The notes below the pieces were generated by a model that made no database searches, had not been told where the DNA came from, and saw nothing but the letters and a program-made list of their open reading frames with translations. From Streptomyces sp. NBC_00457 (GTDB lineage Bacteria; Actinomycetota; Actinomycetes; Streptomycetales; Streptomycetaceae), in NCBI RefSeq assembly GCF_036014015.1, contig NZ_CP107905.1, positions 186,001-250,000 on the forward strand: 64,000 nucleotides of DNA, written 5' to 3'. A program made the translations under genes and the position numbers. Positions 1 through 64,000 of this stretch are shown here, one piece after another (the first letter of the stretch is position 1; the number at the start of each line of letters is the position of its first letter).

Positions 1-1164
1 CACCGAGGTCATTACTCCGTTCGCAACGGTCGGGAAGACGATGCCGATGCCCACGCCGGCGACGAGCAGCCCTCCGATGACCTCGCCGAAGCTCACGCCG
101 GGCTCGGCGACCATCGCCACCCATCCGAACCCGATCGCCTGCAGGGCCATGCCCACGGCCATGAACGGGCGGTTGCCGTACTTGTCGGCCATGGGGCCGA
201 CGACCGGGGCGATGAACATCGACACACCCGTCCAGGCGAGCAAGTGCAGGCCCGCCTCGAGCGGGGTGTCGCCGAGCCCGACCTGGAGGAACTGCGCCAT
301 CAGGAACAGCGCGCCGAACAGTGCCGCGTACATGAAGAAGGTGACCCAGCTCGCCGCGTTGAAGGCACGGTTGCGGAACAGGTCGAGGCGCACCATCGGC
401 ATGCGCCTGCGGCTCTCGACCACCAGGAACACTGCCACGACGGCCGCTCCGGCGATCAGCGAAAGGATGACCTGCGCGCTGCCCCAGCCGACGCTGCTGA
501 CCCGCACCAGCCCCCAGGCCAGGAGGAAGAAGCCGACGCAGGCCAGGGCCAGCCCGTAGAGGTCGAGGGGCTGGCGCGGACCGTAACTCTCTTTCAGCCG
601 CGACAGCGAGAGCAGGCCTGCCGCCACACCGATGGGGACGTTGAACCAGAAGATCCAGTGCCAGCTGAGCCCGTTGACGACCGCACCGCCGAAGACCGGC
701 CCGATGGCGACCGCGAAGCCCGAGACCGCGCCCCACATGCCGATAGCCGCGCCCCGTTTCTCGACCGGGAAGGCGTCGCTGATCAGCGTGAGCGAGATGG
801 GCATGATGATGGCGGCGCCCAGCCCTTCGCCGGCGCGGGCCGCGATCAGCACGCCGACGTTCGGGGCGAGCGCTGCCATCGCCGACGTCAGCGCAAAGAC
901 GACGAGGCCGACTGCGAACACCCGAACGCGCCCGAAGCGGTCCGCCAGCGCGGCCGCGGGCAGTAGGAGGCAGGCGAAGGTGAGGACGTAGGCGTTGATG
1001 GTCCATGTGAGGTCGCCGAGGTTCGCGTTGAGGCTGGTGCGTAACGCCGGCAGGGCGGTGGTCACGACGAGGGCGTCCAGGGCGGCCATGAAGACGCCCA
1101 CCGAGCTGAGGGCCAGCGTCCAGCCTTTGTGGGGTGCTGCTGCCCCGGATTCGGCGGATTGCAT
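1..1164 (-). CDS. MFS drug efflux transporter, DHA2 family (3' part beyond window)
   Basis: Proton-driven efflux permease of the inner membrane. About 388 residues are visible and the C-terminus lies beyond position 1. Reading leftward from the ATG at 1164, the first helix contains ALDALVVTTALP, typical of the 14-helix EmrB/QacA (DHA2) branch, and a DRFGRVRVF motif A follows the second helix. Hydrophobic segments alternate regularly afterwards. An AGGAG ribosome site lies 11 bases before the start. The next gene upstream on the same strand encodes an HxlR regulator, 198 bases away, with a palindromic site between them, so local regulation is likely. The substrate cannot be inferred. Family assignment is firm from the motifs; the exact subfamily is an inference. 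Confidence 0.9.
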   Translation of the reverse strand, partial: MQSAESGAAAPHKGWTLALSSVGVFMAALDALVVTTALPALRTSLNANLGDLTWTINAYVLTFACLLLPAAALADRFGRVRVFAVGLVVFALTSAMAALAPNVGVLIAARAGEGLGAAIIMPISLTLISDAFPVEKRGAAIGMWGAVSGFAVAIGPVFGGAVVNGLSWHWIFWFNVPIGVAAGLLSLSRLKESYGPRQPLDLYGLALACVGFFLLAWGLVRVSSVGWGSAQVILSLIAGAAVVAVFLVVESRRRMPMVRLDLFRNRAFNAASWVTFFMYAALFGALFLMAQFLQVGLGDTPLEAGLHLLAWTGVSMFIAPVVGPMADKYGNRPFMAVGMALQAIGFGWVAMVAEPGVSFGEVIGGLLVAGVGIGIVFPTVANGVMTSV

Positions 1165-1229
1165 GGGTGTGCTCACTCCTTTTGGAGGCTCTGCGGCCTG
1201 CGGCGACAGCTATCAACCACACTACTTAT

Positions 1230-1247
1230 TTGGATCAGCTGATTCAA
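1230..1247. promoter_or_regulatory. palindromic operator candidate upstream of the MFS gene
   Basis: TTGGATCAGCTGATTCAA is an 18-base inverted repeat (8 of 9 positions pair) about 65 bases upstream of the MFS start, in an AT-rich pocket. The neighbouring HxlR protein is the obvious candidate binder, but that link is inferred. Confidence 0.55.
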
Positions 1248-1362
1248 TTTTTGAACCGCCAGCCTAGGGGTGCCCCGGAGCGCGCACAACCTGTTCCACC
1301 CGACTGCAGCATGGAGAGGTGGAGCTTCACCTGCTGTTCAGCACCGAAATCTGCAGGCTTTG

Positions 1363-2001
1363 CTACTTGATCAGGGATCTGATCAAGCGCTCGTCGCCGC
1401 CGAGCGTCACACGCCCCGCGTCGACGGCGTCGTCGAGCGTTTCGTCACCGGTGATCAGCATCTTGAGGGTGCGGACGTCGGTCTGGACGACCGCGTCGGG
1501 CTCGTAGGCGGCGGCGCGGGCGACGTCCAACCCGGCGTCGCTGAAGCGCAGGATGAACCGATCGTCCCCGACGCGCATGTCGCAGGTGCCGGTCACCGGC
1601 GCCCCGGCAGCAAAGATGAACTTGGCCTGGGAGCGCAGGGACAGCAGGAGCGAATCCAGGGTCGAAGGGGCATGCCGATCCCAGAAGGGCGACTCCACCG
1701 CCCAGTTGCCCAGCGCGAACAGAACGGGCTCCAGGGACCGGCCCCAGTCGGTCAGCTCATACACGGGGCCGCTCACCGGGGCACCCGCGCGGTACTTGCG
1801 CAGCACACCGATTTCCTCAAGGTCGCGAAGTCGGATCGTGAGGATGTTCGAACTGGCGCCGCAGAGGGCGGTCCTGAGGTCGCTGAAGCGCTTCGGCCCG
1901 AGCAGCAGCTCACGCACCACCAGAAGGGCCCACCGCTCCCCCACGAGGTCCAGCGCGTGGGAAACCGGGCACCCTTCGCCGTAACTGCGCTTCTTGTTCA
2001 T
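1363..2001 (-). CDS. HxlR-family transcriptional regulator with C-terminal SCP2-like domain
   Basis: Cytoplasmic winged-helix regulator of 212 residues. The N-terminal 100 residues carry the HxlR signature: CPVSHALDLVGERWALLVVREL, then GPKRFSDLR and a recognition region with NILTIRLRDLEEIGVLRK. Residues from about 120 form an SCP2-like sterol-carrier fold (FILRFSDAGLD, DETLDDAVDAGRVTLGGD), a fusion common in actinomycete HxlR proteins. The ATG at 2001 has no clear ribosome site and a TATAAG box sits just upstream, so the mRNA may be nearly leaderless. It precedes the MFS gene and follows the monooxygenase gene on the same strand, and may control either. The inducing ligand is unknown. Confidence 0.9.
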   Translation of the reverse strand: MNKKRSYGEGCPVSHALDLVGERWALLVVRELLLGPKRFSDLRTALCGASSNILTIRLRDLEEIGVLRKYRAGAPVSGPVYELTDWGRSLEPVLFALGNWAVESPFWDRHAPSTLDSLLLSLRSQAKFIFAAGAPVTGTCDMRVGDDRFILRFSDAGLDVARAAAYEPDAVVQTDVRTLKMLITGDETLDDAVDAGRVTLGGDERLIRSLIK

Positions 2002-2008
2002 GCTTATA

Positions 2009-2025
2009 CCATAACTCCGTTACGT
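2009..2025. promoter_or_regulatory. inverted repeat at the HxlR gene start
   Basis: ATAAC-TCC-GTTAC (2011-2023) overlaps the region just before the HxlR start codon. It could be an autoregulatory operator. The call rests only on symmetry and position. Confidence 0.35.
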
Positions 2026-2111
2026 TTTCGGGCCTTGGGGCGATCGGACCGGCGGCGGGAGTCTCCCCTCGTCACAGATCCCGCTGCTCGTGCACCAGTG
2101 ATGCCCATGTC

Positions 2112-3368
2112 TCAGTGGGCTGATCCGGCCGCGGCGCCGACGACCTCGGCGAGGTAAGCGGCGGCCTTGTCGGGGTCCGTGAACCACTCGAGGAAGTCGT
2201 TGGGGTCGTCGAAGGCCTCGGTGTAGCGGTTCGCGATCGCGGGGAACTGGCTTGCGGCCCCTAGGAGCTCGAGCATGTGCGGGGGCGGCGGCTGGAGCAT
2301 GATGTTCGTCCACTCGGTGGTCGCGCGCCCGTGCTGCGTCCAGAACGTCTCGAAGGCGCGCTCCATGAACGCGCCGTCGAAGGGCCGGTCTCCGTGCTCC
2401 AGGATGGCGTCGAGGTAGACGGCAGCGAACTTGGCGGCCATGTTCGACCCCTGCCCCGTGATGGGGTCGTTGGCCACGACGACGTCTCCGATGCCCAGCA
2501 CGCGGCGGCCGGAGGGCAGCGTCGCGACCGGATGACGGACAACGGGGGCGAACCCGCCGCGCAGCGTGGCGCCCGCGTCGGTGAGTTCCAGTTTGCTGTA
2601 CTGCTCGCGCGTCCACGGCACGTGCAGCTCGAGCAGCTCGACGAAGCGCTCCAGGTGCTGCTGGGGCGACTGGACGTCGCCGAACACGTCCAGCGGCCCG
2701 CCGGGTATGGCCTCGAAGAACAGGATGTGGCAGGGACCTGAGACGGTCAGCGCCGGCATCACGATCATCTCGCCCTTGCCCGGCAGCATGTGGAACTCCA
2801 CTGTGTGGTCACCGGGATCGGCCGGATCGGGCTGGTAGCCGTTGACGTAGACGACCGAGAGCATCCGCTGCGGCGCCGCATACGGCGATCGGGACGCGTC
2901 GCGCTCGAACTGTTCGGCCAGTCCGTCCTTGCCGGCGGCGACGATGACGAGGTCGTACACGCCCGCCCACGTGTCGAGGTCCGCGGCAGTGGCGGTTTTG
3001 ATGATCAGGTTGCCGCCGTTCTCCACGAACAGCCGCAGCCAGCGCGACATCTTGAGCCGCTGGTCGATGTCGGCGCCGGGCTTCTTCAGCGGGCTGGTCC
3101 AGTCGACGACCGGCGTGGGTCCCTCGGCGCCCACCATAAAGCGGGTGAAGGGGGTTCGGGGCGCCTGTCCGTCCCAGAAGTAAATTCCGAGATCGCGCTC
3201 GAACTTGAGCGTGCTGTCGAACTGAAACTGCGACGACATAATGTTGCCGTGCTCGATCTCGTCAGCCGTGCGCGCCGACATCACGGTCACGTCGTAGTCG
3301 TGCCGCTGCAGTCCGAGGGCGAGTTGCAGCCCAGACTGCCCGGCGCCGACGATCAGGACTTTGCGCAT
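2112..3368 (-). CDS. styrene/indole monooxygenase-like FAD oxygenase (StyA/SMOA family)
   Basis: Flavoprotein of 418 residues resembling the oxygenase half of two-component styrene or indole monooxygenases, which epoxidise aryl alkenes or oxidise indole using reduced FAD from a separate reductase. The N-terminus is a dinucleotide fold (VLIVGAGQSGLQLALGL). The segment with EHGNIMSSQFQFDSTLKFERDLG is characteristic of SMOA proteins, and VLGIGDVVVANDPITGQGSN is the second FAD contact. No StyB-type reductase gene is visible nearby. The gene lies 152 bases downstream of the SDR gene on the same strand and probably belongs to that run. The substrate is unknown. Confidence 0.85.
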   Translation of the reverse strand: MRKVLIVGAGQSGLQLALGLQRHDYDVTVMSARTADEIEHGNIMSSQFQFDSTLKFERDLGIYFWDGQAPRTPFTRFMVGAEGPTPVVDWTSPLKKPGADIDQRLKMSRWLRLFVENGGNLIIKTATAADLDTWAGVYDLVIVAAGKDGLAEQFERDASRSPYAAPQRMLSVVYVNGYQPDPADPGDHTVEFHMLPGKGEMIVMPALTVSGPCHILFFEAIPGGPLDVFGDVQSPQQHLERFVELLELHVPWTREQYSKLELTDAGATLRGGFAPVVRHPVATLPSGRRVLGIGDVVVANDPITGQGSNMAAKFAAVYLDAILEHGDRPFDGAFMERAFETFWTQHGRATTEWTNIMLQPPPPHMLELLGAASQFPAIANRYTEAFDDPNDFLEWFTDPDKAAAYLAEVVGAAAGSAH

Positions 3369-3520
3369 ACCGAGCCACCCTCTCTCTTCTCGCGGTGACG
3401 CAAGGGTTCCTATTGGCGGTTCGTGTTCGTCTCAAGTGTCCTCATGCCGGGCGCAGCCGCCTTCTCTCGTTTTGCCCACAAGGGCCGCGACGGGAATTCG
3501 GTTATTCCGACGCGTGTCGG

Positions 3521-4399
3521 CTAGGGCGTCGGAAAGAACGTGCGGACGAACTTCTCCCAGGCCCGCTCCCCGAAGATCACGCGCTGTGGCCGCAGCAGCC
3601 GCACCGGTATGCCGAGGCGGTAGCGGATCCGCGGACGGCGCACAGTGATCGCCTTCTCGACGAGGGCGGCGACGTCGCCTGAGCGCAGCGACAGGCGGCC
3701 GCGGCCCTTCGGATGCTCGACCTCCCGGTAGGCGCCGTGCCAGACGACGAAGCGCTCCCAGAAATCGCCGTACGGATCATTGTCCGTGGAACCGGGAGCG
3801 AGCCCGAGGTCACCCACGGTGGTCGGGACGAACGCGCCAAGGATGGGCGAGGGCTCGATGACCACGACCTTGATGCCGAAGCGGCGCACCTCCAACCGGA
3901 GCGAGTCGCCGATCGCCTCGAGGGCGTGCTTGGTGGCCTCGTAGTAGCCGCGCCCTGGGGTCGCGAAAAGCCCGAAGATCGAGGACATGATGACGATGCG
4001 GCCCGATCCCTGCTCCCGCATGCCCGGCAGAACCAGTTGCGTCATCCGGGAGAGCCCGAAAACGTTCGTCTCGAACTGGCGGCGGACCTCCTCCATCGGG
4101 GTCTGCTCGATCGTGCCGTTGAGGCTGTACGCGGCGTTGTTGATCAGCACGCCGACCGCGCCGTGCTCGGCGGTGATCCGGTCGACGGCCGCGATCATCG
4201 ACTCCTCGTCGGTCACGTCGACCCGCAGGGTGGTGATGCCCTCCTGCGCCAGGTCCTTGAGACCCTCCAGGCTCCGGCCGCTTGCGTAGACCGGCCATCC
4301 TGCACGGTGCAGCCGGAGCGCGAGGGCCCTGCCGGTACCCGACGAGAGCCCGCTCAGCGAGGAGACGCCGGTGATCAGAACCGCGCGGGACGGATTCAT
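3521..4399 (-). CDS. short-chain dehydrogenase/reductase
   Basis: Classical SDR of 292 residues, a cytoplasmic NAD(P)-dependent oxidoreductase. A Rossmann glycine motif is present but extended (LITGVSSLSGLSSGTGRALAL), followed by VDVTDEES, NNAAY, the catalytic Ser in IVIMSS and the catalytic YEATK. The glycine-rich loop carries about five extra residues compared with the usual TGxxxGxG. A C-terminal extension of roughly 50 residues is basic. The start lies 13 bases after the AhpD-like gene, so the two are probably cotranscribed. The substrate is not deducible. Confidence 0.88.
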   Translation of the reverse strand: MNPSRAVLITGVSSLSGLSSGTGRALALRLHRAGWPVYASGRSLEGLKDLAQEGITTLRVDVTDEESMIAAVDRITAEHGAVGVLINNAAYSLNGTIEQTPMEEVRRQFETNVFGLSRMTQLVLPGMREQGSGRIVIMSSIFGLFATPGRGYYEATKHALEAIGDSLRLEVRRFGIKVVVIEPSPILGAFVPTTVGDLGLAPGSTDNDPYGDFWERFVVWHGAYREVEHPKGRGRLSLRSGDVAALVEKAITVRRPRIRYRLGIPVRLLRPQRVIFGERAWEKFVRTFFPTP

Positions 4400-4412
4400 G
4401 GTCGGCCCCGCC

Positions 4413-5039
4413 TCAGTCGGCCGCGGCGGCCGCGGCCGATTCGGAGTCGTGCGGCAGTTCCTGCTGGGATATGCGGCTTCTGGTCACCGTGGTGCCGAGC
4501 CCGAGACCGTCCACCAGGCGGGTGATGAAGTTGAACAGCGCCGCGCAGAAGAACGCCTCGAGCAGTTCGTCGGTGGTCCAGCCGGCGTCCAACGCCACCT
4601 GCCAGTCCTTGTCGGTGATCCGGTAAGCGCTGTGGCTGAGCTTGGTCAGCAGGTGCAGCAGCACCCGGGTGCGCTCGTCCACCGGAAGGTCGTCGGGCGA
4701 GTCCGCGGCCTCGATCGCATGGGCCAGTTCCTCGCTACCACCGAAGACCTGCAGGAAGAAGTTGTGCGTGCCGACACAGTACGGGCACTGGTTCACTTTC
4801 GACGTCCAGGCGGAGATCAATTCCCTGGTCTGCCGGGGCAGCTTGCCGTGGTTGAAGACGCCGTCGTAGCCGGCGAGCATGGTCTCGAGCAGTTCCGGCT
4901 TGGACGAGACCAGCCGGAACATGTCGGGCACGAAGTCCAGCGAGGTGACTTCCTTGGCACGCTCGTAGAGCTCTGCCAGACGTCCGGTCGCGTCCGCCTC
5001 GTCGATCAGCGGAACGCGGACTCCCGAATTCCCATCCAT
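4413..5039 (-). CDS. AhpD-like / carboxymuconolactone decarboxylase-family protein
   Basis: Small all-helical protein of 208 residues of the alkylhydroperoxidase/carboxymuconolactone decarboxylase superfamily. The redox motif CPYCVGTH has Cys85, Cys88 and His92, the arrangement used by AhpD for thiol-dependent peroxide reduction. The ATG at 5039 was chosen because AAGGAAGG precedes it by 8 bases; the reading frame continues upstream but without family similarity. It is the second gene of the leftward run, 16 bases after the ABC1 gene. A role in detoxifying peroxides made by the flavoprotein oxygenase is plausible but inferred. Confidence 0.85.
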   Translation of the reverse strand: MDGNSGVRVPLIDEADATGRLAELYERAKEVTSLDFVPDMFRLVSSKPELLETMLAGYDGVFNHGKLPRQTRELISAWTSKVNQCPYCVGTHNFFLQVFGGSEELAHAIEAADSPDDLPVDERTRVLLHLLTKLSHSAYRITDKDWQVALDAGWTTDELLEAFFCAALFNFITRLVDGLGLGTTVTRSRISQQELPHDSESAAAAAAD

Positions 5040-5055
5040 CTGCACACCTTCCTTC

Positions 5056-6354
5056 TTATGAGCCAACCGAAGTGCGTGGCATGTTCCTTCGGCGGAGCAC
5101 GGGCATCGCCTCCGCCTGGAAGTCGAGTTCCGGATCGAGGCCCTGCACGATTCCCTCGACCACCAGAAGCGAGAGCAGCGGGAACGCGAACTCGGGCACC
5201 GGATACAGTCCGAAACGCCGCTGGAGATCGAAGAGCCGTCCGGCGAACTTCGCCAGATTGAATTCACCGGACCGGGCCCCGGACGACTCTGTGACGAGTT
5301 CGGTGAGGCCCGCACGGAATCCGTCGAGATCGCAGCCCTCGGCGATACTCGCCGCGCTCTCGATGATGATCTCGGCGCAGAGCGGGCCGTTGCCCATGGC
5401 CATGTTGATGAAGAAGTCCGCGAACGAGGCGCGTACCGGGCCCGACAGCTTGATCACAAAACCAGCGTCGACGATGACCAGGGAGCCGTCGTTGTTGATG
5501 TAGAGGTTTCCTGGGATCAGGTCGCAGTGCACCAGTCCGTCCACGAAAAGCATCTCGTAGACCACCGACATGACCCGGCGCGCGGCGACCTTGCGTGCGT
5601 CCGCGGAGAGCGACTCCGGCGCCGTACGGGCCAGCCCTTCCACGTACTCCATCACCAGCACGTCCTCGGAACACAGCTCAGGCAGCGGTGCCGGGATCCG
5701 AATCCACTCGAACTCGCTCAGGTTCGCGCGCAGGTCGCCGAGTGCCACGCGCTCCGCCGTGAAGTCCAACTGGCGCAGGATCGCACCGCCCACCTGCGCG
5801 TGCATGACCTTGAAGGGCATTGACCGCAACTCTGGCAGCTGTTGCATGGCGCCCATGGCCAGCGCGGTCAGCCGGAAGTCCCGCCACATCACGCGGCTGA
5901 TACCCGGCCTGCGCACCTTCACCGCCACCTGCCGGCCGTCGAGGGTGACGGCGCGGTGGACCGTCGCGATGCTCCCGGTGGCCACCGGCGTCGAGCTGAA
6001 TTCGGCGAACGGCCATTCCCGACCCTGGTACGCACGGCGCAGAACGCCCTGCAGGCGGGCCCACCGAGGCGGAGGCGTCGCGTCCGCCAGCCGACCCAAT
6101 TCCGCGCACACGTGCTCCGGCAGAAGATCTCGTCGCGTGCTGAGCAACTGGCCGATCTTGATGTACGACGGCCCGAGCGAGGTCAACAACGACGAGAGAC
6201 GCTCGCCCGCTCGCGCCCACTGGCGCCGCCGCAGGCGCGCGCCGAGTGCAGCGGGCCCGAAGACCACGGCATAGCCGAACACGGTGCCACCGACCCGGAC
6301 AACGCGAAGCGCCGTGCCAGGTAGTTCCGCGAGAAATCCAGCCGATCTCGCCAT
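5056..6354 (-). CDS. ABC1/UbiB-family atypical kinase-like protein
   Basis: Protein of 432 residues of the ABC1/AarF/UbiB/COQ8 family, atypical ATPase-kinases linked to quinone or lipid metabolism. Visible family marks, in order: the KxGQ-type segment SYIKIGQLLSTR, the Ala-loop counterpart PVATGSIATVHRA (usually PxAxASIAQVH), the ATP Lys in VAVKVRRPG, the catalytic-loop HCDLIPGNLY and the metal-binding DAGF (usually DFG). C-terminal helices are hydrophobic. The ATG at 6354 has GGGAGGG in front; a longer frame upstream lacks similarity. It is the promoter-proximal gene of the leftward redox run and divergent from the DinB/SCP2 gene at 6632. Confidence 0.88.
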   Translation of the reverse strand: MARSAGFLAELPGTALRVVRVGGTVFGYAVVFGPAALGARLRRRQWARAGERLSSLLTSLGPSYIKIGQLLSTRRDLLPEHVCAELGRLADATPPPRWARLQGVLRRAYQGREWPFAEFSSTPVATGSIATVHRAVTLDGRQVAVKVRRPGISRVMWRDFRLTALAMGAMQQLPELRSMPFKVMHAQVGGAILRQLDFTAERVALGDLRANLSEFEWIRIPAPLPELCSEDVLVMEYVEGLARTAPESLSADARKVAARRVMSVVYEMLFVDGLVHCDLIPGNLYINNDGSLVIVDAGFVIKLSGPVRASFADFFINMAMGNGPLCAEIIIESAASIAEGCDLDGFRAGLTELVTESSGARSGEFNLAKFAGRLFDLQRRFGLYPVPEFAFPLLSLLVVEGIVQGLDPELDFQAEAMPVLRRRNMPRTSVGS

Positions 6355-6631
6355 GTCTGTCCCTCCCGCCCACGCGATGGGCAACGTAAGCCGCACGGAC
6401 AAGCGCGGCCCATCACGATCGCTGACGTAGGAAATCGTCGGCGTGCGAGGAGGTGAGCGACTACTCCGAGCGTGCCCTGCCCAGCACGCTCGTCGGCCCG
6501 TCCGCCGGTTTCGCGGCACGGCCGTAGCGCACGACGTCGGCGGCACATTCGAAGAACTGCGCCGCCTGCCGCCGCGCCACACTGGACCTCACGAACTGGC
6601 GGGCTTCACGCGACGGGAGGGCGGGAGGGTG

Positions 6632-7516
6632 ATGGGAACGCGGTATCAGACACACCGGGCCATCGGGGCGACGAGGATCACGCCCGAAAAGTGGCGCGCG
6701 GCGCGCGCCGCGGTCGAGGACGTCGCCGACCGCTTCAGCGCCTTGGTCGAGTACGCGGATCCGCAGGCCATGGCGACGGCCGACTGGACCGTGATGGATA
6801 CCGCGGCCCACGTCGCCGCCATCTCCTGGCTCAACACCTCCGCAGTGGTGTCTGATGACACGCCATTCCCGATGCCGGGAATGCGAAAGCAGATCGCCGC
6901 GACCACGGTCGACAACATCCACGCCGGCCTGAACTCGGCGCTCTTCCGCGCTTACCCGGAACGCGATCCCGGCGAGGTCGTGGGCAGGCTCCGTTCCTCG
7001 ATCGACGAGATCCTGCGTCTGACCGCCACCGCGGACCCCACCAGGACCATAAGCTGGCTCGGCGGTTCGAAAGTCCCCCTCGCCGGCTTGGTGGCCCACC
7101 TGACCAACGAGCTGCTCCTGCACGGTCGCGACATCGCCCGCGCCGTCGACCTGCCTTGGCGTATTCCGCATGAGTACGCGGCGCAGTTCTTTGAGCTCTT
7201 TCTCATCGAGATCGCCCGCAACGGCGCCGGCCACATCCTGGACGACGACAGACCGGTGCACCAGGGTCGCATTGCAGTGGAATTCCGCTCTGACTACACA
7301 ACTCCCGTCACGATGGTTCTGGATACCGGTGCAGTCTGGATCGAAGAGCCGAGCCGCGACAACGACGTGCGCGTCTACTTCAAGCCCGCCGCCCTGAGCC
7401 TCATGCTCTTCCACCGCATCCCCCGCGCCAAAGCAGCGATGACCGGCTCACTGCGTGTCTGGGGGCGGCGCCCCTGGCTCCTCGCCCCATTCCTCCGCAA
7501 GGTCCGCCTCCCGTAG
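6632..7516 (+). CDS. DinB-like maleylpyruvate isomerase N-domain protein with SCP2-like C-domain
   Basis: Protein of 294 residues. Residues 15-190 resemble the mycothiol-dependent maleylpyruvate isomerase N-terminal (DinB-like four-helix) domain: ATADWTVMDTAAHVAAISW carries the first metal-site His, and LLLHGRDIARAVDLPW carries a second His in the usual position. The rest resembles an SCP2 lipid-binding fold. The ATG at 6632 follows GGGAGGG. It is divergent from the ABC1 gene across a 277-base region that must hold both promoters. Such proteins are often mycothiol-linked transferases, but the reaction here is unknown. Confidence 0.82.
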   Translation: MGTRYQTHRAIGATRITPEKWRAARAAVEDVADRFSALVEYADPQAMATADWTVMDTAAHVAAISWLNTSAVVSDDTPFPMPGMRKQIAATTVDNIHAGLNSALFRAYPERDPGEVVGRLRSSIDEILRLTATADPTRTISWLGGSKVPLAGLVAHLTNELLLHGRDIARAVDLPWRIPHEYAAQFFELFLIEIARNGAGHILDDDRPVHQGRIAVEFRSDYTTPVTMVLDTGAVWIEEPSRDNDVRVYFKPAALSLMLFHRIPRAKAAMTGSLRVWGRRPWLLAPFLRKVRLP

Positions 7517-7916
7517 GCCGTACTTGAGTAGCTGTTGTCGTGCCGGACTTGAGCGGTGTCTGTCGAGCGAGGGTTCCCGGTTGGGTGATCTTGCCGTGGC
7601 GGCGGCATGAGGGCAGGGTCTGCTGCGTAGCTCGTGGGTGTCGAATCCATGGAGTGTCAGGCAGCCCTGTTGTCTCCGTCTTCTGTGCTGGTGTCCGGGG
7701 GTCCAACTCGGCCGTTCTGTTGTGTGATTGCCTTGCGCACGTGTACGGCAGCGCTGGCCGACCGGCCCGACAGACGGCGGGCCGGTATCCGTCGGAACTG
7801 ACCGACGCCGAAGGGGCCGGGCCGCGGAGCCGACCGCCGGGGGAATCGACTCGCGGCCGGTCAAAGCGGACGCCGTCGTCGGAGCGGACAGCCGCAGGTT
7901 AACGGCGGCAAGCAGT
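7517..7916. other. intergenic region without a supported gene
   Basis: 400 bases between convergent genes. Six-frame reading shows only low-complexity frames. No transposon end, RNA gene or strong hairpin was recognised. Confidence 0.5.
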
Positions 7917-8453
7917 TCAGATCTCCGCGTGATCCTGTCGGGCAGAGGGGCCCGAGCCAGTGGAACCGGCCGGGCGGTGCAGGAGGTCGACGCGGTTCGA
8001 GGTGTGACGGCGAGGCCGGGACGGAGGCATGAGGTGCCGCTTGGCGAACAGGGCCAGCAGGCCGTAGCCCGCAAGTAGCAGCACAACAGTGAGAATCCAT
8101 TCCTGGGACCCCCCTGGGCGGAAAACCCGGCCGGGAGTTCCCATGTCTACGGCCTTGACCTGCTGGCCGTTGTAGAGCGATCCGCGTCCGCTGCTGGAGA
8201 GGGTTACCCTCGTGTGCCAGACGGCGCCGTCGCGCGACCGGAACGTTCCCGACCAGCCGCAGCTCTCATGCCCGGGGTGGCTGACGCATTCGAGTCGGAC
8301 CGCGGTGAAGGTTCCTGGTTTGCCGTCGGCCGTAGCGGCGAAGAGGGCCTTGCCAAGATTCGGTAGCGAAACGTACAGCAGCAGGCAGCCGGCCGCCAGG
8401 ATCGCGAGGGAGGTGACCCGCGAAGGCCTTCGGCGGGTTGCAGTGGCGGCCAC
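7917..8453 (-). CDS. two-helix membrane protein of unknown function
   Basis: Predicted 178-residue membrane protein starting at a GTG. A first hydrophobic helix at about residues 14-36 (SLAILAAGCLLLYVSLP) is followed by an extracellular region with two Cys (LECVSHPGHESCGW), which could form a disulfide. A second helix lies near residues 118-136 (WILTVVLLLAGYGLLALF), with a basic cytoplasmic tail. It lies 6 bases after the upstream membrane gene, so the two form an operon. No domain was recognised. Confidence 0.65.
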   Translation of the reverse strand: MAATATRRRPSRVTSLAILAAGCLLLYVSLPNLGKALFAATADGKPGTFTAVRLECVSHPGHESCGWSGTFRSRDGAVWHTRVTLSSSGRGSLYNGQQVKAVDMGTPGRVFRPGGSQEWILTVVLLLAGYGLLALFAKRHLMPPSRPRRHTSNRVDLLHRPAGSTGSGPSARQDHAEI

Positions 8454-8459
8454 GGCTCG

Positions 8460-9017
8460 CTATGCCGGTTCCGCAGCGCAGGTGCAGCGCGGAGCAGAGG
8501 CTGCCTCCTTCGCCGGCCTACTGTGCAGGATCATGGCAACCAGCATCGGCATCGTCACCACCGCGTTATAGAACAGGTGAAGCTCCACTCGGGGTGCCAC
8601 CAGTTGGATGATGCTCGTCGGGACCGCCCGCCCCGCCAGATACGCGCCTGTGAGTGCCTGGATCAGCAGCAACAGATGCTCGATGTGATGCCAGAACTGC
8701 ACTCCGAGCGTGATGTTCCACCATGTGCGGGCGGTGCCGGTAAATCCAGGCCGTAGCAGCACGAAGCCAGCCAGCATGATCAGTGCGTAGCCATAGTGCA
8801 TCCACTCCGAAGTGACCAGCCACGGAAAGGGAATGCCCAGCACACCGCGGGCTTGCGGTGCCGACCAGCCCCAGATGTAGATCTGGACCGCCTGGGCGAC
8901 GTGCTCCGCCCAGTGGACGAGAACGATGATCAGGAACACACGCAATCCGGTGCGGTGAAGTCTGCTGTTGAGGGCACCGAAAGTGCGTGCCTGGTGGGCA
9001 TGCGCGCTGGCCGTCAT
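8460..9017 (-). CDS. His-rich polytopic membrane protein of unknown function
   Basis: 185-residue membrane protein with about four hydrophobic helices. His and Glu recur inside or beside helices: VHWAEHVAQAVQIY, WMHYGYALIML, VQFWHHIEHLLLL and VELHLFYNAVV. Such repeated HxxEH-type spacing can bind heme or metal in membrane oxidases or cytochromes, but no known family was recognised. Two Cys lie in the last ten residues (CTCAAEPA). GGAGG precedes the ATG by 7 bases. It is the first gene of a two-gene operon with the membrane protein at 7917. Confidence 0.7.
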   Translation of the reverse strand: MTASAHAHQARTFGALNSRLHRTGLRVFLIIVLVHWAEHVAQAVQIYIWGWSAPQARGVLGIPFPWLVTSEWMHYGYALIMLAGFVLLRPGFTGTARTWWNITLGVQFWHHIEHLLLLIQALTGAYLAGRAVPTSIIQLVAPRVELHLFYNAVVTMPMLVAMILHSRPAKEAASAPRCTCAAEPA

Positions 9018-9259
9018 GCGTGATCCTCCAGTTCTGAGTCTGGGACGAAGCCATCACAGCAGCACCACGCAGGCAGGGGCTTCTTCGTGGGTGCGCAGTC
9101 GACTTCGGCGACCGTCGCTGGCCACGAGGAAAGATCGTCAACTTGCCTGGCACCGGGGCGACTTGTGTGGCAGGCAGACGCAAACAAGCGGCCGGCCGTC
9201 GCTCACCAGCTGCCCGCCCAACGTTTCACCAACGGGATGCTGCGACAGTTGCATCCCGA

Positions 9260-9763
9260 TCACCCCGTCAGGCGGGACGCCGCTGCTGTCGTTCTGCCGG
9301 CACCGGAGTCGTGGTCGACACCTACGTTGCCCGAACCGGTGTTGCGGATGACCTCCACCCGCCCGGCCACAGGCGGCCGCCCGATCTGCTCTCGCTTCTT
9401 CGCATCCACGCTGATCGCCGGCTCACCGTCGGCATGGCGGTGCTGCTTGACCTGCTCGTTGATGTAACGGAACTGGGCATCTCCGTCGGGATGCTGGCTG
9501 CCCTCGACGGTCTTGACGTTCGCCTGCGGACTGAAGCCTTCCTGCCCGAGCAGCCAGCCCACCGTCGATACGGACACCGGTGCCCGAACACGACCGCAGA
9601 GCAACGGCCCGGCGCCCGCCTCGAGTTCTGCCACACCCCGGCGCCCGGTGGTCTCGCTGACCGCGGCAACTGCGTACGTACGCAGGTCGCCGTGCTCGAG
9701 CAGCCGGACCTCCGTCGCCAGAGGCAGACGTCTCTGCCACTCGTTCAGGTGCTGCAACAACAC
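9260..9763 (-). pseudogene. remnant of an ISAzo13-family transposase
   Basis: Reading leftward, a 167-residue open frame contains blocks typical of ISAzo13-type DDE transposases: LNEWQRRLPLATEVRLL, VSTVGWLLGQEGFSPQ, VKTVEGSQHPDGDAQFRYIN, EPAISVDAKKREQIG and GNVGVDHDSG. Stretches expected between these blocks are missing: the DNA-binding middle, and the part between the KKRE block and the VGVDHD block. The element is therefore an internally deleted fossil. No terminal inverted repeats were found. Confidence 0.72.
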
Positions 9764-10085
9764 CGAACCCGCACCGGAGCTGGGAACAGGTCTCCTTCGG
9801 GGCCGTCATACTCCCCCGCGGCACGGCGCGGTCGCGGTTTTGATTGCCCCTGCCTGCCGCACGCCGCACCGTTCCGTGCGGCCCGGCGCCGCGAAGCAAT
9901 GACCGGCACCCCCTTCAGGACTGGCAATTGCTCCCTGACGGCGAGGGCCGCCCAGTCGGGGGCAACCCCCATCCCCGGACGAGCGGCGCGTCTTCAGCAG
10001 GCCAGCGTGTGTCGCCGAGGACGTCGCGGCCGCTGGCATTCGGCTGCCGGACATTGTGGTCCTCGGCGACGTCGTGGGTTCGCGC
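9764..10085. other. intergenic region, probably further decayed IS sequence
   Basis: 322 bases between the transposase remnant and the LLM gene. No frame is convincing. It may hold the eroded 5' part of the ISAzo13 element. Confidence 0.3.
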
Positions 10086-10991
10086 TCAGCCGAACGACGC
10101 GATGAGCTCCAGCGTCCGCGCGTTCTCCTCGTCGGTTCCGAAGAGCGTCGCCATGAACTCGGTGGCGCCCGCGTCGGCGTACCGCCGCAGCTCGCGTTCC
10201 ACGGTCGCCTCGTCGCCGGCGATCGCGACGTCGACCGCCGTGGCGACACCCTCGCGGTCGAGCATCGCCCGGTAACTCGGCTCGCCACCGGTGCCCACGG
10301 CCGCGTAGATGGTGCCCAGCAACTCGCGCCGCGCTGACGGGTCGTCGGACACGCAGACCGCCAGGCCGACCACGACGCGCGGCGCCGGACGTCCGGCCTC
10401 GCCAGCAGCACGGGTGATCGTCGGCACCACATGGTCGGCGATGGTGCGCGGCCCAGTGAATTGCGTGACGGTGCCGTCCGCCAGCTCGCCCGCCAGCCGC
10501 AACATCGCCGGACCGAGCGCAGCTACCATCAGCGACGGCGGCGTCGCAACGGGCACGTCGAGCGCACCGACGGCCGTCAGTGTCTCGCCGCGGTACTCGA
10601 CGGGCTCACCGCGGAGCAGCGGCGCCAGGGCCGTGACGTACTCGCGCACGTGCCGCACCGGCTGGGCGTAGGAGTATCCGTAGATCCCCTCGATGGTCGC
10701 ACGGTGGCTCGGACCGATGCCTAGCGTCAGCCGCCCGCCCGTCGCGCCCTGCACTGTGAGTGCCTGCCCTGCCAGCGCCAGCGGGTGCCGAGGGTAGGTC
10801 GGCACGACGGCGGTGCCCAGCTTGATGCCCGGCACCTCACGACCGGTGACGGCAAGCGTGGTCAGCGCGTCGCCCCCGAAGACCTGGGGCAGCCACGCCG
10901 TGCTCACGCCCGCCTTCACCGCCGCCCTGACCTGTCCGACCACGCCGTCAAGCGTCAGCCCGTGCGTGGTGACAAGCACACCACTCCGCAT
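10086..10991 (-). CDS. LLM-class F420-dependent oxidoreductase
   Basis: Luciferase-like TIM-barrel oxidoreductase of 301 residues, a cytoplasmic enzyme expected to use F420 (or FMN). Typical features are the early AVKAGVSTAWLPQVFGGDALT, KLGTAVVPTYPRHP, GGRLTLGIGPSHRATIEGIYG, and the substrate/cofactor segment LMVAALGPAMLRLAGELADGT. The ATG at 10991 has AGGAG seven bases upstream; an in-frame ATG at 11009 has a poorer site. It appears monocistronic. About 165 bases upstream of its start lies one copy of a 45-bp element shared with the AraC gene region. The substrate is unknown. Confidence 0.88.
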   Translation of the reverse strand: MRSGVLVTTHGLTLDGVVGQVRAAVKAGVSTAWLPQVFGGDALTTLAVTGREVPGIKLGTAVVPTYPRHPLALAGQALTVQGATGGRLTLGIGPSHRATIEGIYGYSYAQPVRHVREYVTALAPLLRGEPVEYRGETLTAVGALDVPVATPPSLMVAALGPAMLRLAGELADGTVTQFTGPRTIADHVVPTITRAAGEAGRPAPRVVVGLAVCVSDDPSARRELLGTIYAAVGTGGEPSYRAMLDREGVATAVDVAIAGDEATVERELRRYADAGATEFMATLFGTDEENARTLELIASFG

Positions 10992-11803
10992 ATCAGCGCT
11001 CCTATTCATCCCCAACTGCCGCTTCGGCTCACGCACTCCGCCTGCGATGCGTCAGATGTGTCGACGCAGTCCGGTCATGCACGTCGGCAGGATCCACCGA
11101 CGGCCCTCGCTCACCGCACAGCGTGCGCGTCTGGGTGCTGGTTTTTTGCACTACATAGGAGCCTAGGCGCTCCATCGAGATAAGACTTCGTCGAGATTTC
11201 CGCATTCCACGTGGCGCTCGGCAGCACTGATGGGCTGGGATGGAGCTTCTTCGGCAGCCGATGCTTACCACCGAGGAGAGAATATTGCGTTGGTTTACTC
11301 AGGTTGAATTCGCAGTGTCCGGCGGGCATTGCCATCGCCAGATCAGCGGCTTCATGCTTCAGTTTCACCCCTGTAAGAGCGGCTACCGGTAGTTCGTCAA
11401 ATCTGGGTGTTCCTCTCGGTGTCCCAGCAGAAGATGGTGCTGAAGATGGTCAAGGCCTTGGCTGCCTGGGCCCGAGGGGCGACGAGCTCTGAGGCCAAGC
11501 CAAACAAGGTGAAGTCGTGCATGGCGAAGCCCCAGGTACCGATGCCTGCGAGGTGATAGGAACCAGCACCATGTCCCAGGCCGCAGCCGGGTCGAAGCAT
11601 CGACGTCGTCGACGAGGCGAGGGGTAGCGCCAGCGGTTTGGTTGAGAGCGACATGCGGCGACCAGATCAGCACCGCGAGCTGCACTTCGCCGTGACATAG
11701 GCCGTCTGGCTCCGGGCGGCCGGGCTCACGGTGCCTCTGATCAGCGCCCCACGCATTCCCTGCCTCACGCCCTCCCCAAAGTCGTAAACTGACGCATCGT
11801 CGC
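10992..11803. other. 812-base gene-free stretch before the island
   Basis: No gene is supported in either strand; frames of 80-100 residues are open around 11.38-11.69 kb but lack recognisable signatures. Base composition begins to fall from the high-GC left flank. One copy of the 45-bp repeat lies at 11158-11202. Confidence 0.45.
11158..11202. repeat. 45-bp imperfect repeat, copy A
   Basis: Matches 19188-19233 over the whole length with about eight differences and one 1-base gap. The best-conserved core is GCCTAGGCGCTYCATCGAGATA, centred on the palindrome GCCTAGGC. Copy A lies upstream of the LLM gene and copy B upstream of the AraC gene, both in the same orientation relative to those genes. 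It could be a shared operator or island-flanking repeats. Confidence 0.6.
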
Positions 11804-13417
11804 TTGATCGGGGGCCAGTCAGTCGTGGGTACTCAAGCTGTGGGGCCAAACTTGGTTGGGCGCACATACGTCCTAAAGGTAAGCGCTACCGACATACAGG
11901 AGCGCTCCACTACCTGCGGGATGGGCGGGGCCCTGAAAGTACGTCCGGACGTTGTCAGCCCAGAGTGGCAACGTCGAGGAGACTACAGCCGTCCTTTCCT
12001 TGGGCGGGTAGTTCGCGAGATCGCGTGCGCCTTGCACGGCGATCCACGAGTCGATACTTGGGAGGGAACACAAACCGCCATCCATGAAAAGCTGGCGGCT
12101 GTGGCCTTGCATCCCGCGACGCGCCCGTACGTCGAACACGCCATCGCGAATTACCTCGAAGCGCACGATGTCTTGGCGTCCGAAACTCCCAACCTGGAGT
12201 TTCGTTGTTTCGACCCAAAAGTCTTTCCCGAGCCCAACGGAACACTCACCGCTTGGGCCCCCCTGTACGAATCCCCAAACGGCGTAAGAGAAGTTCGGAA
12301 GCTCCGCCTAGGTAGTATCAGGGAGAAGCCACGGAGCCCGGACCGTTGGACTCTCGTAGCTGCGCACGTAGCTGGGCTCCTCCCTCCCCAAGGGGCAGTG
12401 TCGCGCATCCGAGTCGTAGAGATTGGGCTGAGTGACGCCTCACACCAAGTTCTTTTCGAAGCCACTCCTGAGGTAGTTCGGTCCCGCTTCACAGAACTCG
12501 CACTGCCTCACCTACTGAAGATCATCAGCGCTAACACCACACACCCCGGCACCTTCTGCAAGGACTGCAAAATTGCTGGCTGCTGCGGAGCGCTAGATAA
12601 GTGGGACGGCTTTTTGGGGCAAGCGACCCCCGGAGCAGCGACTCGATCCGTAAGTGCTAGGGATATTGAGGTCTACGAAACTTGCCCCACCCAATGGTTC
12701 CTTACACATTCGCAATTCTTGCCACGGGAGCCCACTTCCGGCCCCGCATCAAATCGCGGACGACTTGTTCATGAATGGATCGCGAGCGCGCACTCTAGAG
12801 CAAAAAAGTGCACCCCCGAAGAAGCTGGAGAGTTCCGCGACTCCAACACTTTCACTGGCAGCATGTCAGAGGAGGAGTACGGGGAAATTCAGCCCTTCCT
12901 CGCGCAACATGTACAGAACTGTCCCGTCGAAACGGGGAGTCAAATCATCTCGATCGAGGCACCGCTATACGGGTATGACGCTTCAGCCGATGTAGTGATC
13001 GCCAGCACACCTGACATGGTGTTCGTCGACGCTGACGGCTCTCTGGTAATTCGGGAAAGTAAGACGACTAACCGAGATATTCCCGAGGACGACGCCGAAG
13101 CATTTGATCGATTTTTCGCATCTGCTTGGCTTCTTAACCTTTTCGCCAGTGGATATAGAGGGCCTTACCAGAGCACCTCGGCCCGCCTCGAACTAGAGGT
13201 GATCTCAGCAGATGATGGCAAAGTCTTCACGTGGGACCTGAACGATTCAGGTGTTCTCCGCATGGCCAAGAAGGAGGTTCGCCAACGGGCCAAGGATTGG
13301 CACAGAGACACCACTTGGGAAGCCACTCCGGGAAAGCACTGCGCCTGGTGCCCAGTTAAGCGCTGGTGCCCAGAAGCCGACAGCGAAAACGTGGAGGAAG
13401 CCGATACATTGGAGTGA
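11804..13417 (+). CDS. PD-(D/E)XK nuclease with four-cysteine Fe-S cluster (RecB/Cas4/AddB-like)
   Basis: Predicted DNA nuclease of 537 residues. The C-terminal half has a RecB-type core: Cys294 (ETCPTQW), His323 in RGRLVHEW, Asp404 in STPDMVFVD, and Glu418/Lys420 in IRESKTT. Three more Cys follow at 513, 516 and 522 (CAWCPVKRWC). One Cys before the core and C-x2-C-x5-C after it is the 4Fe-4S clamp of AddB, Cas4 and related enzymes. The N-terminal 280 residues are unrecognised and hold another Cys group (FCKDCKIAGCC). The start is uncertain: TTG 11804, or GTG 11825 with a G-rich site. Codon use and GC are clearly lower than in the flanks, which points to horizontal gain. Confidence 0.82.
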   Translation: MIGGQSVVGTQAVGPNLVGRTYVLKVSATDIQERSTTCGMGGALKVRPDVVSPEWQRRGDYSRPFLGRVVREIACALHGDPRVDTWEGTQTAIHEKLAAVALHPATRPYVEHAIANYLEAHDVLASETPNLEFRCFDPKVFPEPNGTLTAWAPLYESPNGVREVRKLRLGSIREKPRSPDRWTLVAAHVAGLLPPQGAVSRIRVVEIGLSDASHQVLFEATPEVVRSRFTELALPHLLKIISANTTHPGTFCKDCKIAGCCGALDKWDGFLGQATPGAATRSVSARDIEVYETCPTQWFLTHSQFLPREPTSGPASNRGRLVHEWIASAHSRAKKCTPEEAGEFRDSNTFTGSMSEEEYGEIQPFLAQHVQNCPVETGSQIISIEAPLYGYDASADVVIASTPDMVFVDADGSLVIRESKTTNRDIPEDDAEAFDRFFASAWLLNLFASGYRGPYQSTSARLELEVISADDGKVFTWDLNDSGVLRMAKKEVRQRAKDWHRDTTWEATPGKHCAWCPVKRWCPEADSENVEEADTLE

Positions 13418-13464
13418 GTACCATAAAGTGAGGCACTCCGTGTTGGGCACCTCCACGGAGACGG

Positions 13465-14355
13465 GTGCGAAGGCTGCCTGGCGAGGCTACGCTTGTCCGG
13501 ATACTCCCGTGCATGTGCGGGACGCAACGGGACAGCGAGGAGGGGGAGTTGGACGATCTGGAGCGCCCCTCCCCCAAGGCGATGGCCCATCGTCGACCGA
13601 ACCTCCAGCCGCGGTCGAAGGTTCAGCCGTCGCGCCGCGAGGCGATAGAAAACCGTCCGAAGCGCTACGCTCCCGTGACCCTGGCCTGGTGCGACACCGG
13701 CACCCTGCTGTCTCTTGGCCGGCAGCCAGACACGCTCAACAAGGTGCGAGGGCTCTACGGTTCCACGCTGGTCGTCACCTACGCCGTGGCCCGGGAGATT
13801 CGGGCCATGGCGAATATTCGTGGTGCCCGGCGAACCCATGAGAACCGTGAGCGGTGCGAGAGCGCCGACTCGATCGCCGCGATGCTGGACGCCGGAGACA
13901 TCCCGGAGCACCCCCTCCTCCTCACCGAGGAGACCGTCCGGATGATCGACCGCGTGCTCGGCCAGCTGGACGCATTCGAGGAGCGACAGAACTCCATCTT
14001 CGGCCGAACCGACGACGCGGTGCGTTCTTCTCAGAAACATACTGGCGAGGCGCACAGCATCGTGAGTGCCATGCTCACGGTCGGCCACGGCGCAAGCACC
14101 GTCCTTCTCACGAACGACAACGGCGCGATGCGCGTGGCGGAGCAAAATAACGTTGCTTGGAAGCACACGGGCCAGCTACTTGCGGAACTCGGGTGTCAAG
14201 ACCCGCTCTTGACACCCGGAGAACTGCTTGCGGACTTCAACTACATGACGTCAAGCTTCGCGACTGTTCCCGCAGAGGTGCGACCGAGCAACGCCGAGTT
14301 CTTCACCTGTCACCGAGATGGCGACAGGTGCCCTCGCTGCGACGTCCAGCCTTAG
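13465..14355 (+). CDS. PIN-like ribonuclease-fold protein
   Basis: Predicted 296-residue protein (up to). The core from about residue 72 looks like a PIN domain: an acidic first strand (LAWCDTGTLLSL), a GEAHSIVSAML helix supplying the second acid, and TVLLTNDNGAMRVAEQNNV supplying the third and fourth. The C-terminus has a possible zinc site (TCHRDGDRCPRCDV). The start is uncertain (GTG 13465, a TTG near 13549, or ATG 13582). Its stop overlaps the stop of the convergent XRE-ImmA gene by 4 bases. PIN proteins paired with XRE-ImmA proteins are a known predicted toxin-antitoxin arrangement; the toxin role here is inferred. Confidence 0.7.
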   Translation: MRRLPGEATLVRILPCMCGTQRDSEEGELDDLERPSPKAMAHRRPNLQPRSKVQPSRREAIENRPKRYAPVTLAWCDTGTLLSLGRQPDTLNKVRGLYGSTLVVTYAVAREIRAMANIRGARRTHENRERCESADSIAAMLDAGDIPEHPLLLTEETVRMIDRVLGQLDAFEERQNSIFGRTDDAVRSSQKHTGEAHSIVSAMLTVGHGASTVLLTNDNGAMRVAEQNNVAWKHTGQLLAELGCQDPLLTPGELLADFNYMTSSFATVPAEVRPSNAEFFTCHRDGDRCPRCDVQP

Positions 14356-15518
14356 GTGCCGACCAAGTCCCATCCGGCTGATCGCAGCTGATCCATCGCC
14401 GCTGCCTGGTCCCCATCAGCAATCACATCGGCTACTGCCCTCAGGGGGATCAACCCCGCAGCATAAGCATTCAGGGCTTGCTGTGTAAGACGGTCAGACG
14501 GGAAAGGATTTCCCTGGTTACCTTTGACCTCGAACCAGTTTTTCTCGTTACCAGAGATGCGCATTAGATCGGAGACTCTAGCTTCCCTGCAGGCCACAAA
14601 AGCAGGACTGATTGAAATGTCCTTAATGGTCTCCTGCAATGCATACATCGAGGCATCGCGACTGACGCCGTATGTAAGCATAAGATTGGTTACGAGTGAA
14701 GCCATCTGCTCAAATTGGGAGACTTTTCCACTTCTGCTGTAAGCGCACTGCACCGCTTCTTCAGGGAGCAGGAAGTTTCGCGCGAAGGAATCAGCAATGC
14801 GCTCAGCGCGCCTATCGTCATCTAGAACGGCACGGTCAATGACGATGTGCCCCGAGTCCCTTTGCAGAATGTGGCTCAGCTCGTGAGCGAGAGTGAATCG
14901 CTGCCGCGCCCAATTATCCTCGCAGTTGATGAGGACAACCCATGCCGAGAAACCATCCCAATCCTCAGGAACTGAGATGCCATGCACGTCTGTCGGGAGA
15001 GGACGATACTCCACGGGATAACCCAAGCTCTCAACGAGGGCCGTAAGGTCCTCGACCGGCTCCAGGTCGTCTATATCGAGGAAAGCCCGCAGGCGAGATG
15101 CGGTTTTTTCACCAGCTTCTCGATAGCTCCAAGATTTCGACGGAGCGAACTTAGGTAGAGGTATAACAGGTTCTTCGTGGCCCCAATCACGTGTCAGACG
15201 ATCGACGGAAAGGAGCTTCGCGGCATGTGCAACATCGCTGCTGACATCGCGAATTCCCTCTAGTTGACCCAATCTGAAGCTAACTCCCATGGAAGGAGAC
15301 TTTGCTTGCAGCAACGTGCTGGGCGGCACTTTGAAGAACGCACCAAGAGCGGTTGCCTCGTACAGGGAAGGCAACCGCGAACCTGTTACGAGGTCGTCCA
15401 AATCAGCCTTCGATCCGAGAAGCTCGATCAGTTGCGCAAGAGGTGCCTTCGCTTCGGAAATTAGGGACTGAAAAGTCGCGGCGAAGCGCTGTTCGAGCGT
15501 CTCACCCACTTTCATCAC
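14352..15518 (-). CDS. XRE-like/ImmA-IrrE family metallo-endopeptidase
   Basis: Protein of 388 residues. The N-terminus resembles an XRE-type helix-turn-helix (LAQLIELLGSKADLDDLVTG then SLYEATALGAFFKVPPSTLL). The middle is an ImmA/IrrE zinc peptidase: HELSH at residues 212-216 and the downstream RRAERIADSFARNFLLPEEAV, which supplies the third ligand. ImmA-type proteins cleave repressors or antitoxins upon DNA damage or phage signals. The gene is convergent with, and overlaps, the PIN gene, which suggests a functional pair. Composition is AT-richer than the flanks, like the other two island genes. Its own promoter should lie in 15519-15830. Confidence 0.86.
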   Translation of the reverse strand: MMKVGETLEQRFAATFQSLISEAKAPLAQLIELLGSKADLDDLVTGSRLPSLYEATALGAFFKVPPSTLLQAKSPSMGVSFRLGQLEGIRDVSSDVAHAAKLLSVDRLTRDWGHEEPVIPLPKFAPSKSWSYREAGEKTASRLRAFLDIDDLEPVEDLTALVESLGYPVEYRPLPTDVHGISVPEDWDGFSAWVVLINCEDNWARQRFTLAHELSHILQRDSGHIVIDRAVLDDDRRAERIADSFARNFLLPEEAVQCAYSRSGKVSQFEQMASLVTNLMLTYGVSRDASMYALQETIKDISISPAFVACREARVSDLMRISGNEKNWFEVKGNQGNPFPSDRLTQQALNAYAAGLIPLRAVADVIADGDQAAAMDQLRSAGWDLVGT

Positions 15519-15833
15519 CGCCCCTTCTCATGTGCTGGCAACTCCCTGCGCAAGGCTCAGACATGGCCCATCTACCACTACCCAGTGTGGCAGATGTCTT
15601 GCGATCACACAGCGAGAGCAGCAGGACTGCCGCCCTTCGCCCCGTGCAAAGAACACTATCGCCAATCACTGACAGTCACTCTCTGTAACTTTTGTTGATG
15701 TGCATACATCGGTCGTGGCTGGCAGCACGTGCCAACTGCGTCGCTTCCCGGAGCGATGGTTAAGGCTCATTGCCATGGCTGCGTTGAGTAATCGTCCGTG
15801 AGGCTCACCCGCCCATGGCGGGCTCGCTGGCAC
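15519..15833. other. island promoter region and IS3 flank
   Basis: Upstream region of the XRE-ImmA gene, comparatively AT-rich around 15.66-15.72 kb. A short CCGCC-CAT-GGCGG hairpin lies near 15.81 kb. No coding frame was recognised. Confidence 0.4.
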
Positions 15834-15879
15834 TGAACCGCTCCGGGTCTGTTGGAGGCTCGATTCCCTGAGAGGATCG

Positions 15880-16167
15880 ATGGCACGTCCGTCCCCCTAC
15901 CCGCCCGAGCTTCGTGAGCGCGCAGTGCGCATGGTCGCGGAGATCCGCCCGAGCTACCCCACCGAGTGGGCCGCGATGAAAGCAGTCGCAACCAAGCTGG
16001 GGATCGGTGCGGCTGAGACGGTGCGGACATGGGTCCGCAAGGCCGAAGTCGACGCCGGGCAGCGGCCTGGCGTCACGTCCGAGGAGGCCGCGGAGATCAA
16101 GCGGCTGCGGGCCGAGAACGCCGCACTCCTGGCCACGCCTCCTGAGCCCGCTGCTGTGGCTGGTTGA
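15880..16167 (+). pseudogene. IS3-family OrfA, 3'-truncated
   Basis: 95 residues starting MARPSPYPPELRERAVRMV, the standard start of IS3 OrfA helix-turn-helix proteins, through AAETVRTWVRKAEVDAGQRPG and EIKRLRAENAALL. The leucine-zipper end (usually LKRANEILKxAS) is missing, and the frame runs into the IS630 fragment. Confidence 0.85.
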
Positions 16168-16511
16168 CATTGGCTGGGCGGGTGGTGGCCGTCGGATGAC
16201 AAAGTCCTCGTCGTCAGGCTTGAGCAGGCGGGGACGGCCGCCCGCCCACTAGGGTCCAGACAGGTCAGGCCGATCTCGTTGAACCGGTGGATCACATCGC
16301 GGACGGTGTCTTCATCGGCCTGCACCAGCTGGGCGATCACCGGCCCCCGGTTCCCGCCGGCCGAAGCCAGCAGCATCATCGCCCGTCGGTAGCGCACCGA
16401 GTTGGTACTGCCCCGGCGCACTGTCTACTGCAGCTTCTGCCCCTCCTGGTCGGTCAGTCTGCGCACACAGACAGACTCGGCCACCGCGCCTCCAGCAGTC
16501 GGATCCGACAT
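16150..16511 (-). pseudogene. IS630-family transposase, N-terminal fragment
   Basis: From ATG 16511: MSDPTAGGAVAESVCVRRL, then a stop codon (TAG) after EGQKLQ, then TVRRGSTNSVRYRRAMMLL and IAQLVQADEDTVRDVIHRF, typical of the IS630 N-terminal HTH. After LDP the frame shifts (WAGGRPRLLKPDDEDFVI continues in another frame) and shifts again before the junction. At least three inactivating changes are present, and the DDE domain is absent. Confidence 0.82.
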
Positions 16512-16559
16512 CCCCGCACATCCAACCGCCACGACCACCAACCCGGCGAACCAACGCGG

Positions 16560-16806
16560 TCACAGCACTAGCAAGCGGGCCAAGCTCGTCCTCGACGCCC
16601 TCGACATGGCGCTGTGGCGCGGCGACCGGGCCTGAACCCCCGCTGGACCGGGGCTGGTTCATCATTCGGACGCGGGCAGCCAGTACACGTCTTTCGCGTT
16701 CACCGCGCATCTCCTGGAGGCCGGCATCGACGCCTCGATCGGCACCGTCGGCGATGCTCTGGACAACGCGCTCATGGAATCCCAGATCGGCCTCTACAAG
16801 ACAGAG
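16560..16806 (+). pseudogene. IS3-family OrfB integrase-core fragment
   Basis: Encodes KRAKLVLDALDMALW, a stop codon, then GLVHHSDAGSQYTSFAF and GDALDNALMESQIGLYKTE, the DDE integrase core of IS3 OrfB. The first Asp and the C-terminus are missing. The internal TGA shows it is inactive. Confidence 0.85.
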
Positions 16807-17365
16807 CCGCCCGCTGGGCCTGCAGCGAAGCGCCAGCCCCACCGTGTATCTGATGGCTGTCTAGCTTAGAGATCTCGTCCGCGAGTCGTGCGTAGGACAG
16901 CAGGGTCTGCCACTCGATATCCACGCCCAGCTCAGCCAGGGCGTCCAGGATGTCGCCGAGATCCTTGGCGGCCGGTGCAGCGCGCGGCACGCACCACCCC
17001 ATCTCCGCGATGAGGCTTCGGGCGTCTGTGAGACCGTTTGTGTCCCGCTTCGCGGGCGTCGCGGCCCCCTCCGCCTGTTTGTGCTCCTGGACAGCGGAAC
17101 CTGCGTTCAGCACCTTCGCGATGACGTGATCGGGGTCATTCTGCTCCACGGTAATGGCGTCAAGGATCTCCTTGGTGGCACTGACAGATAGGCGACCAAC
17201 GCCAATGAGCGCACGGATCAACCGGAGCCGGTGCAGATGGTGTTCGCCGTAGTCGGCCCAGGTGGCTGTGATCCGTTCGCCGGGAAGGAGGAGTCCGCTG
17301 CGCAGGTAGTACTTGATGGTCGCGATGGATACCGTGCTTCGCCGACTGAGCTCGGCCAGCCTCAT
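16772..17365 (-). CDS. MerR-family regulator, C-terminus replaced by IS sequence
   Basis: 197 residues from ATG 17365 (GGAG 8 bases upstream). The N-terminal winged helix is intact: MRLAELSRRSTVSIATIKYYLR followed by LLLPGERITATWADYGEHHLHRLRLIRAL. A helical effector region continues to about LADEISKLDS. From there the frame reads into the OrfB fragment on the opposite strand, so the last 25 or so residues are not native. No metal-binding Cys pattern is visible. It may be a functional repressor, a dominant-negative form, or a dying gene. Confidence 0.75.
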   Translation of the reverse strand: MRLAELSRRSTVSIATIKYYLRSGLLLPGERITATWADYGEHHLHRLRLIRALIGVGRLSVSATKEILDAITVEQNDPDHVIAKVLNAGSAVQEHKQAEGAATPAKRDTNGLTDARSLIAEMGWCVPRAAPAAKDLGDILDALAELGVDIEWQTLLSYARLADEISKLDSHQIHGGAGASLQAQRAALSCRGRSGIP

Positions 17366-17397
17366 GGCACCCACTCCATTCTCATTGGCCCGCCCAC

Positions 17398-17760
17398 CGA
17401 CGGTGCAAGACCATCACCGCATGCTCGGCTCGGTCCACGATGCAAGGACCTGTTGCAGGAGACGCTGCTGCGGGCGTGGCGGGCCTTGACGACCGGTACG
17501 AGGAGCAGGCGGCCGACTTGCAGACTCGGCTCTACCGGATCGCGACGAGCATCTGCCTCAACGCGCTCGGCACACGCGGCCCCACGCCGTTCCCATCCGG
17601 CCTGTCGCCCTCAGCGACGACCCCGGCGCCCCTGTCCACGGCGCCGTCAACGGGCAGCCTGCGCTCGCCGCCGCCTAGGTACGTGATGAGGACGGCGCGC
17701 CCCACCTGGCCACCCTGCAGGTGTCTACCGTGACCGCCGGGGGGCATCAGCACTGGGCAC
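17398..17760 (+). pseudogene. ECF sigma factor fragment, multiply frameshifted
   Basis: Three frames together spell an ECF sigma factor region 2: HRMLGSVHDA in one frame, DLLQETLLRAWRA in a second, then GLDDRYEEQAADLQTRLYRIAT and SICLNAL, and a tail (DDPGAPVHGAVNGQPALAA). Region 4 is absent. At least three frameshifts separate the pieces, so it is non-functional. Confidence 0.75.
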
Positions 17761-17791
17761 GATTTGACGCCTGTGACACCCATCTCTCCTT

Positions 17792-18242
17792 CTACGCATC
17801 CAGCCGGCCCTTAAGCTGCGCCGACGGATAGATGCCCTCCCAGACCTGGTGTTCGGAGGTAAACCCCATGGCCACCAGGCAGTTGATGAGCATCCCGTGC
17901 GCCATGAACGTCGTCGTCTCGTCGATGTCGGCGCCGAGCGGCAGATGCACCGTGTGCCACAGCCGCATCCATCCGCTGCGCACCGCCTCGCCGAGCTCGC
18001 GATCTCCGGCCTGCTCAGCAGCGGCCACGGTGACGTACGTCTGCATCTGCACCAGCAGCCGCTCGGGCTGCTCCGCGATGACCGTGGTGTACGCGTTTGC
18101 CATGGCGTGCAGGGCCTCTTCTCCCTCCAGCCCTCCGGCGGCCTCCTCGAGCGTGCGGATGGTGTCCTCCATGCACCGCTTGGCGGCCGCCAGAAAGATT
18201 GCCTTCGCGGATGACACTTTCGCGCCTCTCCTCTGCACTCAT
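17792..18242 (-). pseudogene. TetR-family regulator lacking its DNA-binding domain
   Basis: Begins at ATG 18242 with MSAEERRESVIR, a typical TetR N-terminus, but the helix-turn-helix (about 35 residues) is deleted and the frame changes. In the second frame the C-terminal ligand-binding domain runs from AIFLAAAKRCMEDTI to the end (LVQMQTYVTVAAAEQAGD, MAHGMLINCLVAMGF). The start codon overlaps the stop codon of the AraC gene (ATGA), so the two were once translationally coupled. A separate start at 18238 could still express the C-terminal domain alone. Confidence 0.75.
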
Positions 18243-18967
18243 CCTGACCATGTGGCTTCGCTCTGACTGCCGCCGCTCGCGCCCGCTTCCTGCGCCTGCT
18301 CCATGAATTCATCCGCGCGGTGGGACAGGGCGGCTAACCGCGGCGCGTGATGATCGTTGGCCATGTCTTGAGGCGGGTCGGAACATTTCCGAATCCAACC
18401 TCCTGCTACATCCAGCATCTCGCCGCCGGTAATTTCACCCTGCGACTCCCCTACTGCGGATCCGGTCATCCGTTGCAACTTGCGTGCATGCTGTCGCCGG
18501 AGCCGGTTAGGTGCGACGCCGAACATTGCCGAGAATCGGGTCGTAAACGTAGTTACGCTACCATACCCCACCTGGTGAGTTATTTCTGTGACACTCAGCG
18601 TTGAGGACTCAAGCAGATATTTGGCCCGCTGCATACGCACAAGGGACAGAAATTTTATGGGAGACATCCCTACTTGACGCTGGAATACGCGACAGAAATG
18701 ATAACTGCTCAACCCGGCGATTTCTGCGAGATATGCGAGTGAGAGTTTCTCTCCATAACGCTGCCGAATCACAACAAGTGCTCGCCCAATCGGCTCATCA
18801 ATCTGATCCTTGAATGCGAATCCAAATACTTGCCCATTCGACCCCTCCCCCTCTCGACTTAAGCACTCAAGCCATGAGGCATCATCCGACATGGCCTGCC
18901 GCCCGCCTGGAAACTCGCTTAGTCGAGCTGGCAATTTTTCGTGGTCTCGATCGAGAGGCGGTTTCAT
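18239..18967 (-). CDS. AraC-family transcriptional regulator
   Basis: 242 residues from ATG 18967, preceded by GGAGCGCTC. The central 100 residues are a complete double helix-turn-helix AraC domain: KLSLAYLAEIAGLSSYHFCRVFQRQ, then KFLSLVRMQRAKYLL, SVTEITHQVGYGSVTTFTTRF and FGVAPNRLRR. The N-terminal 80 residues are short and unlike a cupin sensor; the C-terminal 80 residues are unrecognised and contain no clear domain. It overlaps the TetR pseudogene by 4 bases. The surrounding DNA is less GC-rich than average. A copy of the 45-bp repeat lies about 220 bases upstream. Confidence 0.85.
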   Translation of the reverse strand: MKPPLDRDHEKLPARLSEFPGGRQAMSDDASWLECLSREGEGSNGQVFGFAFKDQIDEPIGRALVVIRQRYGEKLSLAYLAEIAGLSSYHFCRVFQRQVGMSPIKFLSLVRMQRAKYLLESSTLSVTEITHQVGYGSVTTFTTRFSAMFGVAPNRLRRQHARKLQRMTGSAVGESQGEITGGEMLDVAGGWIRKCSDPPQDMANDHHAPRLAALSHRADEFMEQAQEAGASGGSQSEATWSG

Positions 18968-19187
18968 GAGCGCTCCGCGCCGGCGACACATTCGATGGCT
19001 CGGCGTAGGGCATGCGTTCGCGCTGTTCCGGGCGGTGTCGCCATTGCTCCTCCAGACGCCAGCTACCGCGCCGAATACCGCGACGCGGTGGGCGCGCCGG
19101 CTGGGCGTGGTCACGCCCGGCCGGATGTGCCGAAGGTCCTGGCCCACCGCGCAGGTTGCGCCCCCTCAGGCCGGTCTCTTCGCTAAC

Positions 19188-19233
19188 GGAAGCCTAGGCG
19201 CTTCATCGAGATACGGCTTCTTCGATATTGCCG
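19188..19233. repeat. 45-bp imperfect repeat, copy B
   Basis: Partner of 11158-11202, same orientation, sharing the GCCTAGGCGCT core. The similarity ends abruptly at both sides, so the unit is about 45 bases. Confidence 0.6.
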
Positions 19234-19826
19234 TGCACCGCGATTACCTAGAACCTGGCGTGCATCGAGGTGAGGTCCCGCGCTGGCCTCCTGAGGGCAC
19301 TCACCTAGTGTTACCCAGCCTGGTGCCGAAGACCAGCGGCTCGATAACGCACGCGCTGAACGCCTTTCGAGCGCGCGTTAGCCACCAGCGCACCGTCTTC
19401 TCTTTCCTTGCCCATCCCCGTGGGCGGCCAGAGGCGGCGCCTTAAGCCTGGCAAGGCAGGAGAAGGCATCGGGTCGCATGGTTGTCATAATGCAGAGACA
19501 GACCGTGTCAGTAATGGAATCTATAGTTCTAGCGGAATAGGCGGCTCCCAGGATACCTCCCGAAGCAGATAGATGACGGCCAGCGGCCGCAGGGAGTCCT
19601 GGTTCGGAAGAAGACTTTCCAGGAATCCTATGGGGCAACACGCGAGAAGTGCGAATAGGGCACCGCCCACCACTGTGGGAGCCAATGTGAGCCGCGGTCG
19701 GCGAGCCCACTTGTGTGAAGCAGGGGAAATCATGGCCGTTGCAGAAGACCGGGCCAGCACCGGTGCCCACTGGGATTCGAGCACCCGCTGGCCTTCTCGG
19801 GCAGTGCGTTCACGTGCACCTTCGGC

Positions 19827-20190
19827 GTGCCGGTACATCTGCCGATGCACCCGGCCGGCGCGGCAATGAGGTACTACCTCGACGGCATGGAGCCGGACCT
19901 GCCGATGACCCTCGGCACGGTACTGATCGGCGCAGGTCTGCTCGTGCTGCTGTACTGCCTTGTGCCCGCGCGGGAGCAAAGAGATCACCGCCGGGTCGAC
20001 GGCTGTCCCGTCGACTGCCGTCTCCGCGGCCATCGCCGCAGCCCCGCTGCCGTTGGCGGCAGTAGCACTCCTGTGTGCCGGCTCGGAGACCAAGGCGCGT
20101 CGCCTCGAGGACATCAGCCACGACTTGAGGGCCAGCCGGTCCTCGGCTGCGACGCCAACACGACCCACGCTCGGTTCCACGAAGGGGTGA
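19827..20190 (+). pseudogene. possible remnant of a membrane transporter C-terminus
   Basis: One frame contains a hydrophobic helix (MTLGTVLIGAGLLVLLYCLV). After a frame change, another gives ALLCAGSETKARRLEDISHDLR, which resembles the ETKGRSLEEI ending of MFS transporters. The pieces are in different frames. This is weak evidence based on pattern only. Confidence 0.3.
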
Positions 20191-20193
20191 TCG

Positions 20194-21228
20194 ATGCTGA
20201 TCTGCGTAACTGGTGGCACCGGCTTCGTCGGCGCCCACTCCGTCGCGGCCATTGCCCGCACCGGCGCACGGATGCGGCTGCTGGTCCGCAACCCGTCCAC
20301 AGTGGACCAGGCGCTGCGCCCGCTGGGCGTGACCCCAGCCAGCCTGGAGGTGGTGGTCGGTGACGTCACCGACCGGATCGCTGTCGCCAAGGCAGTGGAC
20401 GGAGTTGACGCGGTGCTGCATGCGGCAGCGGTGTACTCCTTCGACAGCAGGCGGCGTGCCGAGATACGCAGGACCAATGTGCGTGGCACGCAGCTAGTGC
20501 TGGGCTCCGCCCAGCGCGCCGGGGTGGACCCGATCGTCTATGTGTCCACCGTCGGCGCAATGTTCCCCACCGCCGACAGCGTGATCCGGGCAGACTCCCC
20601 GCTCGGCATGCCACGCGAGGCATACCTCGCAAGCAAGTCGGTTGCCGAGGCAATCGCCCGCCTGCACCAGGAAGAGGGAGCACCAGTGGTGATCACCTAC
20701 CCGCCAGCGCTGCTCGGCCCACACGATCCGCGCCTGGGCGACCAGAACACCCGGCTGCAAAACGCCCTGCGCGGCTTGCTGCCCATCTGGCCAGGCGGCG
20801 GCTTTCCCGTGGGCGATGTCCGGGACACCGCCGAAGTTCTTGCTGCCCTGCTTGCCAAGCCGGCCGGGGTGCGGGAGCGGCACTTCGGCCCAAACCGCTA
20901 TGTGACCACCCGTCAATATGTTCAGGCTCTCCGGCAGGCAACGGGCCGTGCACTCCCGGCGAAGTTCCTGCCGGCTCGCCCGATGCTGCCGTTCGGGATG
21001 CTCACCGACCTGCTGCAGCGAATCTGGCCCTGGCACATCCCTGCTGAGTACGGCGCCCTCTATACCTGTGCACACGCCACGCCCGTTGACGCGAATGCAT
21101 CCACGTACGGCATCGCCCCACGGCCGATCGCCGACACCGTAGCCGACAGCGTTCGCTGGCTGTACGAGTCGGGGCATGTGTCGGCCCGACAGGCCGGCCT
21201 GGCGAGCAAAATCCTTGAGGAGCCCTAG
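20194..21228 (+). CDS. extended SDR / NAD-dependent epimerase-dehydratase-like protein
   Basis: 344-residue Rossmann enzyme similar to dihydroflavonol-4-reductase and 3-beta-hydroxysteroid dehydrogenase-like proteins. The N-terminal CVTGGTGFVGAHSV is the TGxxGxxG cofactor motif, VVVGDVTD the adenine-ring Asp, VLHAAAVYSF the strand 4 motif, and YLASKSVAEA the YxxxK catalytic pair with VSTVGAMFP giving the Ser. AAGGGG precedes the ATG. It is followed 2 bases later by the DinB gene, so they form an operon. The substrate is unknown; the nearby ketosynthase hints at reduction of a polyketide or fatty product (inference). Confidence 0.87.
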   Translation: MLICVTGGTGFVGAHSVAAIARTGARMRLLVRNPSTVDQALRPLGVTPASLEVVVGDVTDRIAVAKAVDGVDAVLHAAAVYSFDSRRRAEIRRTNVRGTQLVLGSAQRAGVDPIVYVSTVGAMFPTADSVIRADSPLGMPREAYLASKSVAEAIARLHQEEGAPVVITYPPALLGPHDPRLGDQNTRLQNALRGLLPIWPGGGFPVGDVRDTAEVLAALLAKPAGVRERHFGPNRYVTTRQYVQALRQATGRALPAKFLPARPMLPFGMLTDLLQRIWPWHIPAEYGALYTCAHATPVDANASTYGIAPRPIADTVADSVRWLYESGHVSARQAGLASKILEEP

Positions 21229-21230
21229 GC

Positions 21231-21980
21231 ATGACGGCGAATCAGCATCCCGACCCCTTCTTCAGCCTCGCCTACCGCTCCTGCCGCGAGAACATAGCCC
21301 GGCTGGCACGAGCACATCCCGAGAAATCGGAATGGCCGGTGCCCGCCTGCCCCGACTGGAGCGTGCGGGACGTGGTCGCACACCTGCTCCAGAACTGCCG
21401 GAGGGTCGTCGCAGAAGTGCCCGGTGACATCAGTCCACCTGTGGCTCCGCAGCCGAACACTCCTCTCGTGCACCTGCTCACCGCCTGGGAGGAGTTGGAC
21501 GGGGTACTGGCCCAGGTACTGGAGCGCACCCCCTGGCTACGCCGCGGCATGCTGCTGCTGGATGCGTTCTCTCATGAGCTCGACATCCGCGGCGCCCTGG
21601 GCATACCCGTGCCTGACGACCATCCCGCTTTGGCTGACGCACTGGAACTGGCCACGATGGGCTTCACGATGTCGGTGAATGCGCATCGCCTCCCGGCGCT
21701 GCGCATCGAGACGCCCGACCAGAGATGGCTCGTCGGCGCGGGCGACCCTGCCGCGACTGTGCGCGGAGAGAGCCTGGAGGTGTTCCGTTCCCTTACCGGG
21801 AGGCGCACCATCCCGCAGATCCGCGGTCTTTCCTGGAGCTCGGCGCCCGAATCCTGGCTGCCTGCCTTCACATGGGGTCCCTTCACTCCACCGACTCAAC
21901 CGATCGAGGCCAGTGCGGGAGCAGTGGAGCAAGGGCCTTGGTTCCTGCCGCCGTCCCTGAGCCTAAGAGGCGTTCTCTAG
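21231..21980 (+). CDS. DinB-like maleylpyruvate isomerase-family protein
   Basis: 249 residues. The mycothiol-type DinB N-terminal motif is clear: WPVPACPDWSVRDVVAHLL supplies the first His, and LLLDAFSHELDIRGALG supplies the second site. The C-terminal half is consistent with the associated SCP2-like fold. Start 2 bases after the SDR gene implies coupled expression. Such proteins use mycothiol for isomerisation or conjugation; the specific role is unknown. It is not a close copy of the DinB protein at 6632. Confidence 0.82.
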   Translation: MTANQHPDPFFSLAYRSCRENIARLARAHPEKSEWPVPACPDWSVRDVVAHLLQNCRRVVAEVPGDISPPVAPQPNTPLVHLLTAWEELDGVLAQVLERTPWLRRGMLLLDAFSHELDIRGALGIPVPDDHPALADALELATMGFTMSVNAHRLPALRIETPDQRWLVGAGDPAATVRGESLEVFRSLTGRRTIPQIRGLSWSSAPESWLPAFTWGPFTPPTQPIEASAGAVEQGPWFLPPSLSLRGVL

Positions 21981-22328
21981 CGTGCAGCGAGGCCCCCGGA
22001 TGCACCAGATTGCTTTGCCACCGCATTCCGGCCGAAGTGCCGCTCACGCCCCCTAGCACCGTCCACATAGGCAACGCTGGGGACGTGAGCAGCATCGTGG
22101 CCGGTCATAAGAACGTGCGCCATGCGCAGGGCGGGATCCGGAGCCGAATCACCGTGCTTATGAGGAGAGCGCAGGATCAGGCAGTACCCACGGGTCGAGA
22201 CGTACACCCTGCGCGGCGACAACATGCCCCGGCTAGACCGCAGATGCCCGCCGATCCTCTTGTCTCTTCGCTGGAAGCCTTGCTCCAGAGGGGCAATTGC
22301 CCGGCTAGCAGAAGGAGAGGGTGCTGGC
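21981..22328. other. intergenic region without a supported gene
   Basis: 348 bases between the DinB gene and the ketosynthase. No frame with family similarity. Probably contains the ketosynthase promoter; no clear consensus was found. Confidence 0.45.
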
Positions 22329-23726
22329 ATGAACAGAATTGCCATCGTTGGCATGGCCTGCCGCTATCCGGATGCGGCATCTCCCCAGGAGCTGTGGGAG
22401 ATTGCCGTCGACGGACCTCGTGCCTCCCGCTGGCTCCCCGATGTGCGTATGGGCCATTGGGACTGCATCAGCTCCGATCCGGCACTGCCAGACCCCTTCT
22501 ACGCCCACGATGCGGCCGCTCTCGAAGGTTTCGCGTCCAACCGCACCCCCCACACGCCGGCAACCACCGCGTACCGGTCACCCGACTCCGCCTTCTGGCT
22601 CGCCCGCGACGCCCTGGGCCGCGCGTTTCTCGATGCGGACCTCCCAGCGGGCGAGGCGCTCGCGCGCAAGACCATCAGCGTGGTGATCGGCAGCACGCAC
22701 AACGGCGAACCTTCCCGCGCCAACGAAGTGCGGCATCCTTGGCCCTACGCGCGACGGCTAGTGGTCGGCGCCCTCGAGGAGATGGGCTGGGACAACGTTC
22801 GCATCGCGGAATTCACAGCGCGCCTGGAGGCGCACTACCACAGGCGCTTCCCGCCCACCGGCCAGGACACCGTGGCCAGCGGCCTGTCCAACGCCGTCGC
22901 CGGACGCATCTGTAGCTACTACAACTTCAACGGCGGCGACTACAGCGTCGGTGAGGCCTGCTCCCCGTCCCTGATTCCCGTCACCACAGCTGGGTCCGTC
23001 CTGCTGAGCGGGGTCGCCGACGTGGTCGTTGCGGGCGGTATCAATCTGTCCATCGACCCTTTGGAGATCATCGAGTTCGCCAGGGCTGGGGCGCTCGTCA
23101 AGAACGAGATGCGCCTGTACGACCGCTACTCAAACGGGCTGTGGCGGGGCGAAGGCTGCGGCATGGTAGTCCTCATGCGTGAGGAGGACGCGATCGCCGC
23201 CGGCAACCGAATCTACGCGAGCATCGCGGGCTGGGGGATTTCTTACGACGACCAAGGCGACATCACCCGACCCGAGGTCAGCGGTCACCACCGCACATTG
23301 CAACATGCCTATGAGCAGGCGGGGTTCGGCATCGAAACCGTGCCTCTCTTCGAGGTCGACGGCACCGGGACCAGTGTCGGCGACAGCACCGAGTTGACGG
23401 CGCTGTCGCAGTCGCGGGCCGCCGCGGGAGCACACACGCCGTCCGCCGCCATCAGCTCCATCAAGGGAACGATCGGCCACACCAAGGCTGCGGCCGGGAT
23501 CGCTGGTCTGATCAAGGCGGCCATGGCACTGGACGCACAAATACTTCCACCGGCCATGGGTTTTACGAATCCGGGCGAGCTGCTCACCGGCAAGCGGGCC
23601 AATTTGAGGGCGCTGCACGGAGCCGAGGCTTGGCCTGCCAAGGCACCGTTGCGAGCGGGAGTTTCCGCCATGGGTCTTGGCGGGATCAAGACGCACGTTG
23701 TACTTGAGAAGACCGAACCCAGGTAG
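22329..23726 (+). CDS. stand-alone beta-ketoacyl synthase with altered catalytic triad
   Basis: 465-residue thiolase-fold condensing enzyme. MNRIAIVGMACRYPDA is the classic start of a modular ketosynthase domain. The nucleophile is Cys211 (GEACSPSL, usually ACSSSL). Lys379 and the second His384 are present in SIKGTIGH. The first catalytic His of the HGTGT motif is Asp344 (EVDGTGTSVGD). No acyltransferase or carrier protein is attached or nearby. The ATG at 22329 follows AAGGAGAGG. Possible roles are a priming or decarboxylating partner, or a condensing enzyme with changed chemistry. It follows the SDR and DinB genes. Confidence 0.88.
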   Translation: MNRIAIVGMACRYPDAASPQELWEIAVDGPRASRWLPDVRMGHWDCISSDPALPDPFYAHDAAALEGFASNRTPHTPATTAYRSPDSAFWLARDALGRAFLDADLPAGEALARKTISVVIGSTHNGEPSRANEVRHPWPYARRLVVGALEEMGWDNVRIAEFTARLEAHYHRRFPPTGQDTVASGLSNAVAGRICSYYNFNGGDYSVGEACSPSLIPVTTAGSVLLSGVADVVVAGGINLSIDPLEIIEFARAGALVKNEMRLYDRYSNGLWRGEGCGMVVLMREEDAIAAGNRIYASIAGWGISYDDQGDITRPEVSGHHRTLQHAYEQAGFGIETVPLFEVDGTGTSVGDSTELTALSQSRAAAGAHTPSAAISSIKGTIGHTKAAAGIAGLIKAAMALDAQILPPAMGFTNPGELLTGKRANLRALHGAEAWPAKAPLRAGVSAMGLGGIKTHVVLEKTEPR

Positions 23727-23867
23727 CGCATGGCCCTCAGTCGAGGGTCCGGGGCGACCAGAGACATCCTCGGACCCACCGGGTGCTGCATCGCCGCCTG
23801 GACAGGGGCTGCGGAGTCGCAGGTGCCGGACGGTTTGCGGGGGGTGTTGTCAGTGGTGGCAGGCAGG

Positions 23868-24530
23868 ATGACCGGCATGACGACACCAGCTGCAGTGATC
23901 GTGGATGCCGCCGCTTACGCGCAGGCGGTCGAGGACGCGGTGAAAGCGTCGGCCGCCTACTACCTGGGCGGTACCTCGGTGCTGGACGACGACGCCTACG
24001 ACCGGCTGGTACGCGGCATCGCCGCCTGGGAGGCCGACCATGCCGACCAGGTGCTGCCCGGCTCGCCGATCGGGAAGGTCGCTGGCGGCGCCGTGGAGGG
24101 CGATGTCCCGCACACGGTGGCTATGCTGAGCCTGGACAACGTGTTCTCCCGGGAGGAGTTCACCGCCTGGACCGCCTCGCTGGCCCGCCGGATCGGCCAT
24201 GACGTGGCGCAGTTCAGTGTCGAGCCGAAGCTGGACGGGCTCGCGATCGCCGCCCGCTACACCCACGGCCGGCGACGGGATGGCCGGGGAGGACGTCTCA
24301 CACGCCATCGGCACGATCGTCGGCCTGCCGCAGGAGCTGGCGGATTCGGTCACGGTAGAGGTGCGCGGCGAAGTCTTGATGACCACCGCCCAGTTCGAGC
24401 ACGCCAATGAGGTTCGTACCGCGCACGGCGGCCTGGTGTTCTCCAACCCGCGCAGCGCTGCGGCGGGCAGTCTGCGTGCCAGGGACCGCGCCTACACCGT
24501 ACCGATGACGTTCTTCGGCACGGCCTGCAG
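23868..24530 (+). pseudogene. ligA: NAD-dependent DNA ligase, truncated and frameshifted
   Basis: The N-terminal part of a LigA-type ligase: [48 protein letters not shown] and the adenylation motif EPKLDG. After HGR the frame changes and about ten residues are missing, then [21 protein letters not shown] and VEVRGEVLM continue. The gene stops near [11 protein letters not shown], losing the OB-fold, zinc finger, HhH and BRCT domains. It cannot be an active ligase. It is probably a decayed second ligA copy, not the housekeeping gene. Confidence 0.85.
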
Positions 24531-24595
24531 AAGGCACGCGCCGCCGCGGTCCCTTGTAGCCGTCTGCCGGGCGTTGCCGGCATGCGCAGCCGAGT

Positions 24596-25051
24596 TCAGT
24601 CGACCGGGTCCGGCAGCCACTCACCTTTGCGCATCACCGTGCGGCCAGGAAACTCGTGAAATCCGTTCCATACCTGAATGCGGCGAGGGAGCAGCCGGAT
24701 GTAGAGGTAGCCCGGCATCTTCCGTGGGTCATGAGAGACAGCGGCGTAGCGGTCGGCGACGTCCGTGTCGACCTCTGGAACCGGCACGAGACCATCGAGA
24801 ACGGTATCGACCATCACCACATCGGACGTGGTGCCCACTGCCATGCGTGCCCACCCGGTCTCCCGGAGGTTTCGGACGGTTTTGCTGCTCGCGCCGGTTG
24901 CCGTGACAATGGCGTCGTTGTCGCCGACGAACGCCACCGGGATCAGATGCGGTCTGCGGCGCCCACATGTTGACAGCCACATCTGGGACTCCTGCTGAAG
25001 CCGCAGGCGGGCGGCAGCGAGGCGTTCGTCATGAGTACGGGGCGTTGGCAT
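24596..25051 (-). CDS. PNPOx-fold (F420/FMN-binding) oxidoreductase family protein
   Basis: 151-residue split-barrel protein related to pyridoxamine-phosphate-oxidase-like F420-dependent enzymes. Typical segments are [61 protein letters not shown] and the late [16 protein letters not shown]. The length fits the family (about 140-160). It is convergent with the ligase remnant. Substrate and cofactor choice cannot be decided from sequence alone. Confidence 0.82.
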
Positions 25052-25406
25052 AACGGGGTTTCCTCCTGCGCAGCGGCCTGGCCGGCAGGCATGCGCCTTC
25101 TTTGCGTTGGGCGGTGGGCGGGGAGAGCGCCGCCGTGACCAACGAGCACCCCGACATCACGTCACCGGGCCTCCGGCCCCAGGAGGTGCCGTCGCAGACG
25201 CTGATCAAAGGCCCGGCCACCGTCCGGTCCGGCGCAATGCCGGACAGTTCGCGGGCGGCAGGTCTGCGTCACGCGGATGCGCGCGTACGTCACCGACGCC
25301 GAGGCTGGCACCGGCAACGGGGTTCGGGCGGCAGCCGAATCCCCCTATGCCTTGCGCAGGGTGTGTCCCCCGATCTGGCGACGTTGCCGCTGCTGCGTCG
25401 TGCCGG
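25052..25406. other. intergenic region with one hairpin
   Basis: 355 bases with no supported frame. GTCCGGC-GCAAT-GCCGGAC at 25227-25245 is a perfect 7-bp hairpin, a possible terminator for the leftward toxin gene. Confidence 0.45.
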
Positions 25407-25778
25407 TCAGATCCGCCAGGAGCGGATGCGGTCGGCGGCATCGTACCCGTCGGCGCGGCCGGCGTCGATGTCGCGGGCGAGGTCGATCAGGGCGCCGTAG
25501 GGCGCATCGATGGCTTCGGCAGCGGCGTCCATATACGCCACGACGATCGCGGCGCCGTACAGGGCGTTGCGGGCGGGGAGCGGGCGCAGCCGGATGATGG
25601 CGTGCATGAGGGCGGCTGCGCGCCAGGCGTTGTCCACGGTGACGCCGACTTGTGGGGTGTTGACGCGGTGGCGGGCGCTGGCGGCCACGAGGTTGGAGAA
25701 ATCGTGGACCTCGGGGTGCTTGGGCAGCACTTCCGCCTGGCGTTCCAGGAGCCAGCGGATGTCGATGTGGAGTTCCAC
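25407..25778 (-). CDS. Fic/Doc-like toxin component with degenerate active motif
   Basis: 123 residues, GTG start. The sequence resembles the short Streptomyces proteins annotated as Fic-family toxin components: MELHIDIRWLLERQAEVL, then VAASARHRVNTPQVG, and an RPLPARNALYGAAIVVAYM helix where a Doc protein has its HPFxxGNKR motif. Only fragments of that motif survive here, so AMP/phosphate-transfer activity is doubtful. It lies one base after the ribbon-helix-helix antitoxin gene, which supports a toxin-antitoxin operon. Confidence 0.75.
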   Translation of the reverse strand: MELHIDIRWLLERQAEVLPKHPEVHDFSNLVAASARHRVNTPQVGVTVDNAWRAAALMHAIIRLRPLPARNALYGAAIVVAYMDAAAEAIDAPYGALIDLARDIDAGRADGYDAADRIRSWRI

Positions 25779-25779
25779 G

Positions 25780-26037
25780 TCAGGCGGCCCGCTCCTGGTG
25801 TCCGGAGGCGTCCAGCCGGGCTGGGGTGTCGTCGGGGAAGGCGGCGTCGAATGCGTCCGCGTTGGCGGCGACGAAGGTGCGGAACACCGCTGCGGCGCGG
25901 TCCAGGCGGGGGTCGCGGACTGCGTTTCGCGCGGCCTCGGTGATGAGGGCGGTTACGGTGGTTCCCTCGGCTTCGGCCTGTTCTTGCAGCTGGGCGTGGA
26001 GCTCTTCAGGGACCCGGATTGTCACTGACTTCGACAT
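25780..26037 (-). CDS. ribbon-helix-helix antitoxin/regulator
   Basis: 85 residues. The N-terminus has an MetJ/Arc-type ribbon-helix-helix: SKSVTIRVPEELHAQLQEQA followed by EGTTVTALITEAARNAV. The rest (AAVFRTFVAANADAFDAAFP) is amphipathic and likely covers the toxin. It is the first gene of the operon and probably represses it. ATG at 26037. Confidence 0.82.
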   Translation of the reverse strand: MSKSVTIRVPEELHAQLQEQAEAEGTTVTALITEAARNAVRDPRLDRAAAVFRTFVAANADAFDAAFPDDTPARLDASGHQERAA

Positions 26038-26154
26038 ACGCTGAGCGTACAGCAAGTTGTACAGCAGAGCAGGTGGATCAGGTGGAACCGGCTCCCGACC
26101 AGGTGGTGGTCGGTGGTTGTTCTCACTCGGTTTGGCAACCTCACTGGCCGCCAA

Positions 26155-26448
26155 TCACACCTTTCTCGTGGAGCCCTTGAGGCGGCGCGCCATGGCGTGG
26201 GCCCGTTCGGTGGGGCGCTCCAGGAGGGGGCCGCACAAGGCATGGCATGGGGGTGCCGACGCATTCCAGGTCGATGGCGGTGCGGAACCGGGGTGCGCCG
26301 TGAGCAGCGCATGCTCGAACTGTGTCAGGGCGCCCGCGGTCGCGCCGAGGGCGAGCAGCGCGTCCGCCCCCTCGCCCGCGTCCTGACGGGACGCGGGCGC
26401 TGCCGGGGTCGGCCCCGGGGGTCCGGCATAGCGTTCACTTCCATTCAT
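26155..26448 (-). CDS. small hypothetical protein
   Basis: Possible 97-residue protein rich in Ala and Pro, with one helical stretch (DALLALGATAGALTQFEHALLTAHPG) and a basic C-terminus. The start codon lies in the AT-rich segment before the DUF4097 gene and lacks a strong ribosome site. It may be a fragment of a larger decayed gene. Confidence 0.35.
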   Translation of the reverse strand: MNGSERYAGPPGPTPAAPASRQDAGEGADALLALGATAGALTQFEHALLTAHPGSAPPSTWNASAPPCHALCGPLLERPTERAHAMARRLKGSTRKV

Positions 26449-26536
26449 TGCAATGAATGAAGCAGGCGCTGTTGCATTAGGTTCAGAGTTGTTGCAACGA
26501 TTTCTAGGCTTTTACCTGCACTGATTGCGAATGTGC

Positions 26537-26552
26537 GCAACTATTATGTTGC
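26537..26552. promoter_or_regulatory. inverted-repeat operator candidate upstream of the DUF4097 pseudogene
   Basis: GCAAC-TATTAT-GTTGC lies in a conspicuously AT-rich 100-base segment; a related GTTGCAAC palindrome is near 26.49 kb. Repeated GTTGC half-sites suggest a multi-site regulator (inferred). Confidence 0.5.
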
Positions 26553-26614
26553 CTGATTATTGAATGCAACGTAGCGTTTCCTTCGTCAGAAACTGCGAGC
26601 CGAAGGATCACTCC

Positions 26615-26982
26615 ATGAAGCAGTACGCCACCTCCGGCCCCGTCTCCGTTGTCCTCGACATCCCCGCCGGGCACATCCGCCTCGTCGCGGCGGAGCGGAC
26701 CGAGGTCGGCTACGGCGACGGCGTCCTGCGGGTCAAGGCCGCGGCGGCGAAGAACCGCCTCCTCGGACCGTCCGGCTCCCTCGAGGTGACCATCCGCTGC
26801 CCGCCGGCTCCCACGGCGAGGCGAAGGCGTCCGGCGCCGAGTTCCGCGGCGCCGGACGCCTCGGCGACGTCGCCTTCGAGGGCGCTCGCCTCACCCTCCA
26901 AGCCGGCGGCATCACCGTCGGCGCCGGCTTCACCCTCCACGCCACCACCCAGCACGGCGACATCACGGCCCGCAGCCTGTAA
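26615..26982 (+). pseudogene. DUF4097-family protein, frameshifted and internally deleted
   Basis: Starts as a normal DUF4097 protein: MKQYATSGPVSVVLDIPAGHIRLVAAER, then VGYGDGVLRVKAAAAKNRLLG. After LEVTIR the frame changes; the second frame reads LPAGSHGEAKASGAEFRGAG, LGDVAFEGA and ends HATTQHGDITARSL, the usual family ending, at 26982. Total length is about half of a full DUF4097 protein, so an internal deletion accompanies the frameshift. Confidence 0.8.
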
Positions 26983-27016
26983 GGCCCCTGACGCCCCGCC
27001 GGAAAGGAGCACGCCC

Positions 27017-27520
27017 ATGACGTCGCCACGCGCGCGCCGGCCCGGGCCGGCGACGCCGGCCGGTCCCGGACCCCTCGCCTCGTTCCTGCGGTTCACGCTC
27101 TTCGGGGGCGGCGTCGGAGTCCTCTGCAGCTTCGCGGTACCGCTGCTGGCCCTGGCTATGCCCTGGGCGGTCTCGAACGCGGTCATCACCGCCGCCTCCA
27201 CCCTGCTGTGCACCGAACTCCACGCCCGCTACACCTTCGCCCAAGGGCGCGGCGCCGGCTGGCGGGAGCACGGGCAGTCGGCGGGCTCGGCCGCCGCCGC
27301 CTACCTGGCGACCAGCATGGCCGTGTACGTCCTGCATCTGGTGCAGCCCTCCCCCGGCCTGCTGACCGAGCAGATCGTCTACCTCGGCGCCTCGGGCCTG
27401 GCCGGCACGGCCCGCTTCGCCGTCCTGCGCCTGTACGTCTTCGCCGCCCGCCGCGGCCGGACCACGCGGCGGCCCCTGACGCGGCAGGGGCCGGTGGCCG
27501 CGCCCGTCCTCGCGGCATAG
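27017..27520 (+). CDS. GtrA-family membrane protein
   Basis: 167 residues with four predicted helices: LASFLRFTLFGGGVGVLCSFAV, MPWAVSNAVITAASTLLCTEL, AAAYLATSMAVYVLHLV and EQIVYLGASGLAGTARFAVLRL. The HARYTF motif between helices 2 and 3 is typical of GtrA proteins, which take part in flipping polyprenyl-linked sugars or in cell-wall glycosylation. GGAAAGGAG precedes the ATG. It follows the DUF4097 pseudogene by 34 bases and was probably cotranscribed with it. Confidence 0.85.
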   Translation: MTSPRARRPGPATPAGPGPLASFLRFTLFGGGVGVLCSFAVPLLALAMPWAVSNAVITAASTLLCTELHARYTFAQGRGAGWREHGQSAGSAAAAYLATSMAVYVLHLVQPSPGLLTEQIVYLGASGLAGTARFAVLRLYVFAARRGRTTRRPLTRQGPVAAPVLAA

Positions 27521-27952
27521 GCCGTCCCCCCGGTGTGCGACAAGACGGTGACACAAGCCGCCAGGCCGATCGAACCGCCCACTGCAGCGAGTTGAGAACA
27601 CTGGCGGCCCTGGCCATGATCCAGCGCGCGCCGGCGGGCTCGCCGTCCGCCCGGAGCCGAGCGGGATCTGCGCGGGAGGCAACCACGGGCCGCACAGCGT
27701 GAGTTCACCCGGCTCACCGGTCCGTGAGAGGCGGGTCCGCAGTCCGGGAGAGCGGCCGCAGCCGCGCGCCGGTGCGGGCCATGGGCTGCCCTCGGGAACT
27801 GGGCCACCGGCCCCGGCTCACCGGCCGTACAGGCATCGCCGACGGCTGAAAGCTGCGTCTGGCGCGACGTCACACCGCGCTGGGAACATGCCGGCAGGTC
27901 AGAGTCGTTGATCTCAGGTCCCGCTGCTGAAGACCGCGAACCGAGGAGTGCC
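27521..27952. other. intergenic region without a supported gene
   Basis: 432 bases; frames are open on both strands but have no family signature. No hairpin of note was found. Confidence 0.4.
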
Positions 27953-28609
27953 TTGCCCGACACGTCATCCACCGCCGCCGTGTCCCCTCTCCCGCCGCTC
28001 ACCGCCCAGGCAGAGCACCTGATCGAGCTCGGGGTGCACGAGCTCGCGGGGATACCCGCCGACGCACTGCGTACGTTCACCAAGGACGCCGGCAGTGCCG
28101 GCAGCGATGCCCTGCTCGCCGTCCACCCGGACCGCGCCCCCGCCTCCGTCCTCGCACCGCTGCTCCGCCACGACGGCAAGCCCGGCTTCGTCGTCACCGA
28201 CATGCCCGACGTCGACCGCTTCGCCCCCCACGCCGTCGAGCTGCCCGACGCTCCCCTCTACCTCGTCACCGGCCTCGACCGCGGCGACCACCTGGCCAAC
28301 TGGAGCCCCGACGAGGCCCTGCCCGCCCTGTCCAAGGAGGACCGCACCCCGCTGCTGCTCACCGAAGGCATCCACTGGGTGCTCCAGCAGCCGGCCGTCC
28401 TCGAACGCAACCGCTGCTTCATGACCATCGGCTCCCGGCTGCGCAAGGCGAACGGCACCCTGGACGCCCGCACCCCGGCGATCTGGATCAGCAACGGCAC
28501 AGGGCGGGACGGATCGAAGCGGCGTAACGCCCCGAAGGTCGGCTGGTGCTGGTGGGGCAACCGCCACACCTGGCTGGGCTTCGCCTCCGCCACGAGCCGC
28601 AGGCACTAG
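27953..28609 (+). CDS. DUF5701-family protein
   Basis: 218 residues, probably starting at TTG 27953, four bases after GAGGAG. Family-like segments: LTAQAEHLIELGVHELAGIPADALR, DALLAVHPDRAPASVL, GFVVTDMPDVDRF and the C-terminal PKVGWCWWGNRHTWLGFASA. Function is unknown. It sits alone, divergent from no gene and facing the sigma-factor gene at 28760. Confidence 0.8.
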   Translation: MPDTSSTAAVSPLPPLTAQAEHLIELGVHELAGIPADALRTFTKDAGSAGSDALLAVHPDRAPASVLAPLLRHDGKPGFVVTDMPDVDRFAPHAVELPDAPLYLVTGLDRGDHLANWSPDEALPALSKEDRTPLLLTEGIHWVLQQPAVLERNRCFMTIGSRLRKANGTLDARTPAIWISNGTGRDGSKRRNAPKVGWCWWGNRHTWLGFASATSRRH

Positions 28610-28759
28610 CTTCCCCACCAGCAGGCGGCCCGCAGCCTGACGCCGCATCCGTCGGCGCCCCTCGCTTCGCTCGGCGAGCGGTCCGCGTTCGAAGCGGGCG
28701 TCAGGAGCCGTCGGCTGGATTGCGGTGTCCTCAGCGGACGCGGGGGGACGTGCGGCGGC

Positions 28760-29536
28760 TCAGCGGGCCTGGTTCGCCTCGCGGATGATCGCGTAGGCCT
28801 CGGCCACGGGATCCGGGCGCCCGGGCTCGTCGGGATTGACGACGAAGTGGATCTCTTTGACCCGTCCTTCGAAGACGTCGAGTGCCAGGGCGTTGAGGAT
28901 CTTGCCGTTGCGGTCGCGGAAGACCGCACCGGGCCGGCCGTTGACCAGGCGCTCTTCCAGCGTGACGCCGACGTGCAGCAGCGCAGGAACGATCGCCGCG
29001 AGCAGCCGGGCCACGTTGTGGGCGCCGGCGGTGCAGGTGGGCCAGGGCAGTGGCTCGCGGCCACCGTCGCTGGCCAGGGCGATCGCGGCGACGAGCTGGC
29101 GGCAGGCGGCCTGCGAGCACCCTAGGGCCGATGCGATCTCGCGGATGCTGCACCCGAACGCCTCCCGCAGCACGAAGACCGCGCGCTCGAGCGGGGAGAG
29201 CCGCTCGAGCACCAGCAGGGCCGCCGTCAGCAACGAGTCGGCCAGCTCCACCGGCCGCTCGGGGTCCTGGCGAAAGCCACCCGGCAGCGGCTCGGCGGGC
29301 CATGGCCCGCCGTGCCCCTCCCGGCGCAGGCGGGCCGAGCGCAGGGCATCGGTACAGATCCGGGTGACCTCGGCCGCGAGATGGCCCTCGGTCGACGCGG
29401 GCCGCGTCGGGGTGGCGGCCCAGCGCAGCCAGGTCGCCTGGACGGCGTCGTCCGCCTCGCGCGCACTGCCCAGGATCCGGTGGGCGATCGCGAACAGCAG
29501 CGGCCGCAGCTCCTCGAACTCCTCGGTCCGTCTCAC
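28760..29536 (-). CDS. ECF41-like (SigJ-type) sigma factor, internally shortened (paralogue A)
   Basis: 258 residues from GTG 29536 with an excellent AAGGAGGAG site. Region 2: LLFAIAHRILGSAREADDAVQATWLRW. Region 4: LERLSPLERAVFVLREAFGCSIREI followed by ALGCSQAACRQLV. The C-terminus retains only the second half of the SnoaL-like domain of ECF41 factors (GRPGAVFRDRNGKILNALAL); the first half is missing. A normal ECF41 is about 290-330 residues. Paralogue B at 31151 has the same shortening, so it is inherited. The SnoaL domain normally tunes sigma activity, so regulation is likely changed. Confidence 0.82.
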   Translation of the reverse strand: MRRTEEFEELRPLLFAIAHRILGSAREADDAVQATWLRWAATPTRPASTEGHLAAEVTRICTDALRSARLRREGHGGPWPAEPLPGGFRQDPERPVELADSLLTAALLVLERLSPLERAVFVLREAFGCSIREIASALGCSQAACRQLVAAIALASDGGREPLPWPTCTAGAHNVARLLAAIVPALLHVGVTLEERLVNGRPGAVFRDRNGKILNALALDVFEGRVKEIHFVVNPDEPGRPDPVAEAYAIIREANQAR

Positions 29537-29953
29537 ACCGGCTCCTCCTTGACATTCCTGCGGGCTCCCGCTCGCTCCCGGCCGCCGCTGGCGGCCGCAG
29601 TCATCCGGTCTGTGCCGGCCGCGCGGAAGGGGCTGCGCCGTCGCCCGGGCATCGCGCCCGCCCCCGGGGGGAGGCGGTCCGGACGGCTGTCCCACGCGGT
29701 GCGCAGGCAGTGGGGAAACGGGTCGTGGACGGCCGTCGCCCCGGTGCTCAAGGCGGGCGTGCCCGCCGTCGGGGGATGAGAGCGACGGGCACGCCCAGGG
29801 GGGACTTGCGGGCTCCACCCTAGGAGCGGCAGGCCGGCAAGTCCCGTACGTGCTGCGGAACTTCGAGCTCAGTTGCGGCACGGTTCCAGACCGGGCGGCC
29901 GCGTACCTGGGTGAGCAGGGTGTGCGGGCAGGCTGGGCCGACTGCGTGCGGGG
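29537..29953. other. gene-free stretch with terminator-like hairpin
   Basis: 417 bases. A hairpin (GGGCGTGCCCG pairing with CGGGCACGCCC) lies at 29755-29796. Next to it a CCACCCTAGG segment and GGAACTTCGAG near 29.85 kb resemble elements upstream of paralogue B. Confidence 0.45.
29755..29796. terminator. GC-rich hairpin downstream of the response regulator gene
   Basis: Long inverted repeat with a 2-base bulge and an 11-base loop; no U-tract, as is usual in actinomycetes. Confidence 0.5.
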
Positions 29954-30616
29954 TCAGTGGCTGCGTGGGGCGACCAGGCCGGATTCGTAGGCGTGGGCCA
30001 CGAGTTGGGTGCGGCCGCGGGCGCGGAGTTTGGACTTGGCCCGTTCGATATGGGACTTCGCGGTCAGCGGGCTGATCACCATGTGGTCGGCGATCTGGCG
30101 GGTGGAAAGCCCCTGCGCGACCAGGGTGACGGCCTCGCGTTCCCGCCCGGTCAACTCGGCCAGGCCGGTTGCGGCGGGGATGCGGTGCGGCTGGGCGAAG
30201 AGCCGGTTGATCACTGTGCGGGTGACGCAGGGGGCGAGCAGGGCGTCGCCGCGCGCGATGACGCGTACGGCGTGCACGAGGTCGTCGGGCGCGATGTCCT
30301 TGACGAGGAATCCGGCGGCGCCGGCGCTCAGCGCGTCGAAGACGTCGTCGTCGAGGCCGTAGCTGGTCAGGATGACGACACGGACCCGGGCCAGGGCCGG
30401 GTCGGCGGCGATGCGGCGGGCCGCCTCGATGCCGTCGAGGACGGGCATCTGGATGTCGGTGAGGACGATGTCGGGCAGGTGCCTGCGTGCGAGTTCCAGG
30501 GTCTGCTGCCCGTGGGTGGCCTCGGCCACCACCTCGATGTCGTCCTCGGCGTCCAGGAGCGCGCCCAATCCGCTGCGCAGGAGCGGCTGATCGTCGGCGA
30601 GCAGGATGCGGATCAT
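29954..30616 (-). CDS. NarL/FixJ-family response regulator
   Basis: 220 residues. Receiver: MIRILLADDQPLLRSGL supplies the acidic pair, IVLTDIQMPVLDG contains the phospho-Asp, VVILTSYG the Thr/Ser switch, and FLVKDIAPDDL the Lys. The C-terminal LuxR-type helix-turn-helix is ELTGREREAVTLVAQGLSTRQIADHMVI. The ATG at 30616 overlaps the stop of the upstream gene (ATGA), so translation is coupled. No sensor kinase is present in the window; the coupled gene is not a kinase. Confidence 0.9.
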   Translation of the reverse strand: MIRILLADDQPLLRSGLGALLDAEDDIEVVAEATHGQQTLELARRHLPDIVLTDIQMPVLDGIEAARRIAADPALARVRVVILTSYGLDDDVFDALSAGAAGFLVKDIAPDDLVHAVRVIARGDALLAPCVTRTVINRLFAQPHRIPAATGLAELTGREREAVTLVAQGLSTRQIADHMVISPLTAKSHIERAKSKLRARGRTQLVAHAYESGLVAPRSH

Positions 30617-31032
30617 GCCGCGCAGTCCAGAGGCAGTCGGGCCCGGAGCAGTTCGGCCTCGAGGCCGGTGATGCGCTCGCCCGCACACCGAAGGCCGCAG
30701 CGGGCTGTCCCCGGCCGCTGCTCGAGGTCATGCCGGGTGCGTCTGAGTTCCTGCCCGGCTTTTTGCTCGCGCCCGGTCGCTTCGAGCAGGTCGTGCCGCT
30801 GCTCTTCGGCGTCGTGATGGCCGTGGCTGCCTGCGACCGCGTCCGTCACCCGTGCGCGGGTGTCGCTGTCCTGGCAGGGGAACGCGGTGAACACCGCCCG
30901 TTCGGCGATCGCCCTGACGTTCAGCCGGCCGTGTTCGCGGCGGAGTCGACTGATCGTCGTCCCGGCCTGGGCGGCCGTCCGGACCTGGCGTCCAGGGGCA
31001 GCGCTGTGCGCCGCGGGGGCACTGGTCGTCAT
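30613..31032 (-). CDS. small coiled-coil protein, DUF6262-like
   Basis: 139 residues. The N-terminus (AGTTISRLRREHGRLNVRAIAERA) resembles the helix-turn-helix-like start of DUF6262 proteins, which accompany some site-specific recombinases; the rest (EQRHDLLEATGREQKAGQELRR, ITGLEAELLRA) is coiled coil. The final codons overlap the response regulator start by 4 bases, the main evidence that it is translated. Family assignment is tentative. Confidence 0.55.
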   Translation of the reverse strand: MTTSAPAAHSAAPGRQVRTAAQAGTTISRLRREHGRLNVRAIAERAVFTAFPCQDSDTRARVTDAVAGSHGHHDAEEQRHDLLEATGREQKAGQELRRTRHDLEQRPGTARCGLRCAGERITGLEAELLRARLPLDCAA

Positions 31033-31150
31033 GCTGCTTCACCTTCCGTCGTTGATGTGGCCGGCTCCTGGGCCCCCAGTGCGGTGGCCCTGTCCGACGC
31101 ACATGCGGCGGGCCGCCCGGACGGGCAGTGGTGCGCAGTGGTGCCGGGGG

Positions 31151-31900
31151 TCAGATGGCGCCGGGGGCGTGTGCCGCCGGACCGCGGGGAGCGCGGGGGC
31201 GGCTCACCCAGCGGATCGTCTGGATCTGGCCGTCGAGGAAGTCGAACGCCAGGGCGCTGAGGACCGTGCCGTGGCGGTCGCGGAAGACTGCGCCGGGGCC
31301 GTGGTGCACCTGCTGCGGCTCCATGGTGACGCCGATACGGACCAGCGCGGGGGTCATCGCGGCCAGCACCCGGGCCACATACTCCGCGCCGACGATGAGC
31401 CCCGGCCAGCGCAGAGCCCTGCCGCCGCCGTCGCCCGCCCGCGACACGGTGGCGGCGAGCTGGTCGCAGGCCGCCTCCGAGCACCCCAGGGCTGATGCGA
31501 TCTGCGACAGGTCGCACCCGAAGACTTCCCGCAGGACGAAGACCGCCCGCTCGAGCGGGGGCAGACGTTCCAGCAGCAGCACGGCCACCGCCGACAGCGA
31601 CTGGGCCGGCTCCACCGGCTGATCCGGGTCCTGGCCGGCGCCGCTCATCAGCGGCTCGAACGGCCGCGGCCCGGCGGACGTGTCCCGCTGGACGCGGGCC
31701 GAGCCCAGCAAGCCGGCCGAGATCCGGGTGACCTCGCCCGACAGGAACGCCTTGCCCGGCACGGGCAGCGTGAGGGCAGCCTCGTAGCGCAGCCAGGCCT
31801 CGTGCACCGCGTCGTCGGCCGCGGCCTGGCTGCCCAGGATCCGGTGGGCGATCGAGAACAGCAGGGGCCGCAGCTCCTTGAACTCCTCATTCCGGCTCAC
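31151..31900 (-). CDS. ECF41-like sigma factor, internally shortened (paralogue B)
   Basis: 249 residues from GTG 31900, preceded by AAGGAGGGG. Region 2: LLFSIAHRILGSQAAADDAVHEAWLRY. Region 4: LERLPPLERAVFVLREVFGCDLSQI followed by ALGCSEAACDQL. The remaining SnoaL-like part is HHGPGAVFRDRHGTVLSALAFD. Strongly similar to paralogue A, including the start region and the missing first half of the SnoaL domain. Upstream DNA carries two GGAAC-CGAGTTC palindromes. Confidence 0.82.
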   Translation of the reverse strand: MSRNEEFKELRPLLFSIAHRILGSQAAADDAVHEAWLRYEAALTLPVPGKAFLSGEVTRISAGLLGSARVQRDTSAGPRPFEPLMSGAGQDPDQPVEPAQSLSAVAVLLLERLPPLERAVFVLREVFGCDLSQIASALGCSEAACDQLAATVSRAGDGGGRALRWPGLIVGAEYVARVLAAMTPALVRIGVTMEPQQVHHGPGAVFRDRHGTVLSALAFDFLDGQIQTIRWVSRPRAPRGPAAHAPGAI

Positions 31901-32456
31901 CCACGCCCCTCCTTGAATCCAGGCCGCCGCGACGGACACCGCACCTCCCGGCAAGCGCTCCGGTCCGCCGTGCACGCCGCCGCCCGCGGCCGGCCGCACC
32001 AGGGCCTGTCCGGCCCGCCGCGGGGTATCCGCCTCGGCCACCACTCCCCCGCCCACGCATGCACCAGCCGGCCACGGCTTCGCGCGGCCGGCGCGCGGCG
32101 TACGGGAGCGAAGCCCGACAGGACGGGAACTTAGGCATGGGCAGGCAATGACGCCCGCCCGTCTCCCGGAGGGGGTGTGGGGCGAGCGAGCGCAGCATCG
32201 TGCAGAACCACCCTAGGGGCGGCACCACACCCCCTCCCGCAGCTCCTACGGAACCTCGAGTTCCCTCGGAGCGGAACTCGAGTTCACGCCGCCGACGGTT
32301 TGTTCGTCCGCATCCTCAACGGCCCCGTCAACGCGGCGTGGCCCGACCGTGTGGGAGCCGGTGAAAGACGGCGGGCGGCTTGCGAGGGGAGAAAGGGCTG
32401 CGTACAGATCGGTCTCCGCATCCGCAAAGACCGCGCATGACGCGGCAAAAAGCCGC
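31901..32456. other. gene-free region upstream of paralogue B
   Basis: 556 bases. Holds the CCACCCTAGG motif also seen near 29.81 kb and paired palindromes at 32250-32285. No coding frame was recognised. Confidence 0.45.
32250..32285. promoter_or_regulatory. two adjacent palindromes
   Basis: GGAACCTCGAGTTCC (32250-32264) and GAACTCGAGTTC (32274-32285, perfect) are spaced 24 bases centre to centre. Paired palindromes suggest a dimer-of-dimers operator. A weaker GGAACTTCGAG site occurs near 29.85 kb. Confidence 0.5.
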
Positions 32457-33330
32457 TCACCACTGGCCGATGGCCGGCGCGCCTGTCTCGTGCTGCCGCC
32501 ACATCCCGGTGAGGCGGGCAAGCCGCTGCGCGACGGCGAAGCCGTGCAGCGCCGCCACCCTTGCCGTCGCTGATCTCGAACGCCGTGGCGCCCACGATCC
32601 GGCCCCCGGGCACGACGAGCACGGCGGGCCGGCCGTTGACCTGCCCGAGGCGGATCGCGGGCGAGCCGCCGGCCAGGCGCCGCTTCGCGGGCGTAGGCCT
32701 AAAAGCGGACCGCATCATGGTGGCGGCCCGCTCGGAGCTCTCGTAGCGCCACAGCGTCCTGGACAGGCCCGCGCCGTCAAAGACCGCGGTCCCGTCGTCG
32801 GTGAGGAGCGCCACCAGAGGTTCGGTACGCCCCGAGGACGCGGCGGCAAGGAACTCCTCGAGGACCGTGCGCGCGGACGCCGGGTCCACCTCACCGCCGC
32901 CGCGGCGCGCGGCGGCGATCCGGCGCCGGGCCCGGGGGACGTACGGCCGGCTCGCCCACTGCGAGATGTCGAGGATTGCCCGTTCCACCGGGGAGAGCCG
33001 CTCCACCAGGGTCGAGGCCGCGAGCGTCACCGATGCGCGCTACTCGAAGGTGTCGGCCGGGCCGGGCATCGGATCGCCGTCGACAAGCGGCTCGGCATCC
33101 AGGCGCCGGCCGCGCGTTCCCGGCGCACCGGCGCCGAGCGGAGCCGGTCCAGGCACAGGGTGGTGACGGCTTGGGGCAGCCACGCCTGCGGCACCTTGAT
33201 CCGTTCCCGGTCGGCGGCGTGCCGGTGCAGGGACGCGTCCCGTCTGCCCGGCTCGACGGCGTCGGCCGCCGAGCCGGGCAGACGGGACGCGAGCGAGGCC
33301 GGCCGCGGCCGGCCTCGAAGCGGTCAGCGA
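32457..33330 (-). pseudogene. ECF41-like sigma factor pseudogene (paralogue C)
   Basis: Pieces in three frames: region 2-3 end (VPQAWLPQAVTTLCLDRLRS), then EPLVDGDPMPGPADTFE and an in-frame TAG, then VTLAASTLVERLSPVERAILD, a long SnoaL segment (VLEEFLAAASSGRTEPLVALL, GRPAVLVVPGGRIVGATAFEI) and, after another frameshift, VAALHGFAVAQRLARLTGMW to the end. The region 4 helix-turn-helix is also partly deleted. This copy still has the first half of the SnoaL domain that A and B lack. Confidence 0.8.
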
Positions 33331-33353
33331 CGGCGCTGTCCCTGCGGACGGCC

Positions 33354-34568
33354 TTATGCGGCGGCATTCCCGGGCGCGGCGGCAGCGGCCGGGGTGGCGG
33401 CGGCCGTCGTGGCGGCGGTCAGGCGGCGCTTGCGCTTGGGCATGCCGAAGGTCGGGTGCGCAACGCCCCACAGGCTGGCCTTGAGGACGCCCGTCTTGAA
33501 CCGCGCGGCCTTGCGGCCGCCCATGAACCAGGACTTCGCCCGTACGTCGCCGTCGACCATCTGGAAAATCGCGTCGTGCCGGCCGAGGCTGATCTGGTTG
33601 CCGATGTAGGTCTTCTTGACGCTCGGAACCCGGCGTCCGGTCAGCCGTGCCACGATCGCGTCCGTCGCCTGCATGTTGGTATGTCCCGCCGAGGCGCAGG
33701 ACATCGGCAGCGGCCGGCCGTTCGCGCCGATCGCGTACGCGCTGTCGCCCGCGGCGTAGACGTCCGGGTGCGACAGCGAGCGCATGGTGTCGTCGACGAT
33801 GATCCGGCCGTCCTCGGTGACCTCAAGACCGGCGGCGGCCGCGAGGGGGTCGACGGCGAACCCGGCCGTCCACACGGTCGCGTCGGCCGGGAAGGAGGTG
33901 CCGTCGCCGCCGACCGCGTACCGCGCCTGGACGGCTTCGATGGTGGTGTGCTCGTGGACGGTGATGCCGAGGCGGTCGAAGGCTTCGTGCAGGTGGCGCC
34001 GGGCCCCCGGGCAGAGCCAGGCTCCCGGCTCGCCACGGGCGGCGAGCGCCACGCACAGACCGGGACGCGACTCGGCGATCTCGGTGGCGGTCTCGATGCC
34101 GGTCAGGCCCTCGCCGACGACCAGCACGGTGCCGCCGGGGCCCAGACTGTCCAGGCGGGCCCGCAGCCGCAGCGCGGAGGCCCGTCCCGCGACGTCGAAG
34201 GCGTGCTCGGCCACCCCGGGGACACCGTGGTCGGCGACCCGGCTGCCGAGCGTGTACAGCAGCGTGTCGTAGCCGAGCTCGCCGTCACCGTCCTCGCCGG
34301 TCACGGCGACGGTCCTGCGCTGCGGGTCCACCGCCCTGACGCGCGCCACGCGCAGCCGTACCCCGGTGCCCGCGAACACGTCGGCGAGCGGCACGGTCGC
34401 ATGGTCCCGGCCCGCCGCGAGCTGGTGCAGGCGCATCCGCTCGACGAAGACCGGCGCAGCGTTGACGACGGTGATCTCCGTGTCGGCCGGCGAGAGGCGG
34501 CGGGCCAGGCTCCCGGCGGCGAAAGCCCCGGCGTAGCCGGCGCCGAGGACGAGGATGCGGTGCTTCAT
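33354..34568 (-). CDS. NAD(P)/FAD-dependent oxidoreductase, NDH-2-like
   Basis: 404 residues of the pyridine nucleotide-disulfide oxidoreductase fold, similar to type II NADH dehydrogenases and related quinone-reducing enzymes. FAD motif RILVLGAGYAGAFAAGSLA; NAD(P) motif GGTVLVVGEGLTGIETATEIA; second FAD motif HPDVYAAGDSAYAIG. No redox-active Cys pair is present. The C-terminus is an Ala/Pro-rich tail rather than a membrane anchor. ATG 34568. It could recycle quinones or ferredoxin near the meroterpenoid genes; that connection is only positional. Confidence 0.87.
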   Translation of the reverse strand: MKHRILVLGAGYAGAFAAGSLARRLSPADTEITVVNAAPVFVERMRLHQLAAGRDHATVPLADVFAGTGVRLRVARVRAVDPQRRTVAVTGEDGDGELGYDTLLYTLGSRVADHGVPGVAEHAFDVAGRASALRLRARLDSLGPGGTVLVVGEGLTGIETATEIAESRPGLCVALAARGEPGAWLCPGARRHLHEAFDRLGITVHEHTTIEAVQARYAVGGDGTSFPADATVWTAGFAVDPLAAAAGLEVTEDGRIIVDDTMRSLSHPDVYAAGDSAYAIGANGRPLPMSCASAGHTNMQATDAIVARLTGRRVPSVKKTYIGNQISLGRHDAIFQMVDGDVRAKSWFMGGRKAARFKTGVLKASLWGVAHPTFGMPKRKRRLTAATTAAATPAAAAAPGNAAA

Positions 34569-34724
34569 GGTGAGGCTCCTGTCTGAATCGCTTGCCCCCT
34601 TGAGCGGGACAGCGCAGCGATTCCTGACAGGAGCCGGGTATGAGGTGGGTCACACGGGCCGGTGCGGGTGGGGTTGGGAACTGCTGCCGGTGTACTGAGC
34701 GGGAGTGACTTTTGGTGAATGTGA

Positions 34725-36551
34725 GTGAGTGCCGGGGCCGGATGTGGCTGGCTGCCGCCCGGCGCCTGCGCGGGGACGGTCTTCCTTGCCTCGGGGTGCG
34801 TTCTCGGTCTCCGTTCGTCGGGAGGGGAACTGGAGTTCCTGGGTCGAATGGGTGACCTTTGCGGGTGGTGCTCGTTGACTGCCGTGACGGATCTTCGACC
34901 GGGCAGGGGTGAACGGGTGGGCGGGCTGCGGGAGCTGGCGGCGTCGTTCGTGGCGCCCGGTCCGGCCGGGGTGGCCATCCGGGACCGGCTGCGGGTGAGC
35001 GAGTCGGATGCGGCGGTGCTGGCCGAGGTCGGTGTCTTCCTTGGTTCGCTGGCTGCGGGTGATCTCGCGGAGCGGTCCCGGCAGGGGCTGGCGCACGATG
35101 CGGCCGGGTGGGCGGTGCGCAAGCGGGAGCTGACGGGGAAGTCATCGGCGCGCTGGGCGGGCAGCATCACCAGGGCCAGCCACGACCAGTGGGCGCTGGC
35201 GAGGCGCGGCCAGGCCGCCCACCTGACCTGGCTGCGCGGGCAGATCGCCGCCATCGAGGCCCGGCTGGCCCGCCCGCTGGGCGCCAAGGCGGACAAGCGG
35301 GAAGGGCTGGCCCGCGGGTATGCCTCCCGTGCCGAGTGGCATGCCAAGTCCCGCCGCCTGCACGCTTTGCAGGACCGGCTGGCGGTAGCGGAAGGGGACT
35401 GGGCGGCGAGCCGGGTGCGCGTGGTGCGCGGCGGCAAGCAACTCGCGAACACCCGTCACCACCTGCAGGCGGCGGGGCTGAGCGAACAGGACTGGCGGGC
35501 ACGCTGGCAGGCGGCGCGGATGTTCCTGGCCGCGGACGGGGAGTCCGGCAAGCGGTTCGGCAACGAAACAATCCGCGTCACCGACACCGGACAGCTCTCC
35601 CTCAAGCTCCCAGTCGAGCTGGCCCACCGGGCCAACGCCCCGCACGGCCGGTACGTGCTCGACGCGACCGTACGGTTCCAGCATCGCGGGCAGGAGTGGC
35701 GCGACCGGATCACCGCGAACCGGGCGGTGGCCTACCGCCTCCACCACGACGTTCTCCGTGGCCGCTGGTATGTGACCGCCTCCTGGCAGCGCGCCGCCAC
35801 CCCGGTCCTGCCGCTGCAGGCGGCGCTGGCCCGCGGGGTGGTGGGAGTGGACATGAACGACGACCACCTGGCCGCCTGGCACCTCGATGGGCACGGCAAC
35901 CCGGTCGGGGAGCCACAGCGCTTCTTCTACGACCTCTCGGGCAGCGCGGACCACCGGGACGCCCAGATCCGGCATGCGCTGACCCGGCTGCTGCACCACA
36001 CCCAACGCTGCGGGGCCACCGCGATCGCCATCGAGGACCTCGACTTCGCGACGGAGAAGGGCCGGGAGAAGCACGGCCGCAACAAGCGCTTCCGCCGCCT
36101 GCTCTCCCGCCTCCCCACCGCCAGACTCAAGGCCCGGCTGATCTCGATGGCCGCCGAACAGGACATCGCCGTCGTCGCGGTGGATCCGGCGTACACCAGT
36201 CGGTGGGGTGCCCAGCACTGGCAGAAACCCCTGACCACTCCAACGCGACAGATTTCCCGGCACGATGCGGCAAGCATCGCGGTCGGGCGACGCGCCCTCG
36301 GGCATCCGATCCGGCGACGGACGGCACCGCCCCACCCCGACCGGAGTGATCGCGGTGGGCATCGGACCGTCCAGGCCCGACCGGAGACCCGAAGGCGTGA
36401 GGAACCCCGCCCCCACCTGCCCGGACCACCCACCGGATGCGCGCCGCCCGGCGGTGGAGCGAAAGCGGGGAACCAGGGTGCCCAGCACCGTTCGGGGCAC
36501 CCGGCTGAGCATGAGTCCTGGCACCAGGACTCACTCCCACTCAGTCTTTAG
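34725..36551 (+). CDS. TnpB-like RuvC-fold protein (IS605 OrfB-type), zinc ribbon lost
   Basis: Up to 608 residues (start uncertain: GTG 34725 or ATG 34848). The C-terminal half carries a full RuvC triad: Asp376 in GVVGVDMNDDH, Glu437 in AIAIEDLDFATEKGREKHG, and Asp514 in SRHDAAS. Between Glu and Asp, where TnpB has two CxxC pairs, this protein has AYTSRWGAQHWQKP and no Cys. The N-terminal 270 residues are helical and basic. No TnpA gene is present. It may be a nuclease guided by an RNA from its own 3' end, as in TnpB, or a domesticated derivative; activity is not provable here. Confidence 0.72.
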   Translation: MSAGAGCGWLPPGACAGTVFLASGCVLGLRSSGGELEFLGRMGDLCGWCSLTAVTDLRPGRGERVGGLRELAASFVAPGPAGVAIRDRLRVSESDAAVLAEVGVFLGSLAAGDLAERSRQGLAHDAAGWAVRKRELTGKSSARWAGSITRASHDQWALARRGQAAHLTWLRGQIAAIEARLARPLGAKADKREGLARGYASRAEWHAKSRRLHALQDRLAVAEGDWAASRVRVVRGGKQLANTRHHLQAAGLSEQDWRARWQAARMFLAADGESGKRFGNETIRVTDTGQLSLKLPVELAHRANAPHGRYVLDATVRFQHRGQEWRDRITANRAVAYRLHHDVLRGRWYVTASWQRAATPVLPLQAALARGVVGVDMNDDHLAAWHLDGHGNPVGEPQRFFYDLSGSADHRDAQIRHALTRLLHHTQRCGATAIAIEDLDFATEKGREKHGRNKRFRRLLSRLPTARLKARLISMAAEQDIAVVAVDPAYTSRWGAQHWQKPLTTPTRQISRHDAASIAVGRRALGHPIRRRTAPPHPDRSDRGGHRTVQARPETRRREEPRPHLPGPPTGCAPPGGGAKAGNQGAQHRSGHPAEHESWHQDSLPLSL

Positions 36552-37015
36552 GAACGGTCCCCCGCGGGCGCGCCTGAGCCGTCCGGAAACAGGCAGCGGC
36601 ATCACCCGCACGGTGAAGCGGACATCCGAACCAGGTCTTCGACCTGCACACACACCGATGATCCGGCGCGGATCCGGCCACGGTCCGGCCACCGGGAACG
36701 GCCGTCCGCGACCGTCGTTTCGGACCCGGCAACCGCCGGCCGGCGACCGGACCGGGAGAGCCCGGGCCCGCCAGGCTCCGGCCCGCACCTGCGGCAGCGC
36801 ACACCCCGGGCCCGGTTTCGCGGCGCCCCGGGGTGCTGTTGCGGCCGGCTAGGCGGCCGGCCGTATGGCGAGCGCTGCCCCGCTCACCAACAGGCGGTGC
36901 CTGCCCCTTCGCTCCCGGCCCGGCGCCGGCCGGGAGCAGGGCGCGGACGGTGACCGGGGGTGTCCGCCGCTGCGGCGGGCGGGCCGTGTGCCGGCGCCCG
37001 CCCGCCGCAGTACGG
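36552..37015. other. gene-free region between the TnpB-like and haloperoxidase genes
   Basis: 464 bases. Contains the CGGCCGGC/GCCGGCCG hairpin near 36.85 kb and the haloperoxidase terminator. The first 100 bases could hold the right end and guide RNA of the TnpB-like element, but no end sequence was recognised. Confidence 0.45.
36970..37010 (-). terminator. terminator of haloperoxidase gene 1
   Basis: Perfect 14-bp stem CTGCGGCGGGCGGG / CCCGCCCGCCGCAG with a 13-base loop, five bases after the stop codon. The second haloperoxidase gene has a closely similar structure. Confidence 0.85.
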
Positions 37016-38584
37016 TCAGTTCTTGACCTCGCCCTTGACGTGCCGCTGCACGAATTCGTAGGCCAGGTCGCCGAACTGCTCACCGAATTCGACGGACCGC
37101 TCGACCGTCTTGCGGAAGTGCACTCCGCCCCACACCCGGCTCGCGGCGCAGTCCTTGACGAACTCGGTCCAGGTGGGCCAGTAGATTTCGAGGTCGCGGG
37201 CGGGAGAGAGCCCCGGCTCCACCAGCGTCGAGCCGGCCTTGACGGTGAATCGCCAGTCCAGCTCGTCATCGCCGAAGAAGCGCCGCGCCGCCTGCGCCTC
37301 GGCGGAGCAGATGGTCGTGGAGCCGGACGGGTACTCGGCGTGGTCCCCCACGTTCAGGTAGGGCATCCACTCGTTGGCGGGAATGTCGTTGACCGTCCCC
37401 TGGCCGGGGCCGCCCCAGGCCGTCACCCGGCGGTTGCCGTACACGTGCCGGACCGCGCTGATCGGCCGCACGGCGTCGTACTTGATCTTCTGGTGCCAGG
37501 CGACGATCAGCGGTTCGAACGTCGACAGCAGGTGGGTGAGGAAGAAGTGAGCCCAGCCGTGCACGCCCAGCTCGCGGTTGTGGCGCCGCGCTATGAAGAT
37601 CGTCGAGTGGCCGATGCCCCACACCTTGTTGTCCATGATCTCCGCCATCACCTTCTGCTCGTCGGTGAGATTGGCGGAGGCCTCCAGGATCTCGTCCACC
37701 GACTGCTTGTAGGCGCGGGGCCGGGTGTGGTCGATGTGCAGCGGCGGGGCGAGCTCGAACCGGCTCGGGTCCTTGAAGGAGTAGGGCTTGACCTTGCGTA
37801 TCTGCGGGGTGATGAAGTTCTGGACGGTGAAGATGCCCATGTCACCCAAGCCCGCACCGAGGCGGCGGCGATGAGTGGTCACCTGCGGCTGCCAGCGTGA
37901 GGGGTTGACCAGTTCGAAGGCGGTGTTCACGGGCCGGTAGCCGGTGTAGTCCGCGTAGGGCCTGGGGTTGTACCGGCGGCCGCCCTCGGTGCCCAGCATG
38001 TTCATGCCGTCCCGCTTACGGGCCGCGATGACGCCCTTGCCGGCGAGGTTGCCGATGCCGACCGGACTGGTCGGGTTCTCCGACTCGTCGTCGGGGTTCA
38101 GGCCGAGCGTGGTCATCAGCTGCCGGATGGCCGGCACCCGCTCCGCCACCACGGCTTTGGCCACTTGGTACGTGGCGTGGATGAGGGCGATGTTCATGTT
38201 CCGGTTGGTGGCGGACTCGCTGGAGGGACGGCGGCCGACCCGGGTGTACACGCCGACGGCGGTCGGGTGGTACGGCGCCACCGCGTCGAACCAGGCGATC
38301 GTCGTCAGGTGGTTGACCCAGAGGAACATGGTCACGTCCATCGGGGCGAACACGGCCGCTGCGGGCGACTGGCCGGCGTTCTCGTCGCTGGGCTGGAAGA
38401 ATTCGATGTAGTTGCCGGTATCGAAGTCGAAGTCGACGGGCGCCGCCGCCGCGGTGGACGAGCCGGCGGCTGCCGATGCGGTGGAACCCACGGTGGCCAG
38501 CGCCGCGACCGAGGCACCACCGATCAGCAGCGACCTGCGCTGCGGCGAGAAGCCGGGGACGGAAGAACGTCCGGACGTCGTCAT
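37016..38584 (-). CDS. vanadium-dependent haloperoxidase 1 (NapH/Mcl/Mar-like), Tat-exported
   Basis: 522 residues from ATG 38584 (AAAAGGA upstream). Twin-arginine signal QRRSLLIGGASVAALATV suggests export. Vanadate-site motifs of the PAP2/haloperoxidase fold are present: KIKYDAVRPISAVRHVYG, PSGSTT (419-424, Ser422 where fungal enzymes have the catalytic-loop His) and RVWGGVHF with His489, the expected vanadate ligand. Ser in place of His is characteristic of the streptomycete meroterpenoid enzymes. Known relatives chlorinate and cyclise, or rearrange, prenylated naphthoquinones. It is paralogous to the gene at 45401. Confidence 0.92.
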   Translation of the reverse strand: MTTSGRSSVPGFSPQRRSLLIGGASVAALATVGSTASAAAGSSTAAAAPVDFDFDTGNYIEFFQPSDENAGQSPAAAVFAPMDVTMFLWVNHLTTIAWFDAVAPYHPTAVGVYTRVGRRPSSESATNRNMNIALIHATYQVAKAVVAERVPAIRQLMTTLGLNPDDESENPTSPVGIGNLAGKGVIAARKRDGMNMLGTEGGRRYNPRPYADYTGYRPVNTAFELVNPSRWQPQVTTHRRRLGAGLGDMGIFTVQNFITPQIRKVKPYSFKDPSRFELAPPLHIDHTRPRAYKQSVDEILEASANLTDEQKVMAEIMDNKVWGIGHSTIFIARRHNRELGVHGWAHFFLTHLLSTFEPLIVAWHQKIKYDAVRPISAVRHVYGNRRVTAWGGPGQGTVNDIPANEWMPYLNVGDHAEYPSGSTTICSAEAQAARRFFGDDELDWRFTVKAGSTLVEPGLSPARDLEIYWPTWTEFVKDCAASRVWGGVHFRKTVERSVEFGEQFGDLAYEFVQRHVKGEVKN

Positions 38585-39322
38585 GCGTTGTGTCCTTTTC
38601 TTCAAGAAGGAGAGGTCTACACGTCCAAGGCGAGGCCGCTGAGAACGGACCATGCCCTGGAGATCAAGCCGGGCCCCTTGCTGTCCCGGGCACCCCTCAC
38701 CACATCGAGACAAGGCGGCCCCGAAGCGGCTGAGAGCACTGCGTCTTGCACCACACAGCGTTGATCAGGCCCGCTGCACGCGGACCCCGGACCGACTAGC
38801 TCCCTGCGACGTACTGATCCACGGCGTTCTGCGCTCTTCCTGAACCGGCCGGTGAACCGAAACCCACCAGCCGGCCACGTGCTCCCGCACCACTCGCAAG
38901 ACCATACGAACCACGCGATGAACGACCAGCACACGGCACCGCGGGCGCCACACAGACGACGCTCCCCCTGCCGTCCGAGATGGCCAGCACCTCGACGTTC
39001 ACGCGAACTCCCCCTGTCTCGTGCCCGAGCGGTCCGGTCACTCCGCAGGCGTCAACGGATGCCAGTCCGGCGGCCACAACACTAAAAACAGGACAGCCGG
39101 TCTGTCAATACCAAACCGCACGCCCCGTATTTATCGCCCCAGAGGCCGGGAGCATCACCGGCCACCGGGCACCAACACCCCTTGCCTTCCAGCAGAGTTC
39201 AAGTCAGTCGGAAGACGTCCTGCACGGAACGAGACCGGGGGGCACCGGGGCTGCCGGGCAGGTACCGGCTTGCCGGGTCCGGGGCGGCACTGTCCACCCG
39301 TGCCCGCTCGCCTCGCCCGGCT
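38585..39322. other. long leader and promoter region of haloperoxidase gene 1
   Basis: About 490 bases lie between the predicted transcription start and the ATG. Large parts align with 46958-47500 in front of haloperoxidase gene 2 (for example around CGACGCTCCCCCTGCCGTCC). No gene is supported. Confidence 0.6.
39079..39108 (-). promoter_or_regulatory. consensus promoter of haloperoxidase gene 1
   Basis: Leftward -35 TTGACA (39103-39108), an 18-base spacer and -10 TAGTGT (39079-39084). The same arrangement and spacing precede haloperoxidase gene 2. Confidence 0.75.
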
Positions 39323-39706
39323 TCACGGCCTCGCCCTCACGGGCCCCGCCGCCACGATGACGCCGCCCCCGGCGTCCTCGAGCACACGTCCAGCGATCAC
39401 ATCGGCCGGCCCTGCCGCCCCCTGGACCGGGCATCCGGCACGCCCAGGCCCCAGCCACGGCCCTCGACGCCTTGGCCCACCAGGCCAGCTGCTCCTCCCA
39501 CCGTCCCCCCGGCGCGTCCGGCTGCGTGGAGGGTGACCACGGCGGCCGGGCAAGCCCTGGGCGAGGGAGGGATACGCCGGGGAAGCCGCCCAGCACAGCC
39601 AGGCCTCCCGGACCGCTTCCTGCGCCTCGCTCTCGCTGCCCGGTATCCGGTGGACGCTCGCGATCAGCGGCGGACGCAGTTCCCCGGACTCCCCGGCCCG
39701 GCTCAC
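39323..39706 (-). pseudogene. ECF41-like sigma factor remnant (paralogue D)
   Basis: The GTG at 39706 and its GGGAGGAG site resemble paralogue A. The first 45 residues are a degraded region 2 (LRPPLIASVHRIPGSESEAQ, EAVREAWLCWAAS). Further on the frame is scrambled, with only a trace of the SnoaL end (GRVLEDAGGGVIVAAG). Region 4 is gone. Confidence 0.65.
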
Positions 39707-40025
39707 ACCGGCTCTCCTCCCTTGACATCCCGGTGCATCCCGGTGCATCCCGGTGCCGCAACGAAGCCACGCAGTTCCCCGCCGGACTCCTCCAGTCCCG
39801 CCAGGTCACGGGGGCACCCGCATCGGCCGCTGCCCGGCGCACACAGCCGGACCACGGCAACCACCCCGACGGCCCGCACACGTCGACGCACCCCGGGGGA
39901 TGAGGGCGGGCGGGTGCGGATGCGGACGCGGAGAGGACACCCGAAGGCTCCATCCCCGGCAGGGGTGAGCCACATGTCCCGTACGGGCCAGGGGACTTGT
40001 GGCCGCCGGGCAGTCGCGGTCCAGC
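39707..40025. other. intergenic region with a short tandem repeat
   Basis: 319 bases with no supported frame. Contains three direct copies of CATCCCGGTG. Confidence 0.45.
39726..39755. repeat. tandem repeat, 3 x 10 bp
   Basis: CATCCCGGTG repeated three times without spacers, in the region upstream of paralogue D. Probably replication slippage. Confidence 0.8.
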
Positions 40026-40316
40026 TCACACCGCCGCACCGGGGCTTTGCACGTCCTGCTGTTCCTGCTGGGCGGCGTACACCGCGAGGAAGACGGCCAG
40101 CCCCCGCACCCCGCCACCGCCCGGCCCCCACCCGGTGACCGGGACACTGCGCCCCCACCCCGTCGACAGCGCGCCGTGCGTGCGCAGCGCGGCAGCGGCC
40201 AACTCGCCGGCCGGGCTGTGGCAGTGGCCTGGATCGGCGCAGGTCATGGCAAGGGCCTCGGCCCAGGCCGCGGAGGCCATCTCGGCGTTGCACACGGGCA
40301 GCTTCGGGTTCGGCAC
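40026..40316 (-). CDS. small hypothetical protein
   Basis: 96 residues from GTG 40316, seven bases after GGAG; an ATG at 40337 has no site. The N-terminal third is helical (EMASAAWAEALAMTC) with three Cys/His-rich positions (CADPGHCH), the middle is Gly-rich, and the end is helical (GLAVFLAVYAAQQEQQ). No family was recognised. It lies downstream of the DoxX-like gene on the same strand. Confidence 0.5.
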   Translation of the reverse strand: MPNPKLPVCNAEMASAAWAEALAMTCADPGHCHSPAGELAAAALRTHGALSTGWGRSVPVTGWGPGGGGVRGLAVFLAVYAAQQEQQDVQSPGAAV

Positions 40317-40608
40317 GGCGGGACTCCTCGGCTTCATCGCCCGGTCGGCTCCGGTGATTTCCTGGTGCGGCAGTGGTGCAGGCGGTGCCGTGTGCGGCAG
40401 TGCCGCCTCACACCGGGGAAGCGGTTAATCGGCGCTGACGAAGGGGACCGGCTGCGGACGGAAGGGATCAGCGCCGGTGTCTGACGCAAGGCCCTGCGTC
40501 TGCGGGCCTGCTCGTCGGGGACCGGGCGCCGGCGCGCCGGGACAACGGCGAAGGGGTGGTGGCCGTCCGCCGTGACGGTCTGGCCGGGTTCACGGCGATC
40601 AGGTACGG

Positions 40609-41202
40609 CTATTTCTCCACCTGCCCCACATCCAGCGGGCGGCGTGACTCGGCCCGGTGGACGGGCACCGGCTGAAGCTGCCGGCCGGCCGGCAACATGC
40701 CGGTGGCGCGGGGGGCGGCCACCCCCAGGAGCGGACTTTCCGGCCCAGACGCCTTGCCGATCCGTGACTTCGAGTGGCCGATAACCACAAGCGCAGCCGC
40801 GATGAGCACCAGGTTCTTCAGAATGTACTGCCCCTCAACCGTGCCGATGGCATACCCCTTCCAGGTATGTTCCGGGAAGATGAACAGCGGAGTGAATGTT
40901 CCCGCCATATGCCCGAGCAGCACCACGATCGTCGGCCTGAGCGCCTTCCCGCTTATGAGCAGTATCCCGATAATCGATTCCAGCCCGCCGGTCAGAAGGG
41001 AAGCGGCTCCTCCTTCGATGATTCCGAACGTCAGCCGCTCTACGGTCTCCTCGACCAGTGATTCCGCTGGACTCATTCCCGGGAAAAGCTTAGGAGCTCC
41101 GAACCAAAGGAAGATAACCCCTATGGAGATCCGCAATGCAGCGATCCCGAACGAGGCGCCAAACCTCTCGAGAGAGCATACAATAATTCCATAGATGCGC
41201 AT
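40609..41202 (-). CDS. DoxX/DUF417-like membrane protein
   Basis: 197 residues with four predicted helices: IAALRISIGVIFLWFGAPKL, LLTGGLESIIGILLI, PTIVVLLGHMAGTFTPLFIF and ILKNLVLIAAALVVIG. The WFGAPKLFPG segment after helix 1 and the FPEHTWKG loop are typical of YkgB/DUF417-type proteins of the DoxX group. The C-terminal 45 residues are polar and Pro-rich. It is separated from the upstream prenyltransferase gene by a strong terminator, so it probably has its own promoter near 41.21 kb. Function is unknown. Confidence 0.78.
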   Translation of the reverse strand: MRIYGIIVCSLERFGASFGIAALRISIGVIFLWFGAPKLFPGMSPAESLVEETVERLTFGIIEGGAASLLTGGLESIIGILLISGKALRPTIVVLLGHMAGTFTPLFIFPEHTWKGYAIGTVEGQYILKNLVLIAAALVVIGHSKSRIGKASGPESPLLGVAAPRATGMLPAGRQLQPVPVHRAESRRPLDVGQVEK

Positions 41203-41319
41203 AACACCAGGCCTCCTTTCGCATGTATTCTGATTGACGCCCCCTGGGCGTGATCTGAACTGTTCGGTCGAAGATGCTGGATTTCTTCTGGGGAGAATCT
41301 GCGCAACGTCTGCGCTGTG

Positions 41320-41371
41320 GCACGGCAGGACGCGCCACGCGCCCGCTGGGGCGTGGCGCGTCCTGCCGTGC
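41320..41371 (-). terminator. strong terminator of prenyltransferase gene 1
   Basis: Perfect 21-bp inverted repeat (41320-41340 with 41351-41371) and a 10-base loop, four bases after the prenyltransferase stop codon. It is among the most stable hairpins of the window. Confidence 0.85.
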
Positions 41372-41374
41372 GCC

Positions 41375-42310
41375 CTATCCGGTGGTGCCGGCGGGTGCCC
41401 CGGCGTCCGCTCCGGGGTCGGATGCGAGCAGGAAATGCTGTACGCCGGGCTGCCACTGGTAGTACGACTGCAGTTTGTGGTACTCGCCGTTCGGCGACGC
41501 CGTGATGGCGTAGACGAACTGACGGTCGGCGGTGCTGTACGGGGCCTTTTCCACGAACTGCTTGATTTCTGGTTCGATCTGAACGGGGAGTGTCATCGGA
41601 TCCGTCGTCATGGCGGCGTACGTGATCCGTTCGATCTTCGGGGAATCCCAGCTCAGAGTGGTGTAGATTCCGAACCCCTGCCCGCCGAGCTGCAGCATCC
41701 GCTCGCTCGGATCCGGCATTCCGATCTCGCGGAGAATCGACCGCATCCCGTCCGGCTCGAAGCATTCAGCGGGTATCCTGCCGAAGTACAGATTCACCGA
41801 TCGGTGCGAGTAGTCGATCCCGATCAAGGTGACGATGTCGGCCAGGCCGTGCCTCGTGAAGAAGTCGAGGTTCTCGGACAGGCTGCGCGGCATCGACGGG
41901 AGGCCGGCAAGCTCGGACAGCGACTGAACGCCACCCGTAGGGAAGAAGGACCACGTCTTCTTGAATCCGCCGACGACACCGAAGTCAATACCGCAGCTGC
42001 CGATGGGGAAGTTCCGGTGGATTTCTCCCAGGAGAGATCCTACGGGGTGGCCCGTCTCCGCGATGAGACCGTTCGACAGGGCGACCGCATACGGGTCGAG
42101 CTCCTTGGGGAGCATCGTGAAGCGGCACTCGAAATCTCCTGCATTGCGTGCGCCGGTCGCTACCCTGAAAGCAATCACGGACTGCGCGAGCATATCCCCG
42201 TACGCGGTCATGATGGGCCAGACCTTGTCGCTCGAGCAGGTTACGTTCGCCAATCGAGCTGATTCCTCGATGACCGAGTAAAGGTCTGCCAACTCGGCGG
42301 ATTCCGACAT
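41375..42310 (-). CDS. NphB/CloQ-family aromatic prenyltransferase 1 (ABBA fold)
   Basis: 311 residues. A soluble enzyme attaching an isoprenoid chain to an aromatic acceptor. Family marks: LADLYSVIEESARLANVTCSSDK at the start, VVGGFKKTWSFFPTGG, LSELAGLPSMPRSL, IDYSHRSVNLYF and the C-terminal YHKLQSYYQWQPG. NphB begins and ends in the same way at about 307 residues. Closest in the window to prenyltransferase 3 (51415). A GGAGGACG ribosome site and a leader start common to all three prenyltransferase genes precede the ATG. Acceptor and prenyl length are not deducible. Confidence 0.92.
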   Translation of the reverse strand: MSESAELADLYSVIEESARLANVTCSSDKVWPIMTAYGDMLAQSVIAFRVATGARNAGDFECRFTMLPKELDPYAVALSNGLIAETGHPVGSLLGEIHRNFPIGSCGIDFGVVGGFKKTWSFFPTGGVQSLSELAGLPSMPRSLSENLDFFTRHGLADIVTLIGIDYSHRSVNLYFGRIPAECFEPDGMRSILREIGMPDPSERMLQLGGQGFGIYTTLSWDSPKIERITYAAMTTDPMTLPVQIEPEIKQFVEKAPYSTADRQFVYAITASPNGEYHKLQSYYQWQPGVQHFLLASDPGADAGAPAGTTG

Positions 42311-42400
42311 TCGTCCTCCACTATCGATCCGACGCCTGTTTTTGAATGGTGTTCTCTCGGGCCGGGGCCGATTCCTGCGGGCACCCGAGCCGTGCCGACG

Positions 42401-42429
42401 GCGCCCCCCGGCCTGAGGCCGGGGGGCGC
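42401..42429 (-). promoter_or_regulatory. hairpin in the leader of prenyltransferase gene 1
   Basis: 13-bp perfect stem with a TGA loop (GCGCCCCCCGGCC / GGCCGGGGGGCGC), about 330 bases downstream of the predicted promoter and 90 before the start codon. It could attenuate transcription or protect the mRNA. Confidence 0.5.
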
Positions 42430-42757
42430 GGATTGAGGCCTGCGCGGGCGCAGCCGGTATCCGGGGCCTTCGCCGGTGTCCTGGTCCGCTGCGGCTGGAC
42501 CCGATTTGGGCCGGGTACGGCGCACCGGGTTACGGGAAGGGTTTTTCACCAGTTCCTGCTCATGGCACGGCCGGGCGGGACAGTGCCACATGCCGCGGCT
42601 CCCGGGCGGTCTGGGCGAAAACGCCACCGCACGAGGATGTTGAACAAGGAAGAGAATCTGTGCCATACGCGGCACGGCTTCGGTCTCGCCGGTACAAGCC
42701 GGCGGCTACGGGCTCAATCCATGCCGCACAGAATTTGGGCAGGGAGAACTTGCTGAA

Positions 42758-42813
42758 ATAGTGACATGGGTGACGCCTCCATGCCAAGAGCCCTCAAAGT
42801 GACCTGGGTCACT
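42758..42813 (-). promoter_or_regulatory. promoter module copy 1 (upstream of prenyltransferase gene 1)
   Basis: Leftward -35 TTGGCA (42782-42787), 18-base spacer, -10 CACTAT (42758-42763). Just upstream is the 16-base palindrome AGTGACCTGGGTCACT (42798-42813). About 95 bases of this region match the region upstream of rppA. Confidence 0.7.
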
Positions 42814-42875
42814 CGTCAAGCTCAAGCAGGGAGGCGCCTGAGAGCGACTCCGCCGGACCACGGCGGTTCGGCACG

Positions 42876-43559
42876 TCACAGCGTCATGCCGCGCTCCAGC
42901 ACTGCCAGTGCCCGTTCGACGGTCTCCAGCAGGTCTCCCTCCTGGCCCCGGTTGACCCAGTCCAGCATCACTTGGGCGAGTGCGCCGACCATCGCGCCGA
43001 CCACGACCCTGAGCTCCAGGTCGTCCTCCGACCGCCCGGTCCGCTCCGCCAGCGCCCGGCAAAGACGCTCGACGTTGTGGTCCATGCCCTCGTGCATCTG
43101 CGCCCGCAGCGCCGGAACCTGGCCGATGAGCTGCAGCCGCCGCAGCAGCAGCTCATCGGTGAGTTCCTGGGACAGCATGCGCATCGAGCCGACGATCGCC
43201 TCCCGCAGGGAGACCAGGGGCGGCTCCGCCGCCGGGCGCTCACGAAGGGTCTGGTCCAGCACCAGGGCGTCGGCCATGAGGACGATGTCCTCCTTGGTGG
43301 CGAAGTACCGGAAGACGGTACTCGGGGAGACCTCCGCGCCCTCCGCGATCTGCTCGACGGTGGTGCTGTCGTAGCCCTGCTCCGCGATGAGCCGGTAGGC
43401 CGACTCGCGGATGGCCTGGCGCGTGCGCACCTTCTTGCGTTCGCGCAGGCCGAGGCCGGCCTCGTCGGCTGCGGCTCCCCGCCCCTGGCCGGGGGCGGGA
43501 TTCTTCGGGGACCGGGCGGCGCGGCGAGTTGCTGGGGAGGACATGGGCGCCATTGTCAT
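42876..43559 (-). CDS. TetR-family regulator coupled to the MFS pump
   Basis: 227 residues from ATG 43559, which overlaps the stop of the MFS gene (ATGA). After a basic, disordered 40-residue N-terminus comes the helix-turn-helix: RERKKVRTRQAIRESAYRLI, then YDSTTVEQIAEGAEVSPSTVFRYF. The rest is a helical ligand-binding domain. Cotranscribed with the pump, it very likely represses it; an operator candidate lies at 45136-45155. The inducer may be the cluster product (inference). Confidence 0.9.
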   Translation of the reverse strand: MTMAPMSSPATRRAARSPKNPAPGQGRGAAADEAGLGLRERKKVRTRQAIRESAYRLIAEQGYDSTTVEQIAEGAEVSPSTVFRYFATKEDIVLMADALVLDQTLRERPAAEPPLVSLREAIVGSMRMLSQELTDELLLRRLQLIGQVPALRAQMHEGMDHNVERLCRALAERTGRSEDDLELRVVVGAMVGALAQVMLDWVNRGQEGDLLETVERALAVLERGMTL

Positions 43560-45100
43560 CCACTGCTGTCCGCGGGGGCCAACTCCGCGGCGTCCGGCAT
43601 CTCGTCCTCCTTCTTCTGCTGCGGCTGCTTGTGTTCCGGGAGCCGGGCCGCGACGAGCACGGCGATCAGCAGCGCTGCGATGCCGCAGATGAGCAGCACC
43701 GTGTTCATCCCGGAGACGTAGGCCTCGTTCGCCGACTCCGTCAGCTGGGGCAGGCTCAGCTGGTCGGCGACACCGTGCGCGGCGACCACCGACTCTTCGG
43801 CCCGGTCGGCGGCCGCCGCGGGCAGCCCGTCGGTGTCGATCCCGTCGATGAACCTGGTGCTCAGCACGCTGCCGAGGACCGCGACACCGATGGCACCGCC
43901 GACCTGGCGCAGGGTGGAGAGCAGCCCGGTGCCGCTGCCCGCACGGTCCTGGGGCAGCGCGCCGATCGCGCCGTCCATGGCCGGCACCATCGCGAAGCCG
44001 AAGCCGAAGCCGGTGATGGTGAGCCACAGGGCGGTGTAGCCGTAGCCGTCGGAGACGTCGGTGCGGCTGCCGAGCAGCATGGCGACGGCGAACAGCACCA
44101 TGCCCAGGGTGATCAAGGGCCGGGAGCCGAACCGCTCCATCAGCTTCGGCGCCTGCTTCCCGACCACGATCAGCCCGATCATCAGCGGGGCGATCCGCAG
44201 CCCGGTGCCGAACGGGTCGTTGCCCATCACCGCCTGCAGGTACTGCGGCGTCACGAACAGCAGGCCGGTGACCACGAGGGTGGCCAGGACGGCCACGAGC
44301 GTGTTCCAGCCGAAGGCGCGGTCGCCCAGCAGACGAAGGTCGAGCATCGGGCGCTCGGCCCGGCGCTCGCGCAGCACCAGCCCGACGAGGAGCACCACGG
44401 AGCCGACCAGCGTCGCCACGACCAGCGCGTCACCCCAGCCCCGGGAGGGTGCCTCGATGACGCCGAACACCAGCGCGCCGAGGCCGAGGACACCCAGCGC
44501 CGTGCTGAACACGTCGACGCGCGGGGCCGACGGATCCCGGGTGTCGGGGATCAGCATGCAGACCGCGATACCGATGGCGACCAGCGGGATGTTGAGCACG
44601 AAGATCGAGCCCCACCAGAAGTTGTCGAGCAGCCAGCCGCCCAGCAGCGGACCGAGCGGCATGCCGATCGACGCCCCCGCCGTGACCGCGCCGATCGCCT
44701 TCGTCCGCTCCGCGCCCTCAAAGAGCGAGGGAATGACGGCGAGCGACAGCGGCATGATCAGCGCACCGCCGGCGCCCATCACCGTACGGGCAGCGATGAC
44801 CATGGCCGAGCTGTCGGCGAACACGCCCATGCAACTGCCGATCATGAAGATCACCAGTCCGGTGACCAGCAGCTTGCGCCGGCCGAAACGGTCGCCTAAC
44901 AGGCCCGCGGGAAGCATGCAGGCGGCAAAGACCACCGCGTACGAATCCACGATCCACTGCAGTTCACCCGTGCTCGCCCCGAGGTCCGCCGCCATCGTCG
45001 GCAGCGCGACGTTCATGATCGTCAGATCGAACCCCAGGACGAGCACGCTGACGACGATGCCGACGAGGGCCCACCGCTTCGCCTTCTGCGAATCCACCAT
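43556..45100 (-). CDS. MFS drug efflux transporter, DHA2 (14-helix) family
   Basis: 514 residues. Helix 1 VLGFDLTIMNVALPTMAADLG and motif A (GDRFGRRKLLV) are typical of EmrB/QacA exporters; motif C (GAVTAGASIGMPLGPLLGG) marks an antiporter. Hydrophobicity supports 14 helices. The C-terminal tail is charged (KQPQQKKEDE). ATG 45100 lies just after GGAGG. It forms an operon with the downstream TetR gene. Likely exports the cluster product or an intermediate. Confidence 0.92.
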   Translation of the reverse strand: MVDSQKAKRWALVGIVVSVLVLGFDLTIMNVALPTMAADLGASTGELQWIVDSYAVVFAACMLPAGLLGDRFGRRKLLVTGLVIFMIGSCMGVFADSSAMVIAARTVMGAGGALIMPLSLAVIPSLFEGAERTKAIGAVTAGASIGMPLGPLLGGWLLDNFWWGSIFVLNIPLVAIGIAVCMLIPDTRDPSAPRVDVFSTALGVLGLGALVFGVIEAPSRGWGDALVVATLVGSVVLLVGLVLRERRAERPMLDLRLLGDRAFGWNTLVAVLATLVVTGLLFVTPQYLQAVMGNDPFGTGLRIAPLMIGLIVVGKQAPKLMERFGSRPLITLGMVLFAVAMLLGSRTDVSDGYGYTALWLTITGFGFGFAMVPAMDGAIGALPQDRAGSGTGLLSTLRQVGGAIGVAVLGSVLSTRFIDGIDTDGLPAAAADRAEESVVAAHGVADQLSLPQLTESANEAYVSGMNTVLLICGIAALLIAVLVAARLPEHKQPQQKKEDEMPDAAELAPADSSG

Positions 45101-45135
45101 CACCCCTCCAGAGAGAGTGTCTATCTTTAGGGAGT

Positions 45136-45155
45136 CGCCTACTTTTAGATAGGCG
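45136..45155. promoter_or_regulatory. operator candidate of the MFS-TetR operon
   Basis: CGCCTACTTTTAGATAGGCG is a 20-base imperfect palindrome 36 bases upstream of the pump start; a second CTATCTTTAG half-site overlaps the probable -10 region (45121-45130). Position and symmetry fit autoregulation by the TetR protein. Confidence 0.6.
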
Positions 45156-45353
45156 GCACTCTTTCGGTAGTGACTGTCACAATAGCGGCTGCGGCACCCG
45201 GGCGCCACCCTTCGTCACCTCTTCGCGGCCAAGGTCCGAGGGCTCCGGCACGCTGTGTGCAACGCGGCTGGCGGCAGCCGGTACGGGGTGCGGTGCTCGA
45301 AGGGCGTGCCTCGCGGAGCGTCGCCGGCCGCACGCCGGTCCCCAAGCACGCGA

Positions 45354-45390
45354 CGGGGCGGCGGGCCGTATACCGGCACCCGCCGCCCCG
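45354..45390 (-). terminator. terminator of haloperoxidase gene 2
   Basis: Perfect 12-bp stem CGGGGCGGCGGG / CCCGCCGCCCCG with a 13-base loop (CCGTATACCGGCA) that resembles the loop of the gene 1 terminator (CCGTGTGCCGGCG). Confidence 0.85.
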
Positions 45391-45400
45391 ACAAGGAGCC

Positions 45401-46957
45401 TCAGTGCTTGACGTCGCCCTTGATCTGCTTCTGCACGAACTCGTAGGCCAGATCGCCGAACTGCTCGCCGAAGACGACGGACCTCTCGATCGTCTTCTTG
45501 AAGTGCACGCCGCCCCACACCCGGCTGATGGCACAGTCCTTGACGAAATCGGTCCAGGTGGACCAGTACAGCTCCACGTCCTTGGCCGGGGAGATCCCCC
45601 GCTCCACCTCCGTCGAGCCGGCGGGAGCGACATGCCTCCAGTCCAGGACGTCGTCGTCGAAGAAGCGCCGTGTCGCCTGCGCCTCGGCGGAGCAGAGCGT
45701 CGTGGAGCCGGACGGGTACTCGGGGTGGTCCCCCACGTTCAGGTAGGGCATCCACTCGCTGCCGGGCATGTTGCGGACCGTTCCCACACCGGGTCCGCCC
45801 CAGGCGGTCAGCTTGCTGCGGCCGTACACGTGCCGGACCGCGCTGGACGGCCGCACGACGTCGTACTTGTTCTTCTGGTACCACGCGGCGATCAGCGCGT
45901 CGTAGATCGCCGTCGAGTTCGTCGCGAACAGGTGGACCCAGCCGTCCAGGTCCAGCTCGTGCGCGCTGGCCGCCGCCTTCCCCGACTGGCCGATGCCCAG
46001 CAGCTTGTTGTCGAAGAACTCCGCCTTCACCTTCTGCTCGTCGGTGAGATTGGCCTGCGCCTCCACGACCTCGTCCACCGAGCGCTTGTAGGCGCGCATG
46101 TTGGTGTGGTCGATGTGGTTGGGCGGGGCGAGCCGGTACTTGCCCGGGTCCTGGTAGGAGTGGGGCTTGACCAGTCTCATCTGCGGGGTGACGAACTGCT
46201 GGACGATGAACACGCCCTTGTCGCCCGCGCCCTCGCGCAGGTTGCGGCGGCGGTGGGGCCCGCTCTGCGGCTGCCAGCGGGAGGGGTGGACCAGCTTGTA
46301 GGCAGAGTTCACGGGCGCGTAGCCGGTGTAGTCCTCGTAGGGCCGGCCGTGGTACTCGCGGCCCTCGTCGCCGAGCATGTTCATGCCGTCGCGCTGGAAG
46401 TGCGCGACGACGGCCTTGCCGGCGAGGTTGCCGATGCCGACCGGGCTGGTCTTGTCCTGCGACTCGTCGCCGGGGTTCAGGCCGACCGCCTCGAACAGGG
46501 TCTGGAACTCCGGAAGCCGGTCCGGGATCAGGCCCTTGACCACCTGGTAGGTGGCGTGCAGGCCGGCGATGTTCTTGTTCCTGTTGGTGGCGGCCTCGCC
46601 GGCAGGACGGCGGCCGAGCCGGGAGTAGAAACCCACCGCGGTCGGGTGGTACGGCGCCACCGCGTCGAACCACCCGACCGACGTCGCATGGGTGAACCGC
46701 ATCAGCAGGGTCACGTCCATGGGGGCGACGAGTTCCTCGAAGGTGTTCCGGTCGGACCTGGCGATCAGGTCCCGGATGAAGTTGCCGGACTCGAGGTCGA
46801 AGTCGATGGGCGCCGCTGCCGAGGCGGCGGACGCGCCGGCGGCTGCCGTTGCGGTGGAACCCACGGTGGCCAGCGCCGCGACCGAGGCACCACCGATCAG
46901 CAGCGACCTGCGCTGCGGCGAGAAGCCTGAGACGGAAGAACGTCCGGACGTCGTCAT
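45401..46957 (-). CDS. vanadium-dependent haloperoxidase 2, Tat-exported
   Basis: 518 residues from ATG 46957. The signal peptide is nearly identical to that of haloperoxidase 1 (QRRSLLIGGASVAALATV), while the mature parts differ, mostly in the first 150 residues after it. Active-site motifs: KNKYDVVRPSSAVRHVYG, PSGSTTLCSAEAQ (again Ser for His) and SRVWGGVHFKKTIERS. In characterised clusters paralogous enzymes act at different steps, such as chlorination-cyclisation versus alpha-hydroxyketone rearrangement; the step here cannot be assigned. Confidence 0.92.
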   Translation of the reverse strand: MTTSGRSSVSGFSPQRRSLLIGGASVAALATVGSTATAAAGASAASAAAPIDFDLESGNFIRDLIARSDRNTFEELVAPMDVTLLMRFTHATSVGWFDAVAPYHPTAVGFYSRLGRRPAGEAATNRNKNIAGLHATYQVVKGLIPDRLPEFQTLFEAVGLNPGDESQDKTSPVGIGNLAGKAVVAHFQRDGMNMLGDEGREYHGRPYEDYTGYAPVNSAYKLVHPSRWQPQSGPHRRRNLREGAGDKGVFIVQQFVTPQMRLVKPHSYQDPGKYRLAPPNHIDHTNMRAYKRSVDEVVEAQANLTDEQKVKAEFFDNKLLGIGQSGKAAASAHELDLDGWVHLFATNSTAIYDALIAAWYQKNKYDVVRPSSAVRHVYGRSKLTAWGGPGVGTVRNMPGSEWMPYLNVGDHPEYPSGSTTLCSAEAQATRRFFDDDVLDWRHVAPAGSTEVERGISPAKDVELYWSTWTDFVKDCAISRVWGGVHFKKTIERSVVFGEQFGDLAYEFVQKQIKGDVKH

Positions 46958-47453
46958 GCGTTGTGTCCTTGTCTTCAAGAAGGGGCGGTCTGCACGTCCA
47001 AGGCGACGCCGCTGAGGCAGGACATGCCTTGGAGATCGAGCCGGGTCCTTGCTGCCCCGGGCACCGGTCACCGCGTCGAGACACGCGGCCTCGAAGCGGT
47101 GGTCGGCGCTGTGGCCGCTCGTGCGCCACACACGTTGATCAGGCCCGCTGCACACGGGCCCCGGACCGGCTAGCTCCCCGCGGCGTACTGATCCACGGCG
47201 TCATGCCCGCGTCCCGTACCGGCCGGGAATTGGAAACCCCCGGCCGGGCCGCTCACTCCCGCACCCCCCGCAGGACAACGCGACGCACGCGGCGAACGAC
47301 CTGCACACGGCACAACAGACGCCACGGAGACGACGCTCCCCCTGCCGTCCAAGGTGCCCAGTGCCCCGACGTCCACGCGAACTCCCCTGCCCTGTATCCG
47401 AGTTGGCCCGGTCATTCCGCGGCACATCAGCGGATGCCAGTCCGGCGGCGACA

Positions 47454-47483
47454 ACACTAAAAACAGCGCAAGCGGTCTGTCAA
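47454..47483 (-). promoter_or_regulatory. consensus promoter of haloperoxidase gene 2
   Basis: Leftward TTGACA (47478-47483), 18-base spacer, TAGTGT (47454-47459), followed by a leader of about 490 bases, as at haloperoxidase gene 1. Confidence 0.75.
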
Positions 47484-47776
47484 TACAAAACCGCGCGCCC
47501 CGTATTTCTCCGCCGTGGAAACCAGGCACAACACCAGGCCACCGGCCCCCCACACCCCGCGCTCCCAGCAATATTCGAGCGTTCCCGGAGCCGTCCTCCA
47601 CAGATCCCGGGACCGGGCGAGAGGCAGTAATGCCGTCGCGCAGGGGTCAATAAACAGGGCCTCGGTCGGTTTTAATTCGGGCCCGCCCGCCATCCGCCCC
47701 GGGCCGTGCCGGCAGGTCCGGGGGCGGCCGCGCCGCCGGATCCCGGTCCGCCCCAACGGTCCGGGACCCCGAGAAG

Positions 47777-47797
47777 GTCCGGGGTGCCGCCCCGGAC
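47777..47797 (-). terminator. terminator of prenyltransferase gene 2
   Basis: GTCCGGGG-TGCCG-CCCCGGAC, a perfect 8-bp stem 28 bases after the stop codon. Confidence 0.65.
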
Positions 47798-47824
47798 TCA
47801 GACACTCATCGGCCGGCGAGCCCT

Positions 47825-48748
47825 CTAGAACTCCTGCTTGTGGATCGCCGACAGAACCTTCCGGTGCAGTGGCGAGAGCTGGTAGTACGACGCGACATCA
47901 AGGCATTCTCCATCGGGCGTCCATTTGACACCCAGGAGGTTCACCCGACCGCCCGGGTAGGTATACGGGGCGTTCTTTGCGAACTTCTGGATTCCCGGCT
48001 CGACGTGCACGGGAAGTGTCGACGGGTCCACGCCGCGGGCCGGCGGCGGGGCGAAGCAGAACCGCACGATCCTCGAAGAATCCCAGCCGAGGGTCACATT
48101 GACCCTGAACGCACCCCGAGCGAACTCCAGCATCCGTTCGTCCGGATCCGGCAGGCCGGTTTCACGAAGCATCGACAGGATGTTCTGCGGTCCGCGGCAT
48201 TCATCCGAGAGCCGGGTGAAGTACAGATTGATGGTGTTGCGCCGGTAGTCGAACGCGATCATCGCCACGTCATTCAGTCCATGACGGGCGAAGAAACCGA
48301 GATTGCCGGCCACGGCGGGCGGCATGGACGGGATGTCGGCAAGTTTTGACACCGCCTGCAGGTCATGAGGAAAGTGCGCATAGATCTTCTTGAAGCCGCC
48401 GGCGACTCCACAGTCGATCATGAACTCGTTGACAGGGCACCGCTGCTGGACTTCCGAGAGCAGGGCCCCCACGGGATGGCCGGTCTCCGCGACAAAGCCC
48501 TTCGCCAGAGCGAGGGCGTACGGATCGCCGACCTCTGCAGGCACGTTGATGGTGTAGTCGAGCTCCCCTGCGTGGCGCTCGCCGGTCTGCACGGTGAGCG
48601 CCACCCCGGCCTGCGCCAGTGCCTCCCCGTCAGGAAAGTACGCGGTCAGGATCGGCACGACCTTCTCCCGTGAGCAGGCGGCCCCCACCAGCCGGGCTGA
48701 TTCCTCGATGGCCGAGTACACCTCGTCGACCACGGTGACTGCAGACAT
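47825..48748 (-). CDS. NphB/CloQ-family aromatic prenyltransferase 2
   Basis: 307 residues, the same length as NphB. Family marks: VVDEVYSAIEESARLVGAACSREK, GFVAETGHPVGALL, CGVAGGFKKIYAHFP, LADIPSMPPAVAGN, FDYRRNTINLYFTRL and the end DVASYYQLSPLHRKVL. It is the most divergent of the three prenyltransferases in the window, which suggests a different acceptor or prenyl donor. GGAGGACG precedes the ATG. Promoter module copy 3 lies about 300 bases upstream. Confidence 0.92.
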   Translation of the reverse strand: MSAVTVVDEVYSAIEESARLVGAACSREKVVPILTAYFPDGEALAQAGVALTVQTGERHAGELDYTINVPAEVGDPYALALAKGFVAETGHPVGALLSEVQQRCPVNEFMIDCGVAGGFKKIYAHFPHDLQAVSKLADIPSMPPAVAGNLGFFARHGLNDVAMIAFDYRRNTINLYFTRLSDECRGPQNILSMLRETGLPDPDERMLEFARGAFRVNVTLGWDSSRIVRFCFAPPPARGVDPSTLPVHVEPGIQKFAKNAPYTYPGGRVNLLGVKWTPDGECLDVASYYQLSPLHRKVLSAIHKQEF

Positions 48749-49215
48749 TCGTCCTCCAAGTGTCGATCCAACGCTCTGCTGCTGAACTCAGCCGGCACAG
48801 GGCCTTCGCACGTGCCGTGTGACCGCGGGTTCCGGCGGGGCCCGGCAGGGGTGAGGCCGCGTCGCCGGTCATCGACGACGGGTGGGTGAACGGTCCGCGC
48901 CGGCTGATGCGTCGGGGCCGGCCGGCGGCCCACCGCAGACGCCGCCGGACGCGGTGTCCGCCGGCGATGCCCCAGCGCTGGTCCGGGGGCGCTCATTGGG
49001 CTGCCGCACGGCGGTCTCGGGTCGGGCCAGGCGTGCGGAAACAGTGACACGGTGGCCATCTCGCGCCAAGGGCACCGGAGGTGCGGCCCCTTCACGCGCG
49101 AGGGAACGTCGAGCCCGCCTCCAGCGGCAATCCGCCCGGCTCCTGCCGGGCGGCATACCCCGCGCTGCGGCCGAGGCGAAAGCCGTGGGCGGTCCCTTTT
49201 CGGTGTCCTGGAGAA
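48749..49215. other. region between the P450 and prenyltransferase 2 genes
   Basis: 467 bases. Contains promoter module copy 3; otherwise no gene or strong hairpin was recognised. Confidence 0.5.
49041..49069 (-). promoter_or_regulatory. promoter module copy 3 (upstream of prenyltransferase gene 2)
   Basis: Leftward TTGGCG (49064-49069), 17-base spacer, CACTGT (49041-49046). About 45 bases around it match copies 1 and 2 (GCGTGC, CAGTGACACGG, CGCGCCAAG), but the GTGAC/GTCAC palindrome is absent. Confidence 0.6.
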
Positions 49216-50487
49216 CTACCGCGGCTGAGGGACCATGAGAAGCCGGCGGGGATGAAGCGTGGTCTCCGCCGCTTTACGGATCCGGCTGCCGGCCTCGACG
49301 GTCAGCTGCCATTCCTGCACCACCGCACCCAGGAGGATTTCAAGTTCTTTCCAGGCGAACGATTCCCCGATGCACCCTTTCGCACCCGTCCCGAAAGGGA
49401 TGTACGAGGCTTCGTCCGCGGCCGGCCGCGTCGAGAGCCACCGGTCGGGATCGAACCGGTGCGGGTCCGGGTAACGGACGGGATCTCTGTGCAGCAGATA
49501 CGAACTGAACAGCACGTGGGTGCCCTCGGGGAATGAACGCTCACCCAGCCTGACCGCCGTAAGGGCCCGCCGGCAGGTGATCCACACCGGCGGGTAGAGC
49601 CGCAGCACCTCCATCAGGAACCGGAGGGTGTAACTGGCCGGCCCCCGCCCATGAGCCGGTGCGACGCCTCCGCCTCCCGCCTGCGCCATGTCCTTGAGGA
49701 CCTTCTCCTCGATCAGGGGTTCCTCGGACATCACATACAGCGCCCAGGACATCACCGATGCCGTGGTGACCGTGGCCGCCGTCAGCAGCATGACCGCCTC
49801 GGCGCAGACCTGCTCCGCGGTCAGCGGGGGGGTGCCGTCCTTTGCGGAGTCCGACACAAGTGCCGACAGATAGTCCGTCCCGGAGCCCGGCGAGCGCAGC
49901 GGGCCGGCTATGCAGGAGGCGAGCAGTGCGCGGACGTCCTCCCGTGCCCGCCCAAGCCGCTCGGACGACCTCTGCCGCTGTGCCCGCGCGGCCGCCTTTC
50001 CATGGAGCGGCCTCCTGATCATTTCCCAGGACAGCGCGGCAAGACGCTCACCGAGAACCGCCGACCTGTCCGGCGGCAGGCCGTGGAGAAGAGTGCTCAG
50101 GGCGATTCCGGCGGAAACCCGGCACATCTCGGCCTGGATGTTCACGGCCTGCCCGGGACGCCACGAGGTCACCGCGGCACGGGCGATCTCCCGCATGACC
50201 GGGGCGTAGTCGGCGACCGCCGCGGTCCGCAGGTGCGGATGGGCCAGTCGCCGGTAGTGCCGGTGGACGGACTCGTCCTGCGCGAGGAGCCCCGCCCTGC
50301 TGAGGTTCCTGGCCTTCTGGAAGAGTTCGCCCTTTCCGTAGTTCTTGCTGTCCTTGACCAGGATGCGGTGGACCAGGGCCGGGTCCGTGACGAACTCCGC
50401 GCGGGCGCCGTCCACCGTCACCGTGCGGATCGAGTGGCCCCGCAGGAGATGCTCCAGCCGGCTGAAGTGAAAGACTGCCGATTCCAT
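49216..50487 (-). CDS. cytochrome P450
   Basis: 423-residue soluble heme monooxygenase. Heme loop FGTGAKGCIGESF with Cys372; K-helix ExxR in FLMEVLRLYPPVW; I-helix LLTAATVTTASVMSW, where the usual AGxET/D acid is missing; PERF-like FDPDRW. The N-terminus is short, without a membrane anchor. Start 13 bases after prenyltransferase gene 3 indicates an operon. It probably oxidises the prenyl chain or the aromatic core. Partner ferredoxin genes are not in the window. Confidence 0.93.
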   Translation of the reverse strand: MESAVFHFSRLEHLLRGHSIRTVTVDGARAEFVTDPALVHRILVKDSKNYGKGELFQKARNLSRAGLLAQDESVHRHYRRLAHPHLRTAAVADYAPVMREIARAAVTSWRPGQAVNIQAEMCRVSAGIALSTLLHGLPPDRSAVLGERLAALSWEMIRRPLHGKAAARAQRQRSSERLGRAREDVRALLASCIAGPLRSPGSGTDYLSALVSDSAKDGTPPLTAEQVCAEAVMLLTAATVTTASVMSWALYVMSEEPLIEEKVLKDMAQAGGGGVAPAHGRGPASYTLRFLMEVLRLYPPVWITCRRALTAVRLGERSFPEGTHVLFSSYLLHRDPVRYPDPHRFDPDRWLSTRPAADEASYIPFGTGAKGCIGESFAWKELEILLGAVVQEWQLTVEAGSRIRKAAETTLHPRRLLMVPQPR

Positions 50488-50500
50488 GTGACGGCCCGGG

Positions 50501-51415
50501 CTACGCGGCGTCTGCGGCAGGGTCGGCCGACGGCATCAGATCCAGTCGGCTGCGCGGCTGGAACCGGTAGTACGACTGGAGTTTGTAGTACTCCTCGCCG
50601 GACTTCGTCATGGCCGCGTAGACCATCTTGGGGTGGTCCACGCCGTACGGGACGCTCTTCACGAATCGTTCGATCTTCGGGCCGAGCCGGGCGGGCAGCG
50701 ACAGCGGATCCTGGGTCTTCACGCTGAAGGCGATCCGCTCGATCTTTGAAGTGTCCCAGTTCAGCGTGGCATAGAACCCGAATGCCTTCTCGCAGAACGT
50801 GAGCATCTGTTCGCTCGGATCCGGGATTCCTATGTCCCGGTGCATCGACAGGAGGGCCTGCGGTTCGCGGAGTTCGCCCGGGAACTCGGTGAAGTACAGA
50901 TTGACTGTCCTGCTGTGGTAGTCGATCCCTATCACGTCGACCCTGTCGTCCAGGCCGCGGTCGGCGAAGAAGCCGGCATTGTCGGCCAGGCTGCGGGGCA
51001 TCGACGGAATGCCGCAGAGCTTCGGAAGGCTCTGATACTCGCTCTCCGGGAAGTACACCCAGATTTTCCTGAATCCGCCCACGACCCCGAAGTCGACGCC
51101 GTAGAGGTCGACAGGGCATCGCTGCTCGATGTCCGAGACCAGCAGCTCCACGGGATGCCCGGTCTCGGTGATCAGGCCGCACGACCGGGCGCGGACATAC
51201 GGATCGACGTGCGTGGGCACCGTGAAACGGCAGTCGAACTCTCCTTCATGGCGCTTGTCGGTCGCCACCCGGAAAGCAATCAGAGCCTGCGGGAGTACAT
51301 CCTCGTACGCGGTCAGGACGGGCCAGATCTTGTCACGCGAGCACGTCACGCCGAGGAGCCCGGCCGATTCTTCGACGTCCGCATAGAGATCTGCCAGTTG
51401 CGCGGTTCCCGACAT
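50501..51415 (-). CDS. NphB/CloQ-family aromatic prenyltransferase 3
   Basis: 304 residues from ATG 51415 (GGAGGAAGA site). Family marks: LADLYADVEESAGLLGVTCSRDK, VVGGFRKIWVYFPESE, LCGIPSMPRSLADN, IDYHSRTVNLYFTEF and YYKLQSYYRFQPRSRL. Closely related to prenyltransferase 1 along the whole length, which points to a recent duplication. Second gene of the operon synthase-prenyltransferase-P450. Its neighbour the diphosphate synthase may supply its donor. Confidence 0.92.
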   Translation of the reverse strand: MSGTAQLADLYADVEESAGLLGVTCSRDKIWPVLTAYEDVLPQALIAFRVATDKRHEGEFDCRFTVPTHVDPYVRARSCGLITETGHPVELLVSDIEQRCPVDLYGVDFGVVGGFRKIWVYFPESEYQSLPKLCGIPSMPRSLADNAGFFADRGLDDRVDVIGIDYHSRTVNLYFTEFPGELREPQALLSMHRDIGIPDPSEQMLTFCEKAFGFYATLNWDTSKIERIAFSVKTQDPLSLPARLGPKIERFVKSVPYGVDHPKMVYAAMTKSGEEYYKLQSYYRFQPRSRLDLMPSADPAADAA

Positions 51416-51453
51416 TCTTCCTCCAAGCGTCGATCTCGGCGTCTGGTGCAGGC

Positions 51454-52524
51454 TCAGGTGTTCCGGTAGGCGCCGCGCACGGCCATGTCTGTCAGTTCGT
51501 GGCGCCACACCGGGGCGACGGGCGCGTCGGCGAGGGCCGCGCAGCCCCGCTCGACGAGGCCGGCGATGTGCTTCTCGACGTGCTCGGGAACACCGGTGTC
51601 CAGCAGGCGGCGGCGCACCTCGTCGGGGCTGTGTCCCCCTTGCGTGATCAGACAGCGGATGCGCTCGTCGCGCTGCATGGCCCACCCCAGCAGCAGCGTC
51701 ATCTTGTGCCGGCGGAAGTCGAGGCCGGCGGGCTTGCCGGTCTGCGCGGCGTCCCCGAAGGCGTCCAGCAGGTCGTCACGGAGCTGGAATGCTTCGCCCA
51801 CCGCCTCGCCGTACGCGGCGAAGGCGGCAGCGAGGTCGGGCCGGCCCGCCGCGCTCGCCCCCATGACCAGCGGCCGGTGAATGGTGTAACGGCCGGTCTT
51901 GATCAGGGCGATCAGCCGGGAGAGCCGGGGATCGACCGAGAACTCGGCGGCCGCGGCGATGTCCAGGTACTGGCCGATGGTCACGTCGGAGCGCAGCCGG
52001 TGCCACTGCGCGAGCAGTGCCGGCGGCGCCTGGGACACCAGCTCGTCCGAGTAGACGAGCGCGAGGTCGCCGACGAGGATGGCCACGCCCTCGCCGAACC
52101 GGCGTGACTCGCCCTGCCAGCCCCGGCTCTGGTGCCGCTGGGAGAAGACCGTGTGCACGGTCGGCTTTCCGCGCCGCCGGCCGGAGTCGTCCAGGACGTC
52201 GTCGTGGACGAGGGCGGAGACGTGCAGCATCTCCAGGCCCGCGGCCGCCGCCACGATCCCGGGATCGCCCGGATCACCGCCGGCGGCGAGATGGCCGGTG
52301 ATGCAGAAGGCGGGCCTGATCCGCTTGCCGCCCGCGGCGACCAGATCGGACAGCGCGTCGACCGCGACCACCGCCCGTTCATCCACCTCGGCGTAGCGGG
52401 CGCGCTCGGCGGAGAGAAACGAGCTCAGCCGCTGCTCCACCCGCTGCAGCAGGTCATCGGTGATGCTGCGCACGCAGGCAGCCGGCTCCTGACCGGTGCC
52501 GGGCCAGGAGGTCACCTCGGTCAC
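51454..52524 (-). CDS. (E)-polyprenyl diphosphate synthase
   Basis: 356 residues from GTG 52524 (AAGGAGATATTCA). A trans-prenyltransferase that builds GPP, FPP or GGPP from IPP and DMAPP. First Asp-rich motif at Asp108-Asp109-x2-Asp112 (LVHDDVLDDSGRRRGK), second at Asp250-Asp251-x2-Asp254 (QLRDDLLDAFGD), plus GGKRIRP near residue 65. Residues 4 and 5 before the first motif are small (Ala104, Ser103), which usually permits longer products, but length is not certain. It leads an operon with prenyltransferase 3 and the P450. Confidence 0.92.
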   Translation of the reverse strand: MTEVTSWPGTGQEPAACVRSITDDLLQRVEQRLSSFLSAERARYAEVDERAVVAVDALSDLVAAGGKRIRPAFCITGHLAAGGDPGDPGIVAAAAGLEMLHVSALVHDDVLDDSGRRRGKPTVHTVFSQRHQSRGWQGESRRFGEGVAILVGDLALVYSDELVSQAPPALLAQWHRLRSDVTIGQYLDIAAAAEFSVDPRLSRLIALIKTGRYTIHRPLVMGASAAGRPDLAAAFAAYGEAVGEAFQLRDDLLDAFGDAAQTGKPAGLDFRRHKMTLLLGWAMQRDERIRCLITQGGHSPDEVRRRLLDTGVPEHVEKHIAGLVERGCAALADAPVAPVWRHELTDMAVRGAYRNT

Positions 52525-52992
52525 TGAATATCTCCTTGGGCAGGAGGAATGAGCACGTGAGGCGGAGTGCGGAGTGCGGCGCATGAGTGAGCCCGGCCGG
52601 GCAGGACGTGCCGGCCGGGCAGGCCCCGGGCTCTGCACCGCGGCCCGGCTCACGCCGGCTTCAGCGGGGTGAGCAACGATCGGCAGCGAGCCGGCAGTGG
52701 CGCACCGGCCGGCCGGCTGCGCCGTGTCCGCGACGCCGCCGCGGCCGGCCGGGTCGGCGCACGGGTCGCGCGGGTGCGCACCCGCGCGGGTCCGGTTCCG
52801 TGCCCTTTGCACACCGTCGTTGCACCGGGCCCTCCCTCCCCCATGGCAGCGGCAGCCGGGCCGGATGGCCGGCCTGGGAACACCGCTCAGCAGCACGCCG
52901 GCGGTCCCGAGGCCGGCCCGGCAGCAGAATCCGGCGGCGTCCTTGGGTGTCCGCCTACGCCGCCTCGGACCGGCAGGTGGCTGCGTGGCGGG
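52525..52992. other. region between the ligase and diphosphate synthase genes
   Basis: 468 GC-rich bases with several hairpins, including the 22-base perfect palindrome at 52767-52788. No gene is supported and no copy of the promoter module was found, so read-through or an unrecognised promoter must serve the downstream operon. Confidence 0.5.
52767..52788. terminator. 22-base perfect palindrome
   Basis: CGCGCGGGTGC joined directly to its reverse complement GCACCCGCGCG. Either a terminator hairpin of the ligase gene or an operator. Confidence 0.45.
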
Positions 52993-54579
52993 TCACGCCC
53001 GCCGCTCCCGCTCCTGTTCGAGCCGGCGGGCCAGGGCGAGCCGCTGCACCTTCAAGGTGGCGGTCCGCGGCAGTTCGGCCTGCGGGATCTGGACGGGGTC
53101 GGCCAGCTGGGGGAAACCGGCGACGGCCGCGCGCCAGCGGCCCCGGTCCAGCGGCTGGTCGTCGACGGTGCAGATCACCGGGACCGCCTCGCCGCCCGGG
53201 CCCTGCACCACGACCAGCTCGCTCAGTTCGCTCAGCTCGCCCAGCACCACGTCCTCGATCTCCAGGGAGCTGCGCACCCCGGGGATCATGTCGACCTCCC
53301 GGTCGAGCATGTGCAGACAGCCGAACCGGGTGCGGTAGCCGACGTCGCCGGTGCGCCACCACTGGCCGTTGCGGTTGGCGTCGTAGCGGTCCTGCTCGGC
53401 GAAGTAGGTCTTGGCGATGCCGTCCCAGGCGACCTCGATGAAGCCGGGGCTCTGCTCGGACGGCGCCCTGCCGTCCCGGCTCACCACGCGGATCCTCGCG
53501 GCGCCGTGCGGCATGGCCCAGCCGACGCAGCGCCCGTTGGCCTTGTGGGCGGAGTGGCGGAAGTAGGCGCGGCCGACGGCCGGACCGACCTCGCTCTGCC
53601 CGTAGATCTGGAAGAACAGCGCCCCGCGCCGGTCGGAGGCCTTCAGCAGCCGGCTCATCGTCCCGGGGTGGATCGCGTCGAAGGTGCTGCTGAAGACCTT
53701 CACCGACCCGAACGGCGCTCGCGGGTCCTCGGCCAGCCCCTCCCACTCCATCAGCGAGTTGGGCAGCGCCTCGATGAAGGCCGGCCGGTGCTCGATGAGC
53801 TGCTCGGCGACGTCGGCGGGGTCCGACTCCCGCATGAGCAGGACCGGGTACTGCTTGAGCAGGGCCAGGGACATCGCCGCGACCATCCGCGAGTGCACGA
53901 AGGGCACGTGGATCGCGACGGTCTCCTTCTTCCGCATCAGGGACAGCAGCCGCCACTGCGGTACCAGGCGGATGCCCTGGGTGCGGGGCGTGTGCACCAC
54001 GAGCTTGGGAATCCCGGTGGTGCCGGAGGTGTGGGTGATCACGGCGGCCTCGTCGATCGGCCGGACCACCGGCCTGACCCGCGGCGCCCCGGCGAGCTCG
54101 GCGAGCGGCAGGGCCCCCGGCCGGTGGCCGCTGGAGGAGATCACCCGCTGGGTGATCTCCTCCAGCGGCACCTCGGCGAGGACGTCGAGCTTGGCCGCGT
54201 CGGTGAGCAGGGTCGGCCGGCCGACCCGCTCGAGCAGGACGGCGACGGTCGCGGCGTCCAGGGCCGGCGACAGGTTCACCACGACCGCGCCGATGCGGGA
54301 CACCGCGGCGGCGAGCATCCAGTGGTCGGCATTGGCCCTCTTGTAGAGCACGACGCGCTCGTCGGGCCGGACACCGGCCGCCCACAGGCGGCCCGCCAGG
54401 TCGTCCACGTGCTCGGCGTACTGAGCCACCGTCAGGCGCCGCCCCGCCTCGGGCAGGACGTCCAGGTCGTGGTCCAGGCTGATCGGTGTCGAGGGGTTCA
54501 CGGCCGCGGCCATCTCCGGCAGCAGGCCGATGTGCAGACCGCGCTTCTGTATCGATTTGTAGGCTGTGGAGCCCTTCAT
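52993..54579 (-). CDS. adenylate-forming enzyme (ANL superfamily; acyl-CoA synthetase or diazotase-like)
   Basis: 528 residues from ATG 54579 (GAAGGAG nine bases upstream). P-loop HTSGTTGIPKLVV, A5-like YGQSEVGP, A7-like WWRTGDVGYR and a C-terminal TLKVQRL lysine region mark an AMP-forming ligase. The middle is unlike classical fatty acyl or aryl CoA ligases. In related aminonaphthoquinone clusters, enzymes of this superfamily accompany the aminotransferase, and relatives of CreM perform ATP-dependent diazotisation of aryl amines; either chemistry is possible here (inference). No carrier protein is present. Confidence 0.87.
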   Translation of the reverse strand: MKGSTAYKSIQKRGLHIGLLPEMAAAVNPSTPISLDHDLDVLPEAGRRLTVAQYAEHVDDLAGRLWAAGVRPDERVVLYKRANADHWMLAAAVSRIGAVVVNLSPALDAATVAVLLERVGRPTLLTDAAKLDVLAEVPLEEITQRVISSSGHRPGALPLAELAGAPRVRPVVRPIDEAAVITHTSGTTGIPKLVVHTPRTQGIRLVPQWRLLSLMRKKETVAIHVPFVHSRMVAAMSLALLKQYPVLLMRESDPADVAEQLIEHRPAFIEALPNSLMEWEGLAEDPRAPFGSVKVFSSTFDAIHPGTMSRLLKASDRRGALFFQIYGQSEVGPAVGRAYFRHSAHKANGRCVGWAMPHGAARIRVVSRDGRAPSEQSPGFIEVAWDGIAKTYFAEQDRYDANRNGQWWRTGDVGYRTRFGCLHMLDREVDMIPGVRSSLEIEDVVLGELSELSELVVVQGPGGEAVPVICTVDDQPLDRGRWRAAVAGFPQLADPVQIPQAELPRTATLKVQRLALARRLEQERERRA

Positions 54580-54643
54580 GGGGACTGTCTCCTTCGGGGG
54601 CACGTCGCGAGGTCAACGGCGCACGGTGCTCGATGCGGGGCAA

Positions 54644-54680
54644 GGGGGCCGGGCCTGTGGTGGCCACAGGCCCGGCCCCC
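54644..54680 (-). terminator. 17-bp perfect hairpin between aminotransferase and ligase genes
   Basis: GGGGGCCGGGCCTGTGG / CCACAGGCCCGGCCCCC with a 3-base loop. It lies 65 bases before the ligase start codon, so it either ends the rppA operon or partly attenuates transcription into the ligase gene. Confidence 0.75.
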
Positions 54681-54747
54681 CCGGGGGGCGTACGGACGGC
54701 TCGTCAAAACTGCCTGGAACAACGGCCCGCCCCTGTGCCGCAGGGGC

Positions 54748-55905
54748 CTAGGCGGCGCGGCCGACGGGCCGTGCGTGGGTGCGCACCGCGGTACGCAGCA
54801 CCTCCACGACCCGTTCGACCTGGTCCATGGTCAGCTCGGCGTGCATGGGTATGCCGAGATTGCGCCGGAAGAGATCCGCCGAGACCGGGCACACCTGCTG
54901 GGCCCCGAACGCGGGCTGCAGGTGGCTGGCCCAGGTGCCGTGCAGGCAGCCGATTCCCTGGGCCCGCAGGTCGGTGGCGACCGCCGCGCGGTCCACGCCC
55001 GGATCCAGCGTCACCAGGTAGGACTGCCAGGCGTGGGTACGGTCCGCCGGTACGTGCGGCACCGTCAGGAGTTCCTCGCCGGCGAAGAGTTCGGCGTAGC
55101 GCGCGGCGACGGCGCGCCGGCGCTCCAGCAGTTCCTCGATCCGGCCGAGCTGCACCTCAAGGATCGCCGCGGCGATGTCGGACAGCTTGAAGTTGTAGCC
55201 GATCTCGGTGAACTGAGGGATCGGCAGGCCGATGACCTGCGCCTGGTCGTAGATGCTGCCGATGCCGAAGGAGGAGAGCTGCCGCGTGTGCGCCCCGATG
55301 GCCGGGTCGGTGGCGATCAGGGCGCCGCCCTCCCCGCTGGTGGCTCCCTTGCGTCCGTGGAAGGACAGGCAGGCCACCTCGGCCAGCGCGCCCGCCTCAC
55401 GCCCCTGGTAGGTGGCGCCCACCGCGCAGGCGGCGTCCTCGACGAGGAACAGCCCGTGGCGGTCGGCGATCGCCTGCAGCTGCGTGTAGTCCGCGGGCAG
55501 TCCCACCGTGTCGACGGCGATGATGCCCACCGTGCGCGCCGAGACCAGATCCGCGACCGCCTCGGGGTCCACGGTGCCGGTGTCGGCGCGTACGTCGGCG
55601 AAGACCGGCGTGGCGCCCACGTACCGCACCGCATGGGCGGGTGCCGGGAACGTGTAGTCGGCGACGATCACTTCGTCGCCCGGCTTGACGCCGAACGCGA
55701 GCATCGCCAGGTGCAGTGCGGCGCCGCAGTTGCTGACCGCGACCGCGTCACCGGCACCGTAACGTTCCTTCAGCCGGGCCTCGAGAGCCTTGCCCTTGGG
55801 GCCCTGGCCGGCCGGCCAGCCGGAGGCGAACACCTCGGCGACGGCGGCCAGTTCCTGCTCCCCCAGGCTTGCGTGCACCAGGGAAATCTTGTCCATGTCG
55901 CTCAT
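54748..55905 (-). CDS. DegT/DnrJ/EryC1-family PLP aminotransferase
   Basis: 385 residues. PLP-binding marks: SNCGAALHLAM, Asp157 in VEDAACAVGA, and the Schiff-base Lys186 in SFHGRKGATSGEGG. These enzymes usually make amino sugars, but a member in furaquinocin-type clusters aminates oxidised flaviolin to 8-amino-flaviolin; with rppA and the cupin adjacent and no sugar genes, that role is the better inference. Its ATG overlaps the cupin stop (ATGA), so the two are translationally coupled. Confidence 0.92.
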   Translation of the reverse strand: MSDMDKISLVHASLGEQELAAVAEVFASGWPAGQGPKGKALEARLKERYGAGDAVAVSNCGAALHLAMLAFGVKPGDEVIVADYTFPAPAHAVRYVGATPVFADVRADTGTVDPEAVADLVSARTVGIIAVDTVGLPADYTQLQAIADRHGLFLVEDAACAVGATYQGREAGALAEVACLSFHGRKGATSGEGGALIATDPAIGAHTRQLSSFGIGSIYDQAQVIGLPIPQFTEIGYNFKLSDIAAAILEVQLGRIEELLERRRAVAARYAELFAGEELLTVPHVPADRTHAWQSYLVTLDPGVDRAAVATDLRAQGIGCLHGTWASHLQPAFGAQQVCPVSADLFRRNLGIPMHAELTMDQVERVVEVLRTAVRTHARPVGRAA

Positions 55906-56468
55906 CTCCGTTGCGCTCCGCGCTCCGTTGCCGACGGGGAATCGAGAAGAGGGGGCGGGTCGAAGCGCAGCGGCGTGATCTGACTGACGTCATAGCGCCG
56001 GCGCATCTCCTCGATGGCCTCTGCGTCCGGCGGCCCGCCGGCCGACCAGATCTCGGCGATCTCGTCGAAGTAGAGCTCGTGAATGGGTGAGGGGAAGCAC
56101 TGGAACAGCATGCGCGCCGGCTGGTCCGAGGCGTTCCTGAACGCGTGCGGCGTTCCCGGGGGAACGAACATGCTGGCCCCCTCGGTGGCCCGGACGACCC
56201 GGTCCCCCTCGGGCGACTCCCACTCGTGCCAGCTCTCCTGCGTGCGCGTGATGGGCTCGAAGGCCAGCAGTTGCAGCTCCCCCTCAAGGACGTAGAAGAA
56301 CTCCTGCGCATCGCTGTGGACATGGGCCCCGACATCGAACCCGGGCGGCACCACCACCTCGAAGATCGATATGGAGGAGCCGTGCGCCTCGGTGGCCTTG
56401 AAGGTCACTTCCTGCGCCTTGGTGATCAGCTTTCGCCCCTGACCGGGCGGGAGAATGAGACCAGTCAT
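55902..56468 (-). CDS. cupin-fold oxygenase, MomA-like (THN to flaviolin)
   Basis: 188 residues. A single cupin barrel with the metal-binding pattern GAHVHSDAQEFFYVLEGE and a second motif FVPPGTPHAFRN. Cupins next to rppA in Streptomyces (MomA) oxidise 1,3,6,8-tetrahydroxynaphthalene to flaviolin, so the same reaction is proposed. It starts 7 bases after rppA and overlaps the aminotransferase gene. The order rppA-cupin-aminotransferase gives a compact pathway to aminated flaviolin. Confidence 0.88.
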   Translation of the reverse strand: MTGLILPPGQGRKLITKAQEVTFKATEAHGSSISIFEVVVPPGFDVGAHVHSDAQEFFYVLEGELQLLAFEPITRTQESWHEWESPEGDRVVRATEGASMFVPPGTPHAFRNASDQPARMLFQCFPSPIHELYFDEIAEIWSAGGPPDAEAIEEMRRRYDVSQITPLRFDPPPLLDSPSATERGAQRR

Positions 56469-56475
56469 ACAGGGC

Positions 56476-57543
56476 TCAGTCCAATTCGCCCGGTGCGTCG
56501 ACGCTCCAGCGGCCCAGCGCCATCTCGGCGGTGATGCCGGGACCGAAACCCGCGATCAGACCGGTGGCGTCGGGGGCCGGGGGGTCCTCTTCGAACAGCC
56601 TGCGTGCCGCGTCGAACACGACCGCGCTGGCGATGTTGCCGTATTCGGTCAGGGTCGACCAGCTGTGACGGAACACCGTGCGGTCGACCTCGAGGAACTT
56701 GGCGAGGTCGTCCAGGATCCGCGGGCCGCCGGCGTGGACGATGTAGAAGTCGAGGTTGCCGGCGTCCCAGCTGTGGTCCTTGGCGAACTCCCGCAGCACC
56801 GGGGCCAGCGGCTCCATCGTGCCGGGCACCCGCCGGTCCAGCTGGAAGTGGAAGCCGGTGTCGCGCACCGCGTAGGAGATCCAGTCCTCGGTGTTGGGAA
56901 TGAGGTAGGAGGCGTTGCGCTCCAGTTCGATGCCGACGCCGCCGCTGCCGCGCACCACGGCGGCCGCGACCGCGTCGCCGAACAGCCCGTCGGACAGCAG
57001 CGAGCCGATGTCGTCGGCGTCGGGCTGGTAGCACAGCGAGCACAGCTCGCAACTGACGATCAGGACGTTGCTTCCCGGGTGGGCCGCGCAGAAGTCGTGG
57101 GCGCGGTTGACCGCCGCGCCGCCTGCCGCGCACCCCAGCTGGGCGATGGGTATCTGCCGGGTGTCGTAGCGCAGTCCCATCCTGTTGATCAGCCATGCGG
57201 TCAGCGACGGCATCAGGAACCCGGTGCACGACACGTAGATGATGGCGTCGATGTCACGGGCCGCCACATCGGCGTTCTCAAGGGCCTGTTCGATGACCGG
57301 GGGGCACCACTTCTTGGATTCGGCCTCGTAGATGCGGTTGCGTTCGGTCAGCCCCGGGTGGCGCAGTGTCTGCTCGATGGGCTGCACGATATGCCGCTTC
57401 AGCACCCCCGTGTTCCGGATCAGCCGGAGCGCCAGAGGAAGCTGCGGCTTTCCTGCATGAGCTTGTTGGGCGAACTCCAGCGTCTCTTCCATCGTGATGA
57501 CGTGTTCCGGCGCGCTCACCGCGGGCTTGCATAGCCTTGGCAT
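56476..57543 (-). CDS. rppA: 1,3,6,8-tetrahydroxynaphthalene synthase (type III PKS)
   Basis: 355 residues. Homodimeric type III polyketide synthase condensing five malonyl-CoA units to tetrahydroxynaphthalene. The catalytic triad is at Cys138 (AQLGCAAGG), His270 (YIVHAGGPR) and Asn303 (TEYGNIAS). Cys106 (VSCTGF), a THN-synthase hallmark, is also present; the numbers coincide with the S. coelicolor enzyme. First gene of the operon with the cupin and aminotransferase. Its leader is about 370 bases, with promoter module copy 2 upstream. Confidence 0.97.
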   Translation of the reverse strand: MPRLCKPAVSAPEHVITMEETLEFAQQAHAGKPQLPLALRLIRNTGVLKRHIVQPIEQTLRHPGLTERNRIYEAESKKWCPPVIEQALENADVAARDIDAIIYVSCTGFLMPSLTAWLINRMGLRYDTRQIPIAQLGCAAGGAAVNRAHDFCAAHPGSNVLIVSCELCSLCYQPDADDIGSLLSDGLFGDAVAAAVVRGSGGVGIELERNASYLIPNTEDWISYAVRDTGFHFQLDRRVPGTMEPLAPVLREFAKDHSWDAGNLDFYIVHAGGPRILDDLAKFLEVDRTVFRHSWSTLTEYGNIASAVVFDAARRLFEEDPPAPDATGLIAGFGPGITAEMALGRWSVDAPGELD

Positions 57544-58104
57544 ATCTGGGGTCTCATTTCTCGAGAGTCTGCCTTCTGTGCGTGCAGAATCCGCGCACAG
57601 CTTCCGAAGCGGTTCTCGTCAGGTCGTTACGGCGGAGGCGGGTGCGGGGCGGCCGCGGGCAGGCCGCACCGCACAGAACGTGCCGACCACCGCGATCACT
57701 TGGGCAACAGGCGCGGCACAGGGCATGCCGGATCAGCGCCGGCGGCGCTTGCGCACTGAGGCAAAGCCGCAGGGCGCAAAGCGCCACGGCGCGTTGAGGA
57801 TGTGATGCGAGAGGGAACCTGTGCCGCCACCTGGCACGGACGTCGGTCTCACCCGTACGAAACGGTGACTACGATGCTCAATCCACTGCCCCAGAACAGT
57901 TTTTGGGCAGGGAGGGCGTGCTGGAATAGTGACACGGGCGCACTCTCCGCGCCAAGACCGCCCCAAAGTGACGTGGGTCACGCCGAGTTGGGCTCAAGTG
58001 GCGCACAAGTCGATTTCTCCTGCGCCACCGGTGCCCTGCCGGTTCTGTAGCGCCCGGTTGAGAGCATCGCCGTTAGCCATGCAACGACTGGACGCGGAGG
58101 GCGC
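57544..58104. other. rppA / MFS divergent intergenic region
   Basis: 561 bases between divergent genes. Contains promoter module copy 2. A GCTCAAGT heptad lies just beyond it (57991-57998). No gene is supported. Confidence 0.55.
57926..57982 (-). promoter_or_regulatory. promoter module copy 2 (upstream of rppA)
   Basis: Leftward TTGGCG (57950-57955), 18-base spacer, CACTAT (57926-57931), with the palindrome-like AGTGACGTGGGTCACG (57967-57982) upstream. It matches copy 1 over about 95 bases, starting from TTTGGGCAGGGAG. Confidence 0.7.
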
Positions 58105-59421
58105 ATGTCTCAGCAAGCCGAGGAAGCCGCCGCCGGACGTAAGCGATCCCCCGGGGCGCCGTCCCCGGCGACGGGACGCGATACGGCCGGCGGGGGCCCG
58201 GCGCTGCGCCGGACCGGTCTCCTCGTCACGTTCATCCTCGGCGCCCTCGCCGCGGTGCCGCCGATGTCGATGGACATGTACCTCCCGGCCCTCCCGGAGG
58301 TCACCCGCACCCTGGGCTCGACCGCCACGACCGTCCAGCTGACCCTCACCGCGTGCCTGGCCGGCATGGCGCTCGGGCAGCTGGTGGTCGGCCCGATGAG
58401 CGACAGGTGGGGACGGCGCAGGCCTTTGCTGGCCGGACTGCTCGTCTATATCGTCGCCGCCACGATGTGCGCCTTCGCGCCCACCGCCGAGGTGCTCATC
58501 GCCTTCAGGCTGCTGCAGGGCCTGGCGGGGGCGGCCGGGATCGTCATCGCCCGGGCCGTCGTACGCGACCTCTACGACGGCCTGGCCATGGCCCGGTTCT
58601 TCTCCACGCTGCTGCTGATATCCAGCATCGCCCCGATCGTCGCGCCCGTCATCGGCGGACAGGTCCTGCACGTCACCAACTGGCGCGGCATCTTCCTCGT
58701 CCTCGCCGTGATCGGCATCGCGCTCACCCTGCTCGTCTGGCGCCGGCTGCCGGAGACCCTGCCCGCGGAGCGGCGGCAGAGCGGCGGGGTACGCGCGGCC
58801 CTGTGGATCATGCACGGGCTGTGCGCCGACCGGATCTTCACCGGGTACCTGCTGACCAACGGCTTCGCCTACGGAGCGCTGTTCTCCTACATCGCCGCCT
58901 CACCGTTCGTGATCCAGGACATCTACGGGGCGTCCCCGCAGACCTTCTCGCTGCTCTTCGGCCTCAACTCGCTCGGCCTGATGATCGTCGGCCAGATCAA
59001 CGGCAAGATCCTCGTCGGCCGGGTCCGCCTGGACAAGACGCTCGGGTGCGGACTGGCGCTGCTCACCCTCGCCGGGGCGGCGCTGCTGCTGGTGACGCAG
59101 GGCGCCTTCGGCACCGCGGGGGCGGTGCCGATCGCCGCCTGCCTCTTCGTCATGATCTCCTCGCTGGGCCTGATCCTGCCCAACACCAACGCGCTCGCGC
59201 TGATGCGCACCCCGCACGCCGCGGGGTCCGCCTCCGCGCTGGTCGGCACGTCGTGCTTCCTCATGGGAGCGATCGCCTCCTCACTCGTGGGGATCGCGGG
59301 CAAGCAGACGGCGGTGCCGATGGCCTTGGTCCAACTGGGCAGCGCACTGGCCGCGTTGGTCTGCTTCCTGGCGGTGTGCCGCCCCTGGCAGAACCGGGCC
59401 GCGGTGAAGGCACCGCACTGA
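58105..59421 (+). CDS. MFS transporter, Bcr/CflA-type drug exporter
   Basis: 438 residues with 12 predicted helices after a 35-residue polar N-terminus. Bcr/CflA marks are PMSMDMYLPALPEVTRTLG in helix 1, SDRWGRRRPLL as motif A, and FRLLQGLAGAAGIVIARAVVRD in helices 4-5. GGAGG lies before the ATG. It is divergent from rppA and shares its intergenic region, which suggests co-regulation and a role in exporting the product. A strong terminator follows. Confidence 0.92.
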   Translation: MSQQAEEAAAGRKRSPGAPSPATGRDTAGGGPALRRTGLLVTFILGALAAVPPMSMDMYLPALPEVTRTLGSTATTVQLTLTACLAGMALGQLVVGPMSDRWGRRRPLLAGLLVYIVAATMCAFAPTAEVLIAFRLLQGLAGAAGIVIARAVVRDLYDGLAMARFFSTLLLISSIAPIVAPVIGGQVLHVTNWRGIFLVLAVIGIALTLLVWRRLPETLPAERRQSGGVRAALWIMHGLCADRIFTGYLLTNGFAYGALFSYIAASPFVIQDIYGASPQTFSLLFGLNSLGLMIVGQINGKILVGRVRLDKTLGCGLALLTLAGAALLLVTQGAFGTAGAVPIAACLFVMISSLGLILPNTNALALMRTPHAAGSASALVGTSCFLMGAIASSLVGIAGKQTAVPMALVQLGSALAALVCFLAVCRPWQNRAAVKAPH

Positions 59422-59447
59422 CCGCCGCTGCGCGGGCGTGACCTTGA

Positions 59448-59481
59448 CCGCCTGCCGGAGCACGGGTGCTCCGGCAGGCGG
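59448..59481 (+). terminator. terminator of the Bcr/CflA-type MFS gene
   Basis: Perfect 15-bp stem CCGCCTGCCGGAGCA / TGCTCCGGCAGGCGG with a CGGG loop, 27 bases after the stop codon. Confidence 0.9.
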
Positions 59482-59926
59482 CCTTGTGACGGGACCGGGC
59501 ACGGTGACCGCGGATGCCGCACGGCCCGGCGCCCTGTCGTGTCCGCCGGCCGCGGCCCCGGCGACGCAGGGCGGCAGTGCGGGACGGCGGGTGCGCCTGG
59601 ACGACGGCGTCGCCGAGGCCGGCGGGCGTTGGCTGCGCTGGGCGGGGTGCAGCTGTGCGTGGGGTGGCTGCCCCGGGGGTGGGTCGCGCAGCCCGGCGCT
59701 GACGGGGTGCCGCCTGCGCCCACCCGTGCCGCCCCAGGCGGCACGCATGCCCGCAGCTTGGGCGGGACGGTGCGGCCGGCCCCGCACGGGGCGCCGCGGT
59801 GGCAGCCGGGTGCGGTGGAGGGTCGCACGGCACCGGATCCGCCGCCGCAAGCCCTAGGCACCACCCCCGACGCCCCAGCCCCCGGCCCCTTCCGGCGCCC
59901 CGGCGCGCGCCCACGCGTGTGCCCGG
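59482..59926. other. gene-free region
   Basis: 445 very GC-rich bases. Long open frames exist on both strands only because stop codons are rare at this composition; none has a family signature. Confidence 0.5.
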
Positions 59927-60283
59927 TCAGCCCGCCGTGTTGCGTTCCGGTGGCAGGATCAGGGTGGGTTCCAGGACGACGCGGGTGGCGGGCTCGTCGC
60001 CGGCCGGCGTCAGCGCGGGCCTCACGCCGCGCTGCTGGCGCCACCCGGCCTGGGCGGCCACCACGGCGACGTAGGGGATGACGACCCCGCCGACGAGGGC
60101 GCAGACGCCGACGGCGGGCCAGCGGTTCCAGGTGAGGGCCATCAGGACCACACAGGCGGTGCGCACCAGCATCGCCACGATGTAGCGGCGCTGGCGCACG
60201 CGCAGATCCTGCGTCAGGCCGGTGCGTGCCCGGGTGATGGATGCGGCGCGGGGTCCGTCCCGGCGCCATGGGGTGGGGCTCAT
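59927..60283 (-). CDS. DUF3099-family membrane protein
   Basis: 118 residues. The family pattern is clear: AASITRARTGLTQDLRVRQRRYIVAM, then two helices (ACVVLMALTW and AVGVCALVGGVVIPYVAVVAA) and a Pro-rich tail. ATG 60283 after GGAGG. Small two-helix proteins of unknown function widespread in actinomycetes. It lies 144 bases after the qcrB-like gene, behind a terminator. Confidence 0.8.
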   Translation of the reverse strand: MSPTPWRRDGPRAASITRARTGLTQDLRVRQRRYIVAMLVRTACVVLMALTWNRWPAVGVCALVGGVVIPYVAVVAAQAGWRQQRGVRPALTPAGDEPATRVVLEPTLILPPERNTAG

Positions 60284-60352
60284 CGGGCCTCCGTGGATGC
60301 TGGGGCATGGGCCGCCGGGACGAGGGCAACCGGCGGGGCCGGCGGTGAAACG

Positions 60353-60395
60353 ACGGCGGCGCGGGTGACCGTCCCCTGATCACCCGCGCCGCCGT
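60353..60395 (-). terminator. terminator of the qcrB-like gene
   Basis: Perfect 15-bp stem ACGGCGGCGCGGGTG / CACCCGCGCCGCCGT with a 13-base loop, 33 bases after the stop codon. Confidence 0.88.
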
Positions 60396-60427
60396 ATCCG
60401 GCCCGGTCCTGTGCGTCGCAGACCGGG

Positions 60428-62185
60428 TCAGTGCGGTTCCTGGTCCGGCTCCCGCTCCTCGCCGGCGGCCTGCCTGCCGGTGTCCAGGGGCCCGCCTGCC
60501 GACGGGCCGTGTCCGTTGGACGAGCCGTGTCCGTTGGACGGGCCATGTCCGCCCGGCGAGTGGCCGGAGTGTTCCAGGGCGTGCCGCATGTCCTGCGGTG
60601 TCGGCTGCGGGATCTGGTTGCCGTACAGCCAGCGGCTGAGCCGGTGGCGCAGCATCTCCTTGCGGGCCTGCGGGTTGGGCACGCCGCCGTTCTCCGGTGC
60701 GGGGGCCGGCACTGTCTCGCGCACCTCCTTGGACAGCAGGGTGTAGGCCTGGGGGCGGTCGAGGGGCGCGTGGACCTCGACGAACTCGCCGTGCGGCAGC
60801 CTTCTGATCTTTCCGGTCTCGCGGCCGTGCAGGAGCTTGTCGCGGTCGCGGCGTTGCAGGCCGAGGCAGATCCGCCGGGTGAGGACGTAGGTCAGTGCCG
60901 GGACGACGAAGAATCCGATCCGCACCGCCCAGGTGATCTGGTTCAGGGACAGATGGAAGCGTTCGGCCAGGACGTCGTTGGCGCCGCCGAAGAACAGCAC
61001 CAGGTAGAGGGCGACGAAGGCGCAGCCGAACGCGGTGCGGGTGGGGTGGTCGCGGGGGCGGTCCAGGAGGTGGTGTTCGCGTCTGTCGCCGGTGACCCAG
61101 GCTTCCAGGAACGGCCACAGGGCGATCACCGCCATCATGACGGTGGGCAGGATGACGGCCGGCAGCAGGACGCCCATGTTGACGGTGTAGCCGCCCGGGA
61201 CGACGAACTCCCAGGCGGGCATGGCCCGCAGGGCGCCCTCGAGGAAGCCCATGTACCAGTCGGGCTGGGAGCCCTGGGAGATCTGGTCGGCGCGGTAGGG
61301 GCCGTAGGTCCACACGGGGTTGATCTGGGCGATGCCGGCCATCAGCGCGAGCACGCCGAACACGAGGAAGAAGAACCCGCCGGCCTTGCCCGCGTACACC
61401 GGCATCAGGGGCTGGCCGACGACGTTCTTCTCGGTGCGGCCCGGTCCCCGGAACTGGGTGTGCTTGTGGTAGAAGACGTAGATCAGGTGGACGGTGACCA
61501 GGGCGACGATGATGCCCGGGATCAGCAGGATGTGGAAGCTGTAGAACCGGGGAATGATGTCGTGTCCCGGGTATTCGCCGCCGAACAGGAACAGCGTCAG
61601 ATAGGTCCCGACCACCGGGATGGCGAGCGTGACGCCTTCGGCGATGCGCAGACCGGTGCCCGAGAGCAGGTCGTCGGGGAGCGAGTACCCGACGAAGCCC
61701 TCCAGGGTGACCAGCACGAGCAGCGTGAAGCCGATCAGCCAGTTGGCCTCGCGCGGCCTGCGGAACGATCCGGTCAGGAAGTGCCGCAGCGTGTGGATGC
61801 ACAGCGCACCGATCATGACCAGCGCCGACCAGTGGTGCAGCTGGCGGATGAACAGGCCGCCGCGCACGTCGAAGCTGATGCGCAGGGTGGAGGCGTAGGC
61901 CTGGGACATCGGGATGCCGTGCAGCGCTTCGTGTGACCCGTGGTAGACGGTCTCGGTCATGCTCGGGTCGAAGAACATGGTGAGCCAGGTACCGGTGAGA
62001 AGCAGGACGATGAAGCTGTAGAGCGCTATCTCGCCGAACATGAACGACCAGTGGTCGGGAAAGACCTTGCGGATCAGGAACCGGAAGTTGTAGATCCCGA
62101 GCCGCGAGTCCGTCCAGTCGGCGATGCGCTCGCCCGCCGGCGGTGTGGTGCGCCCCGTGTGCGGCGCCCTTTCGGTCGTGCTCAT
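60428..62185 (-). CDS. qcrB: cytochrome b subunit of the bc1 complex, extra stand-alone QcrB paralogue
   Basis: 585 residues resembling actinobacterial QcrB, the quinol-oxidising membrane subunit of the bcc-aa3 supercomplex. Heme-b ligands are present: His117 and His131 in helix B, His218 and His233 in helix D. The quinol-site QPDWYMGF motif and SLPDDLLSGTG are conserved. The C-terminal 60 residues are a Gly/Ser/His-rich tail (repeated NGHG) instead of the usual end. The housekeeping gene lies in qcrCAB with cox genes; here no qcrA, qcrC or cox gene is adjacent. A duplicated target beside a quinone-product cluster suggests self-resistance (inference). Confidence 0.92.
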   Translation of the reverse strand: MSTTERAPHTGRTTPPAGERIADWTDSRLGIYNFRFLIRKVFPDHWSFMFGEIALYSFIVLLLTGTWLTMFFDPSMTETVYHGSHEALHGIPMSQAYASTLRISFDVRGGLFIRQLHHWSALVMIGALCIHTLRHFLTGSFRRPREANWLIGFTLLVLVTLEGFVGYSLPDDLLSGTGLRIAEGVTLAIPVVGTYLTLFLFGGEYPGHDIIPRFYSFHILLIPGIIVALVTVHLIYVFYHKHTQFRGPGRTEKNVVGQPLMPVYAGKAGGFFFLVFGVLALMAGIAQINPVWTYGPYRADQISQGSQPDWYMGFLEGALRAMPAWEFVVPGGYTVNMGVLLPAVILPTVMMAVIALWPFLEAWVTGDRREHHLLDRPRDHPTRTAFGCAFVALYLVLFFGGANDVLAERFHLSLNQITWAVRIGFFVVPALTYVLTRRICLGLQRRDRDKLLHGRETGKIRRLPHGEFVEVHAPLDRPQAYTLLSKEVRETVPAPAPENGGVPNPQARKEMLRHRLSRWLYGNQIPQPTPQDMRHALEHSGHSPGGHGPSNGHGSSNGHGPSAGGPLDTGRQAAGEEREPDQEPH

Positions 62186-62576
62186 ACCCGCGCGCCCTCC
62201 CCCCGCCGCTCGGCCGTCACAGGCACACCCCGTCCGGCCGGTGAACGGCCGGGGGCGGGGGCGGCCTGCGCGGCGTCAGCGGGCCCGTGCCCTGGAGCGG
62301 GTGAAACGCTATCCACGGGCGACCGGGCCGAACAACCGCGCTCAAGTCATACTCAAGTGGCAACTCAAGTGATTCTTGAGCGAGTTGTGGGACGTGCGAG
62401 GACGAGTCGGCCTTCCCGGTAGGCAACAGGCCCGGTTTTTCAGCCCGTTGGGTGGTGGGCGATCGCTCGTGGCCGCTCAAGTGAGCTGCTGCGTCGGACA
62501 GTTGCCTCACCTCTGCCATGCGGCGAGCGTATGACCGTGCTTTATCGGCCCGCGACGGCGCCGACGCGCCACAGGC
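62186..62576. other. region upstream of the qcrB-like gene
   Basis: 391 bases containing the heptad repeats at 62341-62380 and one more CTCAAGT at about 62.47 kb. No gene is supported. Confidence 0.5.
62341..62380. promoter_or_regulatory. direct heptad repeats, SARP-site-like
   Basis: CTCAAGT occurs at 62341, 62352 and 62364 (periods 11 and 12) followed by CTTGAG at 62375. Direct heptads with a helical-turn period are how Streptomyces antibiotic regulatory proteins bind. They lie about 160-195 bases upstream of the qcrB-like gene. No SARP gene is in the window. Confidence 0.6.
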
Positions 62577-64000
62577 TCAAAAGCGGCGTACGCGCGGCGT
62601 GCTCACGGCCGCTGCCGGCCGGCCGGCGGCGGGGGCGGGCGTGGCCGGGGTGGCGGGACGGCGCGGGCGTGCCTGGGGGCCGTGGGTGACGCTGGACGGC
62701 GTCGCGGGCGGCGTGTCACGGCGGGGGCGCAGCGCCGCCCGCAGCGCGCGCGGGCGCAGGGCGGCGGGCGGGGCGAGGCTCTGCTGCAGGTGGAGCAGCA
62801 GGGCCGCCGCGTGCGGGTCGGTGGTCGCGGCGGCCGCGAGCCGGGACGCGTAGCGCCGGCCGAGCCGGGCGCGCAGGGTGGCCGGCGGGTCCTGGCCGGT
62901 GTCCGCCGGGCCCAGGGTGCGGGCGCTCGCCTGCCAGGCGGGGGCGAGGCGGTGGGCCAGGGCCCGGCGCAGGCGGTGGCTGATGCCGACCGCGGTGCCG
63001 TGCGCGGCGAGCAGGTGGTCCAGGACGAGAGCGCCCTGCACGGCGAGGGTCATGCCGTGGCCGTGGGCCGGGTCCAGGGTGGCGAGGGCGTCGCCGACCA
63101 CGAGGAACTGGTCGGGCCAGCGGCGCAGCTTCTCGTAGTGGCGCCAGCGCTGCCCGGTGCGGCTGCAGCCGTAGACGGGGCCGAGTGGGGTGGCCGCCTC
63201 GATGAGGTCGCGCAGCAGCGGGTGGCGCAGGTTGCCTGCGGCGCGCACCAGTGCCGCGTGGCTGGTGGGCGGCGGTGTGCCGTCGCCGGTGCTCAGCGAC
63301 ACCGACCAGCGGCCGCCTTCGACGGGGTGCAGCATGCCCTGGCGCGGGTCGCCGGGCGCGGCCATGAGCACCAGGCTGGTGAAGTCGGCGACGTGGCCGA
63401 CCGGCGCCGCGAACAGGGTGGTGGCGTACGCGGTCCCGGCGCCGGCCACGGATTCGGCGGGCGGGTCGTAGCCGAGCTCGGCGAGCCATTGCGGGGCGCG
63501 GGAGCCTTGTCCGGAGGCGTCCACCACGAACTCGGCCGGCAGCAGGCGCCGGGGCGTCCAGCCGCCCGGGGCCGTGCGGTCCCGGCCGCGTGCCCAGACG
63601 CCGGTGACGGTGTCCTGGCGGCCGCCCTGCAGGGCGACGACCTCGTGCTGCGGCAGGAAGGTCACCCTGGGGTCGGCGCGCAGCCGGGCGCGTATGGCCG
63701 CGTCGATGAGGTCGCGGCCGGCGCTGTACATCGACAGGCCCGCGTCGAAGCGGGGCAGCCAGCCGGCCGGGCCGAGCAGCAGCATGTCCTTCGGGATGCG
63801 GACGTGGACGGCTCCGGCGCGGGTGAGGTCACCGCGGATGCCGGGGAACAGTTCCTCCAGGCCCTGGTGGGCGGCGGTCATGAGGCTGTGGGTGTGCCGT
63901 GCCTGGGGTACGCCGCGGCGGCGGCCCGCTCCGGTGGGCAGCCAGTCGCGCTCGATCACGGTGACGTGGTCCATGAAGTTGGCCAGGGCCCGCGCCGCGG
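62577..64000 (-). CDS. FAD-dependent monooxygenase/oxidoreductase (5' part beyond window)
   Basis: About 474 residues are visible; the frame continues past 64000 (upstream codons read AARALANF), so the GxGxxG start of the FAD fold is missing from view. Visible marks: VIERDWLPTGAGRRRGVPQARHTHSL (flavin fold of the halogenase/hydroxylase group), FVVDASGQGSRAPQWL and FLVVGDALATLDPAHGHGMTLAVQGA, the GD motif binding FAD. The C-terminal 70 residues are Pro/Ala/Arg-rich. It could hydroxylate the naphthoquinone core, but may equally be unrelated. Confidence 0.85.
   Translation of the reverse strand, partial: AARALANFMDHVTVIERDWLPTGAGRRRGVPQARHTHSLMTAAHQGLEELFPGIRGDLTRAGAVHVRIPKDMLLLGPAGWLPRFDAGLSMYSAGRDLIDAAIRARLRADPRVTFLPQHEVVALQGGRQDTVTGVWARGRDRTAPGGWTPRRLLPAEFVVDASGQGSRAPQWLAELGYDPPAESVAGAGTAYATTLFAAPVGHVADFTSLVLMAAPGDPRQGMLHPVEGGRWSVSLSTGDGTPPPTSHAALVRAAGNLRHPLLRDLIEAATPLGPVYGCSRTGQRWRHYEKLRRWPDQFLVVGDALATLDPAHGHGMTLAVQGALVLDHLLAAHGTAVGISHRLRRALAHRLAPAWQASARTLGPADTGQDPPATLRARLGRRYASRLAAAATTDPHAAALLLHLQQSLAPPAALRPRALRAALRPRRDTPPATPSSVTHGPQARPRRPATPATPAPAAGRPAAAVSTPRVRRF

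Follow-up and report, generated by a model that had tools for sequence, protein, structure and literature searches.

A lone qcrB gene linked to hybrid-isoprenoid clusters in Streptomyces: a candidate cytochrome b for self-protection

A lone qcrB gene in a Streptomyces biosynthetic cluster belongs to a clade that is rare in the genus and cluster-linked, unlike extra qcrB genes generally. This linkage suggests, without proving, that a spare QcrB helps the producer to respire during synthesis of the compound. We put the chances at about even that the gene provides a cluster-carried alternative cytochrome b for self-protection, which would keep the bcc-aa3 chain working despite the product.

The gene, its neighbourhood and its control region

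The window, the whole stretch of 64,000 nucleotides analysed, comprises bases 186001-250000 of a genome assembled as one contig of 10.80 Mb. Judged by predicted gene products, the neighbourhood of 60428..62185 is a hybrid-isoprenoid naphthoquinone cluster. The initial annotation had placed genes for a quinone meroterpenoid directly beside qcrB, and a cluster of the THN-synthase/prenyltransferase/haloperoxidase type was indeed found there:

37016..38491, minus strand: second vanadium haloperoxidase
45401..46864, minus strand: vanadium haloperoxidase, NapH3/NapH1-like
47825..48748, minus strand: second Orf2-type aromatic prenyltransferase gene
49216..50487, minus strand: cytochrome P450
50501..51415, minus strand: Orf2-type aromatic prenyltransferase (longer ORF form)
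51454..52524, minus strand: polyprenyl synthetase (longer ORF form)
52993..54579, minus strand: AMP-forming ligase-like enzyme
54748..55905, minus strand: DegT/DnrJ/EryC1 aminotransferase, a cluster marker
55902..56408, minus strand: cupin-domain protein, cluster core
56476..57519, minus strand: type III PKS resembling THN synthase
58255..59421, plus strand: Bcr/CflA-type MFS efflux gene (TIGR00710; at least 50% identity in 13 of 23 clade loci)
59927..60283, minus strand: DUF3099 small membrane protein (PF11298), the next gene downstream of qcrB
60353-60395, minus strand: hairpin after the qcrB stop codon (18-bp stem, 7-nt loop; 91-nt fold, z -3.77)
60428..62185, minus strand: lone qcrB, intact ORF of 585 aa with an ATG start (identical gene in the opposite arm of the terminal inverted repeat, TIR)
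62341..62369, minus strand: three CTTGAG direct repeats spaced by 12 and 11 bases, 161-184 bases before the qcrB ATG
62577..64000, minus strand: FMO, a flavin-dependent monooxygenase, continuing past the window end

Just outside the window lie genes for a nitrosuccinate lyase (CreD type), for the oxidase presumed to partner it (CreE type, a name given by position) and for the mevalonate pathway (names taken from annotated homologues). The FMO is related to the olefin epoxidases MonCI and Lsd18; it could oxidise the isoprenoid tail and thereby activate the product, or it could detoxify the product.

The 60428..62185 product contains the Pfam domains Cytochrome_B and Cytochrom_B_N_2, scores 745.5 bits against NCBIfam NF050120 (bc1_QcrB_actin; cut-off 500) and has as its top PDB sequence matches QcrB, the cytochrome b subunit of the cytochrome bc1 complex. 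Among the 86 clade proteins, His114, 115, 128, 216 and 231 (M. tuberculosis numbering) are conserved in 85-86, and the PDWY quinol-site motif is present in all 86; these histidines include the heme ligands. The prediction of a complete QcrB with heme-type histidines and a quinol motif was thus confirmed by Pfam, NCBIfam, PDB matches and residue conservation alike. Neither the heme-type histidines nor the six listed QN residues show a fixed difference between clade and housekeeping QcrB, and because these residues and PDWY are conserved, clade QcrB looks catalytically sound.

That qcrB stands alone, without qcrA, qcrC or cox genes, had also been noted, and tblastn bore this out: no QcrA, QcrC, CtaC, CtaD or CtaE match was obtained in 80 kb here or in 23 clade stretches. 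Hence qcrC and qcrA are not co-encoded with the cluster qcrB, which concerns gene order and not protein family.

The gap between FMO and qcrB measures 391 bases here and 208-998 bases in 19 relatives. Within it, the CTTGAG triple is a probable control element, found genome-wide only at this place and at its TIR counterpart, with a relaxed three-copy form in 9/20 usable clade loci. A single pair is uninformative, because the exact pair occurs at 10 genomic places (two here, two in the other arm and six elsewhere) and the reversed control is commoner, at 17. CTTGAG was rejected as a cluster-wide operator, there being no exact pair elsewhere in the window. At the other end of the gene, the 60353-60395 hairpin, which a generic T-run terminator scan did not list, is a probable terminator, and at that strength the terminator proposed in the initial annotation stands. 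Its stem is conserved, with paired changes in G021, and the loop motif GGGGACG recurs in 15 of 21 clade loci; a conserved hairpin loop is unusual for a plain terminator. Taken together, the upstream gap, the CTTGAG triple and the hairpin suggest that qcrB has a control region and a terminator of its own.

A whole-genome search with the cluster QcrB returned seven matches, namely the query gene, an identical copy at 10,554,426, four qcrB loci at 56-60% identity and a 24-residue chance match. The identical copy sits in the opposite TIR arm; over the 28.4 kb compared (approximately window positions 51572-64000 plus the next 16 kb) the arms are 100% identical, bar one break (~39 bases) located between the genes for the aminotransferase and the ligase. 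A second genome, G092, also has one clade qcrB near each end (G092:C1:209863 and 11913142). The idea of a duplicated target presupposes another qcrB in the genome, and there are four further loci, one of them housekeeping. The latter (G000:C1:7831339) lies in the cta region after qcrC- and qcrA-type genes, and the other three adjoin an ECF sigma gene, gltB/gltD-like genes and a region with glycosyltransferase-/NDH-2-like genes; neighbour names at all four loci come from reading the sequences.

Distribution of the clade and its linkage to clusters

In a protein search, 86 clade clusters matched at 64-94% identity, followed by a gap, with the next match at no more than 63%; their treatment as one clade is based on the 21 placed in the tree. 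In an even draw of 392 Streptomyces genomes (clade QcrB at E <= 1e-240, three candidates per genome scored), the clade QcrB was found in 8, with 75-86% identity outside the source genome, and the cluster aminotransferase (E <= 1e-100) in 26. Both genes occurred in 7 genomes, QcrB only in 1, aminotransferase only in 19 and neither in 365 (Fisher 1.9e-8, a statistic that ignores relatedness). Whole-genome searches of the 19 aminotransferase-only genomes gave only QcrBs of 52-65% identity, and near the aminotransferase (up to ~20 kb per side, contig permitting) no clade QcrB, FMO or DUF3099 match was seen in them. Extra qcrB genes of other clades are common: at least two QcrB match rows were obtained in 21 of the 37 Streptomyces genomes of the relatives search. 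Among the matches listed for named species genomes there were at least six clade loci, three of them apparently the same as G021, G241 and G326. From the plasmid collection, 14 records with 74-84% identity were listed, 12 of which were read, 11 with annotation.

With one query set, 23 distinct clade loci were compared. THN synthase was present in 17 and phenazine genes in four (S. antibioticus DSM 40234 and three linear plasmids), with neither in two; CreD and CreE were found together in 21. The tie to a naphthoquinone cluster claimed at the outset therefore holds as cluster linkage (THN synthase in 17/23) but is not specific to naphthoquinones (phenazine genes in 4/23). A paralogue widespread without nearby clusters would have spoken against the initial annotation, and the clade does not behave in this way, 7/8 genomes and 21/23 loci being cluster-linked. 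In the four phenazine-type loci L155, L291, L292 and L295, a mevalonate-CreE-CreD-FMO-qcrB-DUF3099 block adjoins the phenazine genes, with THN synthase replaced. Locus L154, covered for 10 kb per side, contains FMO, CreD, CreE, KASIII and polyprenyl synthase and no scaffold gene. In S. monashensis MUSC 1 (L157, L060, L061) an intact clade qcrB lies beside modular-PKS-like genes, and a search covering 100 kb of its contig (148.5 kb) gave no other cluster gene, only weak MFS and P450 matches. Another record under the name S. monashensis (P0216) includes an FMO of 71% identity, on a contig of 283 kb.

The usual arrangement in the clade is FMO-qcrB-DUF3099. DUF3099 adjoins qcrB in 22 of the 23 loci and FMO is present in 20, the three exceptions being a contig end, a locus without a match covering 35% and a locus with neither gene. 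Where a contig was listed, at least 34 of 85 clade-QcrB protein clusters apparently share it with one of 119 listed FMO clusters. On the plasmid of Streptomyces sp. AD2-2 (L294), short annotated ORFs occupy the place of FMO, without a match covering 35%, and qcrB and DUF3099 are kept. We considered DUF3099 as a known supercomplex subunit and rejected this, since no PDB match was found at E <= 1 and its best other genomic copy has neighbours without an evident respiratory role (names by eye).

The quinol pocket and the origin of the gene

The QP and QN residue lists were taken from the available part of PMC8616580, residue numbers being those of M. tuberculosis QcrB, and 108 QcrBs with QcrA next door served as the housekeeping reference. 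With alignment columns 338 and 340-345 excluded as unsure, 7 of 19 QP residues were fixed-different between the clade and the reference, compared with 46/442 columns overall (Fisher 0.0016); with column 342 kept, the count was 8/21 (p 0.0009). Other lone QcrB groups served as a control and gave 2/19 fixed differences for 27 proteins (p 0.024), 7/19 for seven proteins (p 0.0007) and 10/19 for a group of three beside ctaD-like genes, which has Leu313 (p 0.0002). With two other lone groups at least as strong, the pocket difference was ruled out as clade-specific proof.

To polarise the changes, we compared the clade with 107 housekeeping proteins of Streptomycetaceae and with 16 outgroup QcrBs drawn from the class and order. 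A direction could be assigned to six QP differences, and 6/6 fell on the housekeeping side (6/15 such positions, Fisher 1.9e-5), while none of 17 clade-derived changes lay in the 21 mapped QP residues. Leu158, Ile178, Ala179, Ser304 and Leu313 form the pocket common in actinobacteria, which is also that of the clade, versus Phe158, Phe178, Met/Thr179, Ala304 and Ser/Ala313 in the derived Streptomyces housekeeping pocket. The quinol pocket of housekeeping Streptomycetaceae QcrB (L009 and 107 others) is itself derived relative to the 16 outgroup QcrBs. At position 313, Leu is found in 86/86 clade proteins, and the 108 housekeeping proteins have Ser (55), Ala (48), Pro (3), Thr (1) or Leu (1). 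According to the available parts of PMC8616580 and PMC8523172, T313 is the site of Q203 resistance mutants; a new resistance-type mutation at 313 was nevertheless set aside, Leu being present in 11/16 outgroup QcrBs as well.

The clade-derived changes cluster in helix B, with 6/17 falling within 25 residues (permutation p 0.011), near what is presumably a heme-bH ligand. Val132His is found in 86/86 clade proteins, 0/107 housekeeping proteins and 0/16 outgroup proteins, and together with Ala137Ser it recurs in a separate lone group (15/38 lone proteins).

In a tree of 55 rows built by a quick method, the cluster QcrB clade forms a single branch (SH-aLRT 99), separate from the lone groups sampled. 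It is sister to the sampled Streptomycetaceae housekeeping and lone QcrBs, the ctaD-linked lone group excepted, with a support of 88, a value at which the tool's standard neither shows nor rejects the placement. A recent duplication of the housekeeping gene is unsupported, in that the clade branches outside the sampled Streptomycetaceae QcrBs at this support. From pocket polarisation and tree together, the cluster copy would thus be either an ancient paralogue or the result of an early transfer, its pocket being the one usual in actinobacteria.

These results change the picture of a duplicated, altered target drawn by the initial annotation. The pockets do differ from each other at the Qo site, but the change is on the housekeeping side, no clade-derived change was found among the 21 mapped QP residues, and other lone groups differ there too. 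The likeness to inhibitor-resistant mutants, Leu313 at the Q203 site, is shared with most of the outgroup, and a duplicated and then altered housekeeping gene agrees neither with the outside placement (support 88) nor with the common actinobacterial pocket.

Possible roles and relation to known systems

If the gene serves self-protection, its own promoter would drive the cluster qcrB, and the cluster QcrB would join the resident QcrA, QcrC and aa3 subunits in place of the housekeeping QcrB. The product, predicted from the genes to be a naphthoquinone here and a phenazine in some relatives, would disturb the housekeeping complex, to which the cluster copy would be less sensitive, so that menaquinol oxidation could continue during synthesis of a redox compound that is prenylated and resembles menaquinone. 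Both scaffolds share a redox-active ring and an isoprenoid tail, which fits protection of menaquinol oxidation. Should the quinol pocket determine sensitivity, resistance would go with its common actinobacterial form and sensitivity with the form derived in Streptomyces. A further extension, which we think unlikely, is that FMO-qcrB-DUF3099 is a portable immunity island common to prenylated naphthoquinones and prenylated phenazines, both being menaquinol mimics that hit the derived Streptomyces pocket and weapons mainly against streptomycetes, with the cluster copy bearing the old, naturally insensitive pocket.

A precedent exists in S. coelicolor, where QcrB3 is made in spores and co-purified with bcc-aa3 components, although its authors describe the replacement of QcrB by QcrB3 as "not yet unequivocally shown" (PMC7931247, available part). 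QcrB3 (SCO7236) and QcrB2 (SCO7120) are likewise lone paralogues away from the qcr-cta genes; they differ, as compared by description, in being tied to spores and nitrate reductase and not to a biosynthetic cluster (PMC7931247, available part). In favour of self-protection we count this precedent, the cluster linkage, the FMO-qcrB-DUF3099 unit, the sound protein and the control region of its own; against it we count the 19 genomes without the gene, the ancestral pocket, the pocket differences of two other lone groups, the action of merochlorins on S. aureus and the orphan copy in S. monashensis. Target-based self-resistance as first proposed accordingly retains the separate housekeeping qcrB and the cluster linkage but loses the newly altered pocket, and 19 of the 26 aminotransferase-bearing genomes do without the gene.

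Alternatively, the b subunit may be a respiratory variant of the production phase that tunes the supercomplex (redox balance, quinone pool) without conferring inhibitor resistance. We regard this as possible though rather doubtful. Lone QcrBs are widespread and mostly lie away from such clusters, and the helix B changes, with the recurrent Val132His/Ala137Ser, hint at a change in redox properties rather than in the binding of inhibitors; a similar tuning has been proposed for QcrB3 in spores (PMC7931247, available part). This explanation, however, leaves the close linkage of one clade to hybrid-isoprenoid clusters and to FMO unaccounted for. The joint travel of FMO, qcrB and DUF3099, and the kinship of the FMO with the epoxidases MonCI and Lsd18, would also suit a membrane redox module of the three that makes or tailors the product. 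We consider such a role improbable, since the unit is common to two different scaffolds, the L294 plasmid retains qcrB and DUF3099 without a recognisable FMO (no match covering 35%), and no QcrB-family cytochrome b is known to work without Rieske and cytochrome c partners. Very unlikely, finally, is a mere passenger of a mobile region with a role unconnected to the cluster: many copies are indeed carried by linear plasmids or TIRs, and S. monashensis has an orphan copy, but the neighbours are conserved across considerable divergence (the clade down to 64%, the 23 loci at 74-100%) and the reading frames are intact.

Self-resistance by target duplication within biosynthetic clusters is a known principle. 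Like such genes, the cluster qcrB is an extra version of an essential respiratory gene, is conserved in a biosynthetic cluster and has a separate housekeeping copy in the genome; it accompanies the cluster in other strains and is seldom found outside it. Unlike them, it has a pocket that is ancestral and not newly altered. S. aureus has no bc1 complex. Merochlorins nevertheless inhibit S. aureus (PMC8624273, available part), so that bc1 is not their only antibacterial target.

The merochlorin cluster of Streptomyces sp. CNH189 and the MAR4 hybrid-isoprenoid clusters are of the same THN-synthase/prenyltransferase/haloperoxidase type (PMC4650096, available part). The merochlorin producer CNH189 has relatives of the cluster QcrB (74%) and FMO (70%), and from database entries we infer that both are located in the merochlorin cluster. 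The word "cytochrome" is absent from the main text of PMC4650096, as far as available, and likewise from the available part of another MAR4 paper. In the open-licence literature we found nothing linking qcrB or cytochrome bc1 to self-resistance in Streptomyces and no description of a qcrB clade tied to hybrid-isoprenoid clusters; the cytochrome bc1 self-resistance clusters there are fungal, going by title. Lone QcrBs and target duplication are already known, and the CNH189 gene is already deposited and annotated.

If self-protection is true, prenylated naphthoquinones and phenazines, a large family, would have a target in the bcc-aa3 chain, clade QcrB or the FMO-qcrB-DUF3099 unit would mark clusters with possible cytochrome bc1-acting products, and these strains would provide natural QcrB pairs, with two quinol pockets in one cell. 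If the production-phase variant is true, secondary metabolism would bring an exchange of respiratory subunits with it, and the numerous lone QcrBs in Streptomyces would pose a testable question.

Two further sets of lone QcrBs were observed. Those of L010, L238-L246 and L257, many of them in line with an ECF sigma gene, carry Val132His and Ala137Ser; they branch elsewhere, and the shared residues look like convergence with the cluster clade. Those of L247, L248, L251 and L254 lie by ctaD-like genes, have Leu313 and branch far from other Streptomyces QcrBs, possibly representing an alternative bcc-aa3 pair.
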